A stretch of 39,016 nt of DNA from Thermodesulfobacteriota bacterium. Its GTDB lineage: Bacteria > Desulfobacterota > Desulfobacteria > Desulfobacterales > JAUWMJ01. The stretch lies in NCBI GenBank assembly GCA_034189135.1, contig JAXHVO010000120.1, positions 1 to 39,016 on the forward strand, written 5' to 3'. Both the position numbers and the translations under genes were made by a program. The notes under the pieces were generated by a model that saw only the letters and a program-made list of their open reading frames with translations, had not been told where the DNA came from and ran no database searches. Below are positions 1-39,016 of the stretch, piece after piece (within the stretch, counting starts at the first letter, position 1; every line of letters begins with the position of its first letter).

Positions 1-841
1 GTATTATTCTTGGCCTAGTTAATGTTTTTACTGTAATTTGTCGTAATCCAAAACGCCTGGCCAGCATATTAAGATTTGTCGGACAAAAAAGTATTAGATG
101 GCGTGGTATTTCGTTTGCAAACCAAAACTTACCAAACCATCGTCGTCCCAGGGACTTACTGTTTGGCGTTTTTATTACCAGCCTTCCCCCACTTTTTAGG
201 ATGCGGGCGATTTCTTTTATAAAGTTGACCGGTTCAGGGATGTGCTCTATAACCTGACGTGTGGTAACTATGTCAAAACTGTTGTCTTTGAATGCTGCGC
301 TGTGTAAATCACCCTGAAATACTTTAAGGCCGGCCTTGTGACAAATATCGACTGCAATTGGGTTAAACTCCACCCCTTCAAACTGCCAGCCAAGGAAATT
401 CATGTCCCTGATAAATTTTCCATTGCCGCAACCAATGTCCAGTCCTTTTCCTTTGCGAATAAACCTGATCTCATCACGGTATAGAAAAAATGAAATTGCT
501 GGAGATATCAGTCTAAACAACATTGGTACATTTAAGTGGGAATAGTTATATTTATAGCGTAAAACTCCGCGTTTGGACCAGCTAAACGGCTTTAAAGGAG
601 GTATATTTGTATAGACATCGTAATCGTCAGGATAATACCTAACAATTTCATCCAGTGACGGCATGGGTTCCTGATATACAGCTGCACAACGGCTGCACTC
701 CATGTATTTATAAATTTCGGGTTTGTTATACAGAAGGTCTCTGCCTTGGAAAGAAAAAAATCCAATAGACTTGCAAAGAGGGCATTTTGATTTCAGGTTG
801 TTTGCTTTTTGTTTTGAATCTTTGTTATTAATTCTATTCAT
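1..841 (-). CDS. SAM-dependent methyltransferase with N-terminal zinc ribbon (3' end cut by window edge)
   Basis: The frame starts at ATG 841 and stays open to base 1, so about 280 N-terminal residues are visible and the C-terminus is missing. Near the N-terminus, cysteine pairs C20/C23 and C49/C52 form a zinc-ribbon-like knuckle. A class I methyltransferase motif I (LDIGCGNGKF) follows in mid-protein, then TRQVIEHIPEP, a typical post-motif region of Methyltransf_11/23 enzymes. This architecture is common in sugar or glycan methyltransferases of polysaccharide loci. It is the last visible member of the minus-strand glycan run, 156 bases after the preceding glycosyltransferase. The substrate cannot be told; methylation of a sugar or sugar nucleotide is inferred from context. 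Family assignment is secure, specific role is not. Confidence 0.85.
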   Translation of the reverse strand, partial: MNRINNKDSKQKANNLKSKCPLCKSIGFFSFQGRDLLYNKPEIYKYMECSRCAAVYQEPMPSLDEIVRYYPDDYDVYTNIPPLKPFSWSKRGVLRYKYNYSHLNVPMLFRLISPAISFFLYRDEIRFIRKGKGLDIGCGNGKFIRDMNFLGWQFEGVEFNPIAVDICHKAGLKVFQGDLHSAAFKDNSFDIVTTRQVIEHIPEPVNFIKEIARILKSGGRLVIKTPNSKSLGRRWFGKFWFANEIPRHLILFCPTNLNMLARRFGLRQITVKTLTRPRII

Positions 842-997
842 ATTGTATTTTTCGATATTTTAAAATTCAGCCAATTTCTAAAAAAATATTTTTGATATTT
901 ATTAGGTTTAAGGTTAATAGTTTACGGCTAACAATCACTGAAACCTTTTCCATTCATATTTCGATGCTGGACGTTCAATGTTCATTTTTTTACTAAT
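842..997. other. Intergenic spacer with repeated short words
   Basis: This 156-base AT-rich spacer separates two minus-strand genes. Near its right end (about 950-985) are several related 6-8-base words (TTCGATG, GACGTTCAATG, TTCAT). They look like a fragment of a dispersed intergenic repeat, but no second copy is present in this window. No coding frame or clear terminator was seen. Confidence 0.3.
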
Positions 998-1999
998 CTA
1001 AATACCCCCACTGGTTATCTTTTTTAATATAGCGAGATATCTCGGCGCCTGAGTCTGAAGGGAGTATTTATCTTGTACCAGTTTTCTACCTGCAAGGCCC
1101 ATTTTCATTCTTTTATTCGGATGATCAACCAATTGCGAAATTTTATCTGTCCAATCTTCTATGTCATTCGCCCAAAAACCGGTTTTATCAGGAATTGCCA
1201 GGTCTTTATTCAAACCCACGGGAGAAACCACAGCGGGGACACCTGCAGCAAGATACTGTACTACTTTGAGGCCGCACTTTCCTCGAGCCCAAAGATCATC
1301 TTTAATCGGCATAACGCCCACATCAAAACTTTTCAGATCTTGTTCTACGTCCTCCGGTCTCCATATCTTTTTTATCACTTCAATATTGTTTAAGTCAAAG
1401 AAACGGTCACATACAATTTTAAGCTTAATATTTTTATATTTCTTATTCAGTTTTTCCAGAGCCGGGGCTATCGATTTCAGGTAATGAAGATTTCCCGAAG
1501 TACCAATCCATCCAATAATGAAATCTTTTTTTGTTGTATCATAATTTTTTATGCTGTACTCCTTTAAATCAACAATGGTGGGTATCACATAAATTTTTTC
1601 CGGTGAAATAAATTTCGCCGCTTCATTTTTTAGATAAGTGTTTCCCGCAATAACTCCGTCAACCGCTATCATCATGGCTTTAAATTTTTTCATTTTGCTC
1701 CATGAATGATGATTTCCGTGGCGTGAAGAACGGTACATGATAGCGTCATCAAAATCGAATATCATCTTTTTTGCAAAATGCCTGACAAAAAAAAGATCGA
1801 TAGGTGAAAGCAATTTTCTTTGAACAATCACCATATCAAAATTAGAAAGATGTTTAAAATTCCGGTACCGCGAAATCATATCTTCTGATACGCGAACAAG
1901 TTCTACTTCGACGCCGTGTTTTTTAAAAAATGGGATAAATTCTTTAACGCGGAATCTCCCCTGAAAACTTTTATGCATTAAAAAGGCTAGTTGTTTCAT
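998..1999 (-). CDS. Glycosyltransferase, GT4-like (GT-B fold)
   Basis: This 333-residue protein has the outline of a short GT-B glycosyltransferase. The N-terminal half has KHGVEVELVRV and FDMVIVQRKLL segments. The C-terminal half has a strand-loop motif (IIGWIGTSGNLHYL), a DVGVMPIKDD region and the acceptor/nucleotide-site segment GKCGLKVVQYLAAGVPAV typical of GT4 enzymes. It probably adds a sugar to a lipid-linked or LPS-core glycan at the inner membrane face. The ATG (1999-1997) overlaps the TGA of the preceding GT2 gene in an ATGA arrangement, which implies translational coupling. No signal peptide or membrane segment is visible. Donor and acceptor cannot be predicted. Confidence 0.85.
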   Translation of the reverse strand: MKQLAFLMHKSFQGRFRVKEFIPFFKKHGVEVELVRVSEDMISRYRNFKHLSNFDMVIVQRKLLSPIDLFFVRHFAKKMIFDFDDAIMYRSSRHGNHHSWSKMKKFKAMMIAVDGVIAGNTYLKNEAAKFISPEKIYVIPTIVDLKEYSIKNYDTTKKDFIIGWIGTSGNLHYLKSIAPALEKLNKKYKNIKLKIVCDRFFDLNNIEVIKKIWRPEDVEQDLKSFDVGVMPIKDDLWARGKCGLKVVQYLAAGVPAVVSPVGLNKDLAIPDKTGFWANDIEDWTDKISQLVDHPNKRMKMGLAGRKLVQDKYSLQTQAPRYLAILKKITSGGI

Positions 2000-2847
2000 C
2001 TTATTATCGCAGAAAGCAAATACCGATATGGCCTTGTACTGTATGGATATCTTTTTATCGCTGATAAAAATTGTTTTTTTCCTTCTTCTTTATTCCCTGC
2101 CATAACATATCTTCTTCCCAGGGAAATTTCTAAACCTGAAATCCTCTTGTTGTACTTGCTTTTAGAAATTTTGTCTGGATCATACTGCTTTTGCAGTACC
2201 TCTTTTGCTGTATTTCTTAAATCGATTTTGTCATTACTTAGGCGGGTCTTACATTTCCTAATCCATGCCAAGGGGGATTTTATATGAGCTAAAGAAAAGC
2301 TACGGGATATTCGAAGCCACATATCGTAATCCTCAGCTCTTATATAGTTTTCATTAAAACCACCAATCTCATCAAAAACACTCTTTTTAATTATTGCAGT
2401 AGAAGTATGGATAAAGCTTTTCATAAAAAGCTTTGCATAAAGATCTCCAAAAAGCCAATTCGGCTCTTTAATTTTTATATCATGCTTTATACGAACATTT
2501 TCTGATGAGACCATGGAAATTTCAGGATGTGTTTTCAAGAACTCCATCTGAATCTTCAATTTTTCCGGATGCCACATATCGTCATCATCAAGAAAAGCGA
2601 TAAAATTTCCTATTGCTTTTGAAATGCCTATATTTCTTTGGGCGGAGGCTCCTGATATTTTTGTTTCTATAAATCTAATCGGTTTGGGATACTCATAAAC
2701 GGCATCTTTGGTATTGTCTTTTGATCCACAATCTACAACAATGACTTCATCAGGGAGAAGTGTCTGTGAAAAAATGCTGTCTATTGCTTCTAACAGAAAA
2801 TACCTGCGATTAAGGGTAGGAATTATAACTGAAACAGTGTTTTTAAT
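1996..2847 (-). CDS. GT2 family glycosyltransferase with apparent ATT start codon
   Basis: The protein has a full GT2 (GT-A) N-terminus: VSVIIPTLNR near the start, EVIVVDCGSKDNT about 40 residues in, and the metal-binding acidic run AFLDDDDMWHPEKL before the first internal Met. That Met (2577) lies inside the catalytic domain, so it cannot be the real start. Upstream the frame stays open only to a TAA at 2853-2851, which is followed at once by two ATT codons (2850 and 2847). A GGGAG Shine-Dalgarno-like sequence sits 7 bases before the second ATT. No ATG, GTG or TTG lies between the stop and the GT2 motif. The likely product is 283 residues from ATT 2847 (or 284 from 2850). The C-terminal part contains IRAEDYDMWLRI, the usual GT2 ED motif region. 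The 3' end overlaps the next glycosyltransferase by 4 bases. Confidence 0.8.
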   Translation of the reverse strand: MKNTVSVIIPTLNRRYFLLEAIDSIFSQTLLPDEVIVVDCGSKDNTKDAVYEYPKPIRFIETKISGASAQRNIGISKAIGNFIAFLDDDDMWHPEKLKIQMEFLKTHPEISMVSSENVRIKHDIKIKEPNWLFGDLYAKLFMKSFIHTSTAIIKKSVFDEIGGFNENYIRAEDYDMWLRISRSFSLAHIKSPLAWIRKCKTRLSNDKIDLRNTAKEVLQKQYDPDKISKSKYNKRISGLEISLGRRYVMAGNKEEGKKQFLSAIKRYPYSTRPYRYLLSAIIR

Positions 2848-3017
2848 AATTTATCTCCCGACAAAGTGTAAGATTTTTAGCTTAAAAAACTTTCTTCATG
2901 ATGAAAGCTCTTTAGGAAAAAGCTTAAAAAAGTATAGCAACGAATGTTATGGTCCAAAATACCATATATAAGTTTATTCATTGAAAAGATAGGTCTGTCA
3001 AAAGTTGCAAGGTATTT

Positions 3018-3677
3018 TTATTGCAATTCAACAACAGCATAAATCGTACGTCTTTCCTTAAAATGGATCACTTCAACACTGTTTGAAAAGGCCGATAAGA
3101 GTCCTCTTAGCTTTCTCGGGCTGAAATGCCTGAGATCCGTTCTGTCCCGGTAGGACTTCTTATAAGGGACCTCTACAAGTATCTTTGCTCCAGGATTTAA
3201 GAATCGAATGGTCTGCTCCAATGTACGATGTGGATTAATTACGTGTTCCAGGGTATGGAAGATAATGGCTGTGTTGAAACGATCAGTAAGGTCTATTTCT
3301 TCAATATTTCCATTTATAAACCTTATCTTGCCAGAAAGCTGAGGGTGATTTTTAAGATGCTTTTCGGCTATCTCAATGGCGTATTGCGATATATCCAACC
3401 CGCAAACATGATATCCCTTCATCCCATAAATAATATCAATTTCACCAGATCCACAACCCACATCAAGAATATCATTTTTAAGATGGCCACTTTCAAGGGT
3501 CAACCGAACCAAATCATTTTTTTCCCAAAACTCAAGCGTAAATGCTTCAGGAAGAACTTTTTCCCTGTATTGAAAAGTCTCATCATAGACTTTGGCAAAT
3601 TCATCTAAAGATATGTCTTTGGAAATGTAAGATCTTGGATCATTATCCATCTTTTTTTTTCTCTTAATCCTCCACAT
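3018..3677 (-). CDS. Class I SAM-dependent methyltransferase
   Basis: This 219-residue protein carries motif I as ILDVGCGSGEIDI, an acidic residue at the end of strand 2 (VCGLDISQYAIE) and a post-motif HTLEHVINPHRTL. These are typical of the Methyltransf_11/25 group. The start at ATG 3677 is supported by an AAGGAG sequence nine bases upstream; an inner Met (MDNDPRSY) is a weaker alternative. The first ten codons are very Lys/Arg rich and include an A-run of nine. The gene follows the GT4 gene after 17 bases, so it is probably co-transcribed. Substrate is unknown; in this setting a sugar, a nucleotide sugar or a lipid-linked glycan is likely. Confidence 0.87.
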   Translation of the reverse strand: MWRIKRKKKMDNDPRSYISKDISLDEFAKVYDETFQYREKVLPEAFTLEFWEKNDLVRLTLESGHLKNDILDVGCGSGEIDIIYGMKGYHVCGLDISQYAIEIAEKHLKNHPQLSGKIRFINGNIEEIDLTDRFNTAIIFHTLEHVINPHRTLEQTIRFLNPGAKILVEVPYKKSYRDRTDLRHFSPRKLRGLLSAFSNSVEVIHFKERRTIYAVVELQ

Positions 3678-3694
3678 TATAAAGTTCTCCTTTT

Positions 3695-4813
3695 CTAACT
3701 ATGAGTGATTTTGGAGATATCCTTTAAAAACTGTTCAATTGCAAAAAACACACTTTCCTGATTCTTAAATGAGGGAGAATGTATTTTATCGGCTTTACAA
3801 GAGAAAACCTCTCGCATGGCTGATTCAAGGGCATCGTGGTCACCAGGGAGTACCACGGAACCGTTTTTTCCGGTAATGTACATGCTAGCACCATTAGTGC
3901 TTGTGGTGATTACCGGAATTCCTGATGAAAGAGCTTCCAGCACAACCAGAGAACAGGCGTCATAAAATGAAGGGTGAACCAGGCAATCGCAGGCCGTATA
4001 TATGAGTTCAGGGTCGTCTGCTTTACCTCCGAATATCATTCTATCGGAAAGATCTTTCGCCTTTTTTTTAACTTTTCGATTATACGGACCGATAACAAGA
4101 ACCTTAACCGGTAAGTTGCTTAATGACCGTGCTGAGAGGATGAGTACATCGAAGCCTTTTAATACAAGATTATTTGCCATAAAAAGAAAAACAAAGTCGC
4201 TTCGCCTGATATTATACCTTGACCGTATCTCATCTCGATACCGGACATTATTCGGTGTGAATTTATTTACATCGATTCCATTGGGCAATAGGTGGAGTTT
4301 TGACGAGGGATATTCAAACCAGGTCCGAATGTCTGTAGCGACCATATTGGATATGGCGATGACTTCAGGCTTTGTTATTTTAAAAATCCACCATTCTATC
4401 AGTCGTTGTACAAGGTCCTTAGGATTGATATACTTTATTATCCGGCAAATACTTCTTATTCCGGCAGGGTGTCTGAGTGTCTCTCTGAGAAACCATGCAC
4501 GGTGGAGTCCTCCGTGGGGCTGATAAATATCCATATAAAAAGTGTTGCCCACACAAAAATGCAGGTAGTCCGGCATTTTTCTTGCTTTGAAAAAGTGCAG
4601 CAGGGAAAAACCCAGGTGCCTTAAAAACTGGGGGAATTTGAAAGGTTTGACAAGGGATATACTGATTGCGTTAGTATAAATTTTTGCTGCTTTCATACAT
4701 ATCACAGCCACATCGTGACCCTGGTGAGAAAGAAAATGGGCAAAATCCCAGCAGTATCTTTCAGCTCCTCCCACATGTGGGTCAAACTTTTCAATGGCAA
4801 TACATACCTTCAA
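3695..4813 (-). CDS. Glycosyltransferase family 4, WaaG-like
   Basis: This 372-residue GT-B enzyme has a glycine-rich N-terminal loop (FDPHVGGAERYCWDFA) and a mid-region YQPHGGLHRAWFLRETLRHP that resembles LPS-core glucosyltransferase I (WaaG/RfaG). A donor-site segment follows, with VHPSFYDACSLVVLEALSSG, the E-x7-E-type motif of GT4. It most likely transfers a hexose from a nucleotide sugar to the LPS inner core or a similar acceptor on the cytoplasmic face of the inner membrane. Its start ATG overlaps the stop of the DegT aminotransferase gene by four bases. The WaaG resemblance is motif-level only; acceptor identity is inferred. Confidence 0.88.
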   Translation of the reverse strand: MKVCIAIEKFDPHVGGAERYCWDFAHFLSHQGHDVAVICMKAAKIYTNAISISLVKPFKFPQFLRHLGFSLLHFFKARKMPDYLHFCVGNTFYMDIYQPHGGLHRAWFLRETLRHPAGIRSICRIIKYINPKDLVQRLIEWWIFKITKPEVIAISNMVATDIRTWFEYPSSKLHLLPNGIDVNKFTPNNVRYRDEIRSRYNIRRSDFVFLFMANNLVLKGFDVLILSARSLSNLPVKVLVIGPYNRKVKKKAKDLSDRMIFGGKADDPELIYTACDCLVHPSFYDACSLVVLEALSSGIPVITTSTNGASMYITGKNGSVVLPGDHDALESAMREVFSCKADKIHSPSFKNQESVFFAIEQFLKDISKITHS

Positions 4814-5922
4814 CTATAGAAATCCTTCACACAGTCAATAATATAATGAACTTCGTCATCTGTAAGCCATGGGTGAATGGGCAAGCTGAGTATTTGATTC
4901 GAACGCAGTTCAGCGTGCTTAAGTTGTCCAAATACTTTGACTTTTTTAAAGGCTTTCTGCTTATGAAGCAAAACAGGGTAATGGATGAGGGTTTCCACAC
5001 CATTATCCTTCAAATGGACCTGAAGCTCATCTCTTTTTTCCACTGAAATGACATAGAGATGGTATGCATGGGTAGAGGTTTTATCCATGGATGCATGGAC
5101 AAGATTGATGTCTTTTAGGCCAATATCATACAGGGCCGCTATTTTTTGTCTTCTTTCTACCCAATTAAAAAGGTATTTCAGTTTTACTCTGAGAATAGCC
5201 GCCTGCATTTCATCCAACCGGGAGTTATATCCGGGAATATGATAGGTGTAACGGTCTTTCTGCCCATAATTTCTCAACAGGGTGAGTTTTTTAAAAAGCT
5301 CGGTATCATTGGTGATGATCATGCCTCCGTCACCGTAAGCGCCAAGGTTCTTGGTTGGATAAAAACTGAATGCTGACAGGTGACCCATTCCTCCGGCCGG
5401 TCTATTTTTGTATAATGCGCCATGGGCCTGGCAAGCATCTTCCAGCACAAATAAATTTCGACCGGCTGCAATTTCCATGATTTTGTCCATATTCGCACAG
5501 GCACCATAAAGGTGAACGGGAAGGATGGCTTTGGTATTTGGTGTGATTGCTTCTTGGATAAGAGTTGGATCCATAAGATACGATCGTGGTTCAATATCTA
5601 TAAAAACAGGTGTCGCACCTGTATACATAATGGATAGGGCGGTGGCAGCAAAGGTATTTGCCACGGTGATCACCTCGTCACCCGGTCCTATATCCAATGC
5701 TTTTAAAGCAAGAAATAAGGCGTCTGTGCCTGATGCAACACCGATGGCATATTTGCAGGCACAGGCTTTGGCAAACTCTTTTTCAAATGCGGTCACTTCA
5801 TTATCTAGAATATAGCGGCCTGAGTGAATCACTTTCTTTACAGCATCCAATATTTGATCTCCGACTTCAGCTATCTCGCAGGAGAAATCAAAAAATTTAA
5901 TCTGCATGTTTTGCTTATTCAT
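4810..5922 (-). CDS. DegT/DnrJ/EryC1/StrS-family PLP sugar aminotransferase
   Basis: This 370-residue protein matches the usual length of sugar-nucleotide aminotransferases. Visible signatures are GVASGTDALFLALKAL (cofactor phosphate site), VLEDACQAHGA with the PLP-ring aspartate D162, and SFYPTKNLGAYGDGG with Schiff-base lysine K191. The family transfers an amino group from glutamate to a keto-sugar nucleotide. The SDR gene just upstream could supply a keto-sugar intermediate, and the gene overlaps it by four bases (ATGA), so the pair probably acts in one pathway. The product amino sugar cannot be told from sequence. All key residues are present. Confidence 0.93.
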   Translation of the reverse strand: MNKQNMQIKFFDFSCEIAEVGDQILDAVKKVIHSGRYILDNEVTAFEKEFAKACACKYAIGVASGTDALFLALKALDIGPGDEVITVANTFAATALSIMYTGATPVFIDIEPRSYLMDPTLIQEAITPNTKAILPVHLYGACANMDKIMEIAAGRNLFVLEDACQAHGALYKNRPAGGMGHLSAFSFYPTKNLGAYGDGGMIITNDTELFKKLTLLRNYGQKDRYTYHIPGYNSRLDEMQAAILRVKLKYLFNWVERRQKIAALYDIGLKDINLVHASMDKTSTHAYHLYVISVEKRDELQVHLKDNGVETLIHYPVLLHKQKAFKKVKVFGQLKHAELRSNQILSLPIHPWLTDDEVHYIIDCVKDFYS

Positions 5923-6920
5923 TTTTTCGGCCAGTAATGTTCTTTATATCTTCTGTAGAAATCGACTGTCTTTTTTATTCCGCTTTCAATGTCGACGGCC
6001 GGTTCCCATCCCACTATTTTTTTTATCCTGGATATATCCGCCCAGTAGTCACCCGGTTCTACTTCCGCCCTTTCTTTAGTGAACTCGGTGAAGTTGTAGG
6101 AGCCGGTTTTTGAAAAATTTACGATTTTTTGTGCCAGTTCCCTGAATGTAACCGCTGTTCCGGAGCCCACATTGAACACATGACCGATGGCTTCATTGGT
6201 GCAGGCAGTCTTAAGCATGCATGCAACCAGGTCATCGATATACAAAAAATCTCTTTTAATCATACCGTCGCCAAACACCGGTATGATATCGTCGTCCAAT
6301 GCTTTTTTAATAAACCAGTTAAAGACACCGTATTCGTCATGCATCATCTGGTGCCTTGGGCCATAAGTGTTGGTGATTCGAAGGCATATTCCCGGGATAT
6401 TAAATACTTCTTTATATACGATAATTATTTTTTCAGCTGCAAGGTTTGTCACAGCATAAAGCCCTTTGGGGTTTAAGGGGTGATCTTCATTTACAGGCAG
6501 TTTTACGCTGGAGCCATACTCTCCTCTTGTGCCTGAATAAACGACAAGGGCATCCGGGTTGTGATGCCTTAAGGCCTGCATGAGCACCAATGTGCCCAGG
6601 CAGTTTATTTCAAGGTCCTGCACAGGGTTTTTCATGGAGTCCACATGATTGACCTGTCCGGCCAGATGAAATATAATATCCTGGTCCTTGACAAGATGGT
6701 TGATGGAAAGCTGGTTTCTTATATCACTGTAGTTTATCCTTACCTCGTTTTTGACCGGCTCTATATTGAACAGGTTCCCTCCTTGCCTGGGAAGCATGTT
6801 ATCCACTATGGTGACATTCGCTCCCAGTCTGACAAGCTCGATCGATAGGTTTGAACCGATAAATCCGAGGCCGCCGGTGATGAGGACATTTTTATTGTTG
6901 TAGAACGCTTTAGTCTTCAC
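5919..6920 (-). CDS. Extended SDR, NAD-dependent sugar-nucleotide epimerase/dehydratase, with atypical YxxxN
   Basis: This 333-residue protein has the Rossmann fingerprint TGGLGFIG (residues 15-22), NVTIVDNM after strand 2 and the FHLAGQVNHVDS region of extended SDRs. The expected catalytic YxxxK is read as Y155-A-V-T-N159, so the lysine is replaced by asparagine (codon AAC at 6446-6444); K164 is five residues further on. Ser/Thr at 129-130 (YSGTRGEYG) is present. Members interconvert UDP/GDP/CDP-linked sugars (epimerase, 4,6-dehydratase, decarboxylase). The start is GTG 6920, with an AAGGA sequence seven bases upstream inside the end of the preceding GT2 gene (11-base overlap). It probably works with the downstream aminotransferase. 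Exact reaction is unknown. Confidence 0.85.
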   Translation of the reverse strand: MKTKAFYNNKNVLITGGLGFIGSNLSIELVRLGANVTIVDNMLPRQGGNLFNIEPVKNEVRINYSDIRNQLSINHLVKDQDIIFHLAGQVNHVDSMKNPVQDLEINCLGTLVLMQALRHHNPDALVVYSGTRGEYGSSVKLPVNEDHPLNPKGLYAVTNLAAEKIIIVYKEVFNIPGICLRITNTYGPRHQMMHDEYGVFNWFIKKALDDDIIPVFGDGMIKRDFLYIDDLVACMLKTACTNEAIGHVFNVGSGTAVTFRELAQKIVNFSKTGSYNFTEFTKERAEVEPGDYWADISRIKKIVGWEPAVDIESGIKKTVDFYRRYKEHYWPKK

Positions 6921-7689
6921 TGTTGTTCCTTTTCCTTGGATTATTTTTCAGCTCCCAGAGTTTTGCGTATTTTATGAATACATAATATACGGTTGACACA
7001 GCGATTACAAACCCCGGCAAACCGTCCATAAAACCTCTTTTAAAAAAATATTCCTTGATAAACCTGAAGGGTGGTCGAAAAATCAGGTCAATGTAGCTAA
7101 AACGGCGACTTTCTGCAATCATATCCCTGGCCGCTGTATCCGAATAGTTGTTGATCGTATCTATTTGATCGGCAATGTCTTTATAGTTATAGTGAAAGTA
7201 AAAATTTGTTAGTGTTCCGACCTTTCCGCAAACAGAAACTTTCGCATGGAGACCACCTTCAAAAGCTCCTTTTGATTTCCGGAACAATCTTATTTCATAG
7301 TCAGGCACCCATCCACCGTGCATGATCCATCTGCCCAGATAGAAAGTCCTTCGGTGAATAATATATCCGTCATATTTACCATTGTCCGTTTCAATTCTTT
7401 GCATCATTTCTTTGGCCAGCTTGGGTGAGATTTCCTCATCTGCGTCAATAAAGATGACCCATTCGTTTTTTGCTTTGGAAATGCAGTAGTTATATTGGTT
7501 CATGTGACCGGGCCAATGCCGTTTTTCAAAATGACTGGCGTATTGTTGTGCAATTTTCGGTGTTTCATCAGTGCTGAAGGAATCGACCACAATGATTTCA
7601 TTGGCCCAAGGGAGAACACTTTTTAAAGCCCTTTCCACGGTACGTTCATTATTAAAGGTGATCATGCACACAGAAATATTGATCATCAT
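6910..7689 (-). CDS. GT2 glycosyltransferase, WaaE/KdtX-like LPS core enzyme
   Basis: This 259-residue GT-A enzyme begins NISVCMITFNNERTVERAL, followed by NEIIVVDSFSTDET and EWVIFIDADEEISPKLA. The D-A-D-E metal site and GGWVPDYEIRLFRK segment are characteristic of the WaaE/KdtX branch, which adds beta-1,4-glucose to heptose in the LPS inner core. It is the first gene of the minus-strand run and overlaps the SDR by 11 bases. The start is one of two adjacent ATG codons (7689 or 7686); no strong Shine-Dalgarno was seen. The C-terminal segment (PGFVIAVSTVYYVFIKYAKLW) is hydrophobic and probably membrane associated, as in homologues. Confidence 0.87.
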   Translation of the reverse strand: MMINISVCMITFNNERTVERALKSVLPWANEIIVVDSFSTDETPKIAQQYASHFEKRHWPGHMNQYNYCISKAKNEWVIFIDADEEISPKLAKEMMQRIETDNGKYDGYIIHRRTFYLGRWIMHGGWVPDYEIRLFRKSKGAFEGGLHAKVSVCGKVGTLTNFYFHYNYKDIADQIDTINNYSDTAARDMIAESRRFSYIDLIFRPPFRFIKEYFFKRGFMDGLPGFVIAVSTVYYVFIKYAKLWELKNNPRKRNNSED

Positions 7690-7948
7690 ATTGGTTGCCC
7701 AATCTCCATGGTGTATTAATAACAGATTTGTTTACAGACGGCAAAGTATGGCTGAAAGGAGGTATGGTGTCAAGTCAGAAATAGATAATAAAAACAGGCA
7801 TTGTGATCATAAGGTTAAGGAAAAGATTGAATATTTGTCCTGTTATTCATTCTAAATTTGCTTGAAAGCGTAGTCTATCTTTAGTATGTTCTCGCCACCG
7901 GTTTGCCAGACCTGGATTTTTCAAGGGTAATTATTTTACCTATTATTA

Positions 7949-8890
7949 GTGATGCAGGGAGTGAATCAATTGGATATCTCGTTTATCATAGTGAATTGGA
8001 ATACAAAAGACCTCTTACATGAATGTTTGGCATCCATTTATAAGACGATGGACAAATTGAAATTCGAAGTATGGCTGGTGGACAATGCTTCCACCGATGG
8101 AAGTGTTGAGGCGGCAAAAAGTAAATATCCCGATATAAATACGATAGTAAATGAGCGAAATTTAGGTTTTGCGGCGGCAAATAATCTGGCTTTAAAAAAA
8201 ATGAAGGGAAAATATGCGCTGTTACTCAATACGGATGCAACACTGACTGACGCTGCTGTGGATGAACTTTATTGTTTTATGGAGGCTAATGATAAGACAG
8301 GTATTGCCTGCGGACAGTTGTTGAATACGGATGGGTCCAAACAAAATTCCATAGCAAATTACCCCTCTTTACTTTCGCTGTTATTTAATGAAACAGTATT
8401 GAGAGTTTTATTTCCGCATAAATTTCCCAGTAAAAGAAAAGAATACATGGCTCCCCTTGAAGTGGATTCATGCATCGGGGCATGTATGATCGTTCGCAAA
8501 AAGGCCATGGATGAAGTGGGAGCCTTTGATGAAGGATATTTTTTTTATCTTGAGGAGACAGACTGGGCTTACAGGATGAAACAAGCCGGGTGGGGCGTTT
8601 TTTTTGTACCGTCGGCCAGGATATTTCATGCGCAGGGCAAAAGTGTCGGTAACAATGCAAATAAAAAGATCATGTTTTATCGTTCTCGTTATTATTTTTT
8701 TAAAAAGTGGTACAAAAGAAGTTATGTCATTATTTATATCATTGGTTTTTTGCGACTGCTGGTCAATACTTTATTATCATTATTTGGCGTATTATTCACT
8801 TTAGGATTAAATGACGGGATAAGAAAAAGATTTGGTATTTATATTCAATTAATCCTCTGGCATTTCAACGGTTGTCCATCAAGCCTTTAA
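7949..8890 (+). CDS. GT2 glycosyltransferase, rhamnosyltransferase (WbbL)-like
   Basis: The protein shows the WbbL-type order: ISFIIVNWNTKDLLHECL, VWLVDNASTDGS, NERNLGFAAANNLAL, ALLLNTDATL (metal-binding N-T-D) and FDEGYFFYLEETDWAYRMK. A hydrophobic C-terminal stretch (about residues 250-285) suggests a membrane anchor. The start is uncertain: GTG 7949, ATG 7952 and TTG 7970 are all in frame, and an AGGGAG sequence eight bases before TTG 7970 may favour the shorter form. It is the only plus-strand gene of the glycan locus, and its 3' end overlaps the convergent kinase gene by 26 bases. Donor is probably a deoxyhexose such as dTDP-rhamnose (inference). Confidence 0.88.
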   Translation: MMQGVNQLDISFIIVNWNTKDLLHECLASIYKTMDKLKFEVWLVDNASTDGSVEAAKSKYPDINTIVNERNLGFAAANNLALKKMKGKYALLLNTDATLTDAAVDELYCFMEANDKTGIACGQLLNTDGSKQNSIANYPSLLSLLFNETVLRVLFPHKFPSKRKEYMAPLEVDSCIGACMIVRKKAMDEVGAFDEGYFFYLEETDWAYRMKQAGWGVFFVPSARIFHAQGKSVGNNANKKIMFYRSRYYFFKKWYKRSYVIIYIIGFLRLLVNTLLSLFGVLFTLGLNDGIRKRFGIYIQLILWHFNGCPSSL

Positions 8891-10307
8891 ACATTGCATC
8901 AATCTCGGGAAACGTTTTCCAATTTTCCAAAAATATATTTATATCCCTTTGATGAGCGCGCTCAAATCGTTTCCGGCTATAATGCATGCACATGGCATCC
9001 AGGTCAACCAGCACAGGGTGTTGTTGATGAATAATTATGTTGGTCCCCTTCATATCCTGATGGCTGATCTTGGCAATGGCAAGGTTTTTAAAAATATCCA
9101 AAATGCGTTTGGCCACAACGGGTTGTTGCTGTTTATTGCCATCATTAAAAAAGTCAATTGCATTCATGCCGTCAATATAATCATATACGAAATACGCCGT
9201 ACTCCTGAAATATCCAAAACGTCTTTCCAGCATGGCCACCGGCATCGGGGTTGCGATGCCCAACATTAACAGCAGGTGTGCACTTTGCCAGGAATGCATT
9301 GCACGCGATGGCCTTAAAAAGCGCCTAAGCCTGTGTCTGATATTTTTGATGTTATATCGTTTAACCACCAGGTCGTGTTCGTTGATCTTAATTCTTATTA
9401 CGGTGGAGCTGTTTCCCTTTTTGAGAAAAATGCTTTTCGGGTCATTTATGATCCTGTCAGGGTTATGCAGAAAAGCGGTCATTTCCGGAGTATCATAAGC
9501 TTTTTTGCAAAGTATAAAACGAGTAAAAGACCTGCGGCAAGTCAACTCTGAATATTCCTTTAAATTTAACTTAAGGTAATTTTTTATCCTCCACCTTCGC
9601 CAGCGTTTAATTCGTAAATCCAGTTTTCCAAATATACCTTCAGACTCTTTCAAACCGGATGCTTCAATATATTCTGTATACAGGTCAACAATAAGGGAGT
9701 AATCTGGTAAGGTAAACTGTGCGAACAGCATGGCGAGATTTTTTAAGCGGTCTTTGACTTTCAAAGGACGGCCTTTTTTGTTCTGCCGAATGGGTGTTCC
9801 ATCAATGGTATAGATTGTTTTGTTCTTAATCAGAAAGTTATTCAGATGCAGATCAAGATGCTTTATGCCTGCCTGGTGCATTTTAGCTTGGATTATCATC
9901 AGCTTGCGTATCAGGTTTCGTTTCTCTTGAATGCTTTCAACGGTACTCCAAACGCTTCCTAACTCAGTGGATGGGTAAATATAGTTAAATATTAATGCCC
10001 CGGCTTTTTTGTCCTGTGTTTTCCCGATAAATAACAAATCAGGTGCAGGGATACCTGCTTTTAATAGTGCCTGGATTCCCGATGACTCTCGATTTACATG
10101 ACGGTTAATCTGAAGCGGCTGATAAAACAACTTGGCAACCACCTTGTGCTTCCTCCACCTTCCCAAGTATACGGCTCGCTTCCCCGGGATAAGATTTAAC
10201 AGTCTTTCACAGACCAGATGTTCATTGCTTCCATCTATGGACAAGCAAAAGGGTAGCTTAATTTCTCCTGCTGAATTTCGCAGTTTTATACCGTTATACT
10301 GAATCAT
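8865..10307 (-). CDS. Tandem WaaP/Kdo-kinase-like protein with two complete kinase domains
   Basis: This 480-residue protein is about twice the length of single-domain LPS core kinases. Domain 1 (about residues 35-215) has an ATP-site lysine K59 (VVAKLFY), a catalytic H150-x-D152 with N157 (HLDLHLNNFLI) and D169 (YTIDG). Domain 2 (about 295-475) repeats the layout with K316 (LVVKRYN), H416-x-D418 with N423 (SHQDMKGTNIII) and D435/D437 (LVDLDAM). Families of this type (WaaP, KdkA, InaA) phosphorylate heptose or Kdo in the LPS inner core at the cytoplasmic face. Both catalytic sets look intact, so one protein may phosphorylate two positions. It lies 87 bases after the GT9 gene. Substrate is inferred. 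Confidence 0.82.
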   Translation of the reverse strand: MIQYNGIKLRNSAGEIKLPFCLSIDGSNEHLVCERLLNLIPGKRAVYLGRWRKHKVVAKLFYQPLQINRHVNRESSGIQALLKAGIPAPDLLFIGKTQDKKAGALIFNYIYPSTELGSVWSTVESIQEKRNLIRKLMIIQAKMHQAGIKHLDLHLNNFLIKNKTIYTIDGTPIRQNKKGRPLKVKDRLKNLAMLFAQFTLPDYSLIVDLYTEYIEASGLKESEGIFGKLDLRIKRWRRWRIKNYLKLNLKEYSELTCRRSFTRFILCKKAYDTPEMTAFLHNPDRIINDPKSIFLKKGNSSTVIRIKINEHDLVVKRYNIKNIRHRLRRFLRPSRAMHSWQSAHLLLMLGIATPMPVAMLERRFGYFRSTAYFVYDYIDGMNAIDFFNDGNKQQQPVVAKRILDIFKNLAIAKISHQDMKGTNIIIHQQHPVLVDLDAMCMHYSRKRFERAHQRDINIFLENWKTFPEIDAMFKGLMDNR

Positions 10308-10394
10308 AAGGTCATCAAAAGAATGTTGAAAAAGCTATTAAAGGATAACTTAGGTTTTCCGGGTACAAAAAAAGAATATTTTGATATGCCGAAG

Positions 10395-11402
10395 TCAAGT
10401 GCCTGATTGGGTCAGAAGTTTTGTACAGGCATTCATTACTCTGTTTACATCAAGCTTTCTCATACAGTCCCGATGTGGACAATGTTTCAGATAGCAGGGC
10501 ACGCATTCCATTTCGGTCATACTTACGACAAGGCTTTTATGATTTTGTGGTCCTACATAATACGGATCTGTGGGACCAAACAAAGCGACTATCGGAATGT
10601 CTATCGATGAGGCAAGGTGCATAATTCCAGAATCTATGCCCACAAATAGCTTTGCATCTTTTATGATTGAACAGAGTGAACGAAGTCCGGTATTTCCGGT
10701 TAAATCCACCACAAACGGCTCTTTGTTCCGGTTGCTTTCCATTGCCAGTTTTACTATGGTTTGATTGTAAGCTTGACTTTTTCTTCCCCCCACCAGTACC
10801 GTATCTAATCCAAAGTTTTCCTTAATTGAAATGATTAATTTTGCGAATTTATGCTGGCCCCAAGTCTTTGTCTGTCTTCTTTTTGACGCCCCTGGTGAGA
10901 TAACAATGTATTTGGGGGGAAGGCCAAAATTATTTCTGTTCTTATCTGCAGTGATAAGTCCGATATAGTCATTTTTATTCACACTGATATTGAGTTTTTT
11001 AAGCAGCTTGGCATTATTGTGCCAGCTATTATGGCCTTCGACGATTTCTTTGATATCAAGACATAGATCCCAGGGAAAATGAGCAAAGCCGGCTTTTATT
11101 TTTGCTTTGCTAAATGTGGTCAATATCAGGCTTTCCAAAGACCTGGGCAGGGAGATTAACAGATCATACTGGTAACTGCGCAATTTGTTTAAAAGCTCAA
11201 GCTTTGCTTTCAAATTTACTTCCCGCAATATGATGCGGTCCACATAGGGTAATCCTGTCAACAGCTCTTTCAGGTAGGGTTTTACAACTGAATGAATGGT
11301 TGCACCAGGGAAATTATCTCTAAGGGCTTTTAGCAGCGGAAGGGAAAAGACCAGATCACCGATCTGATTTAGATGAATAATACATATTTTGTTGAAATTC
11401 AT
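10395..11402 (-). CDS. Glycosyltransferase family 9, LPS heptosyltransferase-like
   Basis: This 335-residue GT-B protein starts ICIIHLNQIGDLVFSLPLLKAL, the N-terminal signature of WaaC/WaaF/WaaQ-type enzymes. It carries VISPGASKRRQTKTW and the donor-site segment FVGIDSGIMHLASSIDIPIVALFGPT in two adjoining parts. The family transfers L-glycero-D-manno-heptose from its ADP derivative to Kdo or heptose of the inner core. A heptose adenylyltransferase (rfaE2, 26009-26494) elsewhere in the window agrees with a heptose-containing core. Four cysteines near the C-terminus (ECVPCYLKHCPHRDC) are typical of many GT9 members. The gene follows the radical SAM gene after 11 bases. Confidence 0.9.
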   Translation of the reverse strand: MNFNKICIIHLNQIGDLVFSLPLLKALRDNFPGATIHSVVKPYLKELLTGLPYVDRIILREVNLKAKLELLNKLRSYQYDLLISLPRSLESLILTTFSKAKIKAGFAHFPWDLCLDIKEIVEGHNSWHNNAKLLKKLNISVNKNDYIGLITADKNRNNFGLPPKYIVISPGASKRRQTKTWGQHKFAKLIISIKENFGLDTVLVGGRKSQAYNQTIVKLAMESNRNKEPFVVDLTGNTGLRSLCSIIKDAKLFVGIDSGIMHLASSIDIPIVALFGPTDPYYVGPQNHKSLVVSMTEMECVPCYLKHCPHRDCMRKLDVNRVMNACTKLLTQSGT

Positions 11403-11413
11403 AGCTTTTAGGC

Positions 11414-12631
11414 TTAAAGAAAGAAATCATCATCCTTTTCTTCTTCTATTTCATCAACATTTTCATTTGAATGAATAGAATTTTCTATCCACCAGTTTAA
11501 GTGGTGATAAAAACATGCCACTACGCTGCACTCCTGTTCAGCGTTAAAGTTTGCGATGGAGTGAGCCAGGTCTTGTTGCGTGTCATTGAATTTGTTTTCA
11601 TCATCATAGCCGTTATAATTTCCTATTTTTGCTTTATCAGCACCCCTGAAAGCGGGACAATGAAAGATTCCGGACGGGGTGAGAACAGCCCGGAAAAATT
11701 GCGCATGACAGGTTTTCGGTTGTTTTTTCATTTCATGGACTTTACCACCCATCAGTTCTGACAAATTTATGCTTTTCAGTATTTTTATCTTTTTGTTTGC
11801 GATTTGCTTCGCCTGTTGCAAATTATTCTTAATTTCTTTTATCACTTTCTGCTCTCTTATTTTATCTGGAGGGTCAAAAAGAGATTCCTTTTGAGAAAGA
11901 TCAAGCTTCAGAAGACAGGGTTTGAAAGATATATAGTCAAAGTGATAGGTTTTTGCCAAACGAACCGCTTGAGGAATTTCATCAATGTTCGGGCAAAGTT
12001 GTTTTCCATCTATGTAAATTCCTTCCCACACAATGACAAAAGAATAGCCCATGGAAATGCGTGGGTTAAGTTCTTTAAATTCCCGCGCATTGGACAGTAT
12101 GGTTTCCAGACTGATATTATTTTTCGGATTGTGGGACCGGGCAAATGTTGTTTCACTTGCGGCATCTATGGAAATTCTTAACCAGTCCTTTCCCTCTAAT
12201 AGTTTTGCAATATTTTTAATATGCTGGAGTCTTGATCCATTTGTTACGATACCAATTTGCATTCCCCTGTTTTTTAGGTACCTGACTATTTCTTCAAAGT
12301 CTCTATGAAGGGTGGGCTCACCGCCTCCGATGAGGATAACAGACATCAACCCGTGAGATTTTAAGGTATCGATGCTTTGTTTCAGGTTTTCCGTATCAAG
12401 AATCTTACCGGAATTTATTATTTTTGAATCGACACAGTGGGGGCAGCGGAAATTGCAAGCGGTTGTTAAATCTAGATTTATCGATAAAGGCCCGTAATCA
12501 GGAAAAGCTTTACTGGTATCGGATGCCTCGAAACTACGACGCCACGAGATATATTCTTTGAGTCTTTCAATGACCGACGACTGTCTTAGCTTGGAGCTAA
12601 AATCGTGTTCTTTATTCTTTAATTTTTCCAT
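11414..12631 (-). CDS. Radical SAM protein in glycan locus
   Basis: This 405-residue protein carries the [4Fe-4S]/SAM motif C59-x3-C63-x2-C66 (TTACNFRCPHCVDS), the GGGEP motif (VILIGGGEPTLHRDFEEI) and VTNGSRL, all classical for radical SAM enzymes. The C-terminal part has further cysteines (KTCHAQFF, IFHCPAF, QECSVVACF) consistent with an auxiliary cluster of the SPASM/twitch kind, though the spacing is not canonical. An AAGG sequence precedes ATG 12631 by five bases. The gene sits between a Gfo/Idh/MocA oxidoreductase (9 bases) and a GT9 gene (11 bases), so a role in modifying a sugar or lipid of the envelope is inferred. The reaction is unknown. The acidic C-terminal tail (EEEKDDDFFL) is unusual. 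Confidence 0.88.
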   Translation of the reverse strand: MEKLKNKEHDFSSKLRQSSVIERLKEYISWRRSFEASDTSKAFPDYGPLSINLDLTTACNFRCPHCVDSKIINSGKILDTENLKQSIDTLKSHGLMSVILIGGGEPTLHRDFEEIVRYLKNRGMQIGIVTNGSRLQHIKNIAKLLEGKDWLRISIDAASETTFARSHNPKNNISLETILSNAREFKELNPRISMGYSFVIVWEGIYIDGKQLCPNIDEIPQAVRLAKTYHFDYISFKPCLLKLDLSQKESLFDPPDKIREQKVIKEIKNNLQQAKQIANKKIKILKSINLSELMGGKVHEMKKQPKTCHAQFFRAVLTPSGIFHCPAFRGADKAKIGNYNGYDDENKFNDTQQDLAHSIANFNAEQECSVVACFYHHLNWWIENSIHSNENVDEIEEEKDDDFFL

Positions 12632-12640
12632 AAATACCTT

Positions 12641-13564
12641 TTAAATTGTTTCATAACAGTTATAAATTTTTTTCAACATATAATACGTGGCCATAATATG
12701 CAACTTGCCTATTTGTGGCTCCTTTTTTGTTTTGACTGAGGATATAAAATCTTTCACCGATAGCTCAAGTGGATCATCCAGCTTCAAGCTTTTATCCAGA
12801 TATTTAAAATAAATGTTATAGTCCTTAAGATCCAGAACGCGGTAAACAATTTTATCATTAAATCCAAATCTAAAACTGCGGGGTTGTCGCTTTTGCCTTT
12901 CAAGGTTGATAAGGACCTCGCAGTTGTTGTTGGGCGTCGTATAGATGAACCTTACTATCATTTTACTTCCATCGGGCTCAATATTTGTTTTAATCATTTT
13001 GCCTTTTCCCAAAGTAAAATACAGAAGGCTTAAGGCATGGGGGATTGAATCGAGTATCATCTCTTTTCCGCGAACCATGGGAGAAAGATGCATAAAAAAA
13101 GTATCAGTTTTTTTTCGGTCAATGGGCCCGCAAAGGGTTTCATAATAAGGTAACGAGAAAGGCCATTGAGAATTCATGGCAATTTTGAGTTTCCTGTCTT
13201 CAGCTTTCTGCAAAATGAAATCGACTTGTTTATGTGGGTCATCATGATTATTCCACATAAACGGTTTTTCACAGAAAACATGCAAACCTGCATCCACCGA
13301 TTTGATAAGGTAGTCAAAATGGGTCGGCAATGGGGAGGCAATCACAACCGAGTCGGGTGTTTTCTCTGCTATCATTTGGTAAAAGTCGGTATAGGCAGAA
13401 GCTTGGATACCATACCTCTTTAGATTGCTAGCGGCATGACGGGAAGTTGTTTTTGTGGTTCCCAGCACGGAATTAACGGTGGTCTTGTTTTGGTGAAAAT
13501 ACTTTGCAATATATTCTCCGATGCCGTTATTATTTCGACCAGCCCCTATTATGGAAACTTTCAT
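12641..13564 (-). CDS. Gfo/Idh/MocA-family oxidoreductase
   Basis: This 307-residue protein opens with a Rossmann motif (VSIIGAGRNNNGIGEYIA) and contains VVIASPLPTHFDYLIKSV and GLHVFCEKPFMW, the EKP signature whose lysine is catalytic in this family. These enzymes oxidise or reduce sugars, often nucleotide sugars, with NAD(P). As first gene of the radical SAM/GT9/kinase run, it probably takes part in the same envelope sugar pathway. The AAAGG sequence lies directly against the ATG, closer than usual. Substrate cannot be predicted. Confidence 0.88.
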   Translation of the reverse strand: MKVSIIGAGRNNNGIGEYIAKYFHQNKTTVNSVLGTTKTTSRHAASNLKRYGIQASAYTDFYQMIAEKTPDSVVIASPLPTHFDYLIKSVDAGLHVFCEKPFMWNNHDDPHKQVDFILQKAEDRKLKIAMNSQWPFSLPYYETLCGPIDRKKTDTFFMHLSPMVRGKEMILDSIPHALSLLYFTLGKGKMIKTNIEPDGSKMIVRFIYTTPNNNCEVLINLERQKRQPRSFRFGFNDKIVYRVLDLKDYNIYFKYLDKSLKLDDPLELSVKDFISSVKTKKEPQIGKLHIMATYYMLKKIYNCYETI

Positions 13565-13850
13565 TCCTTTACCATATTACCAAGATATAAGATCGAATTA
13601 ACATTTCATAGTATACTAAGATTTTCGAAAAGTACTCTTTTGTAAAGTTCTCGAACTGCCAATAGCAATCTGGAATGTCGCCCGCTTCTCATGTTTGGCA
13701 TACATAGAGAATACTAAGGTTAAATCTTATATGTTACTAAAGAATTAATTAAAAAAAAATAACATGCAGCAATAATTTTTGCAACGTCTATTATCATGGG
13801 AATATACCACCAAAAACCGAGATATTGAGGTTGTTGGTGATAAATATTTG

Positions 13851-13879
13851 TTGACTTTAGCGAAAGGGCTTTTTAGTAT
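13851..13879 (+). promoter_or_regulatory. Predicted sigma70-type promoter of rocD operon
   Basis: A TTGACT -35 box (13851-13856) is followed after exactly 17 bases by TAGTAT (13874-13879). The predicted transcription start near 13886 falls in the palindrome listed next, leaving a leader of about 105 bases before rocD. Prediction rests on hexamer match and spacing only. Confidence 0.5.
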
Positions 13880-13884
13880 ACATC

Positions 13885-13909
13885 ATACGATTATACCATT
13901 ATATCGTAT
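13885..13909. promoter_or_regulatory. 25-bp palindrome, probable operator at rocD transcription start
   Basis: Perfect 7-bp arms ATACGAT and ATCGTAT flank an 11-base partly symmetric centre (TATACCATTAT). The site lies directly downstream of the predicted -10 box, where a bound protein would block transcription. The obvious candidate is the GntR/FadR regulator at the end of the same cluster (18801-19523); this is inference. A lone half-site ATACGAT recurs upstream of arcB at 15283-15289. Confidence 0.5.
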
Positions 13910-13990
13910 AAACATTGGAGAAATTCCAAATATGGGTTGGGAGAGGTTTGGGTGAAATCTAAATAGAAAATGAAACAAGAGAGGTGAAAG

Positions 13991-15187
13991 GTGAAACAAC
14001 AACAATATATGGATTTGGAAAATGAATTTGGCGCACATAATTACAAGCCGCTGGATGTGGTGTTGGAGCGAGGCGAGGGAGTCTGGGTTTGGGATGTGGA
14101 TGGCAACAAATACCTTGACTGCCTTGCAGCGTATTCCGCAGTCAATCAGGGGCATTGTCATCCAAAAATTATGAACGCAATGATTGACCAGGCAAAAAAA
14201 TTGACATTGACTTCAAGAGCATTTCGAAATGATCAGCTTGGTTTATTTTACCAGGAACTGTGTAAACTTACCCATTCTCACAAAGTCTTACCCATGAATA
14301 GCGGCGCAGAGGCGGTGGAGACTGTGATTAAGACGGTTAGAAAATGGGGATATAAGGTAAAGGGAGTTGAGGAAGATAAAGCGGAAATCATTGTCTGTGA
14401 GAATAATTTCCATGGCCGTACCATTACCATAGTCGGATTTAGCACAGACCCGAATTCCACCGAGGGGTTTGGTCCGTTTACCCCTGGTTTTAAAATTATC
14501 CCCTTTGGAGATGCTAAAGCTTTGGAAGACGCAATTACACCCAATACGGTTGGCTTTCTTGTAGAACCGATTCAGGGCGAGGCCGGGGTGATCATCCCGC
14601 CGGTCGGGTATCTGAAGGCCGCAAGGGCTATTTGCGAAAAAAACAATGTGGTTCTCATACTGGATGAAATCCAAACCGGCCTGGGGCGAACCGGAAAACT
14701 TCTGGCTGAAGAACATGAGAATATAGAAGCGGATTTAACCTTAATCGGCAAAGCCTTATCAGGCGGCTTTTATCCTGTTTCAGCTGTTTTGTCCAACAGC
14801 GAAGTCATGGGCGTATTGCAGCCAGGTGAACACGGAAGCACATTCGGAGGTAATCCATTGGCATGTGCTGTGGCCCGTGTTGCGTTGAAAGTGCTGGTTG
14901 AAGAAGGAATGGTAGATAATGCCGCAGAAATGGGGACTTATTTTTATGATGGGCTAAGTCAGATAAAAAATCCGATAATTAAAGAGATTCGAGGCAAAGG
15001 ATTAATGATAGGTATGGAGCTTTGGCCTGAAACAGGCGGAGCTCGCCAGTATTGTCAAAAACTTAAGAAAAAAGGGCTGCTTTGTAAAGAGACCCACGAG
15101 AATATTATTCGGTTTGCACCCCCGCTTGTTATTACCAAAGATGTGGTTGACTGGGCACTGGAACAGATTGAAGCTGTTTTAAAATAA
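13991..15187 (+). CDS. rocD: Ornithine aminotransferase (ornithine-oxo-acid transaminase)
   Basis: RocD converts ornithine plus 2-oxoglutarate to glutamate-5-semialdehyde plus glutamate in the cytoplasm. This 398-residue class III PLP enzyme has the RocD/OAT-type N-terminus ([16 protein letters not shown], then [14 protein letters not shown]), LILDEIQTG with D225, and the PLP lysine K254 ([15 protein letters not shown]). The SAVNQGH segment favours ornithine aminotransferase over acetylornithine aminotransferase ArgD. The start is GTG 13991, preceded by a GAGG sequence; ATG 14009 is possible. It is the first gene of a five-gene module with arcB, a GTPase, arcC and a GntR regulator. Supply of ornithine by ArcB next door fits a catabolic role. 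Confidence 0.92.
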
Positions 15188-15336
15188 GAAATAGTTAACA
15201 GGTTGAATGGTGATTGCGCATGCTGCCTCTTTGTCTTCACTTTCCCTACTCAACCATTTAATAAGCTCTGTAATAGAGCCGAATACGATTCAATAACTAT
15301 TTTTTAAAGATAAGAAAACCATGATGAGGATAGGAA

Positions 15337-16338
15337 ATGTTATCTAATTTTAAACAGAAAAGCTTTCTTAAACTGCTGGATTTTTCTCCGGAGGAAATTC
15401 ATTTTTTGCTTAAGTTGGCTGAAGATCTTAAAAAAGCCAAATATGCCGGAACAGAACAAAAAAGACTAAAGAGAAAAAATATTGCATTGATTTTTGAAAA
15501 AACATCCACCCGAACTCGATGTGCGTTTGAAACCGCTGCATATGATCAGGGCGCTCATGTGACCTATCTTGGGCCGACCGGTTCTCAGATGGGTCATAAA
15601 GAATCGATGAGGGATACGGCAAGGGTGTTGGGCAGAATGTACCATGGTATTGAATACCGTGGCTTTGCCCAGAATAAAATCGAAGAACTGGCGCAATACT
15701 CGGGTGTGCCTGTGTGGAATGGTCTGACCAATGAATTTCATCCCACCCAGGTTCTGGCCGATTTACTTACCATCATAGAGCATACTGATAAGACGTTAAA
15801 TGAGGTTTCATTCGCCTATCTGGGTGATGCCAGAAATAACATGGGGAATTCATTGATGATCGGGGCTGCAAAAATGGGAATCGATTTTCGTTCCATTTCT
15901 CCGGAAAAACTCAAGACAGAGATGAGTATAGTAAAACAAGCAAAGAAGATTTCAACAGTAACCGGTGCAAAAATACGGATCACCGATGATGTGGAAAAAG
16001 GAGTAAAAGGTTGTGATTTTATCTGCACGGATGTCTGGGTATCCATGGGAGAACCGGAAAATGCCTGGGTGCAGAGAATCGAATTATTAAAGCCATACCA
16101 GGTGAGCCAATCGGTTATGGAAATGACCGGAAATAATGATGTAAAGTTTTTGCACTGCCTGCCGGCATTTCACAACCGTGAGACCTTGATCGGTGAAAAG
16201 ATTTATCAAAAATTCGGGTTGGAAGCGATGGAAGTCACCGACGATGTGTTTGAGTCTAAAGCGTCTCTCGTTTTTGATGAGGCTGAAAACAGGATCCATA
16301 CAGCTAAGGCGGTTATGGTAGCTACGCTGGGATCTTAA
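15337..16338 (+). CDS. arcB: Ornithine carbamoyltransferase, catabolic ArcB-like
   Basis: The enzyme interconverts ornithine plus carbamoyl phosphate and citrulline plus phosphate. All signatures are present in 333 residues: STRTR (57-61, carbamoyl-phosphate site), HPTQ (135-138), the SMG loop (236-238, ornithine site) and HCLP (273-276). The N-terminus ([18 protein letters not shown]) and length match the ArcB/ArgI group. Placement between rocD and carbamate kinase supports the catabolic direction, giving carbamoyl phosphate for ATP formation, but a biosynthetic role cannot be excluded without the rest of the genome. The 149-base gap before it holds a small hairpin (GCTCT/AGAGC at 15265-15279). 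A purine-rich AGGATAGGAA precedes the ATG. Confidence 0.93.
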
Positions 16339-16386
16339 AAAGCACAAAATATTAACATAAGAAACTAAATGAATGCGAGGTAATAT

Positions 16387-17712
16387 ATGGTAGAGAATGT
16401 CATAATTATGGGAGCTGCCGGGCGGGATTTTCATAACTTCAACGTCTATTTCAGGGATAATAAACGATACAAGGTCATTTGCTTTACAGCCACGCAGATT
16501 CCAAATATCGATGACAGGCGATATCCAGCTGAACTGGCAGGTGAATTATACCCAAAAGGTATCCCGATATATTCTGATGAAAAACTGGCTGATTTGATAA
16601 GGGAAAATAAAGTGGATCTGGTTGCCTTTTCTTATAGTGATGTCAAGCACATCGAGGTCATGCACAAGGCTTCCATCGTTACTGCAGCAGGCGCAGATTT
16701 TTTAATTATTGGTGCGGCATATACCATGCTTAAATCAAAAAAGACGGTCATATCCGTATGCGCCATCCGTACCGGATGTGGAAAATCTCAAACCAGTCGT
16801 AAGGTCGTGAAGATTCTTCAGAAGATGGGAAAGAAGGTTGTTTCCATCCGCCATCCAATGCCTTATGGGGATCTAACCAAGCAGATTGTACAACGTTTTG
16901 CAACTTATGAAGATTTTGAAAAACATAAATGCACCATTGAAGAAAGAGAAGAATACGAACCGGTTGTTGGAATGGGGGCAGTCATTTATGCCGGTATCGA
17001 CTACGGAAAAATTCTTAAACAAGCAGAACAGGAAGCAGATGTTATCGTCTGGGACGGCGGAAATAATGACACACCGTTTTATAAACCGGATATAAGCATC
17101 GTTGTGTTTGATCCACACCGGGCCGGACATGAAACCACTTACCACCCGGGGGAAACAAACATGCTGATGGCGGATATTGCCATTATCAACAAGGTGGATA
17201 GTGCAAAGATTGAAAATGTGGAGAAGGTGAAACAAACCATAAAAACAAATAATCCCCGTGCCAGAATTATTTTGGCCGATTCAAAAGTCATTGCCGAAGA
17301 TGCGGATATGATAACAGGTAAACGAGTACTGGTTGTTGAAGACGGTCCTACCTTAACTCACGGGGAGATGAGTTATGGTGCCGGCGTTATTGCTGCCAGA
17401 CGGTTTGGGGCGGCAGAACTGGTTGACCCGCGCCCCTACCTGTCAAGCACAATTAAGGAAACTTTCGAGAAATACCCGAATATCGGACCGTTATTACCGG
17501 CAATGGGGTATAGCCCCCAACAGATGAAGGACCTGGAAACCACCATTAACAACACCGAATGTGATCTTGTTTTGTCAGCGACCCCAATAGATTTGCTCAA
17601 GCTTCTTTCCATTGAAAAACCGACGATGCGGATTCGTTACGAGTATAAGGATAACAGCAATCCTACTTTAGAGGATTTATTAAAAGAGCTCATGGTTTTA
17701 AAAAATGAATAA
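16387..17712 (+). CDS. Predicted GTPase of the cyclic 2,3-diphosphoglycerate synthetase-like family (COG2403)
   Basis: This 441-residue protein has an N-terminal Rossmann-like part (VENVIIMGAAGRDFHNFN) and a central P-loop domain. The P-loop reads RTGCGKSQTS with K133 and S134 and is slightly degenerate at its first position. VWDGGNNDTP gives a DxxG-like switch, and IINKVDS (N268-K269-x-D271) is the guanine-specificity motif. Homologues are labelled cyclic 2,3-diphosphoglycerate synthetase after a methanogen enzyme, but here the gene lies between ornithine carbamoyltransferase and carbamate kinase, overlapping arcC by eight bases. A function tied to carbamoyl phosphate or to assembly or channelling of these two enzymes is therefore more likely (inference). 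A GAGG sequence precedes ATG 16387. Biochemical role unknown. Confidence 0.8.
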   Translation: MVENVIIMGAAGRDFHNFNVYFRDNKRYKVICFTATQIPNIDDRRYPAELAGELYPKGIPIYSDEKLADLIRENKVDLVAFSYSDVKHIEVMHKASIVTAAGADFLIIGAAYTMLKSKKTVISVCAIRTGCGKSQTSRKVVKILQKMGKKVVSIRHPMPYGDLTKQIVQRFATYEDFEKHKCTIEEREEYEPVVGMGAVIYAGIDYGKILKQAEQEADVIVWDGGNNDTPFYKPDISIVVFDPHRAGHETTYHPGETNMLMADIAIINKVDSAKIENVEKVKQTIKTNNPRARIILADSKVIAEDADMITGKRVLVVEDGPTLTHGEMSYGAGVIAARRFGAAELVDPRPYLSSTIKETFEKYPNIGPLLPAMGYSPQQMKDLETTINNTECDLVLSATPIDLLKLLSIEKPTMRIRYEYKDNSNPTLEDLLKELMVLKNE

Positions 17713-18643
17713 GCAAAGTCCCAACAAACCGATTCTCCTGGTGGCCCTGGGAGGTAACGCCTTGATTCAAAAGGGACAGGAAGGAACAATTGAACAGCAG
17801 TTTGCAAACTTAAAAGTTCCTATTCGCCAGATTGCAAAACTTTCAACAGATTATAAAATCATCATTACACACGGTAACGGGCCTCAGGTTGGAAACCTGA
17901 TGCTCCAGCAGGATTACTGCGATGCTGTGCCGAAACTTCCTCTGGAAATTCTGGTTGCGCAGACCGAAGGCCAAATCGGATATATGATAGAATCGACCCT
18001 GGACGAAGAGTTGATGAAACTGGGAATTGATTTCAAGCCTCTGGTAAGCCTAATTACCTATGTGGTTGTCGATAAAAATGATCCTGCATTTAAAAAGCCG
18101 ACAAAACCTATCGGCCCGGGCTTAAGTAAGAAGGAGGCTGCCAGGATCCAATATCCAGTGACCAAAACATCTAAAGGGTATAGACGCGTGGTGGCTTCGC
18201 CCAGACCGATTACCATTATTGAAAAGCGGGAAATACAAAAACTGATTGATATGGATTTTATAGTCATTTGTTGTGGCGGAGGTGGGATTCCGGTTATACG
18301 AAAAGGGAGGGCCTTTAACGGTGTTGATGCGGTTATTGATAAAGATCTGGCGAGCGCCCGTCTTGCCGAGGAAGTGGGTGCGGACATTTTTCTAATGGCA
18401 ACCGATGTGGAAGGCGCTATGCTTAACTTTGGCTGCAAAAACCAGAAGATGCTTCGTCTCATGTCAGTGAAAGAAACAATCCGTTATACTAAAGAAGGCC
18501 ATTTCCCGGACGGTTCAATGCTGCCCAAAGTTGAGGCAGCCATGCAGTTTGTTGCCAACCAGAAAAAAAAAGCGGTGATTACCTCAATTAAAAAAATAGA
18601 AGCGTCCGTCAATGGCAAGGCCGGCACTGAATTTATTCTTTAA
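17705..18643 (+). CDS. arcC: Carbamate kinase
   Basis: ArcC transfers phosphate between carbamoyl phosphate and ADP, yielding ATP, ammonia and CO2; the reaction is reversible. The 312-residue protein has LLVALGGNALIQKGQ near the N-terminus, THGNGPQVGNLMLQQ, a CCGGGGIPVI glycine loop, and DKDLASARLAEEVGAD with the FLMATDVEGAML nucleotide region. All are typical of full-length carbamate kinases of the amino-acid kinase fold. It overlaps the GTPase gene by eight bases and has no clear own ribosome site, so it is probably translationally coupled. With ArcB it could gain ATP from citrulline. Its presence without a nearby arginine deiminase is notable. Confidence 0.95.
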   Translation: MNKQSPNKPILLVALGGNALIQKGQEGTIEQQFANLKVPIRQIAKLSTDYKIIITHGNGPQVGNLMLQQDYCDAVPKLPLEILVAQTEGQIGYMIESTLDEELMKLGIDFKPLVSLITYVVVDKNDPAFKKPTKPIGPGLSKKEAARIQYPVTKTSKGYRRVVASPRPITIIEKREIQKLIDMDFIVICCGGGGIPVIRKGRAFNGVDAVIDKDLASARLAEEVGADIFLMATDVEGAMLNFGCKNQKMLRLMSVKETIRYTKEGHFPDGSMLPKVEAAMQFVANQKKKAVITSIKKIEASVNGKAGTEFIL

Positions 18644-18744
18644 AAAGTGAGGATCGTCTGCAAAAGAGCGGGTAGGATTTTGATGAATCCCTGAATCCTT
18701 GAACGCTTTCCATCAGCTAATCTGAAGGGGAACCAACAGCGATC

Positions 18745-18768
18745 GCATTTTGAAATAGCCCAAAATGC
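18745..18768. promoter_or_regulatory. Perfect 8-bp inverted repeat upstream of GntR gene
   Basis: GCATTTTG and CAAAATGC flank an eight-base spacer, 32 bases before the GntR start and 101 bases after arcC. It may be an autoregulatory operator or a weak hairpin terminator for the arc genes; no T-run follows, which argues against an intrinsic terminator. Its arms differ from those of the rocD palindrome. Confidence 0.4.
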
Positions 18769-18800
18769 ATGCTTGTCACTAATAGCAGCAGGTAAAATAT

Positions 18801-19523
18801 ATGATAAATAAAAATATGCGTTACAAACTATATGAGTTTGTGGCGGAAGATTTGGGGTTGAAGATCATAAAAGGTGACTACAAGCCGGGTGATACCCTTC
18901 CGAATGAAGAGCTGTTGAGCAGAGAATTTGAGGTGAGTCGAGGTGTTTTAAGGGAAGCCACCAAGGTTCTGGTTAAAAAGGGATTGATTCGGCTGAAACC
19001 GAAAATTGGTACACAGATTCAGCCTAAAAGGGAATGGAATCTATTTGATCCGGATGTACTGATATGGGAATTTGAGGCAGGCAATAAGATGAAATTCCTG
19101 GAAAACATCATTGAAGTGCGGCGGATTATCGAATCAGAGGCTGCAAAGATTGCGGCAGCACGTGGAAGCAAACAGGATATTTCACTTATCAGGTCTAACT
19201 ATGACAAGATGGCCCGCTTTTTAGACGATAAAGATGGTTATTCCTATGAGGAATACAGCAAGCTGGATATCGAGTTCCACACATCCATTTTAGAAGCCTG
19301 TCGCAATGAGCTCTTTTCGCAAATTGGCTACACCATACGGCAGGCATTGTTGGCGGCGCGTCAAAGTGACAGAAAAGATGTCCAAGCCCAGAAAGAAGCA
19401 CTGTCGCTGCATTTCGATATTGTGAATGCAATTGAAAACCATCAACCTGAGGAGGCTTACAGGGCAACCCAGGCACTTATTTATGAAATATGGGGAGAAA
19501 TGAAGGACAGAATATCCAGTTGA
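18801..19523 (+). CDS. GntR-family transcriptional regulator, FadR subfamily
   Basis: This 240-residue protein has an N-terminal winged helix (about residues 5-75: IIKGDYKPGDTLPNEELLS, then EFEVSRGVLREATKVLVKKG). An all-helical C-terminal FCD domain (about 95-230) follows, with DIEFHTSILEAC carrying metal/ligand-site residues. FadR-type regulators bind short palindromes and respond to small carboxylates or amino-acid catabolites. Location directly after arcC suggests that it controls the rocD-arcB-GTPase-arcC operon, perhaps through the 25-bp palindrome at the rocD promoter. Effector is unknown; ornithine, citrulline or a related compound is a guess. Confidence 0.9.
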   Translation: MINKNMRYKLYEFVAEDLGLKIIKGDYKPGDTLPNEELLSREFEVSRGVLREATKVLVKKGLIRLKPKIGTQIQPKREWNLFDPDVLIWEFEAGNKMKFLENIIEVRRIIESEAAKIAAARGSKQDISLIRSNYDKMARFLDDKDGYSYEEYSKLDIEFHTSILEACRNELFSQIGYTIRQALLAARQSDRKDVQAQKEALSLHFDIVNAIENHQPEEAYRATQALIYEIWGEMKDRISS

Positions 19524-19595
19524 GAGTCAGGTGAACTTAAACGCACATTGAACCGGTGAAGACACATTTTCCTCCAACAATCCATTTTTTTAATC

Positions 19596-19624
19596 TTGTC
19601 AATTATTACGATTCTTGTTATTAA
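19596..19624 (+). promoter_or_regulatory. Predicted sigma70-type promoter of the GGDEF-PilZ gene
   Basis: TTGTCA (19596-19601) and TATTAA (19619-19624) are separated by 17 bases, 81 bases before the start codon. The prediction rests on sequence match alone. Confidence 0.4.
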
Positions 19625-19705
19625 ATCTTTTTAATGGACTTACAAAAAGTCTGATTTTTCCTGCCTCAATTATATCAACGTAGAAATGTTTCCGGAGGTT
19701 AGTAA

Positions 19706-20908
19706 ATGGAACAAACAAGGGCTCTGGTTTTAAAATGTCTCGATGATTATGAGGATGATGACAGACTGATAAAAGAACTAAATCAAATTATTGAGAAAAA
19801 AGGAAAAACCGCATGTTCGGTAATCTTTCATGTGTTAACCAACCTTGAGATAAAGAGTGGAGAAGCCAGGGAATTTTGGACTGAAATTATCACGCATTAT
19901 AAAGAACTGGTTTCGATTTTAGGTCGTAAAGTAAGCCTGAGAACAGTGCTTTGTGATTATTTTTGTTCAATCCACAGATCATTAAAAAATCCTAAAGTTG
20001 TTGAGATTCAACTTTTTGAAAAAACAGTCAAAGCTTCCACCTATGACAACCTTACCGGTCTTTACAACAGGCAATCATTTGACGAAACCCTTGAGCGTGA
20101 GATAAACCGCGCAAAACGTCATGCAAAGGAACTATCCATCTTATTTCTCGATCTGGATGACTTTAAGGAAGTGAACGATTCTTTTGGACATCAAGCCGGT
20201 GACGAGGTTTTAAAACAGGTCGCTAAAATCGTATTAAAGGAAAAAAGGTCTGAAGATTTAGCCGCCAGATATGGAGGCGAGGAAATAGTGATTATCATGC
20301 CTGAAACAGGCAAGGTTAACTCTCTTGTGTTAGCAGAAAGGATCCGCCAGAGAGTTGAAGAAATGAGTTTCGATTTCAATGGGCACTCTGTCAGGCTAAC
20401 CATAAGCGGAGGACTTGCGTCATTTCCGGAAAATGCCACTGATGCAAAAACCTTGTTGAAATGTGCGGACAATGCACTTTATAGAGCCAAGGGCTCAGGA
20501 AAAAACGGTATTTCCTTTTTTTCCCAGGATAAACGGCGTTATATGCGTATTGAGATTGACCGCGAAGTTAAGGTCAGAGAGCTTGGGTTTGAAGATACGC
20601 AAACCCAAACAGGAAAAGGGAAAAATATCTGCTTTGGGGGGATTCTTTTTGAGAATGAATATGCACTTCCCATTGGAACTAAAATACAACTCCATATTCC
20701 TCACAACCATAATAAGCCTTTGTTTATTATCGGAACGGTTGTTCGGGTGGAGGCTTTTGGCTCGGAGCAATATGATATAGGGGTGGCGATATCATTCATA
20801 GAAATGGATAAAACCATTAAAAATGAGATTTCCCGATGGCTTCAGATCCAAAGAAACAGCTCACCGGAAAGTAATGATGAACTGGTAAAAAGCATCACCG
20901 ATGGCTAA
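19706..20908 (+). CDS. Diguanylate cyclase (GGDEF) with C-terminal PilZ domain
   Basis: The 400-residue protein has an N-terminal helical region of unknown type (1-105), a GGDEF domain (about 110-272) and a PilZ domain (about 275-380). The active site reads G190-G-E-E-I, preceded at the right distance by the inhibitory I-site R181-x-x-D184. The metal/substrate segment LDLDDFKEVND is intact, so it should make cyclic di-GMP from GTP. The PilZ part has R277-x3-R281 and N307-x-C309-x2-G312, where cysteine replaces the usual serine of (D/N)xSxxG. One protein thus probably makes and senses c-di-GMP. No membrane segment is visible. A strong GGAGG precedes the ATG by seven bases. Confidence 0.93.
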   Translation: MEQTRALVLKCLDDYEDDDRLIKELNQIIEKKGKTACSVIFHVLTNLEIKSGEAREFWTEIITHYKELVSILGRKVSLRTVLCDYFCSIHRSLKNPKVVEIQLFEKTVKASTYDNLTGLYNRQSFDETLEREINRAKRHAKELSILFLDLDDFKEVNDSFGHQAGDEVLKQVAKIVLKEKRSEDLAARYGGEEIVIIMPETGKVNSLVLAERIRQRVEEMSFDFNGHSVRLTISGGLASFPENATDAKTLLKCADNALYRAKGSGKNGISFFSQDKRRYMRIEIDREVKVRELGFEDTQTQTGKGKNICFGGILFENEYALPIGTKIQLHIPHNHNKPLFIIGTVVRVEAFGSEQYDIGVAISFIEMDKTIKNEISRWLQIQRNSSPESNDELVKSITDG

Positions 20909-21048
20909 GTAGCAAGTTCCATAACCAAGGCATAGTGGTTTTTCAAGGACGAGACAATACAGGTAGTACGCCGAGTGATTGAAAACTGCTGCAACGCAGT
21001 AGATGGGACTTTTACCGCGCCATTAATTAATGAATCAGGGAGAGTATT
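20909..21048. other. Intergenic spacer with small hairpin motif
   Basis: This 140-base spacer between the cyclase gene and the Trm112-like gene contains CTGC-TGCAAC-GCAG (within about 20985-21003), a short hairpin. It lies inside a GC-richer stretch that resembles a dispersed intergenic repeat. No other copy occurs in the window. A purine-rich GGGAGAG ribosome site for the next gene closes the spacer. Confidence 0.3.
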
Positions 21049-21222
21049 ATGACCATAAAAAAAGAACTGTTAGATATTCTGGCTTGTCCGAAGTGTAAGG
21101 GAGATATTTATTTGAATGATGCGCAAGACGGGCTTATTTGTGATCATTGCAAGCTGTTGTACGAAATAAAAGATGATATTCCGATTATGCTGATTGATGA
21201 AGCAAAGCCCCTTGAACAATGA
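21049..21222 (+). CDS. Trm112-like small zinc protein
   Basis: This 57-residue protein begins MTIKKELLDILACPKCKGD and carries two CxxC knuckles, C13/C16 and C31/C34, separated by a short beta hairpin and followed by IKDDIPIMLIDEA. This is the standard bacterial Trm112/YcaR pattern. Bacterial members are small zinc-binding proteins found beside methyltransferase, LPS or cell-envelope genes; the exact role is not established. A strong GGGAGAG sequence precedes ATG 21049. Its TGA overlaps the ATG of the DUF4416 gene (ATGA), so the two are translationally coupled and probably act together. Confidence 0.9.
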   Translation: MTIKKELLDILACPKCKGDIYLNDAQDGLICDHCKLLYEIKDDIPIMLIDEAKPLEQ

Positions 21223-21749
21223 GTCTTCCTAAAGCGCCGAAACCGGCAAAACTGGTTATAGGTCTTTTCATGAAAGAAAAGCACCTTATGGAAAAAATAG
21301 TTGTTGAATTGATCAACGCATTCGGTTCTATCGACATTGTTAGTTCATGGTTTCCATTTGATTATACCGATTATTATGAACCTGAAATGAGCGCTCCTTT
21401 GTATAGAAGGATGCTGGCCTTTAAAGAGTTGGTCCGGCAAAGTGAACTTGCCGATATAAAGATTTTAACCAATGAGATCGAATCAAATTATTCCCCCCAA
21501 GAAAAACGTTTGGTAAATATTGATCCGGGATATTTGCTTAAGGAACGGTTTGTTCTTGCCACAGGAAAAAACTTTGCCCACAGGATTTATATTGGCAACA
21601 AAATATATGCTGATTTGACATTGATTTATACAAAAGGTGAGTTTAAAAAGCTGCCGTGGACATACCCGGATTATTCCGCTAAAAATATGCAATCATTTCT
21701 CAGCCAGGTACGAAAAAAATATGTGGTTGATTTAAACAAGATGGACTGA
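21219..21749 (+). CDS. DUF4416 family protein
   Basis: This 176-residue protein matches the DUF4416 pattern: AKLVIGLFMKEKHLMEKI near the N-terminus, IVSSWFPFDYTDYYEPEM in the first third, then LVNIDPGYLLKERFVLAT, YADLTLIYTKGEF and the C-terminal PWTYPDY. The family occurs mainly in Desulfobacterota, Nitrospirae and related anaerobes, and its function is unknown. It overlaps the Trm112-like gene by four bases. Conserved aromatic and acidic residues suggest an enzymatic or binding role, but no catalytic motif can be named. There is no signal peptide or membrane segment. Confidence 0.85.
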   Translation: MSLPKAPKPAKLVIGLFMKEKHLMEKIVVELINAFGSIDIVSSWFPFDYTDYYEPEMSAPLYRRMLAFKELVRQSELADIKILTNEIESNYSPQEKRLVNIDPGYLLKERFVLATGKNFAHRIYIGNKIYADLTLIYTKGEFKKLPWTYPDYSAKNMQSFLSQVRKKYVVDLNKMD

Positions 21750-21929
21750 TGAAAAGCCATTTTTCACCACTGTGACAGCAAACAATGCATGGAAAAACCA
21801 GGGCCATTAATTGCTTGAGTTTCCCACCGCTTATCTATAGCAGAGCCTGAACTCATAAAGGGTTGATTGCTGTAAAAGAGGTGCAAATAGAGCCACCAAA
21901 GGAAAACCTCATTTATTAACGAGAAAAAA

Positions 21930-22811
21930 ATGATAAAAAGCATGACCGCATTTTCCCAAGCGGAAACGACTACAGATAATTTTACCACCATCATCGAAAT
22001 ACGTTCATATAACAGCAGATATCTTGATATTGCGCTGCGGGTTTCTCGTGGATACCATCTTTTAGAGGATAGAATAAAGGGTATGATATCCGCAAAGGTG
22101 AATCGAGGGCGAATTGAAATCAATGTCCAGATTAAAGACCATTTAGATGAAACACTTGCATATGATATCAATACGGAAAGGGCAAAGGCATACCATGAAG
22201 TCCTGATGAAACTGAAAGACTTATGCAACATTAAAACTGAAGTTTCTTTAGAACTTTTGGCAGCCGAAAGTGGAGTTATCGTACAGGAAGAACTGGAAAA
22301 GGATGTTGATGCCTGTTGGGTGGTGGTGAAAGAATGTCTTGCCGAAGCCATTGAAGACTTAAACAACATGCGCAGCAGGGAAGGGAAATTCATTGCCGCA
22401 GATATCAGCAAACGACTCGACTATATTGAAAAAAGCCTAACTCAAATTAACGATAGTTCCGGTGATCTTTTGATTTATTACCAGAAGCGGCTTAAAGAAC
22501 GAATTGCTTCTTTAACAAAAGGCTTAGTGGACATAGAGCCAGGACGGATTGCCCAGGAGGCTGCCATTTTGGCTGACAGAAGTGATATTGCTGAAGAAAT
22601 TGTCAGGGCAGAAAGCCATATAAAGCAATTTCGCCATATTACCCGTTCAAAGGAATCTTCAGGCCGGAAGCTCAATTTTCTGCTGCAGGAACTTAACCGT
22701 GAGTTTAACACAATGGGTTCCAAAACAGAAAAAGCAGAGATATCTCATATCGTCGTTGAGGTGAAGTCGGAGCTTGAGAAGATAAGAGAGCAGGTGCAGA
22801 ATGTGGAATAG
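21930..22811 (+). CDS. yicC: YicC family protein (putative endoribonuclease)
   Basis: The 293-residue protein has the conserved YicC N-terminus (MIKSMTAFSQAE, then EIRSYNSRYLDIALRV) and RGRIEINVQI. The C-terminal DUF1732-type part contains IDINT-like acidic helices, DIAEEIVRAESHIKQF and GRKLNFLLQELNREFNTMGSK. E. coli YicC is an RNA endonuclease involved in small-RNA decay. Genes for YicC, DUF370/RemA and guanylate kinase are neighbours in many Firmicutes and Desulfobacterota, and the same order appears here, though a 237-bp palindromic element now separates yicC from remA. The 180-base spacer upstream shows only a weak imperfect inverted repeat (21775-21785 with 21863-21873). Confidence 0.93.
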   Translation: MIKSMTAFSQAETTTDNFTTIIEIRSYNSRYLDIALRVSRGYHLLEDRIKGMISAKVNRGRIEINVQIKDHLDETLAYDINTERAKAYHEVLMKLKDLCNIKTEVSLELLAAESGVIVQEELEKDVDACWVVVKECLAEAIEDLNNMRSREGKFIAADISKRLDYIEKSLTQINDSSGDLLIYYQKRLKERIASLTKGLVDIEPGRIAQEAAILADRSDIAEEIVRAESHIKQFRHITRSKESSGRKLNFLLQELNREFNTMGSKTEKAEISHIVVEVKSELEKIREQVQNVE

Positions 22812-22852
22812 AATTAAGTGAGGGGTCGGGGAGTTTTTCAATTTGTATTCAG

Positions 22853-23089
22853 TTCGTCCGGAGAAGCGCCCATTTGCCCGTGTCAGCCTTAACAATAATT
22901 TCGCAAAACTGGCGTTCGGCAGCTATCTCGCCAAGATTCGATTTGAACCAGCCCCGGGGGACAGAACCCCACCGCAACGTTGATCGTCTCTGGCTGTATG
23001 GATTTAACTGAGAAGATAGGGGGCGTGTACAGAGTGCCGGACTTATTTGTTAAGGCTGACACGGGCAAATGGGCGCTTCTCCGGACGAA
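22853..23089. repeat. 237-bp element with perfect 43-bp terminal inverted repeats (MITE-like)
   Basis: Bases 22853-22895 and 23047-23089 are exact reverse complements over all 43 positions, beginning TTCGTCCGGAGAAGCGCC and ending GCCTTAACAA at the inner side. The 151-base centre has no gene but holds smaller inverted repeats (GGCG...CGCC near 22911-22932, CAGCC...GGCTG further in). It is more GC-rich than its surroundings and sits between two genes that are normally adjacent. These traits fit a miniature inverted-repeat transposable element or a large palindromic intergenic repeat. No clear target-site duplication was seen. In RNA the arms would form a very stable 43-bp stem. Confidence 0.8.
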
Positions 23090-23208
23090 TCACTAACAAT
23101 CATTAAAGCTCAAACGGTTCACAAAAAAGCCATTGATAAGAAACTCTCCGACTTAATTAAATAAGATGTTTCCATTAAAAAAACCGCATGAAAAGAAAGG
23201 GAGTAAAG

Positions 23209-23463
23209 ATGGACCCAAGTTTACTTAACATCGGATTTGGAAGTACTGTGGTCGCTCATCGGATTGTTTCAATTGTATCGCCGAATTCCGCTCCGATGAA
23301 GAGGCTTAAAGATGAGGCAAAGGATGAAAAACGCCTGATAGATGCAACCCACGGCAGAAGAACACGTTCAATAATTATCATGGATAGCAATCATGTCGTT
23401 TTATCAGCAATACAGGCTGAGACCATATCTCAGAGGTATTCCATGCTTAAGGAAGCTCAGTAA
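23209..23463 (+). CDS. remA: DUF370 / RemA-like regulatory protein
   Basis: The 84-residue product begins [19 protein letters not shown] and continues [39 protein letters not shown] and [13 protein letters not shown], the DUF370 pattern. Bacillus RemA of this family is a DNA-binding activator of matrix genes; in Desulfobacterota its role is not known. The start at 23209 is chosen because AAAGGGAG lies five bases upstream; the in-frame ATG at 23188 lacks a ribosome site and would add seven unconserved residues. Guanylate kinase follows after five bases, so the two are co-transcribed. Confidence 0.9.
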
Positions 23464-23468
23464 GGATA

Positions 23469-24083
23469 ATGAACCACACAAAAGACAGCGAATTTGGTTT
23501 AAAAACAGGATCCGTGGTTAATAAAGGGCGTCTTTTTATTGTTTCCGGACCGTCAGGGACCGGTAAAACCACCCTGTGCAGCGCGGTCCTTAGCCGGTTT
23601 TCGGACATGCTTTATTCAGTCTCATATACCACCAGAAAGCCCCGTACGGGAGAGCAGAATGGAATCGACTATTACTTTATTAAAAAAGAAGAATTTAAAG
23701 ATAAAATAGAACATGGGAAATGGGCCGAATGGGCAGAGGTTCATGGAAATTATTATGGCACAAGCGCAGAGTTATTAGACCAGGAGTTGGACTCAGGACG
23801 GGATATTATTCTTGATATAGATGTTCAGGGAACCTTCCAGCTTGTTAAGCGATATCCTGAATCAGTGGCAATTTTTGTCATGCCTCCGTCTATTGAGGAA
23901 TTAAAGCGTCGCCTGAAATTAAGGAATACAGACTCAGGTGAGGTGATTGCAAGACGACTTGAAAATGCCAAAATGGAAATGACCAAGAAAAATCTTTACC
24001 CTCATGTGATTATAAATGATCAACTCCCTGTTGCCATTGGGCAGCTCATAACTGTTATCGAAAACTATCGTTCAGCTGGGTAA
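23469..24083 (+). CDS. gmk: Guanylate kinase
   Basis: Gmk phosphorylates GMP to GDP with ATP. The 204-residue protein has the P-loop GPSGTGKT (27-34), the GMP-binding segment SVSYTTRKPRTGEQNGIDYYF and WAEVHGNYYGTS, then DIILDIDVQGTFQL, all in family order. Length is standard, with about 15 extra N-terminal residues that look unstructured. An AAGGA sequence lies two bases before ATG 23469. It directly follows remA. The 170-185 bases after it contain a short CGGC/GCCG hairpin but nothing else that can be supported. Confidence 0.97.
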   Translation: MNHTKDSEFGLKTGSVVNKGRLFIVSGPSGTGKTTLCSAVLSRFSDMLYSVSYTTRKPRTGEQNGIDYYFIKKEEFKDKIEHGKWAEWAEVHGNYYGTSAELLDQELDSGRDIILDIDVQGTFQLVKRYPESVAIFVMPPSIEELKRRLKLRNTDSGEVIARRLENAKMEMTKKNLYPHVIINDQLPVAIGQLITVIENYRSAG

Positions 24084-24268
24084 CAGTTCAGACAAAAGCG
24101 GTTTCCATATTGTTTTAACCGTAAACGAATAGAGACCGTCAGGTTTCACTCCTGGTCGCGGCATCGCCGTGGGCAAAGCCGAATAGACTTCAGGGCTGCT
24201 TTTCAAGCGATACCCAAACCAGACGTCTTTACCAACAGGTATCAATCAACCACTTGCAATCAGACAAA

Positions 24269-25024
24269 ATGAAAACTGAAATCCTTTATGGAATTAATCC
24301 TGTTTTTGAAGCCCTTAAGGCGGGTAAAAGAAAAATTCACCAAATTTATATTGCAGCACATAAAACTTCCGGGCGTATTTCAAAAATAGTAAAATTTGCC
24401 GAATCCAAAAAAATCCCCGTAAAAAAAGTAAAAGCAACACAGCTTAAATCAATCGCAGGGACCGGTCAGCATCAGGGCGTCAGTGCGAGAGTAAATCCTT
24501 ATCCAATGGCCGATTTATCAGATATTACCGACAGCGAACCGGGAAAGGGTAATCATCTTTTTCTATTACTGCTGGATAATGTCCTCGATCCACAAAACTT
24601 GGGTGCAATAATCAGAACCGCATTGGGAGTAGGAATAAGCGGTATTATCCTTCCAAAAGACAGGTCTGCCATGCCGACACCTGCTGTTTCCAAGTCATCA
24701 GCCGGGGCCATTGAACATGTTCGGTTGATAAGGGTCACCAATATGGTGGACACAATTAGGATTCTGAAAAAGCAAGGAGCATGGATTGTGGGATTGGACC
24801 AGGAAGCTGAAAAGACGGTTTATTCGAGTGATTTGACCGGTTCACTTGCGATTGTTATCGGAGGAGAAGCAAAGGGAATTCGACCCTTGGTAAAAAAAAA
24901 TTGCGACTTTATCGCTTCCATACCGCAAACAGGACAGCTGAATTCTTTAAATGCTTCTGTTGCCGCAGCAATAGCGATGTACGAAGCATTCAGGCAGAGA
25001 AGAATCGCCGGGAACCAAGAATAA
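24269..25024 (+). CDS. rlmB: 23S rRNA (guanosine-2'-O)-methyltransferase RlmB-type (SpoU/TrmH family)
   Basis: The protein of about 251 residues begins MKTEILYGINPVFEALKAGK, the usual L30e-like substrate-binding N-terminal domain. The SPOUT knot domain follows with motif 1 LDNVLDPQNLGAIIRTA, motif 2 IVIGGEAKGIRP and motif 3 IPQTGQLNSLNASVAAAI. RlmB methylates G2251 in the 23S rRNA P-loop. ATG 24269 fits the family N-terminus; an in-frame TTG at 24254 would add five residues. No strong Shine-Dalgarno is seen. comF starts 21 bases downstream. Confidence 0.93.
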   Translation: MKTEILYGINPVFEALKAGKRKIHQIYIAAHKTSGRISKIVKFAESKKIPVKKVKATQLKSIAGTGQHQGVSARVNPYPMADLSDITDSEPGKGNHLFLLLLDNVLDPQNLGAIIRTALGVGISGIILPKDRSAMPTPAVSKSSAGAIEHVRLIRVTNMVDTIRILKKQGAWIVGLDQEAEKTVYSSDLTGSLAIVIGGEAKGIRPLVKKNCDFIASIPQTGQLNSLNASVAAAIAMYEAFRQRRIAGNQE

Positions 25025-25045
25025 AGAATCAAAGAAAAGAACCGG

Positions 25046-25957
25046 ATGCGAGAACAACGTTTAGAAGCACAGTATTTCTTTTTGCGGGTATTCAATGCTT
25101 TTGAGAGGGTGCTTTTCCCGAAAAAGTGCACGGTATGTGGCTCTTTCTTTCATTCAGATTTGAACCGAAGGTTATGTTCACCGGAAAAAATTTTACAGGA
25201 TAAAAAATCTTTGGTCTTTCATTATGGGAAAGATACACCAGAAAAGCCGGTGGCTTCCTGTTTAAATGGTGTTTTTAAATTTGACAGGCTTTTATCTCCC
25301 TACTTATGCCCAACATGTCTAACAGGGTATGCACCTGTTCAATCCCCAATTTGCATTAAATGCGGTATGATGTTTAAAAGCCGGGAAGGGGACGATCATC
25401 TTTGCGAAGACTGCATAAAACAACCGAAATACTTTAAGATTGCGCGTGCACCCGGTATTTATGATCAGGCCCTGATGAAAGCCATACATTGTCTAAAGTA
25501 CAAGGGGAAAATTCAGCTGGCCAGGCCGTTTGGAATGCTTCTTTTTGCTGCTTTTATTCGGTTTTGGGATATGGATAAAATTGACCTGATTATCCCTGTT
25601 CCGCTTCATTCCAAAAGGATAAAGGCAAGGGGATTTAATCAGGCGTATCTTCTGGTCCGTAAATGGAAACAGCTTGCCATGGCATTGAGTGCCGAAACGC
25701 CGGCTGTCACGATCGACCGGAATATACTGGTGAGAAAAAAATGGACAGAGCCCCAGACCGGGTTGGGCCGCAAAAAACGATTGAAAAACATCAAGAATGC
25801 GTTTAGTGTTAACAATTGCTCCAAGATTGCGGGGAAAAGAATACTAGTAGTCGATGATGTTCTTACCACGGGAGCCACCGTAAATGAATGTGCAAAAACA
25901 TTGATAAGCCATGGTGCCAAAAGGGTGGATGTACTCACCTTGGCGCGGGCGATGTGA
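25046..25957 (+). CDS. comF: ComF family phosphoribosyltransferase-like protein
   Basis: The 303-residue protein has an N-terminal zinc-ribbon region and a C-terminal type I PRTase fold. The PRPP loop reads ILVVDDVLTTGAT (266-278), preceded by the ComF segments LIIPVPLHSKRIKARGFNQA and RKKWTEPQTGLGRKKR. Four CxxC pairs are visible: C28/C31, C88/C91, C103/C106 and C120/C123. An insertion of about 55 residues separates the first pair from the rest, longer than in typical ComF (about 230 residues). ComF proteins function in DNA uptake or recombination-linked processes; the precise reaction is not established. It lies 21 bases after rlmB and is likely in one operon with it. Confidence 0.92.
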   Translation: MREQRLEAQYFFLRVFNAFERVLFPKKCTVCGSFFHSDLNRRLCSPEKILQDKKSLVFHYGKDTPEKPVASCLNGVFKFDRLLSPYLCPTCLTGYAPVQSPICIKCGMMFKSREGDDHLCEDCIKQPKYFKIARAPGIYDQALMKAIHCLKYKGKIQLARPFGMLLFAAFIRFWDMDKIDLIIPVPLHSKRIKARGFNQAYLLVRKWKQLAMALSAETPAVTIDRNILVRKKWTEPQTGLGRKKRLKNIKNAFSVNNCSKIAGKRILVVDDVLTTGATVNECAKTLISHGAKRVDVLTLARAM

Positions 25958-26008
25958 CTTCTATCTGATTGACATTAGGGCAATTTTTTTAATAGGTTAA
26001 ATGAATAC

Positions 26009-26494
26009 ATGGATACCATTTCTAAAATAATAAAACTGCCGGAGCTTCAAGCGAAAGTGGATTCGATTAAAGTGTCAGGAAGTAAGGTTGTATTTACCAA
26101 TGGCTGCTTTGATATACTGCACGTTGGACATGTTCGCTACCTTGCTGCCGCCCGCTTGAAAGGGGATGTGCTCATAGTTGGTTTGAATTCCGATGACTCG
26201 GTAAAATCGATTAAGTCCACCAAGAGGCCCATAGTGAACCAGGACGAAAGGGCCGAAGTCCTTGCGAGTCTGTGGTGTGTGGACTATATTATTTTATTTG
26301 ATGAACCGGACCCCCTTTTACTTATTCAGGCCATTAAACCTGATATACTGGTTAAAGGGGATGACTGGGCTGAAGAAAATATAATAGGGGCTGACTTTGT
26401 TAAAGAACAAGGCGGCAAGGTCATACGGGTGCCGGTGGTACCCGAAGCTTCTACATCAAGAATTATACAAACAATCGTAAAGAGATACCGTTGA
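26009..26494 (+). CDS. rfaE2: D-glycero-beta-D-manno-heptose 1-phosphate adenylyltransferase
   Basis: This 161-residue nucleotidyltransferase corresponds to the C-terminal half of bifunctional HldE. It carries VVFTNGCFDILHVGHVRYL with the H38-x-G-H41 catalytic motif, LIVGLNSDDSVKSIKS, KPDILVKGDDW and the C-terminal ISTTxxx-like EASTSRIIQTI. It makes ADP-heptose from heptose-1-phosphate for LPS inner-core synthesis, agreeing with the GT9 gene at 10395-11402. The kinase half (RfaE1) is not in the window. ATG 26009 is preceded by an AGG-containing stretch. Confidence 0.95.
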   Translation: MDTISKIIKLPELQAKVDSIKVSGSKVVFTNGCFDILHVGHVRYLAAARLKGDVLIVGLNSDDSVKSIKSTKRPIVNQDERAEVLASLWCVDYIILFDEPDPLLLIQAIKPDILVKGDDWAEENIIGADFVKEQGGKVIRVPVVPEASTSRIIQTIVKRYR

Positions 26495-26502
26495 TCACCC
26501 AT

Positions 26503-26600
26503 AGCTCAAGTTCCACTTTCACCGCAAGCGGAATTGCATTTCTGGAAAACAGTATACATGATGGAAAAACCTTTTTGCCGTGAACGGTGAACCTTGAGCT
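26503..26600. repeat. Imperfect palindromic intergenic element
   Basis: The ends AGCTCAAG (26503-26510) and CTTGAGCT (26593-26600) are perfect complements. Inside them TTTCACCG and CGGTGAA continue the pairing with small gaps. The element nearly fills the 154-base spacer between rfaE2 and pgeF. It may fold as a hairpin in RNA or be a degenerate mobile palindrome; it lacks the T-run of an intrinsic terminator. Confidence 0.55.
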
Positions 26601-26648
26601 AAAAGCTGTTTATGACTTGGAACGTTTCTCTAAAATAAATTACCAGAT

Positions 26649-27428
26649 ATGAGCTTAATATCAGTTAATAGAAACGGCACTTCATTCTATCAGTTCCCCA
26701 ACCTATCCAGGTTTTCGAATATCGACCATGGGATTTTTACCAGAAAGAACGGCTACAGCAAAATGCCGTACCAAAGCCTTAACACAAGTTACAGCACTGG
26801 TGATGACATCAGAAATGTGAGGTTAAACCGATCGGTGATCGCGAAGTGTTTTGACAGCAATGAGCTTATATTCGCCAAGCAGGTACACGGGACGAAAGCT
26901 ATGGTGTTTACCCAACAAGCTATTCCACGGAAAAAGAATTGCTACGATTTACTCCCTGAATGTGATGCCATGATCACAGATGTTAAAGAAAAATCTCTGG
27001 TGATACAGGTGGCGGATTGCCAGGCCATACTGATTTATGATCCTGTGGGGCAGGTGATTGCGAATGTTCATTCAGGTTGGCGCTCAAGCATAAAAAATAT
27101 AATCGGACGAACCATATATACTATGCAAGAGGAATTTGACTCAAAGCCGTGTCATATGGTTACCGGTATCAGCCCTTCACTTGGCCCATGCTGTGCGGAA
27201 TTTGTAAACTATAAAGATGAGATTCCCCAAGAATTTTGGAAATTTAAGGATGATTCAGATCATTTTGATTTTTGGGCCATCAGCTTCAACCAGCTTTGTG
27301 ATGCAGGGGTTTTAAAGAAGAATATATATTTAAGCGAAATATGCACCCGTTGCAATACTGATTTATTTTTTTCCTTTCGCGGCGAAGGGACCACGGGAAG
27401 GTTTGCTAGTGTGATTGGTTTGAAATGA
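26649..27428 (+). CDS. pgeF: PgeF/YfiH-family (laccase-domain) purine nucleoside phosphorylase
   Basis: This 259-residue protein has the three conserved zinc-site regions of the family: KQVHGTK with H80, VIQVADCQAILIYD with C124 and IANVHSGWRSS with H141. TGISPSLGPCCAEF and SEICTRCNTDLFFSFR follow. Family enzymes, earlier called polyphenol oxidases, phosphorolyse purine nucleosides, and E. coli YfiH also edits misbuilt cell-wall precursors. The active-site histidines and cysteine are intact. It is the last plus-strand gene before the convergent polyketide synthase; the start ATG 26649 has only a weak ribosome site. Confidence 0.92.
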   Translation: MSLISVNRNGTSFYQFPNLSRFSNIDHGIFTRKNGYSKMPYQSLNTSYSTGDDIRNVRLNRSVIAKCFDSNELIFAKQVHGTKAMVFTQQAIPRKKNCYDLLPECDAMITDVKEKSLVIQVADCQAILIYDPVGQVIANVHSGWRSSIKNIIGRTIYTMQEEFDSKPCHMVTGISPSLGPCCAEFVNYKDEIPQEFWKFKDDSDHFDFWAISFNQLCDAGVLKKNIYLSEICTRCNTDLFFSFRGEGTTGRFASVIGLK

Positions 27429-27755
27429 TTAACGGAATGCTTTTTTGAATGTATTTTTAAATAGGCTAAATTATTACTGTAGATTGTAATAAGTTAGCAC
27501 TTTGAAAATATAGCTGTTTTTGTTGGGATATTGCTGATTCGAAAAAGCATTTTTTAAATATCGAATATCGAACAAGGAATTTCGAATGACGAAGTGTGGA
27601 ATCGCAACGCTCTATCTTTTATAATAGTATAAATGACGGAATGCCTTACTTCGACATTCATAATTCCTTGTTCGGTATTCTGCGGTTTAAAACGGATTCG
27701 CAAGCTTGAATTCGTCTTAAAAAGCCAAAGGATTAAAATAGATTAAGCCCAACAC
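27429..27755. other. Convergent intergenic region with palindromic elements
   Basis: This 327-base AT-rich region lies between pgeF and the polyketide synthase, which converge on it. It holds the 116-bp inverted repeat listed separately. It also holds a near-palindrome centred on AAGCTT (about 27690-27717: ACGGATTC ... GAATTCGT arms) followed by a short A-run, which could act as a weak bidirectional terminator. No coding frame was found. Confidence 0.45.
27564..27679. repeat. 116-bp element with 32-bp imperfect inverted repeats
   Basis: Arms 27564-27595 and 27648-27679 pair at 28 of 32 positions; both carry the core CGAACAAGGAATT (or its complement). The word structure (TATCGAA, GAACAAGGAAT, GAATGACGAAG) looks like a dispersed intergenic palindrome. 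The loop of 52 bases is AT-rich and non-coding. It could serve as transcription end signal for both convergent genes. Confidence 0.7.
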
Positions 27756-30700
27756 TTAAAGGTTTGAAGTTGGTTGTGGTTTAAATGCTTTATATAGTGA
27801 AGCGTCAAAAACAGCTTCATATCCCGTCAACTTGGCAATGATCACATTGTCTGGGTCAAGGAAGGTAAAGTCCCCTCTCATGATATGATCAGTCGCTTTA
27901 TGTACTTTAAGTATTGCCGTAATCCCCTTGGCAGGAAATCTGTCGCAATACTGTCGGTACGAAGCCAGGTAGCTTGGAAGAGATACCTTTCCCATCTCAT
28001 CATAGCACCAGATAATCGCCATTTGAAAAGCTGAATCGAGAACCAGGGGATCGGCTATCCAACTGTTTCTTAAAGGGTCGACCATCCATTTTTCAGGTGA
28101 AGGCGCCGAGGAAATTTCAGCAATGATTCCCTCAGGGGAGTAGCCGATGATTTTCTTTATTCCGCGTAGCTCACTGCCATGAAAAAGAATTTTATCATAT
28201 ACCTCATCAATGCTACGAGGATAAGTTTTTGAATCAAAATATTCCGATGAATTGAAAGCAGGGGGCAGGGACGGTTCATCAGATAAAATGGCCTTTGCGC
28301 GGGAGTGTATGACCGGCATATTATCTTTAAATCCGTTGCGCAGTTCCACATTAACTTCGTAAGTTTTACCATTTTTTCTGGGTTTGCCCGCCATAAGGCG
28401 AATTAACTTTTTCTCCTGATCGAGCTTGATGCCGTTTAGAATTCGCATATCATCGAAGCCGTGAAGAATAAGGCCCGGATTTTCATGAAGCGCGCCATGC
28501 CCGAGCCATTCAGTCATCAGGGCAAAGGGAACCACAGGTTTTCCATCCAGGACGTGTGAATTAAGAACCGGGTATTTTTCAACATCCAGCTCACGTTTAA
28601 AGGTAAGAGAAAGGGGATCATTATTTTTTAAAACAGCCTCCGGTTTTTTTTTAGAAGCCAGGCTTATTTTGTCGTCTGTTTCATTATGGACAATGATTTT
28701 CGAACCGATCACGACTTCTGCCGGGGCGTTTTTGTCCCCCATCATTTCGTAAAGCATACATTTTGCACCCTCTTGTACTGGGATCAGGTGGACACCGTTT
28801 TTGGCAAATTCTCGTTTTAATGAAGGCGATACCATACCTCCATCCCAGGGGCCCCAGTTGATAGATATCACCTTACAATCCGGTCTTAATACCGATTGCT
28901 GCCACGCTGTTTTGTTCAGAACTTCATTTGCCATGGCATAGTCAACCTGGCCCCTGTTTCCCATCCGGGCGGTTATGGATGAAAAAAGAACAATGTATTT
29001 AAGGGCGTCCTCTTTGGTTGCATCAAGAAGCGCTCTCAGTCCCATTACTTTGGTGTCAAAAACTTTGTCAAACTGTTTAATGGTCTTATCGGTGATAAAA
29101 CGATCTTCAACAACGCCTGCGCCGTGGATAATACCTGTTATGGGGCCATGAGTTGAGTGAATTTTATGGAAAATCGAAATGACACTGTCATATTTACGGA
29201 CATCCACCGAGTAATAGGTAACATCGGAACCTGCCGATTTCAACCGTTCTAAATTGTTTGCGATTTCACGATTTGCCATGTGCTTTTTATAGGCGGCTTC
29301 AATCTTTTTAGGCGATGTCTTTTTTTGGCTAAATTCATTTTTAAGGATGGCTTTTTTTATCAGGGATTCATCTTCCAATGTTGCCAGCCATTCTGGTTCA
29401 GGTGACGGCGAAGGGGAGCGGCCAAGAAGAATAAGGGTGGGGTTGCCATGATTTGCCAGGGCAAGTGCCGCGGCAGAGGTAATGCCTCTTGCGCCGCCTG
29501 TGATAACCATCACATCATCCGGGGTAAAATCAGCTGTATGCGGCACATCCAATGTATATGGTGAGGATTCAAGCTCAAGCGTATGTCGCATTCCGGGCGG
29601 CAAATTTTTGCTAAAACCGATTTCAACAGGGCCAGATGGATCGGGAGTTAACAGTTCTGTCACGATCAGCTTGGCAAGTTCCAAGTTTTCTTTCCATCCA
29701 GGTTCGACGTCAATGGCACGGCAGCATACATTTTCCCATTCAATGGCGGCTGTTTTTGCAAGCCCGATCAGACCGCCCTGCAAGGGGTTGAGCATCCCCC
29801 GGCCCTTAAAACCAAAGGCCCCGTCTATCCTGGTGATAGTAGCAAAAATCGCACCACCATTTTCGCTGGAATGGAGAATGTCGGGCGCCACATGATTTGC
29901 CAGCAAAAATGCGTCTTTTAAATCCGGATTGGTATTTTGAGCCTCGGGCCCAGCTTCAGGATTTGCCACCATGATAAGACCGGCAGCTTCAGGGAGCTTT
30001 TTTTTATACTTTAAAATATCAGGAGAAATAAGAACGGTATTGATATCCTGCAACTCAAATTCATCAATAATCGCCTGTGAAAGACCGGTTTTGTCGTCGG
30101 TAATGAAAATTTTTCTTCCCTTTGGTACCGATATTCTTTCACCCTGGTGAAATTTATTTTCCATTACGGAAACAACTTTTCTATTAATTGTACCCGAAAG
30201 GAGGGGGGATGCATTGTTAGAAATAGCAGCCGGTTTATCATCTGCAGGTTTAGTTTCTAAATCGGTTGGATTTAAAGAGCCCGGTGTTGAATTGCTGAAA
30301 GGTTCGGTTTTCAGGCCTTCGTTTTCAAGGTATTGGACGATCTGGCCCAGTGTTTTCAGCGTACCCACCACATCGGGAGAAATGGAAGGCAAAACAGGCA
30401 TTTTTTCTTCAAGAGTGGAAAGAATCTCAACCCGTTTTATGGAATCAATACCCAGGTCGGCTTCAATGTCCATATCAAGGCCGAGGGTTTCCACCGGGTA
30501 ACCGGTAAGCTGGCTGACTACTGAAAGCAGGGTCTGTTCAATATTTTTTTTTTGATCTGGGGGTGGCTCAAAATCGTTTTCCTCAGACGAAAAAGATAGG
30601 TTTTTTTTGTTTGGTCCTTTAGAATTTATCGACTCGTCCACCGACTGAGAATTGACCATGTATGCGACAATCTGCCCGAGTGTTTTTAGGGTTCCCACCA

Positions 30701-33700
30701 TATCGGGTGAAATGGGTGAAAGATGAGGAATTTTTTCTTCCAGAGTAGAGAGGATTTCAACCCGTTTTATGGAATCAATGCCCAGGTCGGCTTCAATGTC
30801 CATATCAAGGCCGAGCGTTTCCACCGGGTACCCGGTGAGCTGACTGACCACTGAAAGCAGAGTTTGTTCAATATCTTTTTGCTTTAGCCCGGGCGATAAA
30901 ACAGATGACTTAACAGCTGATTCGACAGAGACCTCTTCAGGTTGGGCTTCGATCCGGTTCACGGCATTTATCGCGTCGGGAACCACTGTTTCAATGGTGC
31001 CGGAGCCGACAAAACCTGCAGAACCTCTCGCGGCATCCGCTTTGGTTTGTTCCACCGTGCTTTTTGGCTGCCGCTCTTTATGGCGTTCGGTATCCGGTTT
31101 GGCAACTTTTTCTGCAGATGGGGATTTCATGCCCAGGGAAACTTCAACAAGCCGGTGTGTGCTTTCCATCATTTGCTGTAAGGATCGACTCGCATCGGAT
31201 TGGGTTTCTAAAAATTTTTGGTGGGTTTCGGCGGTCTGCCTTTGAAGGTCCTGCATCGACTTTAAACCTTGTTGAACCAGGCTTAACGAATCGATAATAA
31301 AGTTTGAATGATTTTGTTTGCTATTTTCCATTATAGGTCGCTTTCCGTCGATATAATCTACCTGCGAAACACGGTTTTTAGTCTGTTGCGGTGGTAATTC
31401 GGAGTTATTATTTACCGGATCGTTTTTTCTTTCAGATGGTGGCCTGATGCTTGTATATTCAGCTTTACTGTTTTGCGGTTTGATGTTTTTTGTTTCAGGT
31501 TTGGGTTTTACGTAATTTGCTCCCGAAATAGGAATGCTCATTTTTTGCTGTGCTGGTTTTAAAACAGGATGTTCCCAGTTGCTTAATTTAACCGGATATC
31601 CCAAACATGCCAGCTGACAAAGAGTCGCGGCGAGATCCGACACTCCGAAACGAGACCCAGAAGATCTGTCCATGGGGATAGATATAAAACTTTGACCTGC
31701 TAAAATAGACCTCACCAGACCGGACATCACCGATTTCGGTCCGACTTCGATGAAGGTTTTCACCCCTGATTTAAAAATATTTTCAATTTCACTCTTAAAA
31801 TCCACCGGCTGCAGAAGGTGCCCGGCCAAAATCTTTTTTACTTTTTCCGGGTCTAAAGGGTAGGGGAGCCCGGTGGTATTGGAGAAAACCGGTATGTCTG
31901 AAGGGGTAATATTAATATCTTTTAGATACCCGGCAAAAGGAGTTTGCGCATCTTTTACAAAGGAACTGTGAAATGCGGCAGATACCGGTAGTTTTACTGT
32001 TTTAAATCCTTTTTTGCTTAATATTTCATCTGCCTGCAAAATGGCTCTGGTTGAGCCGGAAAGAACCCCCTGGTCCGGGCTGTTTCTGTTTGCCAGAATG
32101 ACATCCAGATTTGCAGTTGAAATCAGCTCGTCAAGTTGGTCAAGGGGGGCTTTGACCGCCAGCATACTTCCGCTGTCATGATTATTCTTTCTTCCCGCTT
32201 CTGCCATCAGTTGGCCCCGGCAGTGTGCCAGAAAATAAAGCGTATCCTCATCGATCCATCCGGCAGCGCAGAGTGCGGCCAGTTCACCAAAGCTGTGACC
32301 GCATGTCACGTCCGGTTGTAGGCCGAATCGTCCGAGAATTTTCAGCATGGACAGGCTGATGGCCCCAATGGCCGGTTGAGCAATCTCGGTTCTTTTTAAA
32401 TTTTCTTCCTGAGCGGTCTTTTCTTCTTTACTCACAGCGGGCACAGGATAGATAAAATCGCTCAGGCGGGATTTTCCTTTATGGTTTTTATTTGCTTTTT
32501 CCAGGGAATCAAGAGCCTCCGGGAAAATGCAGGCCAGGTCATGGCCCATGCCGACATATTGGCTTCCCTGACTTGGGAACACAAATGAAATTTTCCCGGG
32601 TGGCTTGCCAGAGCCATAATAAATATTATTTTCATTCCAGTTTGATTTTTCCCGATTTGCCTCCAACGCATTCATGGCTTTGGAAAAAAGGGCAGGCAGA
32701 TCTTTAAAATCTTCCAGGACAATTAAAAGCCTGTGTGGATCTTCAGGGGAAAAAGTTTGCCTTGTTTCTGCAGCCTTTATGGCAATATCTTTAAAGGGCC
32801 GGTCACTGTCAATTAAGGCCTTGAAATCTTGGAAACGCTTTTTAAGCTTTTTTCGACTCGATGCGGACAGGGCAAAAATTTCCACTGAACCGTCCCAGGA
32901 AGTCTGATTTTTAGCTGGTTCGTATTCTTCCAGGACCACATGGAAATTACTTCCGCCGAATCCGAAAGAGCTGACACCGGAACGGCGGGGATGTTTTTTA
33001 TCAGCCACCCAGGGCCGGGTATCAGTATTAAGATAAAAGGGAGATTGATCTATATTGAGGCCGGGGTCAGGATCTTGCGCTTTCAAGGTGGGAGGCAATA
33101 CTTTATTATAAAGCGAAAGCGCGGATTTTATCAAACCGGCCGCTCCTGCTGCTGCTTTGGTATGACCGATCATAGATTTTACCGAACCGAGTGCACATTT
33201 ATGGCTACTATCACAAGATTCACTGAAAACCTGATTGAGCGCCTTGAATTCCACCATATCTCCCACGATGGTTCCGGTGCCATGTGCTTCGATAAGACGG
33301 ACTGTAGCAGGATCGATATCAGAGTTTTCGTACGCCATTCGAAGTGATTTGGCCTGCCCCTCTGGTTTTGGAGCATAAATGCTTTGGGATCTGCCGTCGC
33401 TTGAGGTCCCCATGGCCTTTATCACCGCATAAATCTTGTCTCCATCTTTTTTTGCCTCTTCCAGTCTTTTAAGCACAACAAGGCCGACACCTTCTCCCAG
33501 CACCGTACCATCCGCATCCTTGGAAAATGGTCTTGCATCTCCGGTGGGTGAAAGGATATGGGTTTTTGAAAAGCACATGTACATGAAAATGTCATTTAGC
33601 GTATCTACACCACCGGTAATCACCATATCACTCTTACCGGATATGAGTTCCATGAGGCCAAGGTGTATGGCGCTCATGGAACTGGCACATGCCGCATCAA

Positions 33701-34319
33701 CCACACAGTTGGTGCCGCCCAAACCCAGGCGGTTGCATATTCTTCCTGCGACCACATTTCCCAGCAGGCCGGGAAAGGAGTTTTCCTGCCATGAGATGTA
33801 TGAATCGGATATTTTATCAATAACGGTTTCAGTGGTTTGTCGAGGGACGCCGGCTTGTTGAAGGGCTTTGCGCCATTTGGGAAAGCCGAGTCTTGAGCTT
33901 AAAGGGATCACCAGTTCCTGTGTCCCGGTGACTCCAAGTATGACGCTGGTTTTATCCCGGTCAAACGCTTTTTCTTTTCCATAGCCGGCGTCATCCATGG
34001 CCATTTTAGCGGCCATCAGGCTAAGGAGCTGGGAAGTATCCGTTGCTTCAATCGAGTTGGGGGGAATTCCGAATTCGGCCGGATCAAAAGAGACAGGGGA
34101 GAGAAAGCCGCCACGCTTGCAATAGGTGTGATCCGCTTTTTTGGGATCAGTATCAAAGTACTCTTCCGCAGACCAGTGGGTGTCGGGGAGGTCGGTTATG
34201 CCGTCCTCACCGCGTGAAATAAGACGCCAGTATTCCTTGACGCCCGGTGATTTGGGGAAAAAACATCCTATCCCTATAATAGCGACAGGAATATTGGGTA
34301 TGGTTTTGATATTTTTCAA
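27756..34319 (-). CDS. PfaA-like iterative polyketide/polyunsaturated-lipid synthase, KS-AT-ACP-ACP-KR-DH
   Basis: The 2187-residue protein shows, in order: a ketosynthase (about 10-465; Cys211 in VDAACASSMSA, His346 in EAHGTGT, His386 in GHTKAAAG) and an acyltransferase (about 575-885; Ser676 in GHSFGE, His784). A Gln/Ser-rich linker with a coiled-coil-like stretch (about 1010-1060) follows, then two carrier domains with the PfaA-type motif LGIDSIKR (Ser1183, Ser1293). Next come a ketoreductase (about 1440-1850; TGGARGI, Tyr1794) and a C-terminal dehydratase-like hotdog (His1922 in HVLDGKPVVP, Asp2095 in DSAFQ). The start is TTG 34319, the only start between an in-frame TAA and the KS domain. 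Order and motifs match PfaA of polyunsaturated-fatty-acid synthases, but with two rather than about five ACPs. pfaB, pfaC, pfaD and a phosphopantetheinyl transferase are not in the window. Confidence 0.93.
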   Translation of the reverse strand: MKNIKTIPNIPVAIIGIGCFFPKSPGVKEYWRLISRGEDGITDLPDTHWSAEEYFDTDPKKADHTYCKRGGFLSPVSFDPAEFGIPPNSIEATDTSQLLSLMAAKMAMDDAGYGKEKAFDRDKTSVILGVTGTQELVIPLSSRLGFPKWRKALQQAGVPRQTTETVIDKISDSYISWQENSFPGLLGNVVAGRICNRLGLGGTNCVVDAACASSMSAIHLGLMELISGKSDMVITGGVDTLNDIFMYMCFSKTHILSPTGDARPFSKDADGTVLGEGVGLVVLKRLEEAKKDGDKIYAVIKAMGTSSDGRSQSIYAPKPEGQAKSLRMAYENSDIDPATVRLIEAHGTGTIVGDMVEFKALNQVFSESCDSSHKCALGSVKSMIGHTKAAAGAAGLIKSALSLYNKVLPPTLKAQDPDPGLNIDQSPFYLNTDTRPWVADKKHPRRSGVSSFGFGGSNFHVVLEEYEPAKNQTSWDGSVEIFALSASSRKKLKKRFQDFKALIDSDRPFKDIAIKAAETRQTFSPEDPHRLLIVLEDFKDLPALFSKAMNALEANREKSNWNENNIYYGSGKPPGKISFVFPSQGSQYVGMGHDLACIFPEALDSLEKANKNHKGKSRLSDFIYPVPAVSKEEKTAQEENLKRTEIAQPAIGAISLSMLKILGRFGLQPDVTCGHSFGELAALCAAGWIDEDTLYFLAHCRGQLMAEAGRKNNHDSGSMLAVKAPLDQLDELISTANLDVILANRNSPDQGVLSGSTRAILQADEILSKKGFKTVKLPVSAAFHSSFVKDAQTPFAGYLKDINITPSDIPVFSNTTGLPYPLDPEKVKKILAGHLLQPVDFKSEIENIFKSGVKTFIEVGPKSVMSGLVRSILAGQSFISIPMDRSSGSRFGVSDLAATLCQLACLGYPVKLSNWEHPVLKPAQQKMSIPISGANYVKPKPETKNIKPQNSKAEYTSIRPPSERKNDPVNNNSELPPQQTKNRVSQVDYIDGKRPIMENSKQNHSNFIIDSLSLVQQGLKSMQDLQRQTAETHQKFLETQSDASRSLQQMMESTHRLVEVSLGMKSPSAEKVAKPDTERHKERQPKSTVEQTKADAARGSAGFVGSGTIETVVPDAINAVNRIEAQPEEVSVESAVKSSVLSPGLKQKDIEQTLLSVVSQLTGYPVETLGLDMDIEADLGIDSIKRVEILSTLEEKIPHLSPISPDMVGTLKTLGQIVAYMVNSQSVDESINSKGPNKKNLSFSSEENDFEPPPDQKKNIEQTLLSVVSQLTGYPVETLGLDMDIEADLGIDSIKRVEILSTLEEKMPVLPSISPDVVGTLKTLGQIVQYLENEGLKTEPFSNSTPGSLNPTDLETKPADDKPAAISNNASPLLSGTINRKVVSVMENKFHQGERISVPKGRKIFITDDKTGLSQAIIDEFELQDINTVLISPDILKYKKKLPEAAGLIMVANPEAGPEAQNTNPDLKDAFLLANHVAPDILHSSENGGAIFATITRIDGAFGFKGRGMLNPLQGGLIGLAKTAAIEWENVCCRAIDVEPGWKENLELAKLIVTELLTPDPSGPVEIGFSKNLPPGMRHTLELESSPYTLDVPHTADFTPDDVMVITGGARGITSAAALALANHGNPTLILLGRSPSPSPEPEWLATLEDESLIKKAILKNEFSQKKTSPKKIEAAYKKHMANREIANNLERLKSAGSDVTYYSVDVRKYDSVISIFHKIHSTHGPITGIIHGAGVVEDRFITDKTIKQFDKVFDTKVMGLRALLDATKEDALKYIVLFSSITARMGNRGQVDYAMANEVLNKTAWQQSVLRPDCKVISINWGPWDGGMVSPSLKREFAKNGVHLIPVQEGAKCMLYEMMGDKNAPAEVVIGSKIIVHNETDDKISLASKKKPEAVLKNNDPLSLTFKRELDVEKYPVLNSHVLDGKPVVPFALMTEWLGHGALHENPGLILHGFDDMRILNGIKLDQEKKLIRLMAGKPRKNGKTYEVNVELRNGFKDNMPVIHSRAKAILSDEPSLPPAFNSSEYFDSKTYPRSIDEVYDKILFHGSELRGIKKIIGYSPEGIIAEISSAPSPEKWMVDPLRNSWIADPLVLDSAFQMAIIWCYDEMGKVSLPSYLASYRQYCDRFPAKGITAILKVHKATDHIMRGDFTFLDPDNVIIAKLTGYEAVFDASLYKAFKPQPTSNL

Positions 34320-34395
34320 TTTGCAGTACTTTAAAACTTAAGAGTTCGGCTTTTTTCGTGGCCAACGCTTCTATCAAGTATTAAGCAATTTTAAT

Positions 34396-34424
34396 AATAT
34401 AACGCATAAAAACCATATTTGCAA
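34396..34424 (-). promoter_or_regulatory. Predicted promoter of the polyketide synthase
   Basis: Reading on the minus strand, TTGCAA (34424-34419) and TATATT (34401-34396) are 17 bases apart, a good sigma70 match. Transcription would start near 34389, leaving about 70 bases of leader before TTG 34319. The -35 box lies four bases from the -35 box of the divergent regulator promoter. Confidence 0.5.
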
Positions 34425-34428
34425 GGAC

Positions 34429-34457
34429 TTGACAACAAATAATCTGGTTGATAAGGT
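34429..34457 (+). promoter_or_regulatory. Predicted promoter of the MerR-like regulator
   Basis: A consensus TTGACA (34429-34434) is followed after 17 bases by a weak -10 TAAGGT (34452-34457), which lies inside the 30-bp palindrome. The transcript would begin near 34464, giving a leader of about 20 bases with no clear ribosome site. Confidence 0.45.
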
Positions 34458-34476
34458 GGTGTAACAACTTATCAAC
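34447..34476. promoter_or_regulatory. 30-bp palindrome, probable operator for the MerR-like regulator
   Basis: Perfect 9-bp arms GTTGATAAG and CTTATCAAC flank a 12-base spacer. The left arm covers the predicted -10 box of the regulator gene, so protein bound here would block that promoter. It lies about 23 bases upstream of the synthase -35 box. Autoregulation by the adjacent regulator is inferred. Confidence 0.55.
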
Positions 34477-34484
34477 ATAAAAAT

Positions 34485-35066
34485 ATGATTAAATTTTACA
34501 CCAACAGGGAGTTATCACAAAAACTGAACATAAATCTTGCCAGGTTCAAGCGCTGGTCCCGTGAGTTTCTGCCGCCGGATCCGCTGGGAGGCATGCAATC
34601 CGGATATGCAAGACAGTATTCTATAGATAATGCTTTTACAATCTATCTTGGCGGACATTTAGTCGGTGAACTTAAATATACTATTCCGCAAGCAAACAAA
34701 ATACTTGAAGATTTAAAAAAGTGGTTAAGGGAAAACGATTTTTACATAAACACTGAAAATCCCGGGAAAACCGGAAATAAAGCCCGGGCCCTGGTGAAAG
34801 AGTATATCATTTTTATTCTGCAGGAAAATGATTTAGCAACAGGTTCCGGCAAGTTTTCATACAGAATCCGAGGTATAATAAGCAATTTAACGGCAAATAA
34901 TAATGAGTATGGGGTTAGAGAGGAACGCTATATTGAGGATTATGTTCCGGCTGATAAAAGAAATAATCATATAGTCTGCGAAAAAATGCTGAAGATAACC
35001 ATGCTTCATCGTTATTTTAAAACCTGTGTAACTCAGGTGGATAGGCTGAAGACTGAAGACTGTTAG
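34485..35066 (+). CDS. MerR-like helix-turn-helix regulator
   Basis: This 193-residue protein starts MIKFYTNRELSQKLNINLAR, a MerR/HTH_17-type helix-turn-helix. A wing-like segment (RKW-type FKRWSREFLPPDPLGG) and ARQYSIDNAFTIYLGGHLV follow, as in MerR-like proteins where the region after the wing is Y-S-x-x-D/E-x-x. The rest has no recognised effector domain. It is divergent from the polyketide synthase and has a palindrome in its own promoter, so it probably controls the synthase and itself (inference). There is no Shine-Dalgarno before ATG 34485. The last seven codons and the stop are formed by a repeated CTGAAGA sequence belonging to an intergenic element, so the true ancestral C-terminus may differ. 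Confidence 0.7.
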   Translation: MIKFYTNRELSQKLNINLARFKRWSREFLPPDPLGGMQSGYARQYSIDNAFTIYLGGHLVGELKYTIPQANKILEDLKKWLRENDFYINTENPGKTGNKARALVKEYIIFILQENDLATGSGKFSYRIRGIISNLTANNNEYGVREERYIEDYVPADKRNNHIVCEKMLKITMLHRYFKTCVTQVDRLKTEDC

Positions 35067-35180
35067 GGAAAAGCGCATTCTGAAGCCATGTTTGGTGCAA
35101 AAATAAGATATTTCCACCCAAGAACGGCAACCGTGCTTTTTTGACCCCTTCGGCCTTCAGTCTAAACAGCTTCAACCTGA
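35033..35180. repeat. Inverted copies of a GACTGAAG-type intergenic repeat
   Basis: The left copy starts TCAGGT at 35033 and contains CTGAAGACTGAAGACTG (35046-35062). The right copy (35152-35180), read on the minus strand, starts TCAGGTTGAAGCTGTTTAG and contains GACTGAAGG. The copies are similar, not identical. The left one overlaps the end of the regulator gene. They look like a degenerate palindromic intergenic element. Confidence 0.5.
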
Positions 35181-35236
35181 CTATGTGAGTTAAAAATGTT
35201 TGGATTAAAGCCGATGGTCTTGTAAAAGTAGAATTT

Positions 35237-35319
35237 ACCACAGAGGACAAGAAGTTCACAGAGATAGCTGATTAATAAAACAAGATATTCTCTGTGTTCT
35301 CTGCGAGCTCAGCGGTGGG
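35237..35319. repeat. Palindromic intergenic element with CACAGAG words, possible bidirectional terminator
   Basis: ACCACAGAGGACAAGAAG on the left and TTCTCTGCG...CGGTGG on the right form an imperfect inverted repeat. Its best part is CACAGAGA (35257-35264) with TCTCTGTG (35289-35296). It lies between two convergent genes. Words of this kind resemble dispersed intergenic repeats; only one copy is in the window. Confidence 0.5.
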
Positions 35320-35330
35320 AATCCATACTT

Positions 35331-38318
35331 TTATCGTATCAAAACCGCCCTCGACTTTTTCCCGTCAATTTTCAACGTGATGGGCCGGTCCAGTTTTACA
35401 TGCCTCAAATAGTCGGTTTCACTTTGGGGCAATAGAGATTTCAACCATTTCCAGTCCAGAAAATCTTCATCATTTTCTTTTATGGTCAGGTAGCTGATAC
35501 CCAGAGAGGTGATGTTGTGAAAAAAATGGGATCCTTGGGAAGGATCGGCCTTTAAGTTTTCCGCTGTGGTTTCGATTACCGCTCCTATGCCTGAAATATT
35601 GTTCCAGGTGACAGGAATTCCCAGCCACCGGTCGGCCGAGCCCCACCTTCCCGGACCGATCAGAAGATATTTTTTGTTTTGCTGTACCATCTGCCGGTTC
35701 ATTTTTCCTATTTCAGCGGCTATTTCAACGGTTCGTGCCGGGTCAAACGAATCAGGTCTGACATAAATGATGTCGGTAATATCTTCAAATTTACCATTAC
35801 CCAGGGCCATGGTTGAAAAACAGAAAGCGCGCCTTATATCTTTCTGGGTAATTTCAACATCCCGGTTATACTGGCTGATGGCCATCGGTCTGATCTGAAG
35901 CAGGGAGAATTCCGCTTTTTTCTTGTTATTGAAATCGATACTAACGGAAAACTCGATTTCAACCGGAGACCCCATCCCTTTTCTTCCTATTTTCAGGATT
36001 TCGCTAAGGATCGGTGGGAGCGGAAATAAATCATATTTTAATATACCGGCAAAGGTAAGAACCCGATAACCGGGAACATTACCTGCGTCACGTATCCTGT
36101 TTTCTTCAGGAATGTAAGTGCTGGAAAGATGAACCACAGGTGCATGATCGGATACGTCATCTATTTCCAGCTTTTCAAGAGTTGCGTCATCTGTTGCATT
36201 ATCTTGCGATTCCAAAGATTCCGCTGAATCAACCATTTTCAGTGCAAAGAAAAACCGCTGTGAATTTTTTAAAATGTCATCTACGGTAGAAAACTGTGGG
36301 AGGAATTGTGGATATTTTGGTGAAAAGCGAAGGGATGTCCCCCCTTCAACCACTGTTTTACCCAATCCCAGTGCAATATGGGCAATTCCCTCCTCCGGTT
36401 TCATATGGGATATGGGATAGAAGTTGTAAGACTGGGCCACTCCTGCAAGTGCCGGATAGAAGTAATCGCCTTGCCGGTTCCCGCTAAGCTGCTGTATAAT
36501 CACCGCCATTTTTTCATCTTCGGTTCGATGCAAGGTACTTCTGGCATAGGCCCTTGGTATTTCAAGATATGTGGAGGCATACACCAGTTTTATGGCGATC
36601 TCAAGTTGCACGAGCCTCTGATCAGGGTCTGGGTCTTGGTTGGGCAGCATATAAGTCTTGTAGATACCGGCAAAAGGTTGAAATTGGGCATCTTCAAGAA
36701 GGCTGGATGAGCGAATGGCCAGAGGATAGTTTATATGTTCAATAAATAATTTAAGGTTGCTGTGAAGCCAATCGGGTAGGGAGGATTGTAAGAAAATCTC
36801 AGAAATCTGGTTATCACTATAGTCGCTGGTGGGAATGTCTCTCAGCTTGTTTTCGTTGATAAATGAATCAAAAGCTTCTGTAGAGATGACCAGGGTTTTG
36901 GGAACGCTGATGGTGATGTCATTAAATTTTTTATGGATATGAGGATTTTTCTTAAGCTGGGTGGACATGAATGCCAGGCCTCTGGCTTTTCCACCGAGGG
37001 AACCTTTGCCGATTTTAATGAAATCAGCATCCGGATCAAAAGCATCTGAAACAAAATCGGTGATGATCCCTTTCTGGCGGCCCATTCTCCGTTCTTGAAT
37101 AGAGGCAACCAGATGATCTTTTAATTCTTTGATGTTTGGGAAGTCAGATGTTTTCAAGGGCTTAAGCTTTGAGGCCAGCAGGATTTCAGAACGGGCCATG
37201 AGCCAGCTTGAAAAGTGATTCCGGGTGGCATGAAAAAAGATAGATTTATCGGGAATAGAAGGAACAACCTTTTCCATTTCCATGAGATTAGAGGCCCTGG
37301 CTATTTCCCTGCCGTTGGGAAGACGAAAGATGAAATCGCCGAAGCCGAGTCTGTCCATAAAAAAAGAGCGGATTTCAGAATGGAGTGCGGGCGAATTTTT
37401 ATTGAGAAAAACAGCAGGAATCTTTTCTGCTTTTTTGCGGTTTGCCTCTTCCGAGCTTAAGTTTAGTAAAGGGATATCCGGAATTTCTTTTTTTATCATG
37501 GAAAGGAGATCGAATCCCGCTCGATTGTCTAATTTGCCTTTTCGGGGAAAACGGACATCGGAAAATACGCTCAGCAGATAAGGTTTAAACTGCCGGTAAA
37601 GCTTTTCGGCCTCTTCATAATTATGAGCCATCAGTATTTTGGGTCGTGCGCGCATTCGGAGAATGCGATGTTCGTCATTGATTGATTCTTCCATGACCGC
37701 CTGGGTTTGCCTGACGATTTCTTTATAAAGGATCGGAAGAAAGGATGAATAATATATGGGTGAATCTTCCACCAGAATAATCACTCTGACCTTTGCCCTC
37801 TGAGTATCATAGGCCACATTCATCTGATCTTCGGTATTCTTGATCAGCGCAAGAAGCAGATCACTGTTTCCGTACCATACATACAGTTTATCTATCGAGG
37901 TGGTATCCGAATACTTAGAATCAAGGAGAAGCCGGTTGGTGTTATGAGCCAGGAGAAAAATCGGCAATTCGGGGCATAGCTTTTTTATTTTCCTTCCCAG
38001 ACTAAACGCATCCATGTCGTCCAAGCGGGGCATGGTGATCACCAAATCAAATTCTTTGTTGGATAAAGTATTCAGGGCCTCCTGGGCAGTGGATACCCAG
38101 GTAAGCTTGGGCGGGCGGGAAAGATTCAATCCGCGGTATTCATGGATGATTCTTTCCGCCAGGCGTCCTTCCTCTTCCATGATAAAGGCGTCGTAAGGAC
38201 TGGAAACCAGAAGGATTTCAGTAACTTTATTTGCCATCAGCTCATGGAAAACCTTAAAGGAAAGATCAAAATCATCCAGGTGGTTATTCGGCAGATTTGT
38301 GTTTGGTATTGGATTCAT
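35331..38318 (-). CDS. Double receiver / PEP-synthase-type ATP-grasp fusion protein
   Basis: This 995-residue protein has two receiver-like domains followed by a pyruvate-phosphate-dikinase/PEP-synthase ATP-binding domain. The first receiver (about 33-160) lacks the acidic pocket and a clear phosphorylatable Asp (DLVITMPRLDD). The second (about 178-320) has E184/D185, Asp254 (VFSDVRFP), S288/S289 and K307 and looks functional. The ATP-grasp part (about 430-815) has GSLGGKARGLAF, LAIRSSSLLEDAQFQPFAGI and LLQIRPMA. The phosphohistidine swivel (TSHAAI-type motif) and the PEP/pyruvate barrel are missing. In their place is a distinct C-terminal region (816-995) with LLIGPGRWGSADRWLG. It may phosphorylate something other than pyruvate under two-component control (inference). 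No partner kinase is nearby. Confidence 0.85.
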   Translation of the reverse strand: MNPIPNTNLPNNHLDDFDLSFKVFHELMANKVTEILLVSSPYDAFIMEEEGRLAERIIHEYRGLNLSRPPKLTWVSTAQEALNTLSNKEFDLVITMPRLDDMDAFSLGRKIKKLCPELPIFLLAHNTNRLLLDSKYSDTTSIDKLYVWYGNSDLLLALIKNTEDQMNVAYDTQRAKVRVIILVEDSPIYYSSFLPILYKEIVRQTQAVMEESINDEHRILRMRARPKILMAHNYEEAEKLYRQFKPYLLSVFSDVRFPRKGKLDNRAGFDLLSMIKKEIPDIPLLNLSSEEANRKKAEKIPAVFLNKNSPALHSEIRSFFMDRLGFGDFIFRLPNGREIARASNLMEMEKVVPSIPDKSIFFHATRNHFSSWLMARSEILLASKLKPLKTSDFPNIKELKDHLVASIQERRMGRQKGIITDFVSDAFDPDADFIKIGKGSLGGKARGLAFMSTQLKKNPHIHKKFNDITISVPKTLVISTEAFDSFINENKLRDIPTSDYSDNQISEIFLQSSLPDWLHSNLKLFIEHINYPLAIRSSSLLEDAQFQPFAGIYKTYMLPNQDPDPDQRLVQLEIAIKLVYASTYLEIPRAYARSTLHRTEDEKMAVIIQQLSGNRQGDYFYPALAGVAQSYNFYPISHMKPEEGIAHIALGLGKTVVEGGTSLRFSPKYPQFLPQFSTVDDILKNSQRFFFALKMVDSAESLESQDNATDDATLEKLEIDDVSDHAPVVHLSSTYIPEENRIRDAGNVPGYRVLTFAGILKYDLFPLPPILSEILKIGRKGMGSPVEIEFSVSIDFNNKKKAEFSLLQIRPMAISQYNRDVEITQKDIRRAFCFSTMALGNGKFEDITDIIYVRPDSFDPARTVEIAAEIGKMNRQMVQQNKKYLLIGPGRWGSADRWLGIPVTWNNISGIGAVIETTAENLKADPSQGSHFFHNITSLGISYLTIKENDEDFLDWKWLKSLLPQSETDYLRHVKLDRPITLKIDGKKSRAVLIR

Positions 38319-38451
38319 AGTAGAGGGTTAAATTTATTTTTCAGGGAAGATTTAAATATACAACAATCTAAACGAGGAAACAAGAAACAAGTTGAAATGG
38401 GGGAGAGTAAAATCGACTTTATCTTTAGAGTTCATATTTATTAGAGAAGGA
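38319..38451. other. Intergenic spacer
   Basis: These 133 bases lie between two minus-strand genes. They are A-rich on the plus strand (AAACAAGAAACAAG) and hold no supported promoter, hairpin or small gene. Confidence 0.3.
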
Positions 38452-39016
38452 TCATACTTTAACAAATGTCTTGCAGCATTGAACAATAGAGCATGCAATA
38501 AGGGCAGCTCTTTGCCAAAGGCTTTCTTTGATCATATATTCGTCATCGCTGTGGTCTTTTCCTCCCATTGGCCCCAGGCCATCGATTACAGGCACATTTT
38601 GCTGAGCAATTAAATTGGCATCCGATGCGCCTGCTCTGAACTCTTCCTTAATCGGCAGGTCAAGGCTTTTTGCCACATCTTTGACTGCTTGGAAAAGCTC
38701 TCTGTTGGCAGGATTCTGATTCATTGGAGGACGGCTGGTTAATATTTCCACTTTGCTGCTGGTATATGGTGTGTGTTGTTTTTTTACGATGGCTTGTATT
38801 TTTTCTTCCACATATTTTTTGTCCTCAACAGATAATAACCTGAAGTCGATGAATGCGGTTGAATCCTCAGGCACTGTGTTGGGACCGATTCCTCCCTTAA
38901 TTACAGAGCTAAACCCCCAGCTAAGCTGGGGAGAATGGCAAAAGCTATGCTGAGTATTTAAAAAATGCTCCTTTTGGATTAAAGGTAACAGCGCTGATTC
39001 TGTGACCAAAATCCAA
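38452..39016 (-). CDS. M20-family metallopeptidase, C-terminal part (5' end cut by window edge)
   Basis: The frame is open to the right edge of the window (the last visible codons read W-I-L-V-T-E-S), so the N-terminal catalytic part lies outside. The visible 188 residues include the dimerisation/lid region (VIKGGIGPNTVPEDSTAFID, then FRLL) and the final zinc-site region (GASDANLIAQQNVP, then GGKDHSDDEYM with the metal-binding histidine). This pattern fits the glutamate carboxypeptidase/ArgE/DapE group of M20 peptidases. The substrate, an N-acyl amino acid or small peptide, cannot be stated. It reads in the same direction as the receiver/ATP-grasp gene, 133 bases upstream. Confidence 0.88.
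   Translation of the reverse strand, partial: WILVTESALLPLIQKEHFLNTQHSFCHSPQLSWGFSSVIKGGIGPNTVPEDSTAFIDFRLLSVEDKKYVEEKIQAIVKKQHTPYTSSKVEILTSRPPMNQNPANRELFQAVKDVAKSLDLPIKEEFRAGASDANLIAQQNVPVIDGLGPMGGKDHSDDEYMIKESLWQRAALIACSIVQCCKTFVKV

Follow-up and report, generated by a model that had tools for sequence, protein, structure and literature searches.

The pfaA-like gene in the stretch of DNA analysed here (the window, 39,016 nucleotides of contig C120) belongs to a Type I/K Pfa synthase that is ordinary for the Desulfobacterales but dispersed in layout. With high confidence we regard it as the PfaA subunit of a multi-subunit synthase of polyunsaturated ('secondary') lipids akin to Types I and K of Shulse and Allen, whose cluster has been broken up in the genus and whose product is most likely released through OleA. 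An earlier note on this DNA had described the gene as an orphan, but PfaBC, PfaD, a phosphopantetheinyl transferase (PPTase) and OleABCD are all present in the same genome.

The pfaA gene and its surroundings

The gene is one uninterrupted ORF, and its 2187-aa protein scores 1562.8 bits against the PfaA profile TIGR02813, above the curated cut-off of 1010.1. Pfam places KS at residues 11-413 and AT at 579-870, followed by two PP-binding domains, KR at 1604-1826 and PS-DH at 2036-2168. Both the domain order KS-MAT-tandem ACP-KR-DH and the catalytic residues are those of a PfaA, hence Pfam, motifs and profile together confirm the complete order and the intact KS, AT, KR and DH residues reported before. 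The two carrier domains were confirmed as well (Table 1), but they are not unusual as had been supposed, two ACPs being the usual number for the Desulfobacterales clade.

Table 1. Features of the pfaA locus, in window coordinates.
Feature	Position	Strand	Remarks
pgeF	26649..27428	+	convergent, flanking, outside the pathway; TIGR00726 145.9 bits, cutoff 141.15; kept in G002
pfaA-like gene	27756..34319 (including stop)	-	2187 aa, TTG start; KS-MAT-ACP-ACP-KR-DH; TIGR02813
C-terminal PKS-type DH	27816..28607 (domain start approximate)	-	HVLDGKPVVP at 1922, D2095
KR domain	28842..29510	-	Pfam; GGARGI at 1608, YAMAN at 1794
Second ACP	30327..30536	-	Pfam; attachment serine in GIDSIK, residue 1290
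First ACP	30654..30866	-	Pfam; attachment serine in GIDSIK, residue 1180
Malonyl-type AT domain	31710..32585	-	Pfam; GHSFG with S676, AFH motif
KS domain	32931..34289	-	Pfam; C211/H346/H386 intact, invariant alignment columns
Sigma-70-like promoter	34401..34429 (approximate)	-	TTGCAA-17-TATATT; 20-21 bp downstream of operator
Operator-like palindrome, 24 bp	34446..34469	-	AGTTGTTACACCACCTTATCAACC, consensus AGTTGTTATATCAATATATCAACT
MerR-like regulator	34485..35066	+	193 aa, divergent; pfaA-linked in relatives

A KS phylogeny against the known pfa and hgl types had been proposed. In a tree without gammaproteobacterial pfa and hgl references, the window's PfaA falls within the Desulfobacterales PfaA clade (SH-aLRT 99). 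This clade is nested in a larger one with Geobacteraceae, Planctomycetota and Myxococcota, which fits Types I/K, and the KS of a Geobacteraceae member is 63% identical to that of the window. A plasmid search for relatives of the PfaA KS gave only matches below 60% identity.

The divergent regulator and the convergent housekeeping gene, PgeF, lie as described before. Using PfaBC, PfaD, the PPTase and OleA of this same genome as tblastn queries, we detected no pfaB, pfaC, pfaD, PPTase or OleA gene in the window, all matches being confined to the KS/AT region of pfaA itself; the earlier statement that no such partner lies beside pfaA is therefore correct within the window. The OleD query gave a sole weak match (23%) at 5949-6908 in the left half, and Rfam found nothing above gathering score on the window or on contigs C86 and C61. 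The HTH-pfaA-pgeF layout is repeated in G002, a separate assembly from the same genus (77/80/78% identity), hence it is not an assembly accident.

Partner genes and product release

The partners are spread over four contigs other than C120, namely C86, C61, C17 and C42, of a 140-contig draft genome (G000) in which the layout was read at contig level. PfaBC, a single-copy fusion of 2396 aa on C86, has KS, CLF, AT and four FabA hotdogs (KS-CLF-AT-DH2), and its AT carries the PfaB-type GYSLG motif. PfaD on C17, also single copy, scores 642 bits against a cutoff of 449, and the Sfp-type PPTase on C42 (197 aa) is the genome's sole ACPS-family member, so that the search proposed earlier for pfaBCD-like genes and an Sfp-type transferase yielded both. 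OleA lies directly after PfaBC (NF006720, 480 bits against 285; full-length match to Xanthomonas OleA structures) and OleBCD on C61 are 82/85/88% identical to oleBCD of the same genus, which completes the Ole gene set.

In a comparison set of 116 genomes from the order Desulfobacterales, co-occurrence was assessed on the 81 of high quality. PfaA, PfaBC, PfaD and OleA are jointly present in 55 of these and all four are lacking in 11, with pairwise Fisher p values of 1e-6 to 4e-11 when related genomes are counted as independent. Of the 52 relatives with both genes located, 36 have oleA next to pfaBC. Over 14 genomes the pairwise divergence of PfaA correlates with that of PfaBC, PfaD and OleA (r = 0.68-0.82), and r is 0.68-0.89 among all four genes; matching divergence would also be expected for any vertically inherited genes. 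According to the earlier note, a standard pfaBCD set elsewhere in the genome with matching phylogeny would make this an ordinary split cluster, and such a set with matching divergence is what we find.

We suggest that the subunits would assemble in trans, the first of the two possibilities raised before and the one favoured by the genes on other contigs. PfaA would load malonyl units and hold the elongating chain on its pair of ACPs, which are predicted from sequence to be armed by the unlinked Sfp-type PPTase. The PfaBC fusion would give the second KS/CLF, the PfaB-type AT and two FabA-like dehydratases, while PfaD would supply the enoyl reductase. OleA may then join a pair of acyl chains, both bound to Pfa ACPs, by head-to-head condensation, after which OleBCD would complete a long polyene hydrocarbon of C31:9 type. 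The lack of a thioesterase domain had led to the view that release was unexplained; by analogy with other Pfa systems, OleA gives a plausible and indeed likely route, and we infer a polyunsaturated hydrocarbon of C31:9 type as the predicted product.

A link between pfa and ole was suggested earlier for Type I (PMC3098273), and Shewanella OleA takes acyl groups straight from Pfa ACPs (PMC6463001). Geobacter bemidjiensis, whose Type I cluster has the same gene set and the ancestral order (pfaD-A-B-C-oleABCD-pfaE; PMC3098273, PMC4882568), makes C31:9 from genes lying in tandem (PMC4882568), whereas the system of the window has pfaA, pfaD, pfaBC-oleA and the PPTase on separate contigs. The pfaBC fusion and the linked ole genes are Type I traits shared by the present genome. 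Our literature search found no products of Type K or I reported for sulfate reducers. A PfaT-like thioesterase was sought 3' of oleD in relatives, and the genes of 175-178 aa found there are by sequence unlike hotdog thioesterases.

The PfaB-type AT of PfaBC could offer an alternative release route. Accordingly, the same dispersed synthase might mainly produce, through this AT, a polyunsaturated fatty acid that is either free or esterified in the membrane, leaving OleABCD mostly to other acyl chains. The GYSxG motif of the AT, the report of PfaB as a terminal long-chain acyltransferase (PMC12895367) and the ability of Pfa synthases to feed PUFA as well as hydrocarbon (PMC6463001) speak for it. 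We nevertheless consider it unlikely given the adjacency of oleA and pfaBC among relatives, the strong co-occurrence of the four genes and the C31:9 made by G. bemidjiensis, a related producer of Type I. That PfaA works by itself to give a separate kind of lipid or polyketide, as was also raised before and as a window empty of partner genes might suggest, is highly improbable, since all partners are encoded in the genome in single copy, show the same divergence pattern and adjoin pfaA in relatives.

Break-up of the cluster in Desulfobacterales

With PfaBC and PfaD the genome holds the genes of a Pfa/secondary lipid synthase as defined by Shulse and Allen. As pfaA (C120), pfaBC (C86) and pfaD (C17) are unclustered, we term the system a dispersed Type I/K-like synthase and do not assign it to the Type I or Type K clusters. 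Unbroken pfaD-pfaA-pfaBC-oleABCD clusters occur in G067 and G005, and the clustered order in some relatives is xerD-pfaD-[regulator]-pfaA-pfaBC-oleABCD. The fragments in the present genome all retain an ancestral neighbour (xerD-pfaD, regulator-pfaA and YkgJ-pfaBC-oleA), hence the cluster was broken up, not lost. Desulfococcus (Desulfosudis) oleovorans, of the same bacterial order, has a Type K cluster (PMC3098273). At the L183 locus, labelled Desulfosudis oleivorans, pfaD-pfaA-pfaBC are contiguous, with a KS 69% identical to that of the window and without a MerR-like regulator between pfaD and pfaA, whereas the genes of the window's system are dispersed and the regulator is present.

The oleA and oleB genes lie at contig ends (the end of C86 and the start of C61); we sought an exact overlap between these ends and found none, and the analogy with G002 is the only basis for linking the two. 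These contig ends and the many contigs of the draft could suggest that the scatter is a draft-assembly or mixed-bin artefact of a truly contiguous cluster, a reading to which we give hardly any credence: contamination is 0.59%, non-pathway genes flank pfaA and pfaD on both sides in their contigs, upstream of pfaBC there is only the cluster-linked YkgJ-like gene and then unrelated genes, the pfaA layout recurs in G002, and in the nearly closed G050 a single 4.07-Mb contig carries pfaA, pfaD, pfaBC and oleA at four loci far from one another.

The divergent regulator and its operator

PF13411 was weakly detected in 8 of 12 regulator homologues (best E 0.0026), and the top-ranked fold matches of the AlphaFold model (pLDDT 80) are mostly MerR regulators, which together indicate a MerR winged-helix fold. 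The best fold match is the MerR-type CvkR (PDB 7xn2; Z 10.9, 141 residues, winged-helix and beta domains), at 14% identity to the window's regulator. When PDB sequences were searched with a profile of the regulator, the matches were all weak and unrelated. The target of CvkR is not known to be related to lipid synthesis.

About 33 of the 34 loci examined have the operator-like palindrome upstream of pfaA, and a search of the whole of its own genome gives a single match. Its leave-out score is 23.8, compared with 12.2 for its own reverse and otherwise at most 11.1 in sampled loci of the genome; upstream of pfaD, pfaBC and oleB no operator was found, the best scores there being 10.3 or less. In promoters of MerR-type regulators the spacer separating -35 from -10 is elongated to 19-20 bp and contains the operator. 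Here the spacer is 17 bp long and the conserved palindrome is outside it, some 20 bp upstream of the -35, so we term the regulator MerR-like in fold and not a classical MerR activator.

Judged from sequence, the conserved divergent MerR-like regulator and its putative 24-bp palindromic operator are a new element, and the regulator probably controls pfaA alone from this dedicated site. Type A pfa systems of Shewanella and Photobacterium with pfaR share the KS-MAT-ACPn-KR-DH order, a regulator beside pfaA and the OleABCD partnership. Shewanella PfaA has four or more ACPs, with pfaB and pfaC separate, as opposed to two ACPs and a PfaBC fusion here, and PfaR has been described as MuA-transposase-like (PMC4744452), unlike the MerR-like regulator of the window. 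We speculate, and think it rather doubtful, that in Desulfobacterales the regulator, operator, promoter and pfaA make up an autonomous module able to move away from the remainder of the Pfa-Ole pathway and still function, so that the carrier-bearing subunit would be switched separately by an undescribed MerR-like family. In other Pfa systems carrier number limits productivity.

The apparent oddity of a lone synthase with neither partners nor a release step is thereby removed. Bacterial Pfa genes can persist as a set without clustering, and searches based on clusters would overlook the Pfa pathway of many sulfate reducers. From the co-inheritance of OleA beside PfaBC we predict that many Desulfobacterales make polyunsaturated hydrocarbons, and the conserved regulator-operator pair offers a concrete handle on the timing of lipid synthesis.

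The pfaA gene and its partners

The gene and its flanks had previously been described correctly. The single ORF of 2187 aa scores 1562.8 bits against the PfaA model TIGR02813 (cutoff 1010), it has the domain order KS, AT, two ACPs, KR and PKS-type DH with a complete set of catalytic motifs, and no pfaB, pfaC, pfaD, PPTase or ole genes were found within the window. Among the closest relatives, most full-length PfaA proteins carry two ACP motifs and some carry three. As ACP number sets the yield and not the product in Schizochytrium and Shewanella (PMC5067506), the two ACPs suggest a modest yield rather than a different chemistry.

The remaining genes were found elsewhere in the draft genome (140 contigs, completeness 95.5%, contamination 0.59%), where the earlier note had proposed searching for pfaBCD-like genes and an Sfp-type transferase. 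Contig C86 encodes a 2396-aa PfaBC fusion with KS, CLF-like KS, AT and four FabA-like hotdogs, corresponding to two dehydratases. Its AT motif is GYSLG; the tyrosine form has been reported for PfaB, and malonyl transferases have GHSxG (PMC12895367). PfaD is encoded on C17 (642 bits, cutoff 449), and the sole ACPS-family PPTase, of 197 aa, on C42. Directly 3' of PfaBC lies OleA of the head-to-head hydrocarbon pathway (NF006720, 480 bits versus a cutoff of 285), which aligns end-to-end with Xanthomonas OleA structures. Contig C61 begins with OleB, OleC and OleD, 82, 85 and 88% identical to those of the same-genus genome G002, where they follow oleA. As C86 stops 194 bases past oleA, the separation is most likely merely a contig end; an exact overlap joining C86 and C61 was looked for and not found. 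Between the two contig ends, a stretch of C61 resembles domain V of a group II intron (21.2 bits against Rfam RF04357, under its gathering score of 53 bits), and such an intron may have caused the assembly break.

The KS tree, also proposed earlier, placed the window KS within the Desulfobacterales PfaA clade, in a tree holding no gammaproteobacterial pfa or hgl references, and the nearest KS was that of G002 (89%). Some Desulfobacterales have a second, separate class of PfaA-like synthase, at L247-L253 (genomes G015, G082, G105, G048, G061, G068 and G008), its KS 53-55% identical to that of the window and outside its clade. Four tandem pairs of FabF-like KS genes in the genome look as in type II KS/CLF clusters (aryl-polyene or ladderane-like).

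Features and their coordinates, in the window unless a contig or locus is named
Feature	Position	Strand	Remark
pfaA	27756-34319	minus	single ORF
Predicted operator	34446-34469		24-bp palindrome between regulator and pfaA, consensus AGTTGTTATATCAATATATCAACT
Regulator	34485-35066	plus	divergent from pfaA
Response-regulator-like + PPDK_N protein	35331-38318	minus	995 aa, beside regulator
Surface-glycan genes	998-12631 and 26009-26494		glycosyltransferases, DegT aminotransferase, Kdo/WaaP-type kinase, HldE domain II homologue
MaoC-like hydratase and acyl-CoA ligase	L014 (C17): 12396-15089		right of pfaD, at the place taken by pfaA in relatives
Intron-like stretch	L153 (C61): 39-77		
Tandem FabF-like pairs	C77: 3422-5384; C118: 15431-17428; C65: 105414-107164; C49: 103595-104904		

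A dispersed Pfa-ole cluster

We searched 116 genomes from the organism's own order for PfaA, PfaBC, PfaD and OleA. All four occurred together in 55 of the 81 high-quality genomes and none of them in 11, and every pair was associated (Fisher p 1e-6 to 4e-11, optimistic values as the genomes are related). Their divergence correlates across 14 genomes (r 0.68-0.89, permutation p 0.0005), as expected from joint inheritance, which any vertically passed genes would match too.

The genes pfaD, pfaA, pfaBC and oleA to oleD are consecutive in G067 (on one contig) and in G005. In most named relatives among Desulfobacterales, Planctomycetota, Geobacteraceae and Myxococcota pfaD adjoins pfaA, in many with pfaBC next. 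Within the order pfaD-pfaA are adjacent in 60/76 genomes and pfaBC-oleA in 36/52, while pfaA and pfaBC lie within 20 kb in only 15/59, all counts that draft assemblies depress. In the window's genome the cluster is broken up and each fragment has kept an ancestral neighbour: C17 has the order gltB-like, GAF, pepP, xerD, pfaD found also in G005 and L179 (61-83% identity), the window retains regulator and pfaA, and C86 retains a YkgJ-like gene, pfaBC and oleA. The HTH-pfaA-pgeF layout recurs in G002. The same dispersed end state is seen in G050, where a single 4.07-Mb contig has pfaA at 1.92, pfaD at 2.21, pfaBC at 3.16 and oleABCD at 3.64 Mb.

In G005 a homologue of the 995-aa PPDK_N protein, with 55% identity, sits some 5 kb upstream of pfaD, a hint of former linkage. 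In the single-contig genome G055 (79% complete, 5% contamination) the halves of both pfaA and pfaBC lie far apart on C1, reflecting either true gene splitting or misassembly.

The divergent regulator and its predicted operator

The 193-aa regulator is present in 33/116 genomes and lies less than 1 kb from pfaA in 28 of 32 tabulated loci. No curated Pfam or NCBIfam model matched the family above cut-off; PF13411 matches weakly in 8/12 members. The confident structure model (pLDDT 80) has CvkR as top fold match (Z 10.9 across 141 residues), and together with the PF13411 matches this marks the protein as MerR-like.

The palindrome was first seen as a dyad conserved between the window and G002, and then matched in 34 loci. 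It scored above nearly all shuffles of its own region in 33 of these (L199 was weak), a somewhat favourable comparison as the consensus was read from some of the same sequences. When the two same-genus sites are left out of the matrix, the window palindrome scores 23.8; ten loci of the same genome gave no other match above 11.1 except the same site reversed (12.2), and in a whole-genome pattern search it was the sole match. By pattern search, a TTGxxx hexamer and a -10-like hexamer follow the palindrome in 28/34 loci, nearly always at 20-21 bp and with a 17-bp spacer. Since the predicted operator lies upstream of the -35, and not in the spacer as in classical MerR activators, it could serve activation of pfaA or repression of the regulator gene. 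Palindrome and CvkR-like MerR regulator travel with pfaA across Desulfobacterales.

Product release

It is possible that the PfaB-type AT frees the chain as a fatty acid. The OleA route has precedents: Shewanella OleA accepts acyl groups straight from Pfa ACPs, making a thioesterase unnecessary (PMC6463001), Type I synthases have been proposed to supply olefin synthesis (Shulse and Allen, PMC3098273), and Geobacter bemidjiensis, with the product C31:9, has pfaD,A,B,C,oleABCD in tandem (PMC4882568), whereas here the genes are spread over separate contigs. From these cases we infer that release in the window's organism would likewise proceed via OleA, which would draw acyl chains from the Pfa ACPs with no need for a thioesterase.
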